Part shown: positions 1 through 54,404 of the stretch, in pieces
Position numbering within the stretch: position 1 is the stretch's first letter
Layout: each line of letters begins with the position of its first letter
Translations under genes and position numbers: made by a program
The notes under the pieces: generated by a model
What the model saw: only the letters and a program-made list of their open reading frames with translations
Database searches by the model: none
Told to the model about the DNA's origin: nothing
Assembly (NCBI GenBank): GCA_002773415.1
Contig: PFBD01000028.1
Location: forward strand, 78,474 to 132,877
Direction: 5' to 3'
From: Candidatus Harrisonbacteria bacterium CG10_big_fil_rev_8_21_14_0_10_49_15
GTDB lineage: Bacteria > Patescibacteriota > Minisyncoccia > UBA6257 > 1-14-0-10-44-23
Length of the DNA stretch: 54,404 nt

Positions 1-533
1 CCGAGCCCAACCGGATCGTGCAGGAACGCGAACGGCCTCTGGCACTGCTCGCCGTTGTGCTCGGCACCGACCCGGAGCGCGTCCTCGTAGATTGGGCGCA
101 CGAACCCGTGCGCCTCGGCCAGAGCCACGATCTCGGCCGTGCTCGGCTTGTGGTCGAAGCTCTCGGACATATCCAGCCCGTAGAGCTCGGCTTCCTCCTG
201 CATCCCGCTCCGCAGCGGATAGCTGCGGCTGGAGACGTAGGAGTCGTACCCGGCGCCGTACCGGCCGGCCTTGATCGCCGCCTCGGTGTTCTTGAACCTC
301 TGCCGGATGGGCAGGGTCTTGACCACCTTCGGCGGCTGCGGGACGAACTTCGGCTTGCGCCGGTCCATCCAGCCTCGCGCGCACTCGCCGAGGAACTGCT
401 CGCCGTCGGGCGTGGTCAGCGCGATCGCGTCCTCGTCGGCCCCACCGGCCTTCTCGATCTCGCGACAGAGCACTGCCGCGATCGACTGGGCCTGGCCCAG
501 TCCCTTCAGGAGTGTGAACTGCGACTTGGCCAT
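1..533 (-). CDS. Hypothetical GC-rich protein, 3' end outside the window (not in the ORF track because it is open at the edge)
   Basis: Uninterrupted minus-strand frame from ATG at 533 to base 1 (MAKSQFTLLKGLGQAQSIAAVLCREIEKAGGADEDAIALTTPDGEQFLG...), preceded by AAAAAGGAGGCCAGTA. Confidence 0.7.
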   Translation of the reverse strand, partial: MAKSQFTLLKGLGQAQSIAAVLCREIEKAGGADEDAIALTTPDGEQFLGECARGWMDRRKPKFVPQPPKVVKTLPIRQRFKNTEAAIKAGRYGAGYDSYVSSRSYPLRSGMQEEAELYGLDMSESFDHKPSTAEIVALAEAHGFVRPIYEDALRVGAEHNGEQCQRPFAFLHDPVGL

Positions 534-645
534 TACTGGCCTCCTTTTTCAATTTTGGCTTACCCCTCACCCTCGCACCGCGCGAAGGCCCCAGGCTTGC
601 CGTTGTGAAGCACTATATTCTGTATAGCACATCTATACTGGATTG

Positions 646-1656
646 TCAAATTCGCCTGAGCACGTGTTTGACGGCGGCGATAATGGCCGGCGCGTCCATT
701 TTATATTTTGCCAAAAGCTCGGAGGGTGAACCACTTTCGCCAAAGGTGTCTTGCATGCCGATATACTCCATGGGGGTGGGTAGTTTTTTGGCTAACAGCT
801 CGGCCACGGCGCCGCCCAGGCCGCCTAAAACAGAATGCTCCTCTACTGTGACCACGGCACCACATTTTTTGGCGGCCGCGAGGATAGTTTTTTCGTCTAA
901 AGGTTTGATAGTGTGGCTGTTGATAACTATGGAACCAATACCCTCTTCTTGCTCCAAGTCGCGAGCGGCCAGCAGGGCGTTGTAAAGAAGGGGCCCACAG
1001 CCGATGATGGCCACGGTCGGCTTTTTCTTAGACTGCCAGAGGATTTCTGCGCGCCCGGGGACAAACGGGGTCTTTTCGGTGGTAAAGACCGGGGTTTTTT
1101 CGCGGCCAAGGCGGAGATAGACCGGGCCGACAATACTAGCTGCGGCCATGGTCGCCTTTCGGGCCTCAATGGCGTCAGCCGGTACAATGACGCGCATGTT
1201 AGCCATGACGCGCATGGTAGCGATGTCTTCAATAGCTTGGTGCGTGGCGCCATCCGGGCCGACAGAGATACCGGCGTGGTGCCCGGCGATTTTTACATTG
1301 CTGTTGTTGTAAGAGATGGTGGTGCGGATCTGCTCCCAGTTGCGGCCGGGGCTGAACGTCGCGTAGCTGGCGATAAATGGCACCTTGCCACTGATGCCAA
1401 GACCGGCGGCCACAGTGGCCATGTTTTGCTCGGCCACGCCAACTTGGAAAAACCGCTCCGGAAATTCTTTGGCAAATGCGTCCATGCGCGTAGACTCCGT
1501 TAGGTCGGCGCACAAGCCGACGACGTTCTTATTCTTACGCGCCGCCAACACCAAACCCTCACCAAACCCATTTCGGGTTGGTACCTGCTCGATATCATCA
1601 GAAAAAATCTTTTTGTTAGGCTCTAGCTTTTTATTCAACATTTTCCTATTTTCCAA
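646..1656 (-). CDS. Transketolase C-terminal (pyrimidine-binding) subunit
   Basis: ADLTESTRMDAFAKEFPERFFQVGVAEQNM...; split transketolase, adjacent to the N-terminal half. Confidence 0.93.
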   Translation of the reverse strand: MENRKMLNKKLEPNKKIFSDDIEQVPTRNGFGEGLVLAARKNKNVVGLCADLTESTRMDAFAKEFPERFFQVGVAEQNMATVAAGLGISGKVPFIASYATFSPGRNWEQIRTTISYNNSNVKIAGHHAGISVGPDGATHQAIEDIATMRVMANMRVIVPADAIEARKATMAAASIVGPVYLRLGREKTPVFTTEKTPFVPGRAEILWQSKKKPTVAIIGCGPLLYNALLAARDLEQEEGIGSIVINSHTIKPLDEKTILAAAKKCGAVVTVEEHSVLGGLGGAVAELLAKKLPTPMEYIGMQDTFGESGSPSELLAKYKMDAPAIIAAVKHVLRRI

Positions 1657-1661
1657 ATTTT

Positions 1662-2513
1662 CTAATTTCCCAATTTCCCAAGTGCCTCCCGCAGCTCGCG
1701 CAGGGCGACCTCGGCTTCCTCTGCTTTTGGCGGTTTGCCGTGCCAGGTGTAATCGTTTTCCATAAAGTCCACGCCCTTGCCCGGAATGGTGTGGGCGATG
1801 ATAACGGTTGGTTTTTCGTAAATGGCGTGGGCTTCATTAACGGCGGCGATAAAGGCGCCGATATTGTGGCCGTCCACTTCTAGTACGTGCCAGTTAAACG
1901 CTTCGTATTTAGCGCGGAGCGGCTCTAGCGGTAAGATGTCTTCCGTAAAGCCGTCTATCTGAATGTTGTTGCGATCTACCACGGCCGTAAGGTTATGCAG
2001 GCGCTCTTTACCGGCAAACATGACCGCTTCCCAGTAGTTGCCTTCTTGGTGCTCTCCGTCTGAGGTTAGGCAGTAGATGCGGTGCTTCTGGTTATCCATG
2101 CGAGCGGCCAGGGCCATGCCGGCGGCCTGAGATAGACCGGAGCCGAGTGGGCCGGAGGTAGTTTCAATACCCGGGAGAACAGAGCGGTGCGGGTGGCCTT
2201 GTAGGCGAGAACCTAGTTTACGAAGGGTTAAAAGTTCTTTGCGGGGGAAGTAACCGGCGTGAGCCATGGTTACGTACTGGACCGGGCAGATGTGGCCGTT
2301 ACTTAGGATAAGTCGGTCGCGGCCGTCCCACTCCGGCTTTTTGGGGTCGTGAGCCAGAATGTGAAAATAAAAGGCCGTAAAGATATCGGTCATGCCCAGG
2401 GGGCCGGCAGTATGACCGGAGCCCGCCTCTACAAGAGTCTCAATAATATCTTGCCGGATCTCGTTAGCTTTTCGTTCAAGCTCTCTGATTTTGCTTTTGT
2501 GCAGGGATCGCAT
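1662..2513 (-). CDS. Transketolase N-terminal (TPP-binding) subunit
   Basis: GSGHTAGPLGMTDIFTAFYFHIL...DGEHQEGNYWEAVMFAGK. Confidence 0.93.
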   Translation of the reverse strand: MRSLHKSKIRELERKANEIRQDIIETLVEAGSGHTAGPLGMTDIFTAFYFHILAHDPKKPEWDGRDRLILSNGHICPVQYVTMAHAGYFPRKELLTLRKLGSRLQGHPHRSVLPGIETTSGPLGSGLSQAAGMALAARMDNQKHRIYCLTSDGEHQEGNYWEAVMFAGKERLHNLTAVVDRNNIQIDGFTEDILPLEPLRAKYEAFNWHVLEVDGHNIGAFIAAVNEAHAIYEKPTVIIAHTIPGKGVDFMENDYTWHGKPPKAEEAEVALRELREALGKLGN

Positions 2514-2589
2514 GGGGTTAGGAGATTGGGGGATTAGAAAAATAGGAGATTAGAAAAATGGAGGATTGGGACGAATGACTATAAGTATA

Positions 2590-2958
2590 TCACTTATTCG
2601 CATGCTTTCGTATGTGAGTAATCAATGCATTCACCTGTCGCGTTAAAACTTCGTATTGTTTATCTAACCGATCTTGCTCCTCTTCAGTTATATATCCTAG
2701 ATCAGAAGCGATTAGAATATGGGTGCGCGTTTCGTTCATGGATCCGCGAGCAATGACTAAAAACTGGACTCTGTCTTTATGCAAGCTTCTGCCGTATCCT
2801 TCTGCAATACTGGCAACAACAGATACCGCAGAACGGCGAAGCTGACTAACTAAACCGAAAATTTCTTCCTTTGGAAATTTTTTTGTAGCTTCATAGACGG
2901 CGACTGTTAGCCGCCTCGCTTCCTGCCAAACTGTTAAGCTTCGGAAATCTGATGCCAT
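2590..2958 (-). CDS. Four-helix bundle protein (23S rRNA intervening-sequence protein family)
   Basis: FRSLTVWQEARRLTVAVYEATKKFPKEEIFGLVSQLRRSAVSVVASIAEGYGR. Confidence 0.93.
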   Translation of the reverse strand: MASDFRSLTVWQEARRLTVAVYEATKKFPKEEIFGLVSQLRRSAVSVVASIAEGYGRSLHKDRVQFLVIARGSMNETRTHILIASDLGYITEEEQDRLDKQYEVLTRQVNALITHIRKHANK

Positions 2959-3000
2959 GCCTAATGTCCCAATTTGCCAATTTCCTAATTTTCCAATTTC

Positions 3001-3675
3001 CTAATTTCCTAATCTTCCAATCTCCCTTAGCTCGGCGTAAGCGCGGATGGGATCATCGGCTTTGAAAATGTAGGACGTGGCAACTATCTGGCTCGCACCG
3101 GCCTCTAAGCACTTCTTAGCTGTTTCCGGGTTCATGCCACCATCAACTTCAATGACCATGTTCGGGAATTGCAGACGCAAAAACTTTATTTTTTCTAGCA
3201 CCTCTTCCTGAAACTGCTGGCCTGACACACCGGGGCTAACAGCAAGGACTTGAACGCTGTCTGCAAGTTTGAGGTATTGGATGGCGTGTTGGGCTGTAGT
3301 TGGCGGGGCTAGAGCGATCATCGCGTCTATTCCTTTTGTCTGGCAGATACTGGTAATCATCTCGACGCTGGCCGTGGTCTCTAAGTGAAAGATGAATCTC
3401 TTAATGTCCGCGGCAGCCCACATTTCTACCACGTCTTCGGGTTGATTCATCATGACATGCATGGCTATTTGAAATGGTTTTTCCTCTCTGGTGAATAACT
3501 TTAGATCGTTAACATTGCGCCAAGTCGTGTACCCGCGCGTAAAACCACCGTCGGCAACATCAATTTCTACCCAGGGCTCGTCCTCTGGGAATGCCTTGTA
3601 GATATCATCTACCTGCTTCAGGCGCATTAGCAGCTCTTCAGTATTTTGAACGTTGATGCCGGGAATTATTCTCAT
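3001..3675 (-). CDS. rpe: Ribulose-phosphate 3-epimerase-like protein
   Basis: VEIDVADGGFTRG...HLETTASVE...VSPGVSGQQFQ...EVDGGMNPETAKKCLEAGASQIVATSYIF. Confidence 0.85.
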   Translation of the reverse strand: MRIIPGINVQNTEELLMRLKQVDDIYKAFPEDEPWVEIDVADGGFTRGYTTWRNVNDLKLFTREEKPFQIAMHVMMNQPEDVVEMWAAADIKRFIFHLETTASVEMITSICQTKGIDAMIALAPPTTAQHAIQYLKLADSVQVLAVSPGVSGQQFQEEVLEKIKFLRLQFPNMVIEVDGGMNPETAKKCLEAGASQIVATSYIFKADDPIRAYAELREIGRLGN

Positions 3676-3711
3676 AGTACTTAGTGCTTAGTCCGTAGTA
3701 CTTAGACGTAC

Positions 3712-4191
3712 CTAGAACTTAGAAATTCTTCTAACGTGGCGCTCGCTGTTTGAAAATGGGGTCTCCAGGAAAAGCTTGACCGCGGTCAGCGCGACCTGCT
3801 CATCATGAATGAAGCGAGCGGCGACTGAGAGCACATTTGCGTCATTGTGTTCGCGCGCGATTTTGACAACCTCGAATGGATCAATGTGCTCACCCTCTTT
3901 GTCGGCTAAATGTACTTCGGGGGCGTAAAACACGGCGGCGCGAACACCTTTGAAGCGGTTGGCGACCATGGCCTCTCCCTGGCCGCTACCGCCAAAGATA
4001 ATGCCGCGGCTGGCCGGGTCTTTGGAGACGGCTTCGGCGGCTTTGGCGATAAAATCCGGGTAGTCGTCGTCTTTGTTCAGGCTGTGAGCACCGCAGTCCT
4101 CCACTTCGTGCCCCTGCTCAAGCAGATACTTTTTGATCGCCTCTTTGAGAGCAAAACCTGCATGGTCAGTGGCTAGGTAAATAGTCATTAT
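3712..4191 (-). CDS. rpiB: Ribose-5-phosphate isomerase B (RpiB/LacA/LacB family); the ORF extends to 4248 but MTIYLATDHAG is the likely start
   Basis: MTIYLATDHAGFALKEAIKKYLLEQGHEVEDCGA...GGSGQGEAMVANRFKGVRAAV. Confidence 0.9.
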   Translation of the reverse strand: MMTIYLATDHAGFALKEAIKKYLLEQGHEVEDCGAHSLNKDDDYPDFIAKAAEAVSKDPASRGIIFGGSGQGEAMVANRFKGVRAAVFYAPEVHLADKEGEHIDPFEVVKIAREHNDANVLSVAARFIHDEQVALTAVKLFLETPFSNSERHVRRISKF

Positions 4192-4229
4192 CTTAAGTAT
4201 AACTGATTTTTCCTGAGCTGTCCCTGATA

Positions 4230-4898
4230 TCACAACGGCACGACACACAAGCCGGAGTCGACAACCGTAACTACTCCGTTACCCTTGAACTGTGTAAGCA
4301 TGCCCGCCATTTCTTTCTCCTGGCCAGGCTTAGCACTAACAGACACTGTCTGAGAATTCGGCCGGAAATTCGGCTGATTGTCATAGGAAGGATAAAGAAC
4401 GAGATAGAACTCTGAGAGATTGTCGGAATATTTTTCTTGAAGTTCTTTTGAGAATTCACTATAAGCCTCCCAAGAGATGCCCGGGGATAAACTTAGAATG
4501 AGCTTGGACGAGGTGCCCGGCGTAGATAACGTGGCGCTGGCTATGAAGTTAGGCTGCAATAGTAATTGTTCTCTGATTTTTTCAAGCTCGGCTTGCCCAG
4601 CCACCTTCGTCTCTTTTGTCTGTACTCCGATACGGGTGATGCTAATGGAAATTTCACTGATTAGAGCTGGCTGAACCCGATCCGGTAAACCAATTTCTTT
4701 CAGAAAACCATTGATCTTTTCACTATCAAGCGTTCGGATCTGAAAAGAAACACGTCCCGGCTCAAAGCAGTCATCGAAAGCGTAATGACTTTCCTGGGCC
4801 GGCGCGCCTAAAACGGCAATCACCAAGCTAGAAAGAAGGGCTAGCATGATAAGTGCGATTGATAATATTATCACCTTGTTTACTCCTACCTTGAACAT
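4230..4898 (-). CDS. Hypothetical exported protein
   Basis: N-terminal hydrophobic segment VIILSIALIMLALLSSLVIAVLG. Confidence 0.6.
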   Translation of the reverse strand: MFKVGVNKVIILSIALIMLALLSSLVIAVLGAPAQESHYAFDDCFEPGRVSFQIRTLDSEKINGFLKEIGLPDRVQPALISEISISITRIGVQTKETKVAGQAELEKIREQLLLQPNFIASATLSTPGTSSKLILSLSPGISWEAYSEFSKELQEKYSDNLSEFYLVLYPSYDNQPNFRPNSQTVSVSAKPGQEKEMAGMLTQFKGNGVVTVVDSGLCVVPL

Positions 4899-4907
4899 AT
4901 GCCTTTA

Positions 4908-5963
4908 TTATAGCCCACCTGAGTTTCCTTCACTATCCAAAATAAATGGTTGAAAAGTATTGTTGATTCGAATGGGGATGGTTTTGAAGTCAACAATTTT
5001 GCCGGCTTGAATGGTGGCTTCAGCCATCAGGCCGCGCATGGTGGCGTCGGAAAAATTTTGGTCAAAGACAAAGTTGCCCAAAGAGTAAGCAATATAGCCG
5101 ATCCGCTCTGCGGATCGCCCCGAGTGAGCACCGGCGACGAGGGGCGAAATATACTCCTCCACTTCTTGGGCGACGTGCGGGTGGTGGCCGATGATAAGAT
5201 CGGCGCCGGCGTCTATAAGTTGGCGGGCTACGTACTGCTGATCCGGGCTCGACTGTTGCTCATACTCAGTACCCCAGTGTATAAGCATGACAACAACATC
5301 CGCGCCATCAGCCTTGGCCTTACTTATAGCAGTGGTCATGCTGATTAGGCCGTAATGGCTGACACCTGGCCAGTCCGGACCGGCGGCAAGCCCGGCCGGG
5401 TATAGATTTGTATAAGAAAGAAAGGCGATTTGAGTGCCGTCCGGCAGTACGCTCACAGCCGGAGCGTTAGCGATAGACTCATCTGCGCCGGCGCCAGCTG
5501 TTTTGATGCCAGCAGACTCAAGATGCGTTACTGTATCCAGCAAAGCATCGCGTCCCCAGTCCCAGATGTGGTTGTTTGCAAGCGAGAGAACGTCAAAGCC
5601 GGCGTACTGCAGGCCGTGAATACTGCCGACCGGTTCAAAGCGGAAAGAATAGACACTGCCTTGGTTTTGGCCGCGGCTTGAGATCGGGCCTTCTAAGTTG
5701 CCGATGGTGATGTCGGCGGCAGAAGTTACTTCGGCTATTTTCAAGAATGGGTACAAGGGGTCTTGTTCGCGCCGGATGACACCGGCGACACCGCGATCAA
5801 GCATGATATCCCCGGTAAAAAGCAGGGTATACTTTTCTCCCCCGCTTAAATTAAGAGGGGGTTGGGGGGAGTTATGTGCAATACGTAAAGTCGGCTGATA
5901 AAAAATAGTTCCGGCGACACCAACTACCAAGAGGATGCCGATGAGATAGATAAGCCTACGCAT
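4908..5963 (-). CDS. CapA/PgsA family poly-gamma-glutamate synthesis-type metallophosphatase
   Basis: LLFTGDIMLDRGV...DITIGNLEGPIS...LANNHIWDWG...HWGTEYE...GHHPHVAQ...YSLGNFVFDQ. Confidence 0.92.
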   Translation of the reverse strand: MRRLIYLIGILLVVGVAGTIFYQPTLRIAHNSPQPPLNLSGGEKYTLLFTGDIMLDRGVAGVIRREQDPLYPFLKIAEVTSAADITIGNLEGPISSRGQNQGSVYSFRFEPVGSIHGLQYAGFDVLSLANNHIWDWGRDALLDTVTHLESAGIKTAGAGADESIANAPAVSVLPDGTQIAFLSYTNLYPAGLAAGPDWPGVSHYGLISMTTAISKAKADGADVVVMLIHWGTEYEQQSSPDQQYVARQLIDAGADLIIGHHPHVAQEVEEYISPLVAGAHSGRSAERIGYIAYSLGNFVFDQNFSDATMRGLMAEATIQAGKIVDFKTIPIRINNTFQPFILDSEGNSGGL

Positions 5964-6073
5964 ACTAGAGTAATCACGAATGATGCGAATAAGAGTAATA
6001 ACGCGAACAGAATACTACCGCCAATGAATTCCTTTATGATAACAACAAGTTCGGGTTATTACCTAGATTCGGG

Positions 6074-7102
6074 TTATTCGGGAATACTCTCAGCCGCTTT
6101 GCGGACATGCTCCACTAGAGTAGTCACATACCCCCACTCGTTGTCGTACCAGCTTAAGACTTTCACCAGGTCGCCATCAATCACTTTGGTGTACTCCAGG
6201 TCCACGACAGAGGCAAAAGGAGTGCCGACCATGTCGCTAGAGACTGGCTGATCTTCGGAGACGCCCAAGATTCCCTGCCAGCGCGGATCTTTGGCGGCGG
6301 CGCGGAAGGCCTCGTTAACTTCTTCCACTGTGGTTGGACGCTTGGCGACAAAGGTCAGGTCGGTGAGCGATCCGGTGACAACTGGAACACGAATGGCGAT
6401 GCCGTCAAATTTATTCTCCAGGTCTTTAAAAGCTCTGGTGACGGCGATGGCGGCGCCGGTTGAACTTGGGACGATATTCTGAGCGGCGGCGCGGCCACGA
6501 CGCAGATCCTTACCCTTGGTCGGACCATCGGTCAAAGTTTGGCTGGCTGTGTAGGCATGGACCGTGGAAAGGCCGGCCTTCACAATCCCGATTTGCTCCT
6601 CCATAACGGCGACAACCGGGCTGGTGGCGTTTGTGGTGCAAGAGCCATTAGACGAGATCTGACAGGTAGAGAGCTGATCATCGTTAACGCCCATCAAGAT
6701 GGTCTTACCGCCCTCTGCCCCCTCTTCGTCTTTGGCGGGCGCGCTGATGACGACGCGTTTTGCGCCGGCGGCGGTAACGTGCGGCGCGGCCTTTGTAAAA
6801 GACTCAAACACGCCGGTAGACTCAACCGCGATATCAATACCCATCTTGCCCCAGGGCAAGTTAGCCAACTCTTTTTCCTGTAAGACTTTTATCTCTTTGC
6901 CGTCTACGATAAGCGACCCGTCCTTAACCTCGACAGACTTATCATAGTCGCGATACACCGAGTCGTGCCGAAGCAGATAGGCTAGGTTTTCCAAATCGCC
7001 CAGATCGTTAATAGCGACTATCTCAAAGTTTGGATCTGCGAATGCCTGCCGAAAAAATAATCTGCCAATTCTACCGAAACCGTTAATTGCGATTTTTGCC
7101 AT
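6074..7102 (-). CDS. gap: Type I glyceraldehyde-3-phosphate dehydrogenase
   Basis: MAKIAINGFGRIGRLFFRQ...NGSCTTNATSPVV...SWYDNEWGYVTTLVEH. Confidence 0.97.
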   Translation of the reverse strand: MAKIAINGFGRIGRLFFRQAFADPNFEIVAINDLGDLENLAYLLRHDSVYRDYDKSVEVKDGSLIVDGKEIKVLQEKELANLPWGKMGIDIAVESTGVFESFTKAAPHVTAAGAKRVVISAPAKDEEGAEGGKTILMGVNDDQLSTCQISSNGSCTTNATSPVVAVMEEQIGIVKAGLSTVHAYTASQTLTDGPTKGKDLRRGRAAAQNIVPSSTGAAIAVTRAFKDLENKFDGIAIRVPVVTGSLTDLTFVAKRPTTVEEVNEAFRAAAKDPRWQGILGVSEDQPVSSDMVGTPFASVVDLEYTKVIDGDLVKVLSWYDNEWGYVTTLVEHVRKAAESIPE

Positions 7103-7123
7103 GGTGAAATAAGATTTTGTTTA

Positions 7124-7600
7124 TTACTGATTAGTACTAGTATACTCTACTTCGACTGAATCGCCGACCTTAATTCCATCGGCTGCTACTGTTCCTGCGG
7201 CTAATTCCAGCACCATATCAGCCGGCTCCGGTGATCTATACAGCGGCAGCTGGCCACCCTCCGGAACCGGAACATCTTGGGCAAAGCCGATTACTTTTTC
7301 GTCATTAATCCAGATTATGTCTAAGGGGAAGTTCATGCCGCGCATCCAAAAACTCTGTAGGCGTTGAGTCGGGAAGACAAAGAGCATACCGCCATTAGTC
7401 GGCAAAGACTCCCGCCCGGAAAGCCCTTGAGCGTGTTCCGAGCCCGTGTCGGCGATATCAACCATATAGGTATATTCGCCGATCTGGACTCGTGCCTGCT
7501 CCGGGTTAGTGATCGGTTTTTTGATAGCGCTCTTGGTAATGATCGCGATGATCGCAAACACGACGACTAGCCCAAGAACGAGCAGAATTTTTTTATCCAT
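7124..7600 (-). CDS. DUF192 family protein
   Basis: ADTGSEHAQGLSGRESLPTNGGMLFVF...FWMRGMNFPLDIIWINDEKVIG. Confidence 0.9.
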   Translation of the reverse strand: MDKKILLVLGLVVVFAIIAIITKSAIKKPITNPEQARVQIGEYTYMVDIADTGSEHAQGLSGRESLPTNGGMLFVFPTQRLQSFWMRGMNFPLDIIWINDEKVIGFAQDVPVPEGGQLPLYRSPEPADMVLELAAGTVAADGIKVGDSVEVEYTSTNQ

Positions 7601-7621
7601 AGCCCGATATCTGTGTTTAAT

Positions 7622-8662
7622 TTAGAGTCCGGGCTTGTATAGCTTTGCCCTTTCTAGTAAAAAGTCTTTTATTAGATTTGCGGATTCTTTGCTTAATCCA
7701 GTAATTGCCAGACCGCTATACTTACTGCCTGCAGATTGCACAAAGACACTATAAAGATTGAATACTCTTTCCAAAATGCCCTGACTTACACTTACATCCT
7801 GAATACGATCATAATAAAGAAGTGTTGCGGAAGATCCAATAACCCTGCTATATACCTCGCCGCGCGTTGAGCCTAAACTGTATCTAAAATTACGATACCA
7901 AACACCGTAATATACTCGCCAGCAGCTTCCGAGCACCGGAATCGTAATAACTAAGAATATAAGCCAGCCGATAATATTTTCCTCGGCCCATGAGGAGGAT
8001 ACGACGAGCAATAAAAGTCCTGTCCACAGCGTTGTCTTTATGGTCTTCTCCCATCGCACTGATGGTTGTAAGGGATTGGCTTTAGAGGATACCTCAACGG
8101 TACTATTACTATCTGTAACAGCATCTTCTGATGCTAATTTTGTGGTTGACTCTATATCTTTTTTAGAAGTTAGGCCACTAGTACGTTCACTTAAGAAATC
8201 AGATAGTAGATTAGCATGCTCTTTCCGGAGACCATCAACATGAGAATAGAATGCCGAGTGTTCGCCAGCTGTTTCATAATGGACGTCGTATAGTCCAAAG
8301 AGTCTATCTAGAACATCTTGATCAATATATATGTTTTGGATTCGCTGATAACGAACATGTCCGGTAGCGCGCGATATAACACCCTTTTGAATCATGCCGC
8401 CCTCATCAGTAAACTCATAGTCATAGAGTTTGTAATAGTAATACTGATAAATAACTTGTCCGATTATATTTAGAAATATTAGAGAGCCAACAAAAATCGC
8501 GGCCGATGAAATGTTCTTCACATGGTTCGGATCACTGCCCAAGAAACTAACCACAGCGAAAAGCACCGTAATAACCAGCGCGAGGCCGCTAGCAAAAAAC
8601 GTGGCCATGCTTTTTTTGATTACTTTACGTGGACTCAGGGGTAGATTGCTACGGTTATACAT
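7622..8662 (-). CDS. PH domain-containing membrane protein (YdbS-like, two bacterial PH domains)
   Basis: Two copies of the pattern GVISRATGHVRYQRIQNIYIDQDVLDRLFGLYDVHYETAG / YSRVIGSSATLLYYDRIQDVSVSQGILERVFNLYSVFVQSAG plus TM segments. Confidence 0.85.
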   Translation of the reverse strand: MYNRSNLPLSPRKVIKKSMATFFASGLALVITVLFAVVSFLGSDPNHVKNISSAAIFVGSLIFLNIIGQVIYQYYYYKLYDYEFTDEGGMIQKGVISRATGHVRYQRIQNIYIDQDVLDRLFGLYDVHYETAGEHSAFYSHVDGLRKEHANLLSDFLSERTSGLTSKKDIESTTKLASEDAVTDSNSTVEVSSKANPLQPSVRWEKTIKTTLWTGLLLLVVSSSWAEENIIGWLIFLVITIPVLGSCWRVYYGVWYRNFRYSLGSTRGEVYSRVIGSSATLLYYDRIQDVSVSQGILERVFNLYSVFVQSAGSKYSGLAITGLSKESANLIKDFLLERAKLYKPGL

Positions 8663-8682
8663 AGATTTTTATTGCTTTACTT

Positions 8683-9216
8683 TTAATCAGCGAAGTAGTT
8701 ATCACGTGCACAAAAGACAATAATCCCAACCGAGATGGAGACGTTAAGCGACTCTTTCATCCCTGACATAGGAATCTCTATGATTTTATCAGCTTTTTCT
8801 AAGACTGTCTTGCTGACGCCATCCACTTCATGGCCGAAAACGAACGCGTAGTGCCCCGAAACTCTAGGAGGTGTTTCCTCCGTAGGAGGTAACTCCTCAT
8901 AAGTTTCTGGGCGCATTTTGTAATACGGCACCGCCCCAGTCGCCTGCTCCACCGCAACAATCTGATACCCCTGCTTTTTTAGCTCATCAATCAGCGTGCC
9001 AGTATCGGGTACGTGTTCCCACGGCACAGTATTCTCCGCGCCCAGCGCGGTCTTGGCCACCTGGTTGCGCACCTTCTTGAATCTATCCAGCGGGCTGGGC
9101 GTTATTCCTGCCAGATACACCTTATCCACGCCCGCCCCGTCCGCGGTGCGTAAAATTGAGCCCACGTTATGCAAACTGCGAATGTTGTCGAGGATGAGGA
9201 TCATGCTCTCAAGCAT
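8683..9216 (-). CDS. TrmH/SpoU family RNA methyltransferase
   Basis: LILDNIRSLHNVGSILRTADGAGVDKVYLAGITP...FVFGHEVDGVS...IPMSGMKESLNVSISVGI. Confidence 0.92.
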   Translation of the reverse strand: MLESMILILDNIRSLHNVGSILRTADGAGVDKVYLAGITPSPLDRFKKVRNQVAKTALGAENTVPWEHVPDTGTLIDELKKQGYQIVAVEQATGAVPYYKMRPETYEELPPTEETPPRVSGHYAFVFGHEVDGVSKTVLEKADKIIEIPMSGMKESLNVSISVGIIVFCARDNYFAD

Positions 9217-9275
9217 ACTGGATTCTCTCCTCTTTTCAAATCCTGGAATATAGAGTAAAATACCAGCATCATTTT

Positions 9276-9347
9276 GCCCCTATAGCTCAATGGTAGTAGC
9301 AAGCGGCTCTTAACCGCCAGATCTTGGTTCGATTCCAAGTGGGGGCA
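9276..9347 (+). tRNA. tRNA-Lys(CTT)
   Basis: Acceptor GCCCCTA/TGGGGGC, anticodon loop CTCTTAA, T arm CTTGG-TTCGATT-CCAAG; CCA not encoded. Confidence 0.88.
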
Positions 9348-9612
9348 CCCATTGGCAGGTCTTCTTGGCCGATGACTGCGTTGCTTCGCTCCGCTTGCCG
9401 CAAGCAGTAGCAGTAATCTACAGCATGCGCCAATGCTCGCTAGCGCCTTGTCCTCTACCAAGAATCCTCTGCCACTGAAAGTCCAAATTGCGATATCCAA
9501 ACTCCACAATTTGTTTTAAGTATTTGTTGATTGTAATTTATTTGGAATTTGGCCTGCCTGCCGGCAGGCAGGCGCTTGGGTTTTGTAATTTGTTTTGCGG
9601 AGCAAAACCGGT

Positions 9613-11802
9613 ATGTCACAGAATCTTGTCACACTGGAAACTCGTTTAGAAAATATTCAGGGCATTATGCCCAAGTTTTTGCCCAAGCTGAAAAAGCTGG
9701 GCATTGAGACGGTGCATGACCTGCTTTGGCACTTTCCGACGCGATACGAAGACTACTCCACTATTAGCAAGATAGACCAGCTTAAGCCGGGAGACACTGT
9801 CACTATTCGTGGCGAAGTCAACCGGGTTAGCACTCGGCGGGCCTGGAACCGGCGGATGTATATCACCGAGGTTTTGGTTGTAGATGAGACCGGCGGTATT
9901 AACCTGGTTTGGTTTAACCAGCCTTTTATCAGCAAGGCACTGCAAGAGGGTACGCGGGCGAACTTTGCGGGCAAGGTGTTTGAAAATAAGACGGGCAAGC
10001 ATATGGCTAACCCAACTTTTGAGGTGCTCCGCGGCACGGCCCAGACAACGCATACGGCCGGGCTGGTGGCTGTATACCCGGAGACGCGCGGGCTGACCTC
10101 CAAGGGGCTGCGGCAGTACATCAAGACATTTTTGGATATCTTAAAAGATATTGAAGATTTTCTGCCGGAGGCGGTGTTAAAGAAAAATGATCTGCCGGAG
10201 CTAAGCGCGGCGCTGCGCCAGATCCACTTTCCGAGCAGCAAAGCTCAGGCGCAGCGAGCGCAGGCTAGATTCGCCTTTGAGTATGTCTTCTTGCTGCAAC
10301 TGAATAACCTGAAGCTACGGGCGGATCTGGCCAAAGAAAAGGCGCCAAAGCTGGCGGTGAGCGATGCAAACCTAAAAAAGCTGCTGGCAATGCTGCCGTT
10401 CACTCTCACTGATAGCCAGCAGCAGAGCTTGAAAGAGATCTTGGCCGATATCAGCAGGCCGCACCCGATGAATCGCCTGTTGCAGGGAGACGTGGGCTCG
10501 GGCAAGACCGCGGTGGCGGCACTGGCGGCTGTGGTTGCGGCGGCGAATGACCGGCAGGCCGTGTTTATGGCGCCGACTGAGGTACTGGCGCGCCAGCACT
10601 ACCACACGCTTACCAAGATGTTCAAAAAGTTTGACGGTGGTGCGGCTCTGATTACCGGTAGCGAGGCGCGGGTTTACTACGAAAAAGGCTTGGAGGAGAA
10701 AAAAACTAAGGCTGCGCTTATCAAGCTCATAGAATCCGGGGCAATTAAGACGATTATTGGGACGCACTCATTGATCGCGAGTGGCAAAGACCCCGTAAAG
10801 TCGCATAGCGACCACGGGGCAAGTAAAAAAGGTGGGGTTCATTTTCCGGATCCGGGCATTGTAATAGTGGACGAGCAGCACCGCTTTGGCGTTCGCCAGC
10901 GCGCGGCTCTTTCAGACAAGAAAACCGCTGATCTGCTGCCGCACTTTCTATCAATGAGCGCGACGCCCATCCCCCGGACTTTGGCTTTGGCAGTATTTGG
11001 CGACTTAGATGTATCCACTATTAATGAACTGCCAAAAGGACGGAAAGAAATAATTACCAAAATCGTGGACCCGGAGAATAGACCAAAGGCTTATGGCTTT
11101 GTCAAGCAGCACATAAAAGCCGGGCGACAGGTATTTATCATCTATCCGCGGATTGAGCAGGCGGAGGTAACTGAAGATGAGAGTGGTAGTGTGAAAAAGA
11201 ATGTTGCCTGGAGCGAGAGCAAAGCAGTGAAGGCTGAACATGAAAGACTATCCACTAAAGTCTTCCCGGATCTTCGAGTTGGGATGCTTCATGGCAAACT
11301 GAAGGCTGTTGATAAAAAGAAGGTGATGGAAGACTTTAAGCGCGGGGTTATTGATGTGCTTGTCTCAACCTCTGTGGTGGAGGTGGGGGTGGACGTGCCA
11401 AATGCAACCATCATGGTCATTGAAGGCGCTCAGCACTTTGGTCTGGCTCAGCTTTACCAGTTCCGTGGACGAGTTGGCCGGGGTGAGCATCAGTCGTTCT
11501 GCTTCTTATTCACCGACTCACACTCGGAAACAACTCACAAAAGGCTACAAGCGCTGATTGATGCCAAAAATGGATTTGAGTTGGCTGAAAAAGATTTGGA
11601 GCTGCGCGGGCCTGGGCAGTTTTTGGGCGACAAGCAGACCGGCTTGCCGGACTTAGCAATGAATTCGTTAAACGATATCCGTCTTGTAAAATCAGCCCGT
11701 GACAGCGCCAGCGCACTCTTGAAAAAAGATCCAGAGCTAGCGACACATCCAAAGCTGGCGGAGAAGTTGGACAACTTGAGTCAACAAGTGCACCTGGAGT
11801 AA
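9613..11802 (+). CDS. recG: ATP-dependent DNA helicase RecG
   Basis: RLLQGDVGSGKTAVAALAA...MAPTEVLARQH...VDEQHRFGVRQRAAL...SMSATPIPRTLAL...QFRGRVGRGEHQSFCFL. Confidence 0.96.
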   Translation: MSQNLVTLETRLENIQGIMPKFLPKLKKLGIETVHDLLWHFPTRYEDYSTISKIDQLKPGDTVTIRGEVNRVSTRRAWNRRMYITEVLVVDETGGINLVWFNQPFISKALQEGTRANFAGKVFENKTGKHMANPTFEVLRGTAQTTHTAGLVAVYPETRGLTSKGLRQYIKTFLDILKDIEDFLPEAVLKKNDLPELSAALRQIHFPSSKAQAQRAQARFAFEYVFLLQLNNLKLRADLAKEKAPKLAVSDANLKKLLAMLPFTLTDSQQQSLKEILADISRPHPMNRLLQGDVGSGKTAVAALAAVVAAANDRQAVFMAPTEVLARQHYHTLTKMFKKFDGGAALITGSEARVYYEKGLEEKKTKAALIKLIESGAIKTIIGTHSLIASGKDPVKSHSDHGASKKGGVHFPDPGIVIVDEQHRFGVRQRAALSDKKTADLLPHFLSMSATPIPRTLALAVFGDLDVSTINELPKGRKEIITKIVDPENRPKAYGFVKQHIKAGRQVFIIYPRIEQAEVTEDESGSVKKNVAWSESKAVKAEHERLSTKVFPDLRVGMLHGKLKAVDKKKVMEDFKRGVIDVLVSTSVVEVGVDVPNATIMVIEGAQHFGLAQLYQFRGRVGRGEHQSFCFLFTDSHSETTHKRLQALIDAKNGFELAEKDLELRGPGQFLGDKQTGLPDLAMNSLNDIRLVKSARDSASALLKKDPELATHPKLAEKLDNLSQQVHLE

Positions 11803-11937
11803 AGGACTTCACTAATCACTAATGATCACGAATCGCACGAATCCGTCCTGCCTGCCCCGTGGGACGTAGACCTCTACGGGGTCATTGTGAACTCCGCGTG
11901 GCAATCTTACCTGATTATTCTGATTTAAAAGGTGAGC

Positions 11938-12333
11938 TTAGAATAATAGGTTGTTGAGTGCGTAAGCGCCGTCGCCCAGGGTGGCGAGTAAAAGGAGGGA
12001 GGCTAGCAAGATCAGACTGAAATCCACCCCCTTACCAAAAGGGGTCTTGCGGCGAGTGTGGTAGCCGAGGATCACCACCATCATGACAGCGACAATGATT
12101 GCCGTGATCTGCGTAAAGAGGCCAACTAGTAATAACAGGCCGCCGCCAAACTGAATAAAGGTAGCGATGCTTCCCCAAAACCAGCCCGGCCGAAAGCCGT
12201 TCTTTTGAAAGTAGGCAAACTTATCTTTGAGGTCAGATAGCTTATCCCAACCGTGCGCTAAAAAGATAACGCCGAGCGCGAGCCTAAGCACGAGGATAGC
12301 CATATCGTTGTAGATGAGCAGACTGTTCATCAT
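11938..12333 (-). CDS. DoxX family membrane protein
   Basis: LRLALGVIFLAHGWDKLSDLKDKFAYFQKNGFRPGWFWGSIATFIQFGGGLLLLVGLFTQ. Confidence 0.88.
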   Translation of the reverse strand: MMNSLLIYNDMAILVLRLALGVIFLAHGWDKLSDLKDKFAYFQKNGFRPGWFWGSIATFIQFGGGLLLLVGLFTQITAIIVAVMMVVILGYHTRRKTPFGKGVDFSLILLASLLLLATLGDGAYALNNLLF

Positions 12334-12393
12334 TGGTTCTGGTTATTGTTATTTTAACAATAATCGTATATTTTAGTATAGTCTAGACATACT

Positions 12394-12465
12394 GGTCCCA
12401 TCGTCTAATGGTTAGGACACTTGGTTTTCATCCAAGAAATAGGAGTTCGATTCTCCTTGGGATCA
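12394..12465 (+). tRNA. tRNA-Glu(TTC)
   Basis: Acceptor GGTCCCA/TGGGATC, anticodon stem-loop CTTGG-TTTTCAT-CCAAG, T arm AGGAG-TTCGATT-CTCCT. Confidence 0.92.
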
Positions 12466-12501
12466 CTAAAGAGAGAGCTAGTTCAAGCACTCGTGAAGGC
12501 T

Positions 12502-13236
12502 ATGGATATAGAAATTGACACATTTCGCATATTTATAAGAGATGAGGAGGATAAAAAAAGATCCTCCACGTGGCATGTAAACAACACTGGAAACAGTGTT
12601 TATTTATATGTGAACTCTTTGGGTGGAAGAATGAAGGCAAGCTTTCATCCGGAAGGAAAATCTAGTGATGGAAAAGATTCTCAATTTGGATTTGAGAAAA
12701 AATACAGGGAGAAACTCACTGCTGAATCTTATGATTCACCAAAACCTCTTAGGTGGATTAGGCCAAAACCAGTAAATGATAGCGTCGTTCAAGTAGCAAA
12801 AGTTTTATTTCCTACGGATTACCTAAAGGGTTCGGTAGCAGACGAAAGAGAGAATTACAAGAGAGAAACTGATTCAAAAAGGAAGTGGCGTTTCTCACTA
12901 CCAATAGCAAAAGAAGGAGAAGCAGTTGAGGTATCGCTTTTTTACTCAATAAAGAAACCAAATGACATAGAGGATGTATTTATTAGAAAGGGCTTTACTC
13001 CAATGTTCTACATAGACTTGCCTAATGGAGAAATTGTATCTGTCGTTGGTAGAAATGTAGCATTTGATCCCAAATCACTCCCTAACCCTAATAAAAACCC
13101 TTCTATTAAGGAGCTGGATGGAATGAAACAGATAAATGATTATGAGGAAAACCTACATATAACTCTATTTGGTGACCCAAAAGATGGGGAGGTGTTTCAA
13201 TTGATTGAAATAGACGGCCCTGCTATCATTAGATAA
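12502..13236 (+). CDS. Hypothetical protein of a low-GC island
   Basis: Long ORF; the annotated 5' part (12421-12465) lies inside tRNA-Glu, so ATG 12502 is more likely. Confidence 0.6.
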   Translation: MDIEIDTFRIFIRDEEDKKRSSTWHVNNTGNSVYLYVNSLGGRMKASFHPEGKSSDGKDSQFGFEKKYREKLTAESYDSPKPLRWIRPKPVNDSVVQVAKVLFPTDYLKGSVADERENYKRETDSKRKWRFSLPIAKEGEAVEVSLFYSIKKPNDIEDVFIRKGFTPMFYIDLPNGEIVSVVGRNVAFDPKSLPNPNKNPSIKELDGMKQINDYEENLHITLFGDPKDGEVFQLIEIDGPAIIR

Positions 13237-13514
13237 TGGAAATTTTATTCACAATATTATTCATAATGATTCTGTTTTATCACATCTTGTACAGAAATCT
13301 AATCAAAAAGAGAATAAATGGTGAGTTAAAAATCAAAGCTTGGAGTGATGCTTATAATCACGCTTTGAGAATGAACAGGGAGCGTTTGCTGACAAATGAT
13401 CAAGCAAAAGAGTTAAGTGAATTGGATAGGGAAACTGAGAACAAATACAACAAAGAGGCTCCGAACGAAGAAGGAATATTCAAACTAGATTTAAAGAAAA
13501 TTAGTAAAAAGTAG
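13236..13514 (+). CDS. Hypothetical small protein with N-terminal TM segment
   Basis: Start overlaps the stop of the upstream ORF; MEILFTILFIMILFYHILYRN. Confidence 0.55.
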   Translation: MEILFTILFIMILFYHILYRNLIKKRINGELKIKAWSDAYNHALRMNRERLLTNDQAKELSELDRETENKYNKEAPNEEGIFKLDLKKISKK

Positions 13515-13662
13515 TATTACTCAGACAGGGATTGCCAGAGCCCTTGGTGTTGATAAATCTTTTGTGAGCAATATTGAAAATGGTAAAACAAGCCCAACGC
13601 TTCTAACTATTTCAAAGCTTGCTAAAGCATTGGGTGTGAGGGCTAGCGACTTGCTTAAATGA
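13513..13662 (+). pseudogene. Truncated XRE-family HTH fragment lacking start and first helix
   Basis: In-frame reading ITQTGIARALGVDKSFVSNIENGKTSPTLLTISKLAKALGVRASDLLK* with no start codon; in-frame stop just upstream at 13492. Confidence 0.7.
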
Positions 13663-13909
13663 TATAGATATAGAAAAAAGGCCTCTGCACACAAGCGTAC
13701 TCAAAAAGGCAATCACTCCTGGGGCTTTTCAATTGTGCAAGACAGCTCTTGAATGGGATCTTATTGAACCCATCGTCATAGAGGATCGTGAAGATATGTG
13801 ATCTGAGAGTAAATGGCGTGATCGAGTAGAACCTTATCACCACCAAGTAAGTGTTCAAGATAATGGAATTGGTGAGCAATTTATGATGTATCTATCCTCT
13901 GTTGAGTAG
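13661..13909 (+). pseudogene. Remnant of a large helicase-type protein (SNF2/DEAD-like N-terminal region), internal TGA
   Basis: HTSVLKKAITPGAFQLCKTALEWDLIEPIVIEDREDM*SESKWRDRVEPYHHQV...; remembered resemblance to N-termini of SNF2-type helicases, not searched. Confidence 0.4.
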
Positions 13910-13920
13910 AAAAGTGAAAT

Positions 13921-14274
13921 ATGAGTTATAAAATATGCCAAAATTGTAGAAAGAAAGCTGTTGATGAGTCTGGGGTGTGTCTTAGTTGTACTGGCGTTCG
14001 GAGGCTGGCGAATAAGGCAGCTTTGATGCAGGTACTGGGTATGTTTTTGAGTATGTTTTATTGGATATTTAGGACTTGGATATATCGTGGACCTTTTCTT
14101 GACCTATCTGCAAAAACTGAGTTTATTTTGATGATTTGGATTTTCCCTGTCATTGGGATAATGTTTTTGATTTATGGCGGTGTGTTGACAGTTTCTAGCA
14201 ATACGAAATACGACAATTTGAAAAAAGAGCAACTAAAACGAAAAATGGCTGTGGAATGGAACGAATATGAGTGA
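13921..14274 (+). CDS. Hypothetical membrane protein with N-terminal CxxC pairs
   Basis: CQNCRKKAVDESGVCLSC followed by two TM segments. Confidence 0.6.
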   Translation: MSYKICQNCRKKAVDESGVCLSCTGVRRLANKAALMQVLGMFLSMFYWIFRTWIYRGPFLDLSAKTEFILMIWIFPVIGIMFLIYGGVLTVSSNTKYDNLKKEQLKRKMAVEWNEYE

Positions 14275-14514
14275 ACAGTGTTAGATGCGCGCGAAATGTG
14301 AGCGAATACTAGAACGCGATCGGAGCGTACGATGTAGTCCAAAACCACCACGCGGTCCGCTCGTGTCAAGATCAATCGCTTCGCGATTTGAAATAAGTTA
14401 GAGCAAAGGATATGACTTCATTACACCTCTTAGCTCCTATCGGAGCTACGAAGTGCAAGCCACTTCGGCTTATCAGGGCGAGCATTAATGCTCTGATTTG
14501 CTATACTTAATGCC

Positions 14515-15456
14515 ATGCCTCGAAAGACCACGAAATCAAAGTTTGAGAAAATTATCATTGTCGCGGCTTTTAGTGTTCTTTCCAGCGTTATTATTGGCGC
14601 CGGTTTATTCCGCTACTTTGACGCAGCGCTTGACGCACAGCGCGGCCGGATTCTGCTGGGTGAGTTGCGATCGGCTGAACAGCGCGAGAAGCTTGACCAA
14701 GCCCAGCTAGCTATCTCGCTACTGGTTTCAGATAATGAGAGTGTGGCGCAAAAGCTGGAAGAAGAAAGAGCGAAGAGTCAGGAAGAAGCTGTTCAATCTG
14801 CTGAGCGAATCGCCGCGCTGCAGCAAGATCTGTCTGACGCTAAGCAACCGGACCTGACTAGTATCATCTCGGCTTGGCGACCTCGGATTGCGTCAGTCCG
14901 TTGCCGTTGGAATTTAGGAAATAACACTATCGGGGAAGGCTCTGGCTCCGGCGTACTGCTGGCGGGAATTTCCAGTCGTGGCGGAGTAGCACTGATGACT
15001 AATAATCACGTGGTTCACTACAAAGACCTTGATCCGCAGTATTGCAATATCACTTTTCCGGGTGAGGAAACTATTTTCCAAATTTCCGCTTCAGACATTC
15101 GCTCTCCGGGCGATAAAGATTACGCGGTGATTGAACTTACAGAAGTAACTCCTGCCATCAGCGCGCTGAACACGCCAACCTTTGGTCGTTGCAGTCGAGA
15201 CGCGGTCGCCGGTGACGAGGTGATTATATTAGGCTATCCCAGTATTGGCTCGCGTAATGATGTGACGGCAACTGAAGGCATTATCTCCAGCTATGAAAAA
15301 GATCACTATCTGGCTTCGGCTAAGGTAGACAGGGGGAACTCTGGCGGGGCGGCTATTCTGGCGGAGGAAAACTGCTACCTCGGCATCCCAACGTTTGTGG
15401 ACGCGGGTAAGTTTGAATCTTTGGCCCGGATCTTAGACCAGCGAGCTATTCGCTAG
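14515..15456 (+). CDS. Trypsin-like serine protease, membrane-anchored
   Basis: GSGSGVLLA...LMTNNHVVHY...DYAVIEL...KVDRGNSGGAAI. Confidence 0.85.
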   Translation: MPRKTTKSKFEKIIIVAAFSVLSSVIIGAGLFRYFDAALDAQRGRILLGELRSAEQREKLDQAQLAISLLVSDNESVAQKLEEERAKSQEEAVQSAERIAALQQDLSDAKQPDLTSIISAWRPRIASVRCRWNLGNNTIGEGSGSGVLLAGISSRGGVALMTNNHVVHYKDLDPQYCNITFPGEETIFQISASDIRSPGDKDYAVIELTEVTPAISALNTPTFGRCSRDAVAGDEVIILGYPSIGSRNDVTATEGIISSYEKDHYLASAKVDRGNSGGAAILAEENCYLGIPTFVDAGKFESLARILDQRAIR

Positions 15457-15554
15457 TCACCAATCACTAATAATCACGAATCAAACTAATCTCGCTCAGA
15501 GATATTGTAAGTCATTCGTGCGATTAGTGATTATTAGTGATTTGTGAGGTCCAT

Positions 15555-16748
15555 TTATGAGCCACGTAAAACTCGTTCCCTGGCAATGGCTAGCGCCGCT
15601 TCTCGAGGAAGCATCTTAGACTCCTCCATCACGCGCAGGATTTCTTTGACGTTTGGCACTATTTTCTGCTTGATGAGCTTGAACATCTTCGCCTCGTCAT
15701 AGCCTTTGAGCTCGGCGTAGGAAGAGATGACGCCGCCGGCGTTGGCGATGATGTCCGGAATAACAAGCACGTCTCGCTTGTGCAACCGCTCTTCATGATG
15801 CGGCTTCATTGGGATGTTTGCACCTTCAACAATTATTGAGGCCTTAACCTTGCTAACATTTTTGTCGTGAATGACGTCCGAGCCGGCGGCCGGGATGAGC
15901 ACATCAACATCCAGCTCGTAGATCTCGTCGCCGGCGAGTACTTTGCCGGCCTTGCTGCTGGTGACTGTGCCGCCGCGTTTTGTCTTCTTCTGCCAAAGAG
16001 GCCGCCAATCAAGACCCTTTTCATTGAACAACGTTCCTTGCGAGTCAGAAACTGCGACGACTTTTGCTCCGGCTTCTTGAAGGAACTTGTGCGCGAACTG
16101 ACCAACGTTTCCATAGCCGGCGATGGCGACACTCATTCCCTTGATATCCAACTTAAAGTACTCGGCGGCGGCGATAGTGCTTAAGGCCACTCCATAGCCG
16201 GTAGAGCCCAGCTCGTGTGGCAATCCGCAACGCTTTTTCTTGCCGGCTTGCCCTGAGCCTGCTTGCGGTGAGCTAGTCGAACCTGTCGAACGGGTGCAGT
16301 AGCTGGCGGGCTTACCGGTGCAGGCGTCCCAGGAACCATTGGCGCGAGCGAACTGCTCCATTTCACGCTCAGCGATGTTCATGTCCGGGCCGCTGATATA
16401 AAACTCGGGGATAAGACCCTTAAGTTTGCGGGCAAAGTCTTCCACGATCAACTGCTTTTGCTTTGGGGTAACGGTGCGGTGGTCGTAGCGTATCCCGCCT
16501 TTACCGCCGCCAAAGGGAAGGCCAGCAAGCGCATTCTTAAGGGTCATGCCTCGAGCTAAACGACTAACCTCATACGCCGTGACATGCGGGGTCATACGAA
16601 AGCCGCCCTTGGCTACGCCGAGGTTCCGGTTATCAATAACAACCACGCCGTGGTAGCCGAGCTTAGGGTCGTAAACTTTTACAATTAGCTCCGGCCCTAT
16701 TTCGTCAAACTGAATATTTTCCGCGTCGATAAAAAGTTCGTTTTTCAT
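15555..16748 (-). CDS. gdhA: Glu/Leu/Phe/Val dehydrogenase with an internal repeat-derived insertion
   Basis: GGFRMTPHVTAYEVSRLARGMTLKNALAGLPFGGGKGGIRYD...YISGPDMN...GSTGYGV...VAIAGYGNVGQFAHKFL. Confidence 0.93.
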   Translation of the reverse strand: MKNELFIDAENIQFDEIGPELIVKVYDPKLGYHGVVVIDNRNLGVAKGGFRMTPHVTAYEVSRLARGMTLKNALAGLPFGGGKGGIRYDHRTVTPKQKQLIVEDFARKLKGLIPEFYISGPDMNIAEREMEQFARANGSWDACTGKPASYCTRSTGSTSSPQAGSGQAGKKKRCGLPHELGSTGYGVALSTIAAAEYFKLDIKGMSVAIAGYGNVGQFAHKFLQEAGAKVVAVSDSQGTLFNEKGLDWRPLWQKKTKRGGTVTSSKAGKVLAGDEIYELDVDVLIPAAGSDVIHDKNVSKVKASIIVEGANIPMKPHHEERLHKRDVLVIPDIIANAGGVISSYAELKGYDEAKMFKLIKQKIVPNVKEILRVMEESKMLPREAALAIARERVLRGS

Positions 16749-16820
16749 AGTTTTTTTATTTGTACTTTTTAGTATAGCAGATGTGTCAAGTGTTATAATA
16801 AAATCAGAAAGGAGGCCAGC

Positions 16821-17051
16821 ATGGCCAAAAAGACCCTAGAGCATACGGCGGATTGTCGGAATGACGGAGCCAGCATGTGGGACTGGACTCCCACCACGGA
16901 CTGCCCGGCCTGCGACCAGGCGGCGGAGGCTTTGCACACGATGAACAGATCCCTGAAGTCGCTACCACCACCCACCGCGCCGCCACCCACAAGTGGGCGA
17001 AGCTTCCGAGTCCCACGAGAGGACCTGGGGGTACGGATGCCGAAGCAATAG
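16821..17051 (+). CDS. Small GC-rich hypothetical protein
   Basis: MAKKTLEHTADCRNDGASMWDWTPTTDCPAC...; AGAAAGGAGGCCAGC directly upstream; hairpins downstream (17050-17112). Confidence 0.6.
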   Translation: MAKKTLEHTADCRNDGASMWDWTPTTDCPACDQAAEALHTMNRSLKSLPPPTAPPPTSGRSFRVPREDLGVRMPKQ

Positions 17052-17118
17052 CGCCCTAGCCGTGCCGGAGGCACGGCTCGCGAACAGCTCTCCCTTAACC
17101 CGGAGGGCTGTTCAACTT

Positions 17119-18588
17119 TTAGTCAACAATATCGCAGACGTTGCCGGCACCCATTAGGACGATGACGGTGTTTTTGCGACTGTTTTTTTCCAGATATTTT
17201 TTCCCACTGGCGATGGTTGGGAGGTAGGTGACCTTGGGGTGTTGCTTGCTCACTTCACTGGCGAGCACCCGGCCGTCTATCGGCCCGGAGACTTCCCGGG
17301 CCGAGGGGTAGATCTCCATGATGCCGACTTCATCAGCAGAAGTGAATGAGTTGGCAAACTCTTTTAAAAGCACTTGCGTGCGGCTGAACATGTGCGGCTG
17401 GAACACGGCCACGATACGCTTAGTCGGATACATGGCGCGAATGCCTTCAAGGGTGATGTTTATTGCGGTGGGATGATGCGCGTAGTCGTCAATGATGATA
17501 GCCTCGCCAAACTTTTTCCGTGTAGGTCCGTTTTTAGTCTGCGTTGGTCCGTGATACACGAGTTCAAACCGGCGGGCGATACCAGGGAAGTCTGCGAGCG
17601 AGCGAACGGCACGGTTGATATCCAAGCCAAGCATTGCGGCCACGGCCACGGTCGCGCCGCTGTTAAGCACATACTGTTTGCCAACAAAGGGGATGCTCCC
17701 GCTAAATTGTTCACCGTTAAACGAGGCGTGAAACAGCTGTTGGCCGCGTGAAACACCGCCGTCTTGGAGAACAAGATCATTGCTCTTTGCAAAGCCATAG
17801 GTGAGGACGCGGACATTTTTTTGTTTGGCGTAAACGGCGAGCTGGCGTACTTTTACGTCATCGCCACAAGCGACTAGAAAGGCCGGGGGTTCTTTGGAGG
17901 ATTGTTTCACGAGGTTGTTTACCAGTCGTTTGTAGGCGCGATTATAAGTCGCCTTGGTTTTAAAATAGTCGGGATGGTCATAGTCAATGCTGGTAATCAC
18001 GGCGCCGGAGAGAGCGTACCGTAGGAATGCTTCGCGGTACTCATCCGCTTCAACCACAAACAGATCGCTTTTACCGATGCGCGAGTTCATTCCCCATTTA
18101 TTCACGCGGCTGCCCACTAGTACAGTTGGATCTGTTTTACATTTTTCTAGCATCCAGCCGGCCATGGCCGTGGTCGTAGACTTGCCGTGACTGCCGGCGA
18201 TGCCGATGGTTCGGTACTCTTGCGTGAGCGCGCTCATTATTTGCGGGTAGCTAAAAGTGGGTAGCGCGCGTTTAAGAGCCGCGCTGACTTCAACGTTATC
18301 CAACGACTGACCTGCGTGCAGATAGGCGGCCGAGCTGATGACCACGTCCACGTCTGCCGGAATATTTTCCGGGCTAAATTTTTGGGCGTACTTGATACCA
18401 AGCTTCTTTAAAATAGCGTCGGTAAAAAAATGTTCCGGGCCGTCTGAGCCGGTTATGAGTACACCACGCGCCTGTAAGATTTGCGCCAGCGCCGTCATGG
18501 CCACACCCTTGATGCCAATTAGGTGGGCTCGCTTCCCCTTTGAAAATTGGAAATCGGAAATCGGAAATTTGACTTTAGTCATACCCAT
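17119..18588 (-). CDS. murC: UDP-N-acetylmuramate--L-alanine ligase
   Basis: HLIGIKGVAMTALAQILQARGVLITGSD...GIAGSHGKSTTTAM...DDYAHHPTAINITL...VFQPHMFSRTQ. Confidence 0.95.
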   Translation of the reverse strand: MGMTKVKFPISDFQFSKGKRAHLIGIKGVAMTALAQILQARGVLITGSDGPEHFFTDAILKKLGIKYAQKFSPENIPADVDVVISSAAYLHAGQSLDNVEVSAALKRALPTFSYPQIMSALTQEYRTIGIAGSHGKSTTTAMAGWMLEKCKTDPTVLVGSRVNKWGMNSRIGKSDLFVVEADEYREAFLRYALSGAVITSIDYDHPDYFKTKATYNRAYKRLVNNLVKQSSKEPPAFLVACGDDVKVRQLAVYAKQKNVRVLTYGFAKSNDLVLQDGGVSRGQQLFHASFNGEQFSGSIPFVGKQYVLNSGATVAVAAMLGLDINRAVRSLADFPGIARRFELVYHGPTQTKNGPTRKKFGEAIIIDDYAHHPTAINITLEGIRAMYPTKRIVAVFQPHMFSRTQVLLKEFANSFTSADEVGIMEIYPSAREVSGPIDGRVLASEVSKQHPKVTYLPTIASGKKYLEKNSRKNTVIVLMGAGNVCDIVD

Positions 18589-18621
18589 CTACCCTAGCTC
18601 AAATTCCCTAAAATGCGAAGT

Positions 18622-18648
18622 GGGGCAGGTGTCGGAGACACCTACCCC
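18622..18648. terminator. Strong hairpin between murC and the PD-(D/E)XK-like gene
   Basis: GGGGCAGGTGTC-ggag-GACACCTACCCC. Confidence 0.5.
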
Positions 18649-18654
18649 AAACTC

Positions 18655-19137
18655 CTAGGCAGAGAGGAGGACAAAGTCGGTACAGTGAACTGTTCTTACG
18701 ATAGCACTCGTAAGAGACAACTCACTGTTGTTTGTCCTGCGCCAGTAGTCCGACGCCCGCTGAGCCCTCTCCATACAGGCTCTGACCATCTGGCGAAGGC
18801 TACTCAACCCTTCGTCCGGCCTGCAGTAGAGATAGGCAAAGTTGAATCCGGCGGCAAGAGCCACTTGGCGCTGCCGGCGATGCCCCCTATCGCTCCGCTT
18901 CACCTCTAGGAAAAGGTGATGATCGGACAGGTAGAAGTCGGGGGCAGCACTCCGGATCTTTTCTCCGTTAGCCCCGATGATTTCAATCTGCCGGGTTTCG
19001 TACTCCCAGCGGATTCCCATCCGGCAAAGAACGATAGCGGTCCTCTCCTCTTCCGGGGCCTGGAACCTTCTCCTTCCTCCCGGAAAAGAACTTCCTACCG
19101 GACCCTGTCCCGCGGCGACGAATAGAAATCGCTGCAA
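18655..19137 (-). CDS. Putative PD-(D/E)XK nuclease-fold protein (TTG start)
   Basis: EYETRQIEIIGANGEKIRSAAPDFYLSDHHLFLEVKRSDRGHRRQRQ fits an E..PD..ExK active-site pattern; AAGGAGG upstream of the TTG. Confidence 0.55.
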   Translation of the reverse strand: MQRFLFVAAGQGPVGSSFPGGRRRFQAPEEERTAIVLCRMGIRWEYETRQIEIIGANGEKIRSAAPDFYLSDHHLFLEVKRSDRGHRRQRQVALAAGFNFAYLYCRPDEGLSSLRQMVRACMERAQRASDYWRRTNNSELSLTSAIVRTVHCTDFVLLSA

Positions 19138-19228
19138 ACCCCCTCCTTGTTAGATTGCGGTGGAAGACTCCACTAGACTCCCTTCTACTTAGAAGGTTAA
19201 CAAAAAAACTGAGCTTAGCCAACACGTC

Positions 19229-20413
19229 CTATTTAAGAATCACCCTGGCGAATCGCCGCGGGCCAACCTGGATGATCAGGCCGTCCGTGACAACAATGAC
19301 TTCGTTTGGATCAGTATGCTTGGCCTCGTTGATTTTAACTGCCCCTTGCTCAATGAGTCGGCGGGCTTCGCTGTTAGAGTCAGCCAGTTGCGCGCGAGTT
19401 AGCAGTTCGTACAGGCGCACCCCTTCGTCTGTGATGGTCACCTCTGGAATGTCGGTTGGCATTTCTTTTTTGCCAAACACTTTTTCGAATTCTTCTTTGG
19501 CGACTTCGGCGGCCCTAGAGCTGTGGTACAGGGTGACAATTTCCGTGGCCAGGCGTACCTTCTTATCTTTCGGGTTGCCAGGCAGATTCTTGATCTCGTC
19601 TTGGGCTAGGTCAGTGCAAAGCAAAAAGTATTTTTCTATCAACTCGTCTTTAACACTCATCACTTTGCCAAACATATCGTTTGGCTCGTCAGTGATATTG
19701 ATGACGTTGCCCCAACTAGTACTCATCTTGCGGCCGTCTGTGCCCTCTAACATCTCGGTAGTTAAAATGTCTTGCGCCGGTTGCCCGTAGTGTGGCTGGA
19801 TAGCCCGGCCGGCCTGCAGGTTAAAAAGTTGGTCAAAGCCGCCGAGCTCCACATCGGCTTTTAGGGCAACGCTGTCGTAGCCCTGCATGAGCGGGTACAT
19901 AAACTCTCGGGTGCTGATGTCCTCCCCGCGCTCATATCGATCTTTGAAATTTCGGCGGGCGAGCATCTGGGCGACGGTAAAACTCTCGGCCAGCTCTGCT
20001 ATTTCGGTAAATCCAAGTTTAGCGAGCCACTTGCTATTGAACTTAAAGTCAGCCTTGCGCAGGTCAATTATTTTGCCGACTTGAGTTTTGTAGTTTTTGA
20101 GGTTGGCCTTGATCTGCTCGCTCGTGAGCATGGGGCGCTTAGACAGCTTGTCAGACGGGTCGCCGATGCGCGCCGTAAAATCGCCGACGATAAAGACGAT
20201 CTTATGGCCCAGGCGCTGAAAGTCTCGTAGTTTGCGCAAGACGATGGCTCGGCCGATGTGGATCTTGTCGCCGGTTGGGTCAAAGCCGAGCTTCACCCGC
20301 AACTGCTTGCCCGAGGCGAGCTGCTGCTTAAGATGCTCGCGCTCAATAACCTCGGTGACGCCCCGCGTTAAAAGTTGCTCTATTTTTTCCGGATTGGTAT
20401 CTATTTTAGGCAT
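19229..20413 (-). CDS. tyrS: Tyrosyl-tRNA synthetase
   Basis: LRVKLGFDPTGDKIHIGRAIVLRKLRDFQRLGHK...KMSTSWGNVINI, C-terminal S4 region. Confidence 0.95.
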   Translation of the reverse strand: MPKIDTNPEKIEQLLTRGVTEVIEREHLKQQLASGKQLRVKLGFDPTGDKIHIGRAIVLRKLRDFQRLGHKIVFIVGDFTARIGDPSDKLSKRPMLTSEQIKANLKNYKTQVGKIIDLRKADFKFNSKWLAKLGFTEIAELAESFTVAQMLARRNFKDRYERGEDISTREFMYPLMQGYDSVALKADVELGGFDQLFNLQAGRAIQPHYGQPAQDILTTEMLEGTDGRKMSTSWGNVINITDEPNDMFGKVMSVKDELIEKYFLLCTDLAQDEIKNLPGNPKDKKVRLATEIVTLYHSSRAAEVAKEEFEKVFGKKEMPTDIPEVTITDEGVRLYELLTRAQLADSNSEARRLIEQGAVKINEAKHTDPNEVIVVTDGLIIQVGPRRFARVILK

Positions 20414-20566
20414 GGTATTTGTTATTTCCTATTTCTCCTTCTGTCATTCCCGCGGAGGCGGGAATCCATTTTCTTTAATTACATTGTACTTCTTAATAGT
20501 AAGATTGTCAGCTATGCTAAATTAGCCGCGCTGGCGCGAAAATCACACTATAGATAAGTTCTCGGG

Positions 20567-21106
20567 CTAACGGCTACGAGTCGCTTTGTCAAATCTTTTC
20601 TCTAGCTCGCCCATCCTGGTCTTCAGCGTTTCGAACTCGTGTCGGTAGACCACGTTTTTCAGCTTCTCTTTAATATCGTCCAGCTCTTCCCTCATACTTT
20701 CAAACCCGCCGTCTAATTTAGCGTCTAGGTGTAGAAATTCATTTTGCGTTGCGCCAGCAAGTTTATCTATTTTCTTGTCGGTTGCGTCAAATCTCAGCGC
20801 CACCCCGGCAAATCCACGGTCCATTTTATTTTCCACACCAGCCAAATTAGTTTCCACACTCTTGAGATTAGTTTCTAAGCGTTTAATATCGCCGCCCAGA
20901 CTGGTTTCTACGCGCTTGATTTCGCCACTGAGTCCGGTTTCCACGCGCTTGAGGTTAGTTTCCACGCGCTTGATTTCGCTACTGAGGCCGGTTTCCACGC
21001 GCTTGATTTCGCCACCTAATCTAGTAAAGCCCTGATCCATTTTGGAACCAAGGTCTTCAAGCGTTAACTTCTTTTTTGCTTTTTTAGCCGGATTTTTTGC
21101 TTTCAT
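20567..21106 (-). CDS. Coiled-coil repeat protein
   Basis: Tandem EIKRVETxL repeats; N-terminus rich in Lys. Confidence 0.7.
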   Translation of the reverse strand: MKAKNPAKKAKKKLTLEDLGSKMDQGFTRLGGEIKRVETGLSSEIKRVETNLKRVETGLSGEIKRVETSLGGDIKRLETNLKSVETNLAGVENKMDRGFAGVALRFDATDKKIDKLAGATQNEFLHLDAKLDGGFESMREELDDIKEKLKNVVYRHEFETLKTRMGELEKRFDKATRSR

Positions 21107-21196
21107 GACTTATGTTCACACCATACGCCGACCGGATAGGCGTGTCAACCAGGTATCGTGAAACGGCGGTTGACCGCCAAACGCCTACACTATTTC

Positions 21197-21460
21197 TTAA
21201 TCTAAAGCTATCTTCTTTTTAAGTTGAGACTGAAGTTCTTCCAAGCTTGCCAGGCGCTGAGGAGCTTTAGTAAGTGCCGTCTTCTTTTCATTGGCAAGCA
21301 GATTCCCTAATGATTGCACTTCTTCAGTCGTAAGTTCGGGAAGCTTATTTAACAGCTGACTTTTGACCTCTGGACTAAACAGATAGGTGTGCTGTATTAA
21401 TATTTTCAGGGCGCTGTGCTTATCCATATTTTTATGCTTCGCTTGGTTGCGGGGATTCAT
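21197..21460 (-). CDS. Hypothetical protein
   Basis: MDKHSALKILIQHTYLFSPEVKSQLLNKLPELTTEEVQSLGNLL; overlaps upstream ORF, operon-like. Confidence 0.6.
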   Translation of the reverse strand: MNPRNQAKHKNMDKHSALKILIQHTYLFSPEVKSQLLNKLPELTTEEVQSLGNLLANEKKTALTKAPQRLASLEELQSQLKKKIALD

Positions 21461-21983
21461 CTAGAAAGGTAGCAATAGCGCCATCTATTTGAGCCTGGTT
21501 CTGCTGGTAGTCGGCTTGCTCGCCTCGCAAGATCTCGATCATGGCTTTTATGGCCGCTATCATCTTAGGCACATCTTCGCGCTTGAGCTGTAAGGTGGAC
21601 TCAATGGCGTGTGAGGGAAAAGCGTCCAGGGTTATAAATTCAAGGGCTTCGGAGCCGATGGCGACTCTTTTAGAAACAGCCGGGGTTAGGTCTAAAAAGT
21701 CTGTCTTGCGACTAAAGCGACTGACCCACTTTAAGCCATCTGCAATCCACGACGGAACAGCGCCAATGCCCGGGAACATGTCTATGGCGCTGATACCAGT
21801 GTTTATCATAGTTCGCAAGGCCGCGGCCGCGCCGGCGCGAATACGCTCATCTGCAAAAAGCCGCCGCCAGCGGGTCTGCTGGTCTATGGCGGCGGGGAGT
21901 ATTTCCCCTAATTCTTCAGCCTGTTCCAGGGCAGAGCCCTCTACCGGCTGTGGCGTCTCTTTTTCAAATGATTCAGCAGACAT
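21432..21983 (-). CDS. Hypothetical protein
   Basis: MSAESFEKETPQPVEGSALEQAEELGEILPAAIDQQTRWRRLFADERIRAG. Confidence 0.6.
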   Translation of the reverse strand: MSAESFEKETPQPVEGSALEQAEELGEILPAAIDQQTRWRRLFADERIRAGAAAALRTMINTGISAIDMFPGIGAVPSWIADGLKWVSRFSRKTDFLDLTPAVSKRVAIGSEALEFITLDAFPSHAIESTLQLKREDVPKMIAAIKAMIEILRGEQADYQQNQAQIDGAIATFLDESPQPSEA

Positions 21984-22044
21984 ACTTTTTTCTATTGTAC
22001 CCTAGCAAGCTTGATTGGCAAATTGCGTTTTAACCTACGCCAAC

Positions 22045-22076
22045 CTATTTCACAATTTGGTTAAATTGTGAAATAG
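22045..22076. terminator. Long perfect AT-rich hairpin, possible bidirectional terminator
   Basis: CTATTTCACAATTT-ggtt-AAATTGTGAAATAG. Confidence 0.45.
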
Positions 22077-22138
22077 AAAGGACCCCGCCTCCGACTTTAC
22101 GTCGGGGGTGGGGTCCAGGGTTGGAGGTTTGATTCCTC

Positions 22139-22856
22139 CTAGAACTTGATTGTCAGGCTGATGCCCACAACCTCGTCGTGGCCGTACTCGCGCACCTGGT
22201 CGTGGAAGTCTGCTGGTCGCACCACGCGCAGATAGCCCTCGGCAGTCACACTCTCGCTCAGGTCAACCGCAAGCGAAAGTCGGTACTGTGGGAGCCAGCC
22301 CCGAGTGAACTCGTCGATGCCGCGATCGTACAGACAGCTCACCTGGTTTGCAAGGCGCACACCGGGAGCAAGCTCCCATCTGTGTCGCAGGCTGACCGAC
22401 GGACCGAAGCGGTGATCGTGCTCTGGGAGCTTCCCGATTCGGTCTTCGAGCGTAGCGCTCCGTCGAGGGATTGACCCTCACCCCTCCAGATGTCCGCGCT
22501 CGCCTCGAGGTAAGGCATGACCACGTCGCCGTCTTGGTCGAGCACCGGATCAAAGGCGAAGTACGCCACGCCTGCGCTCCACCCCGATCCCTTGTACGCG
22601 AGCCAGAGGTCCACTTCGTCGGCGGTCGTGTCTTTGCGGCTGACACCTTCGAAACCGACGACTTTGGCCTCCCATGGGCCGTGGCTTCCTGTGACCATCC
22701 CCTGAACAACGGGGTCCTCGCTCAGCTGGTGGCCGAGCGCGCCGATGTACCGAGAGTGGATTGCTGTTGAGGCGCTTCCCTTGAACTTGTCGGACGCACA
22801 GCTCGAAAGCCCGAGAAGCCCCAGCACCGCGAAAATGACCAGAAACTTACTCATCG
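22139..22856 (-). pseudogene. GC-rich lipoprotein gene split by a frameshift near 22440-22480
   Basis: MSKFLVIFAVLGLLGLSSCASDKFKG (lipobox) in one frame; continuation EHDHRFGPSVSLRHRWELAPGVRLANQVSCLYDRGIDEF...GISLTIKF in another. Confidence 0.6.
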
Positions 22857-22868
22857 CGTTCTTCCTTT

Positions 22869-23261
22869 CTAAGTTATGTCGGCAGAAGTGCCTCTCATAA
22901 AGCGCTGGTAGAGCAGCTGCATCATGAAGGAGCATGGAATTGAGCCGCCGAGACCTTCGGCCACCTGGCGAATGAAATCCAGATCCCCTAGGCTGATCTC
23001 CTTGGCAGAAACGGGGCTAATCATTGCATTGCCTCGTAGTTGGCAAGCCAAAGCGTCGCGCATCTCCTCTACTGAAACGCGGAGAACTTCTGCCATCGCC
23101 TCCAGCCTCGGATCATCAAGTTTCGGCATGGCAGAAGCAGTTTCCCAACCGGAAATGATAGGCTGGGGAACAACTCCCTTAGTCGCTTCGGCGACTTTGC
23201 GCTGAGACAGGCGAAGATCCCTCCTTCGGTCGCGAAGAAGGTCTGCAAACGGATACTTCAT
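22869..23261 (-). CDS. XRE-family HTH regulator
   Basis: LLRDRRRDLRLSQRKVAEATKGVVPQPIISGWETASAMPKLDDPRLEAMAEVLRVS. Confidence 0.8.
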   Translation of the reverse strand: MKYPFADLLRDRRRDLRLSQRKVAEATKGVVPQPIISGWETASAMPKLDDPRLEAMAEVLRVSVEEMRDALACQLRGNAMISPVSAKEISLGDLDFIRQVAEGLGGSIPCSFMMQLLYQRFMRGTSADIT

Positions 23262-23368
23262 GACTTCTCCCTTCTAGTAAGAACCGTGAGTAGCTTAGAA
23301 CATGTTGATTGAGTGGCCAACACCACCCTATGGTTGCCTTCGCCACCACGATATGGTAGCCTGGGGAT

Positions 23369-24163
23369 ATGTACCAAACTACGCTGGAGGGGCTTGGCCT
23401 CTCCCCTAACGAGGCTAAGATATACGAAACGCTGGTGGAGCACGGCGAGCTTGGCGTAAGTGCGATCGCCACGCGAGCGCAGATTCACCGGCGGAATGCT
23501 TATGACGCCATTCGCCGGCTGGTGGACAAGGGGCTTTGTTTTGAGATTCTTTCGCAAAAGGAGAATTTGTATAACGCCGTAGATCCGGGAAAGTTGCTTG
23601 AGCTGGCCGAGGAAAAGCGACTCTCCATAGAGGCAATTCTGCCCGATTTGAACAAAAAATTCGCGCACCGGGTGGCTGATGAGGAGGCGTTTATCTACCG
23701 GGGGCTTGAGGGGCAGAAAAACATCTGGCGGGATGTACTGAGGGTTGGTCAAGAAACTTACTTCATAGGCGGCAAGGGGTCGTGGATAGACCCGAGGCTC
23801 CAGTCAAGCCGGGTGGCGTTTTTTAAGGAGGCAAATCGGAAAAAGATTAAGTTCCACCAGCTTTTCGACCAGGGCGTGAAACAGCACAAGTTAATTTATG
23901 ATGTTTTAACCAGCTACCCCGCCCAGCTATATGAGAATCGTATTTTGCCTAAAAAATTCTCTAGCCAGGCGTCTCTGCATATTTTCGGGGATTATGTTAT
24001 CTCGTATACGGGTATTGATTTTGGCATTACCGGCGACAACGCAAGCTTTTTTGTAATCAAAAGCCCGGCTCTGGCTGAAAGCTATCGCGTTTGGTTTTGG
24101 GCGCTTTTTGACCAGTCGTCTGAGGAAGCCCGCAAGGGCATTCCGACTTCTAGGCAACGATAA
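23369..24163 (+). CDS. TrmB-family transcriptional regulator
   Basis: LGLSPNEAKIYETLVEHGELGVSAIATRAQIHRRNAYDAIRRLVDKGL. Confidence 0.85.
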   Translation: MYQTTLEGLGLSPNEAKIYETLVEHGELGVSAIATRAQIHRRNAYDAIRRLVDKGLCFEILSQKENLYNAVDPGKLLELAEEKRLSIEAILPDLNKKFAHRVADEEAFIYRGLEGQKNIWRDVLRVGQETYFIGGKGSWIDPRLQSSRVAFFKEANRKKIKFHQLFDQGVKQHKLIYDVLTSYPAQLYENRILPKKFSSQASLHIFGDYVISYTGIDFGITGDNASFFVIKSPALAESYRVWFWALFDQSSEEARKGIPTSRQR

Positions 24164-24225
24164 GTTTCAGGCTGACCTCTTAGTGATTCAGAGATTGAAA
24201 GGACTCCACTCGGGACAGCCATAAC

Positions 24226-24259
24226 CCCACTTAACAATTTAGTTAAATTGTTAAGTGGG
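24226..24259. terminator. Long perfect hairpin at the 3' junction of the TrmB-like gene and AbiEii-like gene
   Basis: CCCACTTAACAATTTA-gt-TAAATTGTTAAGTGGG. Confidence 0.5.
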
Positions 24260-24304
24260 TAAAAACGAAAAGGACCCTGCTCGGTTGCGCGATTAGGGAG
24301 GCTT

Positions 24305-24973
24305 TTATAAAACCTGGTTCGCGACTTGGACGGCTTGCTCCTGGAAAAACGTTTTTACATCCGGCCAGTGGTATTCAAAAAAGGCTTGTGGCATGGGATC
24401 ATTTTCTGCGTCGTCAAAATAAGTTAAGGCTTTGATAATGTGATGATAGTCGTGAGCGACGCCCGGATATTGTCTGGGTAATTTTTTCAGAATATCTAGA
24501 AGAGAAAATCCGTTTTGGCAAAGCCAGTATAGATCAACAAAATCGCGGCGTTTCCCACGTTGGCTTACGGCCAACATCTTCATAACAGCAATATCTTTGA
24601 TTGTAAGAATGCGCAAGCTGCCTCGCTCAATGAAAGGTTCACTAGGAAGAAAGAATGGATATGCGATAAAGCTAATCTTTGCTCCGGATAAACGCCCGTA
24701 GACTGTTCCCTCGCGGATAATATCAGTTTCCCAATCCGACTTAGAGAAGTGCTCAACAAGTATTCCGGGTGAAAAATCACTATCCGTTGTGAAAAAATCT
24801 AAATCAACTGATATACGATGGCCCACCTGAAGCGCCATTGCAGTACCGCCAGCGAGATACCAGTTTGTTTTTTTAAGCCATTCTGCCTGTTCTAAGTGGC
24901 CAAAAGCAGCTGCTGTCGCAGGCGGCATGATTGATAGCTTTAGATTTATTTGGCCTGAGTCAGAAGACGCCAT
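24305..24973 (-). CDS. Nucleotidyltransferase, AbiEii/AbiGii toxin family-like
   Basis: WYLAGGTAMALQVGHRISVDLDFFTTDSDF...LTIKDIAVMKMLAVSQRGKRRDFVDLYWL. Confidence 0.85.
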   Translation of the reverse strand: MASSDSGQINLKLSIMPPATAAAFGHLEQAEWLKKTNWYLAGGTAMALQVGHRISVDLDFFTTDSDFSPGILVEHFSKSDWETDIIREGTVYGRLSGAKISFIAYPFFLPSEPFIERGSLRILTIKDIAVMKMLAVSQRGKRRDFVDLYWLCQNGFSLLDILKKLPRQYPGVAHDYHHIIKALTYFDDAENDPMPQAFFEYHWPDVKTFFQEQAVQVANQVL

Positions 24974-25173
24974 AAAGATTTGGTTTGTGGATGAAGGGCG
25001 CGGGAGCGCTCAACAACATCTCGAATTAGTTCCATTTTATAGGTTCTACGCATCCAGCGCACTTCCTTATCGTTACCAAAATCTAAAATCCGTTCAATGA
25101 TGTAGCGGGCGTGCTTCTTTGGATCAATTGTTTTGGGATCCACATCCCAGAATAGCTCTTGTCTGAATTCCAT
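24946..25173 (-). CDS. DUF6922-like small protein, putative partner of the AbiEii-like gene
   Basis: MEFRQELFWDVDPKTIDPKKHARYIIERILDFGNDKEVRWM; overlaps the next gene. Confidence 0.7.
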   Translation of the reverse strand: MEFRQELFWDVDPKTIDPKKHARYIIERILDFGNDKEVRWMRRTYKMELIRDVVERSRALHPQTKSLWRLLTQAK

Positions 25174-25275
25174 TTTATAAGTATACCACAAAATTTATGA
25201 AAAATCCAGTAAAATTTACGCGATTCTCCCTTTTCTATCGCGCCCATCTGTAGTCTTGACGAAGGCGGGTCGCGC

Positions 25276-25315
25276 ACTCCCTCTCTTAAGTTAAGAGAGG
25301 GTTGGGGTGAGTTAT
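25276..25315. repeat. Dispersed palindromic repeat, copy 2 (CTCCCTCTCTTAAGTTAAGAGAGGGTTGGGGTGAGTTATG)
   Basis: Also at 5837-5878 and 28229-28271. Confidence 0.8.
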
Positions 25316-25476
25316 GCTGCTCGTAGTAGCAATTTTTATGAAAATGCAAAAGGGGCGACTGGTTTTCCAGTGCGCCCCTTGTTGTGCGGATCCTATTCCC
25401 TCCTTCCTTTGTTGTTGCGGTTCGGATCAAGACCGCTTTGTGTGTGTTGCCCGGCGCCGGTGGGGCGCCGGGGCTA

Positions 25477-25830
25477 CTACTCCGAGCTGTCGTCGTCGTC
25501 GAAGCTGTCCAGAAAGCCATCCAGCTTCCTGGCGCGAACCGGGTGCTGGAGCTTGCGCAGAGCCTTGGCCTCGATCTCACGTACGCGCGCGCGGGTGACC
25601 CTGAAGATGCGGCCGGTCTCCTCGAGCGCCTGCGGGTAGTCCCCTCCGATTCCGTAGCGCTCCTTGATGAGCTCGCGCTCTTCGGGGGTCATGTTGGCGA
25701 GGATCTGCTGGACTCTCGCCCGGAGTTCTGCCTTCGCCTCCTTGCTGGCGGGCGGTTCGCTTGGCTCGACATTGCCGAAGATCGCCTTCAGCAACTTCTG
25801 CTCGGAACTCTCTTTGTCAGACTTCGTCAT
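25477..25830 (-). CDS. Stand-alone sigma-70 region 4-like HTH protein
   Basis: MTPEERELIKERYGIGGDYPQALEETGRIFRVTRARVREIEAKALRKLQHPVRARKL resembles the C-terminus of RpoD-type sigma factors; no region 2. Confidence 0.8.
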   Translation of the reverse strand: MTKSDKESSEQKLLKAIFGNVEPSEPPASKEAKAELRARVQQILANMTPEERELIKERYGIGGDYPQALEETGRIFRVTRARVREIEAKALRKLQHPVRARKLDGFLDSFDDDDSSE

Positions 25831-26188
25831 GATTCTCTCCTGTGAACGGGGGGGGGTTGACTACAGGTCCATGGGAAGCGGCCACTAGACAGATTCTTGC
25901 GAAATGCAGGAGTGTCTGATCGAGATCCTGCCACATCATCTGGCCGTGCGCGCCAACCATCTGACGAGCGAGGGTCAAGCTCTGGCGATGGGTGAGCCGG
26001 CGCGGCAGGAGCGCCCGGAGCCGATAGCACCGCCACCAGAACTTCATGATCGTATCCCTTGTAGGAAGCGGAACTGCGTTCTTCCTCAAGAAGAGCACGA
26101 GCCCACTGTGGGACATGTCTACTAGAACAGACAGGAGCTGTAGCCGCACGAAGAGAACGGCCGCCTCATTAGTATCCACATTGCTCAT
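25817..26188 (-). CDS. Hypothetical GC-rich protein
   Basis: Start preceded by AAGGAGAGTAGAG; short overlap with the downstream sigma-4 gene. Confidence 0.5.
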   Translation of the reverse strand: MSNVDTNEAAVLFVRLQLLSVLVDMSHSGLVLFLRKNAVPLPTRDTIMKFWWRCYRLRALLPRRLTHRQSLTLARQMVGAHGQMMWQDLDQTLLHFARICLVAASHGPVVNPPPFTGENHDEV

Positions 26189-26190
26189 CT

Positions 26191-26532
26191 CTACTCTCCT
26201 TCTGTGTTGATGCGTTCTGTCACGATGACCCCCCCCTGCCCAACGAAGGCGGCGACCATGACGCGATCACCGCGGTTGAACTTGCCAGCCGGCGCGACCG
26301 CCGGCCACTTGTTGATGGCACCCGGCTTGCCGGAGTTGATTCGCCGAAACTGAAACCAGACTGCTTCCTTTCCGAGCCCCTGGGCGTTTCTTGGCTCGCT
26401 TGCGAGCACGGCTTCGTAATTCCGAAAGCCATGCTTCTCGATGTAGGCGATGCGATCCTTTAGATCCTCTACGGACGGCCCACAGCTGGTGAGCAGAAAG
26501 AGCGCGAGGGCGAAATGAAAGAAAAACCGCAT
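26191..26532 (-). CDS. Small lipoprotein
   Basis: MRFFFHFALALFLLTSCGPSVEDL (lipobox LTSC), GAAGGAGC upstream. Confidence 0.7.
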   Translation of the reverse strand: MRFFFHFALALFLLTSCGPSVEDLKDRIAYIEKHGFRNYEAVLASEPRNAQGLGKEAVWFQFRRINSGKPGAINKWPAVAPAGKFNRGDRVMVAAFVGQGGVIVTERINTEGE

Positions 26533-26743
26533 GATGCTCCTTCAGTTGAACAGATTCTCTTTTCAATGACCTAGCTTAATCTTAGGCTAAAAACTTGACA
26601 AAAGTCAATATATCATATATCATATATTTATACTATTGCCATTTTCCCTTTTAAAAATTAGATAAATACGGTATACTTTATATTGACAGGGTAGTAGAAA
26701 CTCGACTGTACATCCTCGGGCGCCAAGGTCGATTTACACTACC

Positions 26744-27484
26744 ATGCAGGCACATATGGACATAAAACAAACTTTAAAAGAGCTTGGTCTCCACTCCTCG
26801 GAATCCAGAATCTATTTATACCTGCTGGAAAATGGGGTATCCACTCCTCCGCAGATAGCGAGGGGCACAGGGATAGCGAGAACCAACTGCTATCATGTAC
26901 TGCGAGAGCTTGAGGAAAAGCAGTTAGTCCAGTCACAATTGGTCCGAAAGAGGAAGACTTATTTAGCCCGTGATCCGGAGTCTTTAGTTACTTCGATAGA
27001 TAAAAAACGCGAGGCCGCGCAGCGTGCTTTGCCAGAACTACGAGAACTCTATACCACCCAGAAGAATAAGCCGAAGATACGTTTTTATAACGGCCTGGAA
27101 GAGGTGCATGAAATCTATCGGCAGACGCTGACTGCAGAAAAACTAATTGCTATTGTGGATGGCGAAAAGTTTTTCTCAACCTTGGGAAAATTTGGCGACT
27201 GGTACATTAAAGAGCTTCATAGGCGGAAGATTATTTTTGATGATATTTTTACGGCATCTTCACAGGGCAAGAGCGCTGAACGGGTTAAGGAGTTGCGTGG
27301 TGCACTACATGCGATAAAATTTCTGCCTCCCAGATGTAAGGATGCGCCGACTGATATATTGATATGGGGTGATAACGTCGCCTTGATAACTCTGGAGAAG
27401 CCGGTTTTTGGGACTATAATTACCAGCGAATCAATCTCGCAGACTTTTAAGACGCTTTTCTATTTCATTTGGGAGGAGCTGTAA
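26744..27484 (+). CDS. TrmB-family transcriptional regulator
   Basis: LGLHSSESRIYLYLLENGVSTPPQIARGTGIARTNCYHVLRELEEKQLV. Confidence 0.85.
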   Translation: MQAHMDIKQTLKELGLHSSESRIYLYLLENGVSTPPQIARGTGIARTNCYHVLRELEEKQLVQSQLVRKRKTYLARDPESLVTSIDKKREAAQRALPELRELYTTQKNKPKIRFYNGLEEVHEIYRQTLTAEKLIAIVDGEKFFSTLGKFGDWYIKELHRRKIIFDDIFTASSQGKSAERVKELRGALHAIKFLPPRCKDAPTDILIWGDNVALITLEKPVFGTIITSESISQTFKTLFYFIWEEL

Positions 27485-27486
27485 AC

Positions 27487-27515
27487 AAAAATCCCTCCGG
27501 CGAGGAGGGATTTTT
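27487..27515 (+). terminator. Rho-independent terminator
   Basis: AAAAATCCCTCC-ggcga-GGAGGGATTTTT. Confidence 0.85.
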
Positions 27516-27559
27516 GGGAGGGTGGATCCCGGCGGTGGCGGGATGAAATAAGCTAAAGC

Positions 27560-28174
27560 TTATTTCACCTTCTTGCTGGTTTTGACGATTTCGTCGATGA
27601 TGCCGTATTTTTTGGCTTCAGTCGGGTCAAGGTAGTAGTCGCGGTCGGTGTCTTTTTCCACCTTGGTAACGGCCTGGCCGGTGTGCTTGGACAAGATCTG
27701 GTTTAGGTTTTCCTTCATCTTGATTATCTGCTTGGCCGTTATCTCAATGTCGCTTGCCTGGCCTTCGGCGCCACCCATCACTTGGTGAATCATCACTTGG
27801 GAGTTTGGCAGGGCAAAACGCTTGTTTTTTTGCCCGGCGGCAAGAATAACAGCGGCCATACTGGCGGCCATACCCACACAGATAGTAGAGACGTCCGAGC
27901 TGATGTACTGCATGGTGTCGTAGATAGCCATGCCTGAAAGAACAGAGCCGCCCGGGCTGTTGATGTACAGCTTGATGTCTTTCTTCGGGTCTTCGTGCTC
28001 TAAGAAAATAAGCTGGGCCACGACTAAGTTAGCGACGGTGTCGTTTATTGGTCCGCTTAAAAAGATAATCCTGTCTTTAAGTAGACGCGAGTAGATGTCG
28101 TAGGCGCGCTCGCCGTACTGGGTCTTTTCTAAGACGGTTGGGACTAGATATTGGGTTATTTCGTTTTTGTTCAT
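27560..28174 (-). CDS. clpP: ATP-dependent Clp protease proteolytic subunit
   Basis: [61 protein letters not shown]...MIHQVMGG. Confidence 0.97.
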
Positions 28175-28228
28175 AATGTAATTATTTTACCTGCCTCAAT
28201 TGACCTAATTTCTAATTGTTCCAAATCT

Positions 28229-28271
28229 CATAACTCACCCCAACCCTCTCTTACCTTAAGAGAGGGGGTGC
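28229..28271. repeat. Dispersed palindromic repeat, copy 3
   Basis: CATAACTCACCCCAACCCTCTCTTACCTTAAGAGAGGGGGTGCGG. Confidence 0.75.
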
Positions 28272-28331
28272 GGAATTCGTACCTTGGTGCTTATTTAGAA
28301 TAATTAGAACAATTAGAGTACTTAGAATAAT

Positions 28332-29603
28332 TTAGCTTTCTTTCTTAGGTGCCTGGGACTGCAAAAACTCAAAAACTTTTTGCGTCTGGACCGTGTCATA
28401 AATATACCCGCCGTGAGTCTCTGGGTCAACGCCATGCTTTTGCGCCTGAGCGGCAACCTCTTCTTGGGTTGGCTCCAGCTTTTCTGTTTGGGCGATTTTG
28501 TACAGCACTAAATGACTAGTGACATTCTTGGCGGCCTTGTCACGGAGTTTTTCGCGAAGCTCTTTGTCTAATGTCTCCCCTGTTTTGTCGTCCGGCGCGG
28601 GCATGGACTGCTTCATCTGCTCAACCATGCCATCCAAAGTGCGCTCTAACAAAATGTCCGGGATCTCCACCTTGGTCTTGTCGTTTATCTTCGCTAGCAC
28701 CTCCAGGCGTTGGCGCTCTAGCTCTTTTTGATCTTTCTCCATGCCTAGGCCTTCACGCATGCTTTTGTGCAGGTCGGCGACTGTCTTGAATGTCGGAGCA
28801 AGGCTGGCGGCAAACTCGTCGGTGAGCTTTGGTATATCGCGCTCATACACGCCGATTACCTTACCCTTAAACTGTAAATCTTTTCCTTGCAACTCTTTTT
28901 GCCAGTAGTCTTTCGGCGCAGTTAGAGTGAAGTCTAAGTCATCGCCATCGCTCTTGCCGACGAGCGCTTCGTCAAAGCCGGTGATGAACTTGCTGTCGCC
29001 TAAAATGAAACGCTCTTTTTGAAAAGCGGTGTTTGGGATGGATTTACCACCCGTGAACGCCTCCAGGTCTATCTCTAGCAGGTCGCCCATCTTCGCCGGC
29101 CGGTTGGCACTGGTCTCTTTGGCGCGCGACTCTAAGATCCACTGCGTGGTCTTGGTCATCTCTTCTTCGCTGACGTCTGTCTTTCGCTCCTGGCTAAATA
29201 TCTCTTTGGCGATAGCTTTATAATCCGGCAGTTTCACTTCTGGGAACAAAGTCAGAGTTGCTTTATAAGTTAGGCCGCCGCTGACGCTTTCAGTTACTTC
29301 TATTTGCGGCTGGTCTATGAAGGTCCAGTCGTTCTCTATCTTAACCTCGTCAAGGCTGTGGCGGATAGCATCTTCAAGGGCCGCCTCAAATACCTTGGTT
29401 TTGTTGATGGCTTGGTCAGCCATCTCTTTTGGAGCAGTCCCCTTCCTGTAACCCTTCAACTCAACGCCGGCCAAGGCGTCTTCATAAATAGGCTGGTAGT
29501 ACTGCTGGAACTCGGCTTTATCCAGAGTTATCTCAACCTCTATCTTGGAATTTTCTAATTTTTTGATTTTATTCTTCATTTTTTCACTTTGTGAAGCTTT
29601 CAC
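28332..29603 (-). CDS. tig: Trigger factor
   Basis: ENSKIEVEITLDKAEFQQYYQPIYEDALAGVELKGYRKGTAPKEMADQAI...PPI-like and C-terminal domains. Confidence 0.93.
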   Translation of the reverse strand: MKASQSEKMKNKIKKLENSKIEVEITLDKAEFQQYYQPIYEDALAGVELKGYRKGTAPKEMADQAINKTKVFEAALEDAIRHSLDEVKIENDWTFIDQPQIEVTESVSGGLTYKATLTLFPEVKLPDYKAIAKEIFSQERKTDVSEEEMTKTTQWILESRAKETSANRPAKMGDLLEIDLEAFTGGKSIPNTAFQKERFILGDSKFITGFDEALVGKSDGDDLDFTLTAPKDYWQKELQGKDLQFKGKVIGVYERDIPKLTDEFAASLAPTFKTVADLHKSMREGLGMEKDQKELERQRLEVLAKINDKTKVEIPDILLERTLDGMVEQMKQSMPAPDDKTGETLDKELREKLRDKAAKNVTSHLVLYKIAQTEKLEPTQEEVAAQAQKHGVDPETHGGYIYDTVQTQKVFEFLQSQAPKKES

Positions 29604-29683
29604 TAGTCACTAATAATCACCAATCGTACGAATAGCTCTCAAGATTTTGAATTAGATTAGTTTGATTAGTGATTCGTGATGTC

Positions 29684-30253
29684 TTAGTTTTTCGTTGATG
29701 TTCCGAATTTCTTCTCATACTCTGCCATAGACTCCTTAATAAGCTCGTAGGCTTTTTCCGGACCTAAAAACTCGCCAATCTTCACTGCGCCCGGACCCTT
29801 GATAGCAAACTTATAAATCTCCATGAAAGTTGCGAGATCCTTTCTTTCATACGGCGCTAGTTGATCAACATGGGTAACGTGATCGTAGCGTGCGTCTTTG
29901 GCGTTTACACAGATTATCTTGTGGTCCACTTCGCCACCGTCTAACATTTCCATCATACCTATGACCCGGCCCTTAGCTAATATCCCTGGCATCAGTGGCT
30001 CGCCGCTACTAAACAAAACCGCGTCAAGCGGATCGTTATCGCCGCTATTCCAGGTGCTTGGAACATCGCAGTAGTTTGTCGGATAGACAGTTGGCCCTTC
30101 AAGTACTCGGTCAAGCTCTAGGATGCCGACCTCTTTATTATATTCGTACTTGTTCACGCTCCCCTTCTGGATCTCCACAAAAAGATTCAAGATCTGCGGC
30201 GCATCATCTTGCTTAATGCGATGAAAATGTGAGTAGCCTTGGTGCATTTCCAT
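29684..30253 (-). CDS. ppa: Inorganic pyrophosphatase
   Basis: VEIQKGSVNKYEYNKEVGILELDRVL...YPTNYCDVPSTWNSGDNDPLDAVLFSSGEPLMPG. Confidence 0.94.
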   Translation of the reverse strand: MEMHQGYSHFHRIKQDDAPQILNLFVEIQKGSVNKYEYNKEVGILELDRVLEGPTVYPTNYCDVPSTWNSGDNDPLDAVLFSSGEPLMPGILAKGRVIGMMEMLDGGEVDHKIICVNAKDARYDHVTHVDQLAPYERKDLATFMEIYKFAIKGPGAVKIGEFLGPEKAYELIKESMAEYEKKFGTSTKN

Positions 30254-30279
30254 AAGTTTAGATTATTAGCTTATTACTT

Positions 30280-31596
30280 TTAATCTTCTTTTGCTTTTTC
30301 TTCCTTCTCCTCGGTCGCCTCCTCTTCCTTTACGGGAGTTTCTGTTTCGGTTTCGGTTTCAGCCTTTACTTCAGACTCAGTGGTCGCATCTTCCCCTTCG
30401 CCAAAGTCAGCCACGCCTTCTTCGTGCACTTCTTCCGGGGCAGTGATGGAACGAACATCTATCTTCCAGCCGGTCAGCTTTGCGGCTAGGCGAACATTCT
30501 GACCACCGCGACCAATAGCTAGTGAGAGTTGGTCGTTTGGTACAAACACGCGTGCCTCTTGGTTTGGCAGGATCTCCACTTCGTTGACTCTGGCCGGTGA
30601 GAGCGAGCTGGCGATAAAGTGAGCCGGGTCTTCAGACCACTCAATGATGTCTATTTTCTCTTGGCCAAGCTCGTTAGACACGGCCATGACGCGAGTACCG
30701 CGCTGACCGACACAGGAGCCAACCGGATCCACGCCTTCAACATTGCTGGCGACCGCCACTTTAGTGCGGCTACCCGGCTCTCGAGCAATAGCCTTTAGCT
30801 CAATTGTGTTGTCTGTTATTTCCGGAATTTCCAATTCAAACAAGTGGCGGACAAAGTCGGGGTGGGCACGAGACAAGATGATGCTTGGGATGCGCGCGTC
30901 TTCTTTAACTTCAACAATAAAGAATTTAAGGCGCTCGCCAATGCGATAGTGCTCGGCCGGGATCTGCTCGTTGTACGGCATTATTGCGGTGGCGCGGCCG
31001 ACATCAATAAACACTGTGCCGCGCTCCATGCGTTGCACAGTTCCAGAGACGATCTCGCCTTCACGGCCCTTGAACTCCTTAATAATAGAGTCGCGCTCGG
31101 CTTCGCGCAGCCGTTGTAAGATAACCTGCTTGGCGGACTGGGCGGCGATGCGGCCAAACTCTTCATGGGTTTCCAGCGGGAAGAGCATCTCTTCGCTAAG
31201 CTCAGCACCCTTTTTTATTTTCTTGGCTTCTTCAAGAGTGATATGCCTGTCAGAGTTGTAGCGCGGCAAAACCTCTTCGCCTTCTTCAGACTCTTCTTCC
31301 AGGGCGGCTTCTGGCTCCTCCCCTTCTTCGTCCTCACTTTTTTCTTCACGAAAACGAACCGTTGTCTCGTCAACAACAGTCTTAACCTGCCAGAACTTCA
31401 GCTCGCCTGTCTTTAGGTCGAACTTTGCCTGAATCACTTCGCCTTTTTTTTCGTATTCTTTTTTGTAGGCGGCGGCGATACTAGACTCAATTGCCTCTAA
31501 TACTTTTGCAGCGTCAATGCCTTTTTCTTCAGACACCTGCTCAATAGCTCGTTTAATTGTTTTTAGATCCATCAACATATTTGTTTTGCTTTGCAA
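30280..31596 (-). CDS. nusA: Transcription termination/antitermination factor NusA
   Basis: SRAHPDFVRHLFELEIPEI...VDPVGSCVGQRGTRVMAVSNELGQEKIDIIEWSEDPAHFIASSLSPA...LAIGRGGQNVRLAAKLTGWKIDV. Confidence 0.97.
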   Translation of the reverse strand: MQSKTNMLMDLKTIKRAIEQVSEEKGIDAAKVLEAIESSIAAAYKKEYEKKGEVIQAKFDLKTGELKFWQVKTVVDETTVRFREEKSEDEEGEEPEAALEEESEEGEEVLPRYNSDRHITLEEAKKIKKGAELSEEMLFPLETHEEFGRIAAQSAKQVILQRLREAERDSIIKEFKGREGEIVSGTVQRMERGTVFIDVGRATAIMPYNEQIPAEHYRIGERLKFFIVEVKEDARIPSIILSRAHPDFVRHLFELEIPEITDNTIELKAIAREPGSRTKVAVASNVEGVDPVGSCVGQRGTRVMAVSNELGQEKIDIIEWSEDPAHFIASSLSPARVNEVEILPNQEARVFVPNDQLSLAIGRGGQNVRLAAKLTGWKIDVRSITAPEEVHEEGVADFGEGEDATTESEVKAETETETETPVKEEEATEEKEEKAKED

Positions 31597-31654
31597 ACCC
31601 GCAGACTAGCGCAGAATCGCAACATTATTTAATTGTTATTTAGTTGTAGATGAC

Positions 31655-31682
31655 GAAAGGCCGCCCCGCGAGGCGACCTTTC
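31655..31682. terminator. Hairpin between nusA and the yraN-like gene
   Basis: GAAAGGCCGCCCCGCGAGGCGACCTTTC. Confidence 0.5.
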
Positions 31683-31716
31683 AAGATAATTGCAGAATAC
31701 TCCGATTTTGCGTTTT

Positions 31717-31797
31717 GTCAACCCCCACACCAATGGAGCAGCAGAAGCGAACCGTCTGGCGAAGACAGCCCTGCTCCATTGGTGTGGGGGTCAACCC
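31717..31797. repeat. ~80-bp imperfect palindromic element, copy A
   Basis: GTCAACCCCCACACCAATGGAGCAGCAG...CCTGCTCCATTGGTGTGGGGGTCAACCC; second copy inverted at ~33273-33352. Confidence 0.85.
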
Positions 31798-31803
31798 TCC
31801 CTT

Positions 31804-32193
31804 TCACACATTTTGATAGTGATTTATAATGCAATCTTTTTTATAATCTGTCAATATCGGGTTTAAAACGGTAATGGCGACGAGGTCGCACCGCCAGCCG
31901 GCTTCCCCTACTCTTTCCGGATACTTTCCGGAATACCACTGAGCAGAGCGGTGAGTCTTTTTCTGCTTCGCAAATCCGTAAAGGTGTTCCGCACGAAACG
32001 AATCGCTGGCTCCGGTCATGGTTTTTACTTCGGCAAACACTAAAACACCGGTAGAAGTTTCGCGACAAACGAGATCCAGTTCTCCGCCGGGTACTTTGAA
32101 TTTAGCCTCCAGAATCTTGTACCCATTGTCTCGGAGATACATGGCGGCAATTGCTTCGCCAAAGTCCCCTTTCGCGGTTGTGTTTTTCGCCAT
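31804..32193 (-). CDS. YraN family (UPF0102) endonuclease-like protein
   Basis: KGDFGEAIAAMYLRDNGYKILEAKFKVPGGELDLVCRETSTGVLVFAEVKT. Confidence 0.9.
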   Translation of the reverse strand: MAKNTTAKGDFGEAIAAMYLRDNGYKILEAKFKVPGGELDLVCRETSTGVLVFAEVKTMTGASDSFRAEHLYGFAKQKKTHRSAQWYSGKYPERVGEAGWRCDLVAITVLNPILTDYKKDCIINHYQNV

Positions 32194-32296
32194 TACTTTT
32201 ATTGTACTCTTGTTTTACTATCAAACAACCTCAGTTGAGGTAATATATGAAACACGTTTCATGGTTTTGTGCCTAGAACCTGGTTGCGCGTGGTTC

Positions 32297-32883
32297 GTGA
32301 AACACGATCAAGCCTTCAGGCACAAAAGCTATTGCAGTGTGGTTTGTGGAACATTGCATGGTTTTTGAGAGTTAAACCCTATGTCCTCTGAAACGTGAAA
32401 CTAATCACGCTTACCCTGCTGATGCTGAAAGAAGTTTCACGACCAACACGACTTATGGTTCCGTTGGCACATTTAAATCGGCCCGGTCCGAGTTCGCTAC
32501 AGACTCGGGCCGGGTTACCCATCCTTGTATGGTGTGAACCGTGAAACTTACCTTGGTGCTCCATAAAGCCTTACACTTGTAAAACAGCGAACACTAAGCC
32601 GGGTTAAAAACCGCTAGTGCTATTATTTATTGCCTCTTTTCCCCTGAAAAAAGTTTCACGACCAACACCCCTAAAACATTTAGCTTTGTTTCACGGTCTG
32701 ATGTTTCACAAAAATGTTTCACACTAGGTGATTTTGTGTATATCTTAGGGATAACTTGATTAGGCGAGTAATAATGCGGAAATCCGGAAGTCTTATTTTT
32801 CCGGATTTCCGTTTCCGGATAGCACAGCAGGTCTTTTACCGGTGCATTCGTGTTCCCGTGAAACACTTAACGGCATGTTTCAC
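32297..32883. repeat. Cluster of ten GTTTCAC/GTGAAAC heptamers (parS half-site-like)
   Basis: Exact copies at 32297, 32395, 32434, 32541, 32653, 32688, 32703, 32716, 32858, 32877. Confidence 0.85.
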
Positions 32884-32910
32884 AAGGCAAAATAGCGGCT
32901 AGGTAGCGTG

Positions 32911-32923
32911 CTAGTACGCTGAT
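32911..32923 (+). promoter_or_regulatory. TrpR-type operator-like site a, overlapping the promoter of the TrpR-like gene
   Basis: CTAGTACGCTGAT followed by TATACT at 32934. Confidence 0.6.
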
Positions 32924-32963
32924 GCAAAAGTGCTATACTGAATTTAATTAACTTCTTTCACAT

Positions 32964-33260
32964 ATGACACAACGAACTGGGAGCGGCTCCCCAAAGCCGG
33001 AATACAGGAAAGAGCTTTTACAGTTGATCGCAACCGCCGCGAAGGACAAGAGATTGTTGGATGATCTTTTGCAGGACCTGCTCACGCCGGCCGAGTATCG
33101 TGAGATGGCGAATCGTTGGCAAATAGTTAAGCGCTTAGAGCAGGGGATGAACCAGAGGGAAATCGCCGGCGAACTGCACGTGGGCCTGGCCACAGTTGTC
33201 CGTGGCGCCCGCGCCTTACTTCGCTCTCGCGGCGGGTTTCGTAAACTCTTGGATCGTTAG
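32964..33260 (+). CDS. TrpR/YerC-YecD family DNA-binding protein
   Basis: LLDDLLQDLLTPAEYREMANRWQIVKRLEQGMNQREIAGELHVGLATVVRGARAL. Confidence 0.88.
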   Translation: MTQRTGSGSPKPEYRKELLQLIATAAKDKRLLDDLLQDLLTPAEYREMANRWQIVKRLEQGMNQREIAGELHVGLATVVRGARALLRSRGGFRKLLDR

Positions 33261-33272
33261 CACTCGGGAGGG

Positions 33273-33352
33273 GTCAACCCCCACACGAATGGAGCAGGAC
33301 TGTCTTTGCCAGACGGTGCGCTCCTGCTGCTCCATTGGTGTGGGGGTTGACA
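33273..33352. repeat. ~80-bp imperfect palindromic element, copy B (inverted relative to copy A)
   Basis: Reverse complement matches copy A with about 7 differences over ~81 nt. Confidence 0.85.
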
Positions 33353-33377
33353 AGAATTTCTCCTCTGTTACAGTGTA

Positions 33378-33390
33378 CTAGTACGCTGAT
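33378..33390 (+). promoter_or_regulatory. TrpR-type operator-like site b
   Basis: GTACTAGTACGCTGATACA just downstream of TTGACA-16-TACAGT. Confidence 0.6.
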
Positions 33391-33427
33391 ACAAGAACTG
33401 TTCCTTTAACTTTGCCTGGGGGTCGCG

Positions 33428-33646
33428 ATGCACAATCTGTTTGGATCTGGTCGGCTGAGTCTTCAGACGATTGTCAGGCTGGAGAGCGCTCCGCCCGGCG
33501 GACAGCCGGTGACCGTGAATCGTTCTGAACTGCCACGTGCGGCAGTCGGAGATGAGGTGATGGTGAGCGCGCCCCTGTACTTCTGGCTGAGGTATAGGGT
33601 CAGCAGTGTCAGCGAAAGCGAGGTCGTCCTAGAGCGAACTTCGTAG
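33428..33646 (+). CDS. Small GC-rich hypothetical protein
   Basis: MHNLFGSGRLSLQTIVRLESAPPGGQPVTVNRSELPRAAVGDEVMVSAPLYFWLRYRVSSVSESEVVLERTS; downstream of operator b. Confidence 0.5.
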   Translation: MHNLFGSGRLSLQTIVRLESAPPGGQPVTVNRSELPRAAVGDEVMVSAPLYFWLRYRVSSVSESEVVLERTS

Positions 33647-33691
33647 CAATCGGGCCGGGGTCCCAGCAAGCCAAGGCTTGCAAAATCCCCA

Positions 33692-33749
33692 CCGTCTGAG
33701 GGTAGGACCCTCACTGATGAGTCCGGCTATAGAGCAGAGGACGAAACGG
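33692..33749 (+). ncRNA. Type III hammerhead ribozyme (predicted cleavage after C33696)
   Basis: CCG-TC | stem I TGAGGGT-agg-ACCCTCA | CTGATGA | stem II GTCC...GGAC | GAAA | CGG; all core elements in order. Confidence 0.85.
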
Positions 33750-33802
33750 CAATGCGTAGTTGGTATCAGTGTACCCCGAATAGCATTCGCCACGGGGCGC
33801 GG

Positions 33803-33815
33803 CTAGTACACTGTG
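33803..33815 (+). promoter_or_regulatory. TrpR-type operator-like site c
   Basis: CTAGTACACTGTG. Confidence 0.45.
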
Positions 33816-33959
33816 ACAAAGTTAGCGGTGGTTCATTGTAAAAAGTATGAATTTTATTTCTGAGAAAAAAATTACTATTTTGCCCCTTTCTTGGTGGCGC
33901 GCCCAAAAACTTCCAAGGGCGTGCTTTGTGTTTATCTATCCGGCTGGCGTATCAATGTA

Positions 33960-33972
33960 CTAGTACACTGAT
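33960..33972 (+). promoter_or_regulatory. TrpR-type operator-like site d
   Basis: GTACTAGTACACTGATTAACTAG. Confidence 0.55.
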
Positions 33973-33994
33973 TAACTAGCCGTGTGAATGTAAA

Positions 33995-34022
33995 ACCCGC
34001 CCTTGGAGGCGGCGTTTTTGTT
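33995..34022 (+). terminator. Hairpin plus U-tract between operator d and the cupin gene
   Basis: ACCCGCCcttggaGGCGGCGTTTTTGTTTT. Confidence 0.65.
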
Positions 34023-34061
34023 TTCTGGTTTGAGTCTTTATGACTCGGAAAGGAGGAGGCT

Positions 34062-34652
34062 ATGCCTCCTTGGGGATGCGCTCACCGGGGATCCGATCCG
34101 TCCGACCCCGTGCAGTTCGTCAAGAAGATGATCCTGTCACACTTGGCTCGGATGATCCGCGACGGCACCAATGGTCCGTTCACCGTGGACTCGCGCCAGC
34201 TCGGCGGTGTGGGTGCTCGGATCTCCTGGCTCGACCCGGAGGTCAAGAGGCGGGTCTGCAACACGGGGTTCTACTTCGGTCCAGATCCGAATGCAGTCGA
34301 GATCATGATGATGCGTGGCATGGCTGGACCGCCGGCCATTCACCGGCATCACCGGGGCGACTCCATGCTGCTGGTGCTCGGACCCGAGCAGGGCTTCCCG
34401 GAGCCGACCGGAGTGACGCTGATGGGGACTCCTCGAGTAGGGGAGGGCTCAGTCGAGATCACCCCCCACCGCAACCCGCCGGGCACATTCATCTACGTCT
34501 CGCCTGGCACGGTCCACGGCTTCTTCTCCGAAGTCGACGACGGCTTGGTCGCAATCGGCATCCAGGACCCGCCCATCCGAGTCGGAGATGAGTTCGACAT
34601 CGAGGATCTGACCCTCGAGGCCGACGGCAAGACGGTCTTGCTGGCGACCTAG
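34062..34652 (+). CDS. Cupin-like GC-rich protein
   Basis: GPPAIHRHHRGDSMLLVLGPEQG...PPGTFIYVSPGTVHGFFSEVDDG; AAAGGAGG upstream. Confidence 0.65.
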   Translation: MPPWGCAHRGSDPSDPVQFVKKMILSHLARMIRDGTNGPFTVDSRQLGGVGARISWLDPEVKRRVCNTGFYFGPDPNAVEIMMMRGMAGPPAIHRHHRGDSMLLVLGPEQGFPEPTGVTLMGTPRVGEGSVEITPHRNPPGTFIYVSPGTVHGFFSEVDDGLVAIGIQDPPIRVGDEFDIEDLTLEADGKTVLLAT

Positions 34653-34691
34653 TCGCTAGCGCAACGCAAGAGGTCTTCTAGGAGATCTCAT

Positions 34692-34718
34692 GGGCCCGCA
34701 TGTACACCATGCGGGCCC
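34692..34718 (+). terminator. Hairpin downstream of the cupin gene
   Basis: GGGCCCGCAT-gtacacc-ATGCGGGCCC. Confidence 0.65.
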
Positions 34719-34783
34719 TTCTAAATTTCTAGACCGTGTAACAAAATTTGTTGGCGGGCGTTATCAAGGGTATATCTGAATTT

Positions 34784-34921
34784 ATGTCTGTTGATACTAG
34801 TCATAGTTTAAATCTGTCCCTTATCTCCGCGCAGCCACAGTTGCTCTGGGGTTTGTTTATGATGCTTGCGATGCAAATTAGCATCTGCGTATATTTTGTC
34901 GTACGCATGCGATATCCGTGA
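34784..34921 (+). CDS. 45-aa small membrane protein (below ORF-track cutoff)
   Basis: MSVDTSHSLNLSLISAQPQLLWGLFMMLAMQISICVYFVVRMRYP*; one TM helix; own terminator at 34961. Confidence 0.4.
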   Translation: MSVDTSHSLNLSLISAQPQLLWGLFMMLAMQISICVYFVVRMRYP

Positions 34922-34960
34922 ACGAGCCCTGTCCTTATTTTTAAAACAATGAGTATAGCG

Positions 34961-34990
34961 CCCGCTCACGGATTGTGAGCGGGTTTTCTT
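34961..34990 (+). terminator. Rho-independent terminator
   Basis: CCCGCTCAC-ggatt-GTGAGCGGGTTTTCTTTT. Confidence 0.8.
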
Positions 34991-35023
34991 TTATTTTCTG
35001 AGGTCACGAACCAAGGAGGGATC

Positions 35024-36001
35024 GTGGAGGCGACTGCGCTGAGAACGTGTCTGATCGGTCAGCCGGGGCGAGATCACTGGCAGGTTACCGTGCTGGATGA
35101 GCTAAGGCCGATCACGCCGGCGATGGTTGAACATGGCCGGAGGCTGATCGAGGAGTGGGCCAATGTCTTCCCGTTGGAGGAGACCTGGGTCCAGAGAGAG
35201 GCGGGTCTGCCGTCGCTGATTGTCCGGCTGGACTGCGTGCCGGACTGGGAGCGAAACGAGCTCCAGATCTGCGAAATCGACGACCGGCCACAGGGCTTTG
35301 GGGTTGGGGGTGAGATCAACTACCGGTTCAGGGAGCGCTTCGCGGAGGTGCGGGCTTCTTGGCCACGGGTGACCGTGGTCTCGTGTCCGCATCGCCGGGG
35401 TGGCGACGACTATCTGTGGACCGACGAGTGCCGGCTGGCGGAGTTGCCGGCTGACTCGAAGACACTGGTAGTCACTCGCTGTGAGCCAACTCAGACAGAG
35501 TTCTGGCCTTTGGCAGGACGGGCGATTGCGCCTGTCCGTACCGAGGGCGACAAGAGCTACGGCGAGAGGTTGGGCTGGTGGCGTACGGTCACCAGGCCAG
35601 AGGATCTGCCGGGCCTGGGCCAGGGCTTCTGCCTGAAGCCCACCCAGGGTAGCAAGTGCCAGAACATCCTCATCGTGCATCCGGAGTGCGGGCCGGGAGC
35701 AAGTGGAAACAAGAAGCGGCGGGCGGATGGCACCAAGGTCTCCGGGTACAGCCGGAACCAGGCTGAGGCGCATCTGCGTCGGCACGGCAAGCTCTTCTGC
35801 CAGCCGTTCATCGCACCAGTGATCGCAGAGCTGGCAGACAGAGGCAAGCACAACCTCCTGTACCGGATCAGCTACGCGTTCTGTCTGGCAACGCGGCAGT
35901 GGGTGTGCTTGGGCGGGACCTGGTTCGCCAGGCCATACCCGCAACTACTCCTGCACGGGGCCAGCGACGCAATCGTCGGGCCGGTCGTCATCGGCGACTA
36001 G
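35024..36001 (+). CDS. GC-rich hypothetical protein, possibly ATP-grasp-like (GTG start)
   Basis: CCAAGGAGGGATC upstream; ICEIDDRPQGFGVGGEINYRFRERF...GFCLKPTQGSKCQNILIV...LFCQPFI pattern reminiscent of ATP-grasp ligases. Confidence 0.55.
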   Translation: MEATALRTCLIGQPGRDHWQVTVLDELRPITPAMVEHGRRLIEEWANVFPLEETWVQREAGLPSLIVRLDCVPDWERNELQICEIDDRPQGFGVGGEINYRFRERFAEVRASWPRVTVVSCPHRRGGDDYLWTDECRLAELPADSKTLVVTRCEPTQTEFWPLAGRAIAPVRTEGDKSYGERLGWWRTVTRPEDLPGLGQGFCLKPTQGSKCQNILIVHPECGPGASGNKKRRADGTKVSGYSRNQAEAHLRRHGKLFCQPFIAPVIAELADRGKHNLLYRISYAFCLATRQWVCLGGTWFARPYPQLLLHGASDAIVGPVVIGD

Positions 36002-36013
36002 GCCAAAGCACTA

Positions 36014-36047
36014 GCCACTGGCAGCGCGCTTGCGCGCTGCCAGTGGC
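36014..36047 (+). terminator. Strong perfect hairpin
   Basis: GCCACTGGCAGCGCGCTTGCGCGCTGCCAGTGGC. Confidence 0.7.
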
Positions 36048-36066
36048 CAAATACTTTTTTACTAAC

Positions 36067-36849
36067 ATGTGTAGACAAATTGGAATAATCACAACTTCAG
36101 AAGAACACAAAACTCCGTTGCGGGAGATTCTTTTGGCTTTTAAAAAACTGGCGGCTAACGGCTGTATACCAAAAGGTTTTCCGCCCGGTCATGGTGATGG
36201 TTGGGGGGTGGCGACACTTGGTGAAGCAAACCCTCGCTGGCATCGCTCCGTTCAGAGTGCGGCGACAGACCCAAGTTACCTGACGCTAATTGAAGAGGTC
36301 GCTATTACTAAACCAAAAATTGTGTTGGCGCATTTGCGCAAGGCATTTATTGGCGAGGTTGCCACGGAAAATTGCCAGCCTTTTAAATTTGACGGAGCTT
36401 TGTTCGCGCATAACGGTTCTATTATTGATCATACCCGGATTCCTTTGCCGGAGGGTACTTGGCCGCAGCTAGCCGGGAATACTGATAGTGAAAAGTTGTT
36501 TGCTCATATTCGCTTGTTGCAGGCGGGGCATAAACTGACGCCGGCTAAAGCGCTGAGAGTAGCGGCACTGAATATCGCCGGTGATGGCTTGCGCTACACG
36601 GCCCTGAATACGCTTATTGCAAAAGATGGCCTGCTTTTGGGTAGTCGGATTGTGAATACGCGCTCGCTGGAGGCGGAGCAGGAGTGTCACCGGTACTATA
36701 CTTTGTACCATGGAGATAGCGGGAAAGGATTTCATATTCTATGTTCCGAGCCACTAAGAGAAATGCAGGGCATTGAGTGGAGGCTTATTCCTAACGGGAC
36801 GATCATCCAGGTACAAGAGAAAGTGGGTGTCTCTGAATTTAAGATCTGA
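36067..36849 (+). CDS. Class II glutamine amidotransferase domain protein
   Basis: MCRQIGI with Cys2, HGDGWGVATLG, VLAHLRKAFIGEV...NCQPFKFDGALFAHNGSI, NTDSEKLFAHI. Confidence 0.85.
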   Translation: MCRQIGIITTSEEHKTPLREILLAFKKLAANGCIPKGFPPGHGDGWGVATLGEANPRWHRSVQSAATDPSYLTLIEEVAITKPKIVLAHLRKAFIGEVATENCQPFKFDGALFAHNGSIIDHTRIPLPEGTWPQLAGNTDSEKLFAHIRLLQAGHKLTPAKALRVAALNIAGDGLRYTALNTLIAKDGLLLGSRIVNTRSLEAEQECHRYYTLYHGDSGKGFHILCSEPLREMQGIEWRLIPNGTIIQVQEKVGVSEFKI

Positions 36850-36904
36850 AAAAGTGGCCCCGCCTTGCTCCGAAGAGCTTGGCGGGGCGCGCGATTGGCC
36901 TCGG

Positions 36905-36997
36905 CTAGATGCCGTGGCCGACGACAAGTGCCCAGCCCAGGGCTTCATCGGGCTCTGGTCGGTCGTCAATGTCGTCGCAGTCGTTATCCAGTCCCAT
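36905..36997 (-). CDS. 30-aa acidic small ORF (below ORF-track cutoff)
   Basis: MGLDNDCDDIDDRPEPDEALGWALVVGHGI*; GGGAGA upstream; GC-rich hairpin downstream (36855-36887). Confidence 0.35.
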   Translation of the reverse strand: MGLDNDCDDIDDRPEPDEALGWALVVGHGI

Positions 36998-37091
36998 TGA
37001 TGCTTCTCCCGTTGTTGGAGTCCGACTTACCTGCGCTACCTACTGAAGCACAGGGGAGTGGTCAGACTGCTCACTACTCTGCGCTTCAACG

Positions 37092-37120
37092 AAAAAAGCC
37101 CCGGCGGCCGGGGCTTTTTT
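37092..37120. terminator. Bidirectional-type terminator
   Basis: AAAAAAGCCCCGG-cgg-CCGGGGCTTTTTT. Confidence 0.85.
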
Positions 37121-37331
37121 CTGATTTCTTAGATGATAGTCTATGCAGAAAAACTCCCGGCGGCCGCTGGGCTAAAGAAAAAGCTAAAAAAGAAGTTGTT
37201 TATCTTCGCTATCTGCATGTATGAAAATTGTATCTTAGAAAGGAGTAGCTTGTAAAGTGGATGGAGATCGGGCGCCCGCGACAAAAGCCGGGGCGCCCGT
37301 TCAGGCTACTGCCGCTCAGGCGGCAGTGTTT

Positions 37332-37532
37332 TCACAGGGCTCCCTTGCAGACGCCCTTTTCGCGGCCCCAACCTGAATGACTGGGGTCGCGGTCGGCCTC
37401 CTTCCCCCGGCCACCGTCGGGCTGAGTGCCCTTGAGCTTGCGAACGTCATGCGTTCGCGTGGCTCGCAGGCGTGCGCCGTAGTCAACGCTCGCCAGCCTG
37501 ACAAACTTGGGATGCTGTTGCTTCTTGGCCAT
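37332..37532 (-). CDS. Small basic GC-rich hypothetical protein
   Basis: MAKKQQHPKFVRLASVDYGARLRATRTHDVRKLKGTQPDGGRG; GTGGAGGTGTTCC upstream; hairpin downstream at ~37267-37300. Confidence 0.5.
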   Translation of the reverse strand: MAKKQQHPKFVRLASVDYGARLRATRTHDVRKLKGTQPDGGRGKEADRDPSHSGWGREKGVCKGAL

Positions 37533-37851
37533 GGAACACCTCCACTATGACCACTACCTAGTTCTACCTTCCTCCTTGGAAGGCAGTGGGCGAAGATATA
37601 TTTGTTACTTATATCTGCGCTCACTGACCACCAAAACAAAAACGCCTCCCGAGAGGGAGGCGTTGCTTTTTCTATGGTTAGATTCTTAGAATAAGCGAAC
37701 AAGCCTCCCAGGGGGAAGAATAAGGACGAGGCTAAGAATCAAGGCCGTGGCTGAACTATTTGGTTGGCGAACTGCGGTACTCATATGTATAGATAATAGA
37801 TTAGCGAAGGGCTATGTATCTGTCAACGGATACGTGTGGATAATTTTGTTG

Positions 37852-37925
37852 TGCGCGCTGAGGGATTCGAACCCCCGACCTACTCGGTGTAAACGAGCCG
37901 CTCTAACCAACTGAGCTAAGCGCGC
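37852..37925 (-). tRNA. tRNA-Val(TAC)
   Basis: Acceptor GCGCGCT/AGCGCGC, anticodon loop TTTACAC. Confidence 0.93.
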
Positions 37926-38085
37926 CCTACTTCGCCCTGGTATACACCAGAGCTTCGAAGGGCAAGCAATTGAATTGTGAATCATCACTGCTTGTCCCGC
38001 AAAGCTCGAGCAGATGCGAGAGCGACGTGAGAAGCTAAGCGCGCCTGTAAACAGATACTACTAAAAATAACTAGAAAATACAATG

Positions 38086-38159
38086 TGGTGCGCCCACATG
38101 GAGTTGAACCATGGATACGGATGTATAAGATCCGAGTTTTACCGTTAAACTATAGGCGC
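38086..38159 (-). tRNA. tRNA-Ile(TAT), CCA encoded
   Basis: Acceptor GCGCCTA/TGGGCGC-A-CCA, D stem GTTT/AAAC, anticodon stem-loop CGGAT-CTTATAC-ATCCG, T arm CATGG-TTCAACT-CCATG. Confidence 0.88.
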
Positions 38160-38309
38160 CCTCCTTCGCGTAAAGCTACGGAAGGGTAAGCAAGTATAAA
38201 TTAGCACAGTGAGCGGCTTGTTTCAATCCACGCATACAACACCCCAACATGCTTGCTTTGTCCGCCCTTAGCCTTGGCGTAGGAGGTAGAATGTTGGGGT
38301 GTTGTGTCG

Positions 38310-40148
38310 CTAGGAGACGGGCAGGGGTTTGAGGTCGAAGGGTTTGATGACGGCGTTGAACTCTTCTTGCTCCAGAGTCTCTTCTTCTATTAGCTTGTTG
38401 GCGATGGCGTCTAGAGCTTTTTTGCGGGAGGTGATGACTTTCTTGGCGAGTTGATAAGACTTGTGCAAGAAGTTAGAAACTTCATGGTCTATATCGGCGG
38501 CGATGGTTTCTGAGTAGTGGCGGTCGTGGTTCATTTCTCTTCCCAAGAAAACATTTTCGCCGTCGGCGTAAGTGACCGGGCCGAGCTTTTCGCTCATGCC
38601 GTACTTAGTGACCATGCTTCGGGAAAGATTAGTCGCTTCTTTAATGTCGTTAGAAGCGCCGGTGGTCAGCTCGTTAAAGATTATCTGCTCCGCGGCGTAG
38701 CCACCCATCATAGTGGCCAGCTCGGCCAGGAACTGATTCTTGGTCTTGAGCCGGTTTTCTTCAATTGGCAGCTTCATGGTGTAACCGCCGGCACGACCGC
38801 GACTGATAATGGAGATCTTATGGACCGGGTCGGCGTCCTTAAGACTGGCGGCGACGAGCGCGTGGCCGGCTTCGTGATAGGCGGTTATTTTCTTTTCTTT
38901 TTCAGAAATTATTCTGGTCTTTCGTTCCGGGCCAAGCAGAACTTTTTCAATAGACTGGAAAACGTCTGTTTGGCTGACGGTCTTGCGGTTATGACGGGCG
39001 GCGAAGATAGCAGCCTCGTTGAGCAGATTCTCTAAGTCGGCGCCGGAGAAGCCCGGAGTGCGAACAGCGACGCGGCGCAGTTCAACGCCTTTTTCCAGCG
39101 GCTTGTTGCGGGCGTGGATCTCTAAGATTGCTTCACGCTCGTCAATGTCCGGCAGGTCTATAAAGACGCGCCGGTCAAAACGGCCCGGGCGAAGAAGGGC
39201 GGAGTCTAAAATGTCAGGGCGGTTTGTGGCGGCAAGCACGATAACGCGGTTCTCGCGGTCAAAGCCGTCCATCTCTACCAAGATCTGGTTCAGGGTCTGT
39301 TCGCGTTCGTCGTGGCCGCCACCAACACCGGCGCCGCGCTGACGTCCAACCGCGTCTATCTCGTCTATGAACAAAATTGAAGGGGAGTGCTTTTTGGCGG
39401 TATTAAACGCGTCGCGGATGCGGCTGGCGCCAACACCAACAAACATTTCCACAAACTCCGAAGCGGACATATAAAAGAAGGGGACGCCACTCTCGCCGGC
39501 AATAGCGCGAGCAAGCAGAGTCTTACCGGAGCCGGGCGCGCCCATCAGCAGTACGCCGCGCGGGATCTTGGCGCCGATGTCTGTGAACTTCTTGGGGTTT
39601 TTAAGAAAGTCCACTACCTCAACCAGCTCCTGTTTTATTTCGGCCATGCCGGCTACATCTTTGAAGGTAGTCTTTTCTTTACCACCAGTAGCAGACATCT
39701 TTAGATTAGACTTGCCGAAGTTCATTACTTGGTTTTGGCCGCCTTTGGCGCCGCGGAACAGGAACCAGAAAAAACCAATAAGCAGTAAGAGCGGCAGTAG
39801 CGAAGGCAGAATCAGTCCGAGCCAGAAACGGCTGCCAGACTCTTCTTGAATTTCCAGACTGACCTGTTGCAGGGCCATTTGATCCACGCCGTAGTTGCGC
39901 AGAGTTTCGGTGATGCCAACCTCAAACTCTTTTTTGGCCTCTGCCTGAGTGCCGTCTTTGAGCCCTATCTCCAGATTGTTCCCATTGACGACTATTTTCT
40001 CAACCTGTTGTGAGTTTATCTTCTGAGCCACCTCGCCTAAGGTAAGCTGGGTCGGCTCTTCTACGGGTGTAAAAAAGAAAGAGAAGAGGAGCGCGACGAG
40101 CACTAAGGCGAAAACGGCGACTACAAAGTTTTTAACAAAATTACTCAT
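38310..40148 (-). CDS. ftsH: ATP-dependent zinc metalloprotease FtsH
   Basis: [46 protein letters not shown]...[12 protein letters not shown]. Confidence 0.98.
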
Positions 40149-40236
40149 ATATTTTTTGGAGTTTTCTTTTTATTTATATGCAAAGTAACCGTATGATGTT
40201 AACACGATTTAAACAAAATCTAAATGAAGTATTTGT

Positions 40237-41298
40237 TTAGCGGTTGAGCAGCTGCTTGGCCTTGGCGCTCATGCTTAGAAATACCTGATACGTTGTTTTG
40301 ACGTTGTCAGAGACCTGCTGGGTGTAGAGCTGAACTGTCTTGTGGGCGATATCAATTTCGTTTACCTGGGTGATCAGCTCCTCAAGGGGAGCGAGCAGAG
40401 AGACGGGCTCCGTTGATTCAACCATGGTAGAGGTCGTCGCCGGCATTATTAAGTCCTGAAGTATGCTTATGGTTGTTGTAGCGCTATCAGCTTCGCTCTT
40501 TTTTAGTTGAGCAAGCAAAGCTTCTCGTTGCTTTATCTCGCTTATCAATAACTCTTGGCTCCCGCGCCGATACCAATGCGCTTTGTCTAACGAGGCGCGC
40601 GCCTCTTTGAGCATCGGGGTAAGGACCTGCGTGTTTAGCCGAGCCTCTATTTTAGAAACGTCGTTGCTAATTTTGGTAAAACGGTTTAGCGCGGTAGCAA
40701 GCACTTCTGCCGCCTGGCTAAGTAGCGGAACATCAATAGCCAACTTCACCTCCGGATTATAAAACTGCTCGCGCCAAAACTTTAAGTCGGCGGCGGTAGC
40801 CTTGATGTACTCCAAGTCTACAGTGTCTGACGCGACGGTCTTCTTTAGATCAACCAAGTACTGACGGCGCTCCTTAAGCATATTGACTAGCGGCTTGTAA
40901 GAAGCGGCGCTGTCCTTCATGGACGGAGACTTTAGAGCCGCCTGAAGCTTCACTAGCACCTCGTCCACTTCCAGAATAGAAAAATCAACAATGCTACCCA
41001 GAGCCTCTTGGTGACTGGCAAGCTCTTCGGCCTGGTCTATAGGTTGGGCCGCCTGTTGGATCTGCACTGTTTGCGGGGCCGGCTCAGTTGAAGTTGCTTC
41101 GGAATTTAATTCTTTGGATGCTTCAGCAGACTCTTCGGGTAGTGCTCCTACGCTTTCGCTGACTTGATCCAAGGCTTCTTTTAGTTTCTCAGATTGAGCT
41201 TGGGCGCCACTTGGTACGACTAAAAAGCCGATCAAGATGGCGGCGAATAGAGCGAGGCTATAAGTACGGGCGACTGAGCTATTCAATAGTTTTTTCAT
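40237..41298 (-). CDS. Exported DUF5667-like protein
   Basis: Signal peptide, long helical body; third gene of the ECF sigma operon. Confidence 0.6.
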   Translation of the reverse strand: MKKLLNSSVARTYSLALFAAILIGFLVVPSGAQAQSEKLKEALDQVSESVGALPEESAEASKELNSEATSTEPAPQTVQIQQAAQPIDQAEELASHQEALGSIVDFSILEVDEVLVKLQAALKSPSMKDSAASYKPLVNMLKERRQYLVDLKKTVASDTVDLEYIKATAADLKFWREQFYNPEVKLAIDVPLLSQAAEVLATALNRFTKISNDVSKIEARLNTQVLTPMLKEARASLDKAHWYRRGSQELLISEIKQREALLAQLKKSEADSATTTISILQDLIMPATTSTMVESTEPVSLLAPLEELITQVNEIDIAHKTVQLYTQQVSDNVKTTYQVFLSMSAKAKQLLNR

Positions 41299-41689
41299 TG
41301 TCTTGCTCCCCAGAGATCTTTTCTAATGCTAACGCGACGGCGGTGGCAGACTGATCATAGTACTGCGCTTCGGCTATTTGGATCTCAAAGCTCGCGGTGC
41401 GCACCTCTTGCATGAGCGTGTCGTCGTTAAAAGACTGCGCGAGCTGACCTGAACTTGTATTAAAGTAGGTGACGCCGCCCGCTAGTACCACAAGGATGAC
41501 ACTAGCAAAAGCAAAGGCCGTCTGGATAGTCACTCCCTCGGGTAAACGAACTGGCAGGCGGAACGGTAGGCGGCGAAGTGGTTCTTGAGCGGTAGACAAG
41601 ATCATCTGCTTGGAGCGAACCATAAATTCGCGGCTAGGTTCAAGCGAGCGGAGGAGGTTGGTGACGGTTGTGAATTTTTTATTCATCAT
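41279..41689 (-). CDS. Single-pass membrane protein, putative anti-sigma-type partner
   Basis: TM segment TAFAFASVILVVLAGGVTYF; overlaps both neighbours. Confidence 0.6.
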   Translation of the reverse strand: MMNKKFTTVTNLLRSLEPSREFMVRSKQMILSTAQEPLRRLPFRLPVRLPEGVTIQTAFAFASVILVVLAGGVTYFNTSSGQLAQSFNDDTLMQEVRTASFEIQIAEAQYYDQSATAVALALEKISGEQDNEKTIE

Positions 41690-42311
41690 CTTCAGCGAGT
41701 AGTTCTTGTAATTTTTTGGTGGCGCGATGTTGGAGGATCCGGACCGTACCCTCGCGCTTGCCGATAACTTCAGCTATTTCTTTTGGACTCAGATCTTCGA
41801 TAAAGCGGAGCTCCATTACCTCGCGCTGGTCAGGGGTTAACTGCTCAAGCGCGCTCATCACTTTCTCCAGATCAAGCTTGAGATCAAGTTGCTGGCGCTG
41901 ATCCGAACTGACCTTAAGGAACTCTTCCTCCATCTGCCCAACCAAGTCGTCTACGTTCAGGTGACTCTTTTGGGTCCGGTAGTGATCGATGACTCGGTTA
42001 CGAGCGATTCGATACAACCAGCTGGAGAAGGGGAAACCCCGGGATTTAAATGAAGGCAGCTTTTGCCAGGCTCTTAAAAAGACTTCATGGGTCAGATCTT
42101 CAGCCTGCTCTTTACTACCCACTTTTACGGCTATAAAACGATAGATAGCCTTGATATAGTGGTCGTAGAGCCTGCCAAAAGCCTGATCATCGCCATGCTG
42201 AGCAGCCTGGATCAACTCTTGTTCATCTTCTAACATATATAACGAATGACTTAGCGTTTGGTTACCCTGGTGTTCTGGCCTGCCATGCGAAGCCAAATTA
42301 TATACTACCAC
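41679..42311 (-). CDS. ECF-type RNA polymerase sigma factor
   Basis: FGRLYDHYIKAIYRFIAVKVGSKEQAEDLTHEVFLRAWQKL...RIARNRVIDHYR...LTPDQREVMELRFIEDLSPKEIAEVIGKREGTVRILQHRA. Confidence 0.95.
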   Translation of the reverse strand: MVVYNLASHGRPEHQGNQTLSHSLYMLEDEQELIQAAQHGDDQAFGRLYDHYIKAIYRFIAVKVGSKEQAEDLTHEVFLRAWQKLPSFKSRGFPFSSWLYRIARNRVIDHYRTQKSHLNVDDLVGQMEEEFLKVSSDQRQQLDLKLDLEKVMSALEQLTPDQREVMELRFIEDLSPKEIAEVIGKREGTVRILQHRATKKLQELLAEDDE

Positions 42312-42466
42312 TAGCTAAGAAAAGCCCATGCTTCGCTCAATCCTTCTTCGCTGAAGCTACGCAGGGCACTTCTTCGCCTTGGAATGGCTTGCACTGCGTA
42401 GCGCATAGGCCTGCCATGCGAAGCCAAATTATATACTACCACTAGCTAAGAAAAGCCCGTGCTTCG
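42278..42466. repeat. Direct duplication of a ~57-bp segment (copies ~42278-42335 and ~42409-42466)
   Basis: GGCCTGCCATGCGAAGCCAAATTATATACTACCACTAGCTAAGAAAAGCCC(A/G)TGCTTCGC twice. Confidence 0.9.
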
Positions 42467-42508
42467 CCGAGGCTACGCAGGGCCATTCTCCGCCAAGGCG
42501 GAGAATGG

Positions 42509-42579
42509 AGCGGGTAAGGGGAATCGAACCCCTGTCGACAGGTTGGAAACCTGTAGTATTACCACTATACGATACCCGC
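42509..42579 (-). tRNA. tRNA-Gly(TCC)
   Basis: Acceptor GCGGGTA/TACCCGC, anticodon stem-loop ACAGG-TTTCCAA-CCTGT. Confidence 0.93.
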
Positions 42580-42696
42580 CTTCGCTAAAGCTTCGGCGGG
42601 CAGGCCCGCACGATTTATCTATACTACAATTTTTTAGCTTTAGAATCAATGTGATTCTCTTGATTTTAACCGCTATTCCGCTATACTGGTTTCACC

Positions 42697-43290
42697 ATGA
42701 AAGCTGTTAAGAATCTGATTTTCACTGTTTTGGCGAGTGCGATCTTGATCGTTACTTTAGGGCTATTCTTTAGCTCAGCCAGTGGAGATGCGGTCATCCC
42801 GCGGCAGTTTTTCGCGGCTCGCCTGCGCGCGGCAGACGACTCTAGGAACATGGCCAGGCTTATTAATGACTCTCTGCAAAATCTTAAGAAAATAGATGAG
42901 TACCAGCGCCAGGGGGCTGTCAGCAGCGCCTTGGACTTGCTTCAATTTGAGATAAATACGGCGACCGATCGACAGGAGGCAGCGTCGCTGCTTGCGAATC
43001 AGTTGGAGCAGATGGCCAGAACCACAGCGGAGATGGACCCGGCGGCTGCCGAGCGATTGGCGGTTGAAGCCGTAACTACCGGAGTAGCGATGGTCAGCAC
43101 GATGATCAATTACAACGATTCGCTGAATCAGCTGTTTACCGGTATTCAAGCAAGGCTGACCGGCGCTCCTAGCGAGGTTAATGTGTCGGCTGTTTTGGCG
43201 GAGATAAATGCGGACGCGGAGGCTATAAATCGTCTAAGCACCAGTTTCAACGGACTGCTGGATGATTTTGATAGTCGGTACGTGAAGTAG
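42697..43290 (+). CDS. Hypothetical exported helical protein
   Basis: MKAVKNLIFTVLASAILIVTLGLFFSSASGDA signal segment. Confidence 0.7.
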   Translation: MKAVKNLIFTVLASAILIVTLGLFFSSASGDAVIPRQFFAARLRAADDSRNMARLINDSLQNLKKIDEYQRQGAVSSALDLLQFEINTATDRQEAASLLANQLEQMARTTAEMDPAAAERLAVEAVTTGVAMVSTMINYNDSLNQLFTGIQARLTGAPSEVNVSAVLAEINADAEAINRLSTSFNGLLDDFDSRYVK

Positions 43291-43384
43291 ATAGTGCTCA
43301 CACTTTGCTTGCCTGCAGGCTCGAGATTTTGGGATTTTATCAGGACGTGATAATGTGAACACCATCTAAGAGTAGCAAGACTTT

Positions 43385-43455
43385 CGGGCTGTCGTATACC
43401 GGTAGTATGCCTGTTTTGGGAACAGGTGGACTGGGTTCAATTCCCAGCAGCCCGA
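43385..43455 (+). tRNA. tRNA-Pro(TGG)
   Basis: Acceptor CGGGCTG/CAGCCCG, anticodon stem-loop CCTGT-TTTGGGA-ACAGG, T arm CTGGG-TTCAATT-CCCAG. Confidence 0.92.
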
Positions 43456-43497
43456 CAAAAATTGACACCAGCGCGTGAAATGCCGCAAAATGAGGGA

Positions 43498-45300
43498 ATG
43501 AGATTTGAATGGACTGACCAGGAACATGCGCCGGAGTCTTTGCAAACTGTTAAGGTGCGTGATTTTGTGAAGAATGTTTGGTCTATTCGAGGATCACTAG
43601 ACACCCCCGAAGGAAGAGAAGCTTTTGACCGACTCTGCGAAGACGTTGGAAAAGACGAATTTGATGAAGGTTTCAGGCAGGGCGAAACAGAAGCATATCA
43701 GTGGGCCTTTGAAGAAATTGTTAGCCCTGAGAATCCGGACCTGAACTTAGTATCAGCTACGATTGACCTTTTGTATATCTTGCAGGGTCGTGTGGGTGAG
43801 GATGGCTCTAGGGCGGCTCACGCTGTCAAAGAACCACTCCAAAGGTTTATAGAGAGCCCGCGGGCAAACTATTTACTATCTATACAGGCAAAAGAAACGA
43901 TACGCCAGGAAAGCCTTTTCCTGGAAGATGAAGCCCTAGATCATACACTTCCAATTCGTGGAGGGAAGAGACTATTTAAGTTTGGGGATAGGCTTTTTGA
44001 ATGTGCCGAGGATGACGGTGTTAGAGTTAACGCAGTTATTAATGGTGATGAATCGGATGTGGAGCGCGAGCGGGAACTAAGAGAAATTTCGTCACTACGC
44101 TCTGTAGCTATACGCGACTTACTGACTGATTCAGACCAGGCGTTAAGCGATACAGACATCGAGAAGCAGGTCGTATTATTCCAAGATATATTTTTGCAGC
44201 CGTATATCTTGCGTGGAATAGAGGCGGATTTCGCTCATTTATCTAGTGACGACCGCTTTAATGATACTTTTAATCAGCAACGCGTAGAAAGTCGTAGTAA
44301 GAGCTACTTAAAAATTCATGAGTTATCAACACAGGAACTGTTTTACCTGATTAGATTTTTAATGACTAAATCTCAGCGTGAGGTGACAGAGCGCCTCAAG
44401 CCGTTTGCTGAAAAATTTGGGCAAGATGGACTGAGAACTTTTTTGTCTACGGGTGATGACCTTAGCTTTGGTGAGGATATTCTTGATGTTTCCGAGCGGA
44501 TGCCTGAGGATTCTGTGAGGGCTTTATTTGCGAAGTATGCAGAGATTGTTGATGCGGCTCAGTCTAGCGCGGCGTATCTGGTGGATAATTTTCCAGCTGG
44601 TGCTGCTAGCATAATCTCAGAAGAAAAGATTACACGACAGCTACTAAGTAAGGGTAAAGAGTTGTTGGCGCGCTACGAAAAAGGGGATGTTCCGGAGAAA
44701 ATTCCAGAAGAACTGGATAATATCAAGGCAGATATTTTGTTATTTGGAGCGGCCTTAAAGACGGCGGGCGAACACGAACAAATCAAGTTTGAGGATGTTA
44801 AGGGAACTGAGATTGCCAGCCTTCAGACAAAGGAAATACCTCCTGCGGATCGTGAAGCGATGATTGCGCTATTCAAGCAGATTCGCGAGAATGACAAGTA
44901 CAGTCCGGAGCACCTTGCCGCTCTAGAACAGGGCTTCAGAGAAGCGCTGGAGAAAAATATCGGCCGCTTTTATGTTGCGAAGTACAACGGCACCGTGCTT
45001 GCCTTTGTGCGCTTTGAAGACCTGCCAAATGGAAATGTCTATGCCGGTTCATTTACGGCCAGTCAGGATGTTCGCGGATCCACTATTGGCTCGGCCTTGA
45101 TTGAAGAAGCGTTTATGCGGGAGAATGCAGATAGAACGCTGGAGGCAGTCGTATTTTCCGGTAACCCAAGACTAATGGAGTATCACACGAAAGTACTTGG
45201 ACATGAAATTCTACGCGACAAAACCCTAAAAATTGGCGATGCCACTTACTTTAAGATGATTCGTCGACCGCAGGGTGCGACTAAGAGCCTGGCTGCTTAG
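43498..45300 (+). CDS. Large protein with C-terminal GNAT acetyltransferase domain
   Basis: C-terminal FYVAKYNGTVLAFVRFED...TASQDVRGSTIGSALIEEAF; ORF track start lies inside tRNA-Pro. Confidence 0.75.
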   Translation: MRFEWTDQEHAPESLQTVKVRDFVKNVWSIRGSLDTPEGREAFDRLCEDVGKDEFDEGFRQGETEAYQWAFEEIVSPENPDLNLVSATIDLLYILQGRVGEDGSRAAHAVKEPLQRFIESPRANYLLSIQAKETIRQESLFLEDEALDHTLPIRGGKRLFKFGDRLFECAEDDGVRVNAVINGDESDVERERELREISSLRSVAIRDLLTDSDQALSDTDIEKQVVLFQDIFLQPYILRGIEADFAHLSSDDRFNDTFNQQRVESRSKSYLKIHELSTQELFYLIRFLMTKSQREVTERLKPFAEKFGQDGLRTFLSTGDDLSFGEDILDVSERMPEDSVRALFAKYAEIVDAAQSSAAYLVDNFPAGAASIISEEKITRQLLSKGKELLARYEKGDVPEKIPEELDNIKADILLFGAALKTAGEHEQIKFEDVKGTEIASLQTKEIPPADREAMIALFKQIRENDKYSPEHLAALEQGFREALEKNIGRFYVAKYNGTVLAFVRFEDLPNGNVYAGSFTASQDVRGSTIGSALIEEAFMRENADRTLEAVVFSGNPRLMEYHTKVLGHEILRDKTLKIGDATYFKMIRRPQGATKSLAA

Positions 45301-46069
45301 AAAAATCTGCTTGTACAAATGGTGTCGCCGTCTCCCAGAGCGACTCGAATAAAGTGCGGTGCATTTGGCTGATGAATGGGTCGTCGACGATCACGCCGAT
45401 GCGAGCTTTTTCGTTATAGCTAAGAAAACTTACTTTTTGATTATAAATCTGCACGATGCTACTAAAACGTTTCTGGGTAAGGGGAATTAACCTGATGGTG
45501 ACAAGCTGGTTTTTCAGCTTGTCTTCAAGGCACCGAACATAGTTCGTGTCTGGCCCGAGAATACGTTTATGAATACCGCGCCTGACTCGCTCGTTTATAT
45601 AGCGAGCGTTTTCCGCTGGTAGGTACTTGTCCATCACCTCGTGGTCAAGATAGGTGAGCACCTCGTCGCCGGACTTTAGGGTATCATCTGCCAGAATGCG
45701 AACCGCCTTGGCGCCTTCAAAGTACTGCACACCCGGCTTGCCGGAGATGAGATTAAAGTCTGAGGTTAAGTTGTTGATTATTCCGCCCAGCGCCTCTTGG
45801 GCGACTTTGGCAGACTGCTCTTTCTGCTCGGCTAGCTCCTTCAGGCGCAGGGGGTGGGCCGGCTCAAAAAGCAACACCTTTTGCTTGCTACTCTTTTTAA
45901 CTAAGCCAATAGCTACCAACTCGTCCAAAACCTTGTAGGTCAGCCCGCGCTTGAGGCCGGATTTTTTACTAATATCACTGGCCGACAGGGCGCCATTTTT
46001 AAGCAATATTTCGTAAACCCTGGCTTGATCCGGGGCCAGCCCGGCTTTGGTAAGAGTGTTTTCGTACAT
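45281..46069 (-). CDS. TrmB-family transcriptional regulator
   Basis: AGLAPDQARVYEILLKNGALSASDISKKSGLKRGLTYKVLDELVAIGLVKK. Confidence 0.88.
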   Translation of the reverse strand: MYENTLTKAGLAPDQARVYEILLKNGALSASDISKKSGLKRGLTYKVLDELVAIGLVKKSSKQKVLLFEPAHPLRLKELAEQKEQSAKVAQEALGGIINNLTSDFNLISGKPGVQYFEGAKAVRILADDTLKSGDEVLTYLDHEVMDKYLPAENARYINERVRRGIHKRILGPDTNYVRCLEDKLKNQLVTIRLIPLTQKRFSSIVQIYNQKVSFLSYNEKARIGVIVDDPFISQMHRTLFESLWETATPFVQADFSKQPGS

Positions 46070-46229
46070 ATTTTGCCTGCCTTATCTCAAGGATATCATT
46101 TGAATGCAGGGGTGGAAAGTGGATAACTTTCACAGAAATATGACATTTTTAGAGCTTTTCTAGAAGTGCTTAAAACCTCTTGAAATCTAGGGTTTTTGGC
46201 ATTTTGGCCTTTGCTATTGCCACGAGGGC

Positions 46230-46258
46230 TTGACAAATCTTGTAAATGGTGCTATAGT
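46230..46258 (+). promoter_or_regulatory. Sigma-70-type promoter of the Csx3/MoxR locus leader
   Basis: TTGACA-17 nt-TATAGT. Confidence 0.75.
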
Positions 46259-46264
46259 GGTTGT

Positions 46265-46870
46265 AGAACCTGAGAAGAGGGTTGGTCCACAAACAAGTTG
46301 CTGGAGCAATCGCTTAACAGGAAAAGTTGAAGAAATGTCAGTGGATGCGTGCTTTTCACCCCTGACCCTGACTAGATAGCTTTACTCAGAGCATCTAGCG
46401 GGGCGGTAACTGCGCCGGCAAGGCAGTAAAGAGGAGGGAGTGGGAGCAAAATTAGACATCTGATGGTATTTCTCGCCTTGACCAATCGTTGGTCTGGCAG
46501 TTGTGGGAGCGGCTCGGGAACGTCTGGCTGGAGAGCGAGACCGGAACGGGTAAAACCACGACAAAACGGTTCAGGAACTTTTCTTTTGAGGAGAGCCCCG
46601 CTTCGCATAAAGCTACGCAGGGTAAAAGTTCCTAGGGAGATCCGCTGGACAGAAGGACCTAAACCCGCCTTGTGTCCAGAAATCTCTCTAGAGATAGAGA
46701 GTTGTACCTTAACAACTGAATAGAAGCGTACTAAACACAGGCGATACTCGGGGATTATATACCGGAGTGCCTGTTGGCCGTAGTGCGTGGATGCGGTATG
46801 GATATGTTGGATTGCTACACACAATACAATTGATTCACGAAACCCCGAGCTCATAAAGAGCTCGGGGGTG
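46265..46870 (+). ncRNA. Candidate large structured RNA/leader, unassigned
   Basis: No plausible CDS; many hairpins (GACCAA-tcg-TTGGTC; GGAACTTTT...AAAAGTTCC; CTGGACAG...GTGTCCAG; ACAGGC...GCCTGT; CCCCGAGCTC-ataaa-GAGCTCGGGG) and possible long-range pairing 46279-46288 with 46655-46666. Confidence 0.5.
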
Positions 46871-46936
46871 GTGAGTCCGTTGTGGACTCAACTGTGGCGC
46901 CAACAGTATAAACGGCGTGGACAAAGGAGGCTAGTC

Positions 46937-47515
46937 ATGGCGAGCAAGTTCGTCTTGGCCGGGCCGCCTCGGTCCGGGAAGTCCTGCTTGAGGGAGGGCC
47001 TCAAGCAGGCGATACGGCGCATCCCTGGGGCGCCGTACCCGTACGTAATCACGGCCTGCCCCGACGGGGAGGGGTCGTGGTTCCAGGAAACCGTCAACGC
47101 GGATCCGGCGTTGGCGGCGGCGTGCAAGGCGGCCTACAAGGCCAAGTTCACGCCGGAATTCGTCGAGCGCATCAAGACTTCGGTCGAGAGGTGCTCGCTC
47201 GAGCTGACGCTCGTCGACATCGGAGGCATCCCCTCCGTTGAAAACGAGCAGATCTGTTCGGGGGCCACTCACGTGGTGATCCTTGCCGGAGACATGAGCA
47301 AGGTTGCCGAGTGGCGCGAGTTCGCCCGGAAGGTCGGGCTTGTCGTGGTGGCGGAGATTCACTCCGACTATCACGGCACGCAGGACATGATCGAGGGCGT
47401 TGGCCCCGACCAGGTCCTGCGCGGCGCCGTGCACCACCTTGAAAGAGGTGAACCGGTGGCCGACCGGCCGATGGTGGCGGCACTGGCGAGCTGGCTGGTG
47501 ACGCTCGCCAAGTAG
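46937..47515 (+). CDS. P-loop NTPase resembling the AAA partner/domain of Csx3-AAA proteins
   Basis: FVLAGPPRSGKSCLREGL (Walker A), ACPDGEGSWFQE, FTPEFVERIKTSVERCSLELTLVDIGGIPSVENEQICSGATHVVILAGD, EWREFARKVGL; AAAGGAGG upstream. Confidence 0.75.
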   Translation: MASKFVLAGPPRSGKSCLREGLKQAIRRIPGAPYPYVITACPDGEGSWFQETVNADPALAAACKAAYKAKFTPEFVERIKTSVERCSLELTLVDIGGIPSVENEQICSGATHVVILAGDMSKVAEWREFARKVGLVVVAEIHSDYHGTQDMIEGVGPDQVLRGAVHHLERGEPVADRPMVAALASWLVTLAK

Positions 47516-47645
47516 TGTGAAGCCAAATGACGCGATCCTTGCTGGTGCGTCATTTTCTGTTCTACAAAGACCCTAAAAAAGGTCGCCTCTTTCCAGCGGC
47601 ATGGCTGGAACAGCAAGAGAGGTTTTGTCTCTTAAAGGAGGAAGC

Positions 47646-47963
47646 ATGTCCTTGTACAACGTGGACATCGAGAAGCAGGAGGGTGGCCTCCTGATTCGGG
47701 TGAGCTTCGGCTCACCCGCACAGAATGACCAGATCGTCCTCGAGACGGCCACCCGTCTCGAGGAGCTCGAGGCCGCCGGCGAGCTGTCCGGTGGTGGCGT
47801 GGCCCGCGTGAACGGGCCCGCATCCCTGCCGGTGGCGATGGTGCTCGCGCACCACCTCGCTCACCGGTTCACGGGGGTCGCGTGCTTCGACCCCAAGATG
47901 GGGAAGTACGTGGTCGCCATCGCCCACGGCGGACAGTACGCCGTGGGCGACCTGATCGACTAG
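47646..47963 (+). CDS. csx3: Csx3/Crn3-like CRISPR-associated ring nuclease homologue
   Basis: 105 aa; NGPASLPVAMVLAHHLAHRFTGVACFDPKMGKYVVAIAHGGQYAVGDLI matches the Csx3 C-terminal pattern; directly follows the AAA partner. Confidence 0.75.
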   Translation: MSLYNVDIEKQEGGLLIRVSFGSPAQNDQIVLETATRLEELEAAGELSGGGVARVNGPASLPVAMVLAHHLAHRFTGVACFDPKMGKYVVAIAHGGQYAVGDLID

Positions 47964-48142
47964 TTCGGTCAGGAAAACCTCTGAGCAATCAGAGTTGCTG
48001 CAAAATCCGGCAGTGTAAATAAAGGTAAACAGTTTTTGTCCCCGTCGTGAACTGAAATCATAATGGAGAGCCACGCGGAAGCAGAACCGCTAGGACACGA
48101 GCACGACCGGCTCATGTCGAAATGGTTAGGTCAGCGCCTGAA

Positions 48143-48176
48143 GGGAGCATGGTTCGCCCAGCTCCCTTCAGCAAAA
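48143..48176 (+). terminator. Hairpin downstream of the csx3-like gene
   Basis: CTGAAGGGAGC-atggttcgccca-GCTCCCTTCAG. Confidence 0.5.
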
Positions 48177-48315
48177 TTTACATTTTGAGTTGAGATTCAT
48201 GCGATGGATTTTATTAACATTTCGCACTGGGGAGCGCGATCCATCGCATAAATCTCTTCTTAAAAGTCGTCCCGCGTGGGGCTCAAGAGGAGAAAATAAA
48301 AAGGAGGGTGCCACG

Positions 48316-48801
48316 ATGTGGCGGCTCAAATCAGGGGAGATGGTGGTAGACCGGCATCGGTCACACATCCACCCCACGGTAATGCCGCACCTGCCTGCGG
48401 CACTCGCCCGAATTAGTTCACAGGGCAGGGACTTTCTCGTTGAATCGGTCGACTTCGGTCGGCCAATTGGCGAGACGATCTGCGTTCCCACCGGACCGAG
48501 GGACGAAATCGTATATGCAGTTCGGTCCGGACGTCGGGGGCTCACGCGGTTTGTCAAAAACCGCGCACCGCTTCCGACTTCAGCCGTCAGAGTTGTCCTG
48601 AAGAGAGACGATGCTGGCGGCTATTTTGTTCTCTTGACCGCCTTCCTGGGGCCACCGGCACCGCCGGAACCATGGGACCGAAATACGATTCGCACGCGCG
48701 ATGAACTCGCGCGAGCAGTCGCCTTCTGGAATACTCACGCCCTTGTGTGGGGGTATGAGCCGAGTATTGCGGGCACGGAAACCAAACGTTGCCCGTGGTA
48801 A
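48316..48801 (+). CDS. GC-rich hypothetical protein with C-terminal AFWNTHALVWG motif
   Basis: AAAAAGGAGGGTGCCACG upstream; DEIVYAVRSGRRGLTRFVKNR...VRVVLKRDDAGGYFVLLTAFLGPPAPPEPWDRN. Confidence 0.65.
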   Translation: MWRLKSGEMVVDRHRSHIHPTVMPHLPAALARISSQGRDFLVESVDFGRPIGETICVPTGPRDEIVYAVRSGRRGLTRFVKNRAPLPTSAVRVVLKRDDAGGYFVLLTAFLGPPAPPEPWDRNTIRTRDELARAVAFWNTHALVWGYEPSIAGTETKRCPW

Positions 48802-48825
48802 CACGGGCGGGAAGGAGGGGCTGCA

Positions 48826-49419
48826 ATGCCCACAACACAAGAGCTGGCGGAGCGTCTTAGGACGCTTGTACCAGGGCGTCCGATTTCGAAGGCGATTGAG
48901 CTCGTGCTCGAGCGCCACGGCGATCGGACCCGGCTCGGAGGCGAGCCAGAGGTCAACCATGTTCTCCGCGTTGGAATCGCGGGGGCCGAGTACGCTTTGG
49001 CAAATTTGCCGGAACAGCTCGAGACCCTCGCGCTGTGCGGCGTGCTCCACGATGTTCTCGAGGACACGCCGACAACCGACACGGAGCTCGTGAACTTTTT
49101 CGGCGGTGAGGTCGCGCGAGTCGTTCGCGCGCTTTCGCACGTCGAAGAGGAAGAACCCGAGGCGATCTACTACGCCCGGGTGGCTGCAGGCGGACAGCTG
49201 GCAGTTGTCATCAAGCGTTGCGACCGCTTAGACAACTTCGGCTGTTTGCACGCTGCGCCGGAGAAGTTCCAGCGCAAGGTGCTGCGTCTGCAGCGAGCGG
49301 CGTTACCGATTTGGCGGTCGATGGACCCAGAGGGGTACCCGCTGATCGTGGCGGCGCTCGATGATCTCGACCGTCGCCTCAACCACAACCCCTGCGACAA
49401 GCAGGGAAAGGGAGTCTGA
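48826..49419 (+). CDS. HD-domain hydrolase, SpoT/Mesh1-like
   Basis: EVNHVLRVGIAGAEYAL...LCGVLHDVLEDTPTTDTELVNFFGGEVARVVRALS...YYARVAAGGQLAVVIKRCDRLDN. Confidence 0.8.
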   Translation: MPTTQELAERLRTLVPGRPISKAIELVLERHGDRTRLGGEPEVNHVLRVGIAGAEYALANLPEQLETLALCGVLHDVLEDTPTTDTELVNFFGGEVARVVRALSHVEEEEPEAIYYARVAAGGQLAVVIKRCDRLDNFGCLHAAPEKFQRKVLRLQRAALPIWRSMDPEGYPLIVAALDDLDRRLNHNPCDKQGKGV

Positions 49420-49420
49420 A

Positions 49421-50629
49421 GTGGAAAAGCTCCAACAGGCCGTAGCTTTGGCGGCCAAGATCCAGAGCATCGTTTCCGACGTGCTGGCGCGGCACATCGG
49501 ACGCGAAGACGTCATCCGCGCCACACTGCTGTCGCTCGTATCGGGCCGGCCGGCGTTCTTCCTCGGATCTCCCGGGGTGGACAAGACCGGCACAGTCCAA
49601 GCGCTCGCCGGTCGGATCACGGGTGCGTCGTTCTACGACGCGCTCATGCCGACGGTCGCCTCGGCCGATCAGCTTCTCGTGGAGAGCACCTCCATCGAGG
49701 AGACGACCGATGCGGGCGGCGCCAAGCAGATCCGCACTCGGGATCAGCTTGGTCGGGCTGCGGCTGCCCACATCGTCTTCGCAGACGAGATCTGGAAGGC
49801 CGAGCCCCGCGTACTCAACACGCTCATCGACCTGTCGAAGGGCGATGGCGTGCGGCACGACGGGATGCTGGTCAAGACACCGCTTCTGGCGTTCTTGTCG
49901 GCGTCCAACGAGTTGCCGGAGTCCGAGGGCAACCTCGGAGCGGTCTGGAGTCGCATGACGATTCGCGTCGTCGTGCAGCCTCTCGACCGTAGTGGCAAGA
50001 TCGGGCTGGTCAAGGCCCGGCTCGGTCGCGACCGACAGTCGGCGCAGACGGCAACCTCGGCCCAGCTCACGCTGAACGAGGTGACGCTCCTGCGTCAGGC
50101 TCGACCTTTCGTGAAGATCCCGGACGACATCGTCACGGTGGTCCTGGACATCCTCCAGGAACTACTCGACGACAAGTCCGCCGACTTCGCGTGGGCATGG
50201 GCCGACGACCGGCGGTTCGGCCGTTTGTTCGACATCCTGCAGGCGAAAGCGCTGCTGGAAGGTCGGCAGACGGTCGGCAAGCAGGACCTCGCGGTCCTGG
50301 AGTGGCTGCTCTGGGACACCCCCGAGCAGATTCCGGTGGTCAAGGCGAAACTCGCCCCGTATTGTCGGACACCACTCAACGACGCGCAGGAGGTAGTCGA
50401 TACCCTCCTGTCGCCGACCGGAACCGTGCAGACGGTTTGCGGCGGCGATCGAGGCAAGGGCGTTCCGGCCATCCAGCAGTGCGAAAGCGCTCTGGAGGAG
50501 TTGGTGCGCCTGCGCTCCGACGCAAGTGACGCCGCCATGCAGGCGGCGATCGACGCGCTCACCGCGCAGGTGAACGCGAAGAAAGCGGACGTGATCGCGG
50601 TGGTCACGGGCGCCAAACGGACTGCGTAA
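49421..50629 (+). CDS. MoxR-family AAA+ ATPase (GTG start)
   Basis: IGREDVIRATLLSLVSGRPAFFLGSPGVDKTGTVQALAGRI...HIVFADEIWKAEPRVLNTLIDLSKG...LLAFLSASNELPE. Confidence 0.88.
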   Translation: MEKLQQAVALAAKIQSIVSDVLARHIGREDVIRATLLSLVSGRPAFFLGSPGVDKTGTVQALAGRITGASFYDALMPTVASADQLLVESTSIEETTDAGGAKQIRTRDQLGRAAAAHIVFADEIWKAEPRVLNTLIDLSKGDGVRHDGMLVKTPLLAFLSASNELPESEGNLGAVWSRMTIRVVVQPLDRSGKIGLVKARLGRDRQSAQTATSAQLTLNEVTLLRQARPFVKIPDDIVTVVLDILQELLDDKSADFAWAWADDRRFGRLFDILQAKALLEGRQTVGKQDLAVLEWLLWDTPEQIPVVKAKLAPYCRTPLNDAQEVVDTLLSPTGTVQTVCGGDRGKGVPAIQQCESALEELVRLRSDASDAAMQAAIDALTAQVNAKKADVIAVVTGAKRTA

Positions 50630-50641
50630 GGGAGGTGCAAC

Positions 50642-52297
50642 ATGGGCGACAAGCCCAAGCCCGTCACATGGGCAGAGCTCATGGAGCTCGCGGTGACGGA
50701 CGTGGATGCCTTCGGGTGTCTGCGGTACCTCCGTCACCGCGAAGCTGTGCCGGCTATCCCGGAGCTGGCACAGAAGTCCGAGAAGAAGTTCCCGGGAGCT
50801 GAGGGGGCGCTCCTCGATCTGTACCACGGACTCTGGTCGCCAGAGCCGACGGTGCGGGACGAGGTGCCCCCGTCGAGAAGGTACTGGAAGGAGATGCTTG
50901 GCGAGACGCTGAAGTCCAGCGCTTACCAAGAGCTCCACGCCGGTACGCAGCTCTCGGAGCTAAAGTCGGTTCTCGGTACGGTGGCCATGGGCGAGTCAGT
51001 ACTTGCCCTGGTGCCGGAAGAGGACGGTGAGAAGCTCCAGGAGTTGGACAAGGCCTCCGCCGACGCTGAAGCTAAGGCGGACGAGGCAGCAGACGCTGAA
51101 TCGGCCGCGCAAGCGGCGCAGATGTTGGCGGGGGCTGCAGTTTCTCAAGCTGGGCAGGGCCAACCTAGTGGCAAGTCGCAGGGCGCAAGCTCGGGCGGCA
51201 TGACTCCGGCGCAGGCCCAGACCCGCGCGAACGAACTGGCGAATGCCGCGGCGAAGGCCAAGGCAGATGCGCAGGCGGCGCGCGAGCTGGCCGACGAGGC
51301 CGAGCTTGACGCAGAGATTCTGGCCGAGGAGTTGCTGGGCAAGCCCGGTAGCGACAAGGCGCAAGAAAAACTGCGTGAGCTGACGCGGATCGGCCTCCAG
51401 GCCGTCCGCAACGCCCAGGAAAAAGTCGAGAAGGCCTCGCAGACTATCGACTCCTGGGGACTGGATGAGGCGGAGCTGATGCGCACTGGCATTCCCGAGT
51501 CACTCGGGTTGCTGGAGCGTATGCGGCGCAACACCTCGTTCCAGAAGTTCGCTGCCCTGCTCGGACGCATCCGCAAGATCGCGGCTCGCAAGGCACGATC
51601 CAAGGTGAGCGGTGAGGGCGCACGGATCACGACGGTGGAAACCGGCCGTGATCTACGGCGTGCCTTGCCGAGCGAACTCGTCGCGCTCTCTCACTCGGTT
51701 CCGGCACTACGCGCGAAAGCGCTGATGCGCTGGGCCAAGGGAGAGCTCGCTCTGCGCGGCCAGCAGGCCAAGCAGAAACTCGGCCATGGTCCGGTCGTCG
51801 TCTGCGAAGACGGTTCCGGCTCCATGGATGGAGCAAAGCTGCAGTGGGCTAAGGCGCTTTCACTCGCCCTCGCACACTACGCCAAGCTCCAGAAGCGGTC
51901 GTTCGGGTGGATATTGTTCGACTATGGCGTCAGGCTGAGTCGGACGTATCCACAAGGGCGGCTGTCTGCCGAGCGGCTGCTCGAGATTGCAGAATCTCGA
52001 GCAGGCGGAGGAACAGACTTCGAGGCGCCGCTTCGGAAAGCGTTCGAGATGATTCGCGAGCAAGGCCTGAAGAAGGCCGACATCGTGTTCATCACGGACG
52101 GCGACTGCGCCGTCTCGGAGAAGTTCCTCGGTGAACTGGCAGCGATCAAGAAGGAGTTGGAGGTCAACATCATCGCAGTTCTCTGCGACGCTGGCCACAA
52201 CGCCGAGGCGACCGTTGCGAAGTTCGCCGACATTATTGAAACAGCTTCGTCCTTCACGGCTGAGGAGGCGGAGAGCAAGGTGTTCAGCCACTTCTAG
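50642..52297 (+). CDS. VWA-domain protein (MoxR partner, CoxE/ViaA-like)
   Basis: GPVVVCEDGSGSMDGAKLQWAKALSLALAHYAK (MIDAS DxSxS), GGGTDFEAPL, DIVFITDGDCAVS. Confidence 0.88.
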   Translation: MGDKPKPVTWAELMELAVTDVDAFGCLRYLRHREAVPAIPELAQKSEKKFPGAEGALLDLYHGLWSPEPTVRDEVPPSRRYWKEMLGETLKSSAYQELHAGTQLSELKSVLGTVAMGESVLALVPEEDGEKLQELDKASADAEAKADEAADAESAAQAAQMLAGAAVSQAGQGQPSGKSQGASSGGMTPAQAQTRANELANAAAKAKADAQAARELADEAELDAEILAEELLGKPGSDKAQEKLRELTRIGLQAVRNAQEKVEKASQTIDSWGLDEAELMRTGIPESLGLLERMRRNTSFQKFAALLGRIRKIAARKARSKVSGEGARITTVETGRDLRRALPSELVALSHSVPALRAKALMRWAKGELALRGQQAKQKLGHGPVVVCEDGSGSMDGAKLQWAKALSLALAHYAKLQKRSFGWILFDYGVRLSRTYPQGRLSAERLLEIAESRAGGGTDFEAPLRKAFEMIREQGLKKADIVFITDGDCAVSEKFLGELAAIKKELEVNIIAVLCDAGHNAEATVAKFADIIETASSFTAEEAESKVFSHF

Positions 52298-52307
52298 GAG
52301 GGGTGAG

Positions 52308-53900
52308 ATGTCTGACCAAGCCGCGCCTCTCGTCGTTACGCTGACGGCCGAACATGGCCAGAAGTGGGACGCCGAGAAAAAGCGCGGGGCGATCGGTACG
52401 TATCGTCCCGCCGGATCGGGCCGACGGAGCCCGTTCCACCTGGTTTTCATGCCTGACGGTGTGGAGCCGGGTCAGCAGGTCCGTCTGACCCTACGCGAGA
52501 TCAAACCTGACAGCGCAGGGCACATGATGTATCGCGGATCGCCGGCGCCGGTCGCGTACGCCGAAAAGTGGCGCGACAACGGTGACGGCACGGCGAGCCG
52601 GGTGACCATCTCGACCAACTGGCTCTTGCAAGAGAGCGAGGAGGGAGTGCTGGAAACTCGGCCACTCGCAACCCGCGAATGGGACCCGCCGTCGGTTCGG
52701 CACGATCTCAAGGTCGTCTGGGGAGTTGATCAGGTTTCGTCCTTCGTTGAGAGGGTTGCGACCAAGATCTACACCCAGCAGGCCGAAAAGGTTACTGCCG
52801 GACAGATGGTCTGGGTTAATACTGGGACACGAGAAGAGCAGGGTGCACCGGAGCAGCTTCCCGTCTTGCAAGTGAAGGTGGGATACGGCGACTTCGGAGG
52901 ACACAAGCTCGAACTCGTGTGGAGCGACGCATGGACTCTGACGGCGGACTGCTACTTCGCAGTGAATACCGAGTACACTCGGGAAAACACTTCGTACGGC
53001 AAGCTGCCGAAATGGGTTCAGGCGCAACTCCTCAACCAGTACCCGACATGCGGTTCGTGCGGCACGGTTCGTTACAACAAGGAGGAAACTTCTTGGTGTG
53101 CGACTTGCCGACCGTATCGCGAAACCGAGCAGTGGATTGTGGCCTCGCTGACTCCGAAGCGCAAGCTGGAGCTTTCAGTAGAGGCCGCGAAGCTACTCGG
53201 CGCAGGCAGTGCCCTTGAAGGTGAGTTGGGTGTGGCGATTCTCAAGGCCACTCTCGACCACATCGGGGACAGTTGGAGACGGGATGACTTCGTCCAGCGG
53301 TGGACCGGCTATGGCTGGTACTACTTCTGCGATGACGCAGTCTACGGATCCAAGCTCTCTCCGGCTGCACTCCAGATTCTCCAGTTCCTGCCCCATGCAA
53401 GTGGTGACGGAATGGTGGAGATGGTGGCGTGGCTCAGCGGGGGCCACAAGCAGAACTTCTCTGACTACTACGCGGCAGCGCAGGTCAGAGGAGAGCGAGT
53501 CCAATTGCCAGTTGGACTTCAGAACGTCGTAGAAAATCTGGCAGCAGGCAGGACAGGTTTGGCAGAACGCCTTCGTGGCGGCGAGCCGGATCGGCTTCTG
53601 GCTCTGCAGGAGTATCGGGGCTTGGGCGACAACATCGACCGAGATTCCCGAGAATTCAGGGAGGTGGGTAATCTTCTGGTCGACGGCGACCAAGATTATG
53701 CCAAGGCCCTGAGGCGCATTCGTGGTCTTCCGTCAAGGAGGCCCGCGGTGATTGCCGCACCTGCGCCACAACAAGGCCGGGCAGCCGCTTGGGAAGAGCC
53801 GGATGTTCCGCGCCACCAAGAGATGCCTGCTGCGCTCGATCCGTGGCAACAACAGCTTGCAGCCCTCAAGGCGAAGCTAGACAAAGACAAGCCGTCGTAG
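52308..53900 (+). CDS. GC-rich protein with CxxC...CxxC cluster, third component of the MoxR-VWA module
   Basis: GGAGGGGTGAG upstream; YPTCGSCGTVRYNKEETSWCATC; immediately follows the VWA gene. Confidence 0.7.
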   Translation: MSDQAAPLVVTLTAEHGQKWDAEKKRGAIGTYRPAGSGRRSPFHLVFMPDGVEPGQQVRLTLREIKPDSAGHMMYRGSPAPVAYAEKWRDNGDGTASRVTISTNWLLQESEEGVLETRPLATREWDPPSVRHDLKVVWGVDQVSSFVERVATKIYTQQAEKVTAGQMVWVNTGTREEQGAPEQLPVLQVKVGYGDFGGHKLELVWSDAWTLTADCYFAVNTEYTRENTSYGKLPKWVQAQLLNQYPTCGSCGTVRYNKEETSWCATCRPYRETEQWIVASLTPKRKLELSVEAAKLLGAGSALEGELGVAILKATLDHIGDSWRRDDFVQRWTGYGWYYFCDDAVYGSKLSPAALQILQFLPHASGDGMVEMVAWLSGGHKQNFSDYYAAAQVRGERVQLPVGLQNVVENLAAGRTGLAERLRGGEPDRLLALQEYRGLGDNIDRDSREFREVGNLLVDGDQDYAKALRRIRGLPSRRPAVIAAPAPQQGRAAAWEEPDVPRHQEMPAALDPWQQQLAALKAKLDKDKPS

Positions 53901-54063
53901 CGATGGCTGTCAAGAAAGGAGATTGTATCACGATAGGTTCCCAGCTGGACTAGCCACCGGCGTAGACATTCCCAAAGTGGCACTTCGGGCCGGATGACAA
54001 AACACACCCTGTCATCCTGCGGGTTTCGCTGGCTCGAGAGAGTCGACGGAAAGGGTAGCGTGT

Positions 54064-54217
54064 GGGCGGGGGATGGTTTCGACTATCTCCCGCTCGCTCA
54101 AAAATATTTGCCCGTTAGCGGGCTGGGGATAAATTCAACGGATGGCGATAGATTCTAAAAAATCTCTCTCCTCTAACCATCCGATGATTTAGTCTCCGGC
54201 CCACTGCCGGGCAAAAA
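54064..54217 (+). ncRNA. Candidate structured RNA or 3' UTR before the terminator
   Basis: 12-bp hairpin GGCGGGGGATGG-TTTCGA-CTATCTCCCGCT; GCCCG-ttag-CGGGC; CGGATGG...CCATCCG; CCGG-cccactg-CCGG. Confidence 0.4.
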
Positions 54218-54221
54218 AACA

Positions 54222-54252
54222 CCCCGCGCCCTCCTTGGCGCGGGGGTTTTTT
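54222..54252 (+). terminator. Rho-independent terminator closing the 46-54 kb locus
   Basis: CCCCGCGCC-ctcctt-GGCGCGGGGGTTTTTT. Confidence 0.9.
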
Positions 54253-54293
54253 ATTTGGCAAAAATGGAGAGTGAGGTTATAGTAACAAGCGAA

Positions 54294-54404
54294 TGCCCTC
54301 GTAAGCAGAGCTTGCGAAGGCGGCATTCGGAAAATATACAAATGCTTCGCATTTGAACATTTCTCCTCACTTGCCCTCGTAAGCGGGTAGCTTGCGAAGG
54401 CGGC
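54294..54404. repeat. Two copies of a palindromic repeat about 80 bp apart
   Basis: GCCCTCGTAAGC...GCTTGCGAAGGCGGC at 54297-54324 and 54374-54404. Confidence 0.75.

What the first reader, a model, noticed from the sequence alone, without database searches (positions are those of the whole stretch)
46230..54252. Csx3-AAA pair + SpoT/Mesh1-like HD + MoxR-VWA + CxxC protein in one same-strand locus without CRISPR
Seven GC-rich genes run head-to-tail on the + strand, each with a Shine-Dalgarno-like site, from a TTGACA-17-TATAGT promoter to a strong terminator at 54222-54252. In order they are a P-loop protein like the AAA part of Csx3-AAA, a Csx3/Crn3-like ring nuclease homologue, an unknown protein, a SpoT/Mesh1-like HD hydrolase, a MoxR ATPase, a VWA protein and a CxxC-containing protein. 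Established: Csx3/Crn3 degrades cyclic tetra-adenylate in type III CRISPR, Mesh1/SpoT HD domains hydrolyse alarmones, and MoxR-VWA pairs recur in predicted NTP-dependent conflict and stress systems. Inference: this is a nucleotide-second-messenger-controlled stress or immunity module with two signal-degrading enzymes and a MoxR-VWA effector engine, independent of CRISPR. A hairpin at 48143-48176 may split it into two transcripts.
Basis: partly seen in the sequence, partly recalled or inferred. Interest (0 to 1): 0.92.

Follow-up and report, generated by a model that had tools for sequence, protein, structure and literature searches.

The report
CRISPR-free ring-nuclease operon with folded mRNA
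In an ultra-small bacterium we find a horizontally moving set of seven genes that pairs a CRISPR-type signal-destroying enzyme with a protein-remodelling motor but has no CRISPR, and whose whole messenger RNA, coding parts included, has evidently been selected to fold into hairpins, which I have not seen described for a bacterial operon.

Summary
Seven + strand genes (46937-53900) lie between a strong promoter (46230) and terminator (54222-54252): Csx3-type AAA, Csx3/Crn3, a phage-shared unknown protein, a SpoT-like HD hydrolase, a RavA-like MoxR, a ViaA-like VWA and a zinc-ribbon protein. The genes are syntenic in other Patescibacteria. They are absent from the 243 other held genomes of the window's order, and Cas10 is absent from all 16 carriers tested, so this is a mobile, CRISPR-independent module.

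(1) The module sits beside a divergent TrmB-type regulator plus a GNAT gene, with interchangeable cargo. (2) The operon RNA is pervasively folded. In 46 of 47 genes from ten loci the sense strand is more stable than the antisense, relative to synonymous-codon shuffles (mean excess -7.4 kcal/mol per 100 nt). Hairpins capped by GNRA or UUCG loops are 3-6-fold enriched, while neighbouring genes and CRISPR-linked cyanobacterial csx3 genes show nothing. Leaders are structured and carry boxA-like antitermination motifs.

Best reading: a MoxR-vWA conflict or stress module with signal-degrading enzymes, on an rRNA-like, probably RNase-resistant mRNA. Function and substrate are inferred. The proteins are a new variant of a known kind; the folded-mRNA class may be new.

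The parts
43426..45300 (+). GNAT-domain protein (624 aa), conserved neighbour on the far side of TrmB
   Evidence: Pfam Acetyltransf_1 6.3e-8; GNAT-TrmB pair recurs beside related islands; its own RNA is not structured
45281..46069 (-). TrmB-type winged-helix regulator, divergent from the operon; probable regulator of promoter 46230 (inference)
   Evidence: Pfam TrmB 1.3e-12; close homologues (30-45%) sit divergently beside structured islands, 20 generic TrmB genes do not
46230..46258 (+). sigma-70 promoter TTGACA-17-TATAGT with TG extension
   Evidence: a promoter of at least 10/12 lies 73-234 nt from the TrmB start in 15 of 16 TrmB-anchored leaders
46262..46936 (+). long structured 5' leader RNA
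   Evidence: z = -9.6 with 20 shuffles, -6.8 with 60; no Rfam match; leaders of all 20 loci structured, z -3.7 to -15.0
46703..46715 (+). boxA-like antitermination motif TGTACCTTAACAA (10 of 13 to E. coli boxA); candidate only
   Evidence: by eye output; GYTCTTTRA 12 sites in 8 of 20 leaders against 0.68 in shuffles
46937..47515 (+). Csx3-associated AAA/P-loop protein (192 aa)
   Evidence: PADLOC Csx3-AAA 1.7e-58; 53% identity to the AAA part of Nostoc III-B Csx3-AAA
47383..47417 (+). 14-pair helix inside the AAA coding sequence that covaries between carriers
   Evidence: 20 double changes against 8.0 in shuffles, 0 of 500 reach it
47646..47963 (+). Csx3/Crn3-like ring nuclease homologue (105 aa)
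   Evidence: Pfam PF09620 2.2e-5; H73, D82, K84, H94 invariant; 55% identity to a standalone Nostoc III-B Csx3
47964..48315 (+). structured intergenic RNA, includes the 11-bp hairpin at 48143-48176
   Evidence: z = -4.3 and -5.5
48316..48801 (+). unknown protein, phrog_23674 family (161 aa); elsewhere fused to AAA + degenerate Csx3
   Evidence: phrog_23674 8.2e-22; fusion in L007, L010, L008; AF2 pLDDT 94.5 without a PDB match
48826..49419 (+). SpoT/Mesh1-type HD hydrolase, no synthetase domain (197 aa)
   Evidence: HD_4 2.2e-7, TIGR00691 spoT_relA residues 24-152 at 3.2e-13
49421..50629 (+). MoxR ATPase, RavA-like (402 aa, GTG start)
   Evidence: bpMoxR 71 bits, RavA 110 bits; 59-69% identical in distant Patescibacteria
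50642..52297 (+). VWA partner, ViaA-like (551 aa)
   Evidence: VWA_2 1.2e-8; ViaA 57 bits
52308..53900 (+). third core component: beta-rich, OB-like N-terminus (weak), CxxC zinc ribbon, variable C-terminus (530 aa)
   Evidence: conserved in all carriers with varying length; AF2 pLDDT 79, weak OB-domain resemblance only
53901..54221 (+). structured 3' non-coding segment
   Evidence: z = -6.5 for 53901-54250
54222..54252 (+). intrinsic terminator
   Evidence: 9-bp all-G-C stem plus T run

Best explanation
This is a horizontally mobile MoxR-vWA module of Patescibacteria that has taken over parts also found in type III CRISPR accessory loci (Csx3 ring nuclease, its AAA partner, a SpoT-type HD enzyme) but works without CRISPR. 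Shown: the gene content, the synteny, the mobility, the absence of Cas10, the linked TrmB gene, and selection for RNA folding along the whole sense transcript. Inferred: a TrmB-type regulator controls a strong promoter; RNA polymerase, assisted by boxA-type antitermination, makes one long rRNA-like folded polycistronic RNA; the folding protects it from endoribonucleases, so the proteins can be made or kept ready while cellular RNA is being degraded (infection, toxin, or host-free starvation). The MoxR ring and VWA protein then capture and remodel the zinc-ribbon/OB-like protein in an ATP-dependent step. Csx3 and the HD enzyme remove the nucleotide signals (cA4-like oligoadenylate, alarmone or relatives) that set the threshold, and the AAA and unknown proteins modulate or execute the response.
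For: Synteny of Csx3, AAA, MoxR, VWA and CxxC in unrelated Patescibacteria with swapped accessory genes. AAA DNA is 80% identical over 449 bp between W and L009, while 0 of 243 other genomes of the order carry the MoxR. Cas10: 0 of 16 carriers with working controls. Catalytic Csx3 positions are conserved and shared with cyanobacterial III-B Csx3. RNA: island windows z about -4 against about -0.3 to -1 in flanks. Codon-shuffle excess is -7.40 sense against -4.84 antisense kcal/100 nt, sense stronger in 46 of 47 genes, p = 2.9e-9. It survives a stricter codon null. GNRA hairpins number 58 against 16.9 expected, and the most enriched loops are GCAA, GAAA, GCGA, UUCG. One coding helix covaries. 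boxA-like motifs are enriched in leaders. MoxR-vWA conflict-system precedent: PMC7159879.
Against: No cyclase or alarmone synthetase is visible in the own genome, so the signal is unknown. K84 replaces the R71 that helps cleave cA4 in A. fulgidus Csx3 (PMC7371418), and H57 is shifted by one position. No expression or activity data exist. L008 and L016 carry MoxR-VWA without Csx3, L036 and L089 carry a different MoxR-VWA pair without Csx3 or AAA, and L017's VWA gene is not structured, so neither Csx3 nor folding is strictly required. RNase resistance is only an idea to explain the folding.
Confidence: 0.42

Rival explanations
1. Csx3 acts here on RNA rather than on cyclic oligoadenylate: it binds or trims hairpin loops, and the folded operon RNA is its substrate or regulator.
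For: A. fulgidus Csx3 is a Mn-dependent RNase and was crystallised with an RNA tetraloop in the cA4 pocket (PMC7371418); Kaur et al. list Csx3 as an RNase effector in one MoxR-vWA system (PMC7159879); no cOA cyclase found; GNRA-capped hairpins are enriched in the operon.
Against: The RNA folding also occurs in loci without Csx3 (L008, L016, L036, L089), so Csx3 cannot be its general reason.
Confidence: 0.2
2. A RavA-ViaA/CoxDE-like assembly chaperone that matures a metal or RNA-binding complex around the CxxC protein; the nucleotide enzymes tune it to metabolism. Not a defence system.
For: RavA and ViaA are the nearest named families (110 and 57 bits); the CxxC protein is a constant partner.
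Against: Sporadic, mobile, variable-cargo distribution and CRISPR-shared genes suit a conflict system better; both scores are far below the equivalog cut-offs (681 and 500 bits).
Confidence: 0.2
3. A scavenger or counter-defence module: it destroys cA4 or alarmones produced by foreign elements or by the host bacterium's immune system.
For: Two predicted signal-degrading enzymes and no synthetase in the own genome; ring nucleases are known as anti-CRISPRs in phages (PMC12409355).
Against: A scavenger would not need a MoxR-VWA motor; the locus lies on a chromosomal contig; no delivery signal was seen.
Confidence: 0.12
4. The RNA structure is a by-product of GC-rich codon choice or of DNA-level inverted repeats, not selection on RNA.
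For: Island GC and GC3 exceed the flanks in nearly all loci; antisense is also more folded than expected.
Against: Synonymous shuffles keep codon usage and still lose the structure; sense exceeds antisense in 46 of 47 genes; GNRA/UUCG loops are enriched on the sense strand; GC-matched flanks in L007 give z -0.3; L005 shows it at GC 0.42.
Confidence: 0.06

Closest known systems
MoxR-vWA ternary conflict systems (Kaur et al. 2020, PMC7159879)
   Same: Adjacent MoxR and VWA genes, a third conserved component, changing accessory or effector genes, patchy distribution; one published member carries a Csx3 domain
   Different: Third component is a zinc-ribbon/OB-like protein with no detected VMAP, FtsH, iSTAND or beta-propeller family; Csx3 is a separate gene with its AAA partner; hosts are Patescibacteria; TrmB-linked; folded mRNA
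Csx3/Crn3 and Csx3-AAA of type III-B CRISPR (Nostoc, Synechocystis)
   Same: Csx3 55% and AAA 53% identical to Nostoc genes; an HD protein of about 195 aa lies beside them too
   Different: No Cas10, RAMP or TIGR03985 genes; split genes; the cyanobacterial genes show no mRNA folding signal
RavA-ViaA
   Same: MoxR and VWA pair nearest by profile; RavA is the nearest plasmid and phage match
   Different: Far below the equivalog cut-offs; different neighbours
rRNA-operon leaders with boxA antitermination (own knowledge)
   Same: Strong promoter, long structured untranslated leader, boxA-like motif
   Different: Encodes proteins, not rRNA; the motif is a sequence match only
Genome-scale ordered RNA structure of RNA viruses (own knowledge)
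   Same: Pervasive folding across coding sequence through synonymous choice
   Different: Occurs in bacterial chromosomal operons; no replicase or capsid gene found

Membership tests
Csx3/Crn3 ring nuclease | Sequence profile of the family | tested here: met
   Pfam 24.6 bits against gathering 21; PADLOC Csx3-AAA 70.7 bits; NCBIfam equivalog cut-off not reached, 23 against 55.4
Csx3/Crn3 ring nuclease | Catalytic H60, D69, H80 (and R71, H57) | tested here: inconclusive
   H73, D82, H94 invariant; R71 is Lys in all six carriers and in the cyanobacterial III-B homologues; H57 shifted by one
Csx3/Crn3 ring nuclease | cA4 hydrolysis | not testable with these tools
   needs biochemistry
type III CRISPR accessory module | Cas10 in the genome | tested here: not met
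   0 of 16 carriers, controls positive
MoxR-vWA ternary conflict system | Adjacent MoxR and VWA genes | tested here: met
MoxR-vWA ternary conflict system | Third component of a described kind (VMAP, iSTAND, FtsH, beta-propeller) | tested here: inconclusive
   CxxC protein matches no Pfam family and no PDB fold at E below 0.001; Kaur profiles themselves not available
MoxR-vWA ternary conflict system | Interchangeable effector or accessory genes | tested here: met
   HD, unknown, X1, X2, X3, PHP and AAA2-Csx3 fusions vary between loci
RavA-ViaA | Equivalog profiles | tested here: not met
   110 of 681 and 57 of 500 bits
SpoT/Mesh1 HD hydrolase | HD_4 profile with HD...ED and DxxxN motifs | tested here: met
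   motifs NH, HDVLED and DRLDN in the sequence
SpoT/Mesh1 HD hydrolase | Cognate alarmone synthetase in the genome | tested here: not met
   RelA_SpoT domain absent in own genome and four other GTDB carriers; present in the four carriers reached through genome contigs
boxA antitermination leader | boxA sequence in the leader | tested here: inconclusive
   GYTCTTTRA enriched in leaders as a group; the window copy is degenerate, 10 of 13

The most novel reading that the evidence does not exclude
Patescibacteria carry a class of mobile, TrmB-linked operons whose entire polycistronic mRNA, leader and coding sequence, is selected to fold into GNRA/UUCG-capped hairpins, like rRNA or an RNA-virus genome. 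The folded RNA is itself a functional or protected object, and the Csx3/MoxR-VWA module is one cargo of this class.
Probability: 0.5. Interest if true: 0.95.

Novelty: new variant of a known kind. Interest (0 to 1): 0.86.

Why it matters
It takes a ring nuclease out of CRISPR and places it beside a MoxR-vWA motor in organisms where no cyclic-oligoadenylate maker was found, so either an unknown signal maker exists or the enzyme has another job; both can be tested with purified proteins. The folding of whole coding operons is a new kind of constraint on bacterial messenger RNA. It marks these islands by sequence alone, explains their raised GC, and offers a way to find more of them in genomes where most genes have no known function.

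Tried and rejected
Terminator at 48143-48176 splitting the operon: no T tract, one of many hairpins. Unknown protein as a BECR-type RNase: suspected from the sequence, but neither PDB nor viral fold search gave a match at E below 0.001. CxxC protein fold: no match, only weak OB-domain resemblance. X1 as a CARF or ring-nuclease protein: no Pfam, PADLOC or PDB support. Known large RNA in the leader: no Rfam match. Origin on a known phage or plasmid: only distant RavA-like MoxR hits of about 24-34% identity. Mere assembly chimera from the GC jump: rejected, because the same GNAT-TrmB-island order recurs in other genomes. TrmB in general as the marker: rejected, 20 generic TrmB loci lack the signal. 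Second GC-rich stretch at 34-37 kb as another folded operon: not supported by codon shuffles except weakly for one gene. GNRA enrichment with strict Watson-Crick 6-bp stems alone was too sparse to decide, so it was repeated with 5-7 bp stems including G-U. Consensus folding of the AAA gene gave a positive overall covariation term; only two helices beat every shuffle on both pairing and double changes.
Full report
WHAT IS THERE. The window is the end of contig 16 (G000:C16:78474-132877) of an 884 kb, 91% complete assembly; its relatives are Patescibacteria. The seven genes, the promoter and the terminator are as described. Profiles support Csx3 (Pfam above its gathering score), the Csx3-type AAA protein (PADLOC 1.7e-58), a SpoT-type HD domain, a bpMoxR/RavA-like ATPase and a ViaA-like VWA protein. 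The third protein is phrog_23674, also found in jumbo phages at about 40% identity and in 13 of 287 sampled Patescibacteria. In L007, L010 and L008 it is the C-terminal part of a fusion of a second AAA, a degenerate Csx3 and this domain. It also lies beside a different MoxR-VWA pair in L035 and L036.

CONSERVATION AND MOBILITY. Csx3, AAA, MoxR, VWA and CxxC occur together in the window, L005, L007, L009, L010 and L017, the last with a MoxR only 28% identical to the window's. L008 and L016 lack Csx3, and L006 is cut by a contig end. L015 is the same contig as L005 and is not counted twice. MoxR of 59-69% identity was found in only a few sampled genomes of other families and in none of the 243 other held genomes of the same order, including four of the same family. 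AAA DNA is 80% identical over 449 bp between the window and L009. Accessory genes between Csx3/AAA and MoxR are exchanged: HD, the unknown protein, X1, X2, X3, PHP. In every island with enough flank except L009, L010, L016 and L017, a TrmB-type regulator is divergent and usually followed by a GNAT gene.

CRISPR. Cas10 (PF22335) is absent from all 16 carriers or partial carriers, with positive controls. Cas1 is absent from the own genome and present in two of nine carriers. SMODS is absent. The nearest relatives of Csx3 and AAA outside Patescibacteria are in cyanobacterial III-B loci, where an HD protein of about 195 aa also lies next door. A. fulgidus Csx3 numbering (PMC7371418) maps H60, D69 and H80 to invariant H73, D82 and H94. 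R71 is replaced by an invariant lysine, which the Nostoc and Synechocystis proteins share.

THE RNA. The leader 46262-46936 folds far better than shuffles, and so do the leaders of all 20 loci examined. Tiling the window shows a sharp change at about 46.2 kb: mean z near -0.5 before it, about -2 to -7 after it, through coding sequence as well. The same holds for the islands, and not their flanks, in the other loci. A sample of 120 kb-blocks of the own genome has median z -0.76 and no long run. With a null that keeps protein and codon usage, island genes in the window, L005 (GC 0.42), L007, L010 and L036 remain at gene-level z of about -3 to -13, and flanking genes stay near zero. Over 47 genes the excess is -7.40 kcal per 100 nt on the sense strand and -4.84 on the antisense, sense stronger in 46, Wilcoxon p = 2.9e-9. 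Genes of one locus and homologues between loci are not independent, so this p is indicative only. A stricter null that also keeps codon-boundary dinucleotides gives -3.6 to -11 for island genes and -0.2 to -1.2 for flanks. Without any folding program, tetraloop hairpins with stems of 5 bp or more number 481 against 340 expected on the sense strand; GNRA-capped ones are 58 against 16.9 (at most 26 in 60 shuffles), and the most enriched loops are GCAA, GAAA, GCGA and UUCG, the classically stable RNA loops (own knowledge). Cyanobacterial csx3, AAA and HD genes show no such signal apart from one mild case. In an alignment of AAA genes one helix has 20 double changes against 8.0 in shuffles and a second has 7 against 2.5; the overall RNAalifold covariation term is not favourable, so single structures are mostly not conserved even though structuredness is.

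LEADER ARCHITECTURE. A promoter of at least 10/12 matches lies 73-234 nt from the TrmB start in 15 of 16 TrmB-anchored leaders. GYTCTTTRA, a boxA-like core, occurs 12 times in 8 of 20 leaders against 0.68 expected and once on the reverse strand. This suggests rRNA-style antitermination; the carriers' own rRNA leaders were not available for comparison. Twenty less similar TrmB genes have no structured neighbour apart from one weak case.

HOW IT LIKELY WORKS. Known MoxR-vWA couples capture a peptide of a client by the vWA domain and release it altered by ATP hydrolysis (PMC7159879). By analogy the constant CxxC protein is the client or partner. Csx3 and HD would remove nucleotide signals, and the exchangeable proteins would sense or act. 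The folded, antiterminated mRNA fits a transcript that must be completed and survive when RNA is being cut. These functional steps are inference; the anatomy, mobility, absence of Cas10 and selection on RNA structure are computed results.

NOVELTY. I found one paper joining Csx3 and MoxR-vWA (Leptolyngbya, PMC7159879) and none describing Patescibacterial Csx3-MoxR loci or pervasively folded bacterial operons. The library is partial, so this is not proof of novelty.

Noticed in passing
window 54298-54404 and contig end 54404: Two copies of a palindromic repeat containing CCCTCGTAAGC and GCTTGCGAAGGCGGC end the contig right after the terminator; several related islands or their TrmB genes also lie at contig ends (L006, L054, L088-L094), as if islands break assemblies.
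   Followed up: partly
window 31600-38500: GC-rich stretch with a long non-coding gap (31.6-34.0 kb), a cupin-like gene (34062-34652), an unknown gene at 35024 and a class II amidotransferase-like ORF near 36050, between nusA and ftsH; moderately structured by dinucleotide shuffles, mostly not by codon shuffles.
   Followed up: partly
L092:1103-2026 and L093:1171-3420: Two TrmB-linked leaders in the same genome (G119) share about 67% identity over 717 nt and have z of -13 to -15: candidate large structured non-coding RNA family.
   Followed up: no
L005:9225, L009:13406, L010:8656, L016:8159, L017:2013, L089:9037, L056:1: X1, a small Rossmann-like protein (ILWxSRH...VVVAPLSVI...PLW), recurs in MoxR-VWA islands; no Pfam, PADLOC or PDB match.
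   Followed up: partly
L035:7467-10866, L036:7021-10074, L089:9550-11627: A second, distinct bpMoxR-VWA pair, linked to the unknown protein or X1 instead of Csx3; the L036 and L089 copies lie beside TrmB and also have folded mRNA.
   Followed up: partly
L019:9291-10576: Nostoc III-B locus carries an intact standalone Csx3 next to a Csx3-AAA fusion whose Csx3 part has lost catalytic histidines, suggesting division of labour between catalysis and regulation.
   Followed up: no
L009:4142-5077: A PHP-domain phosphoesterase (Pfam 1.9e-13) occupies the accessory slot of this island.
   Followed up: no
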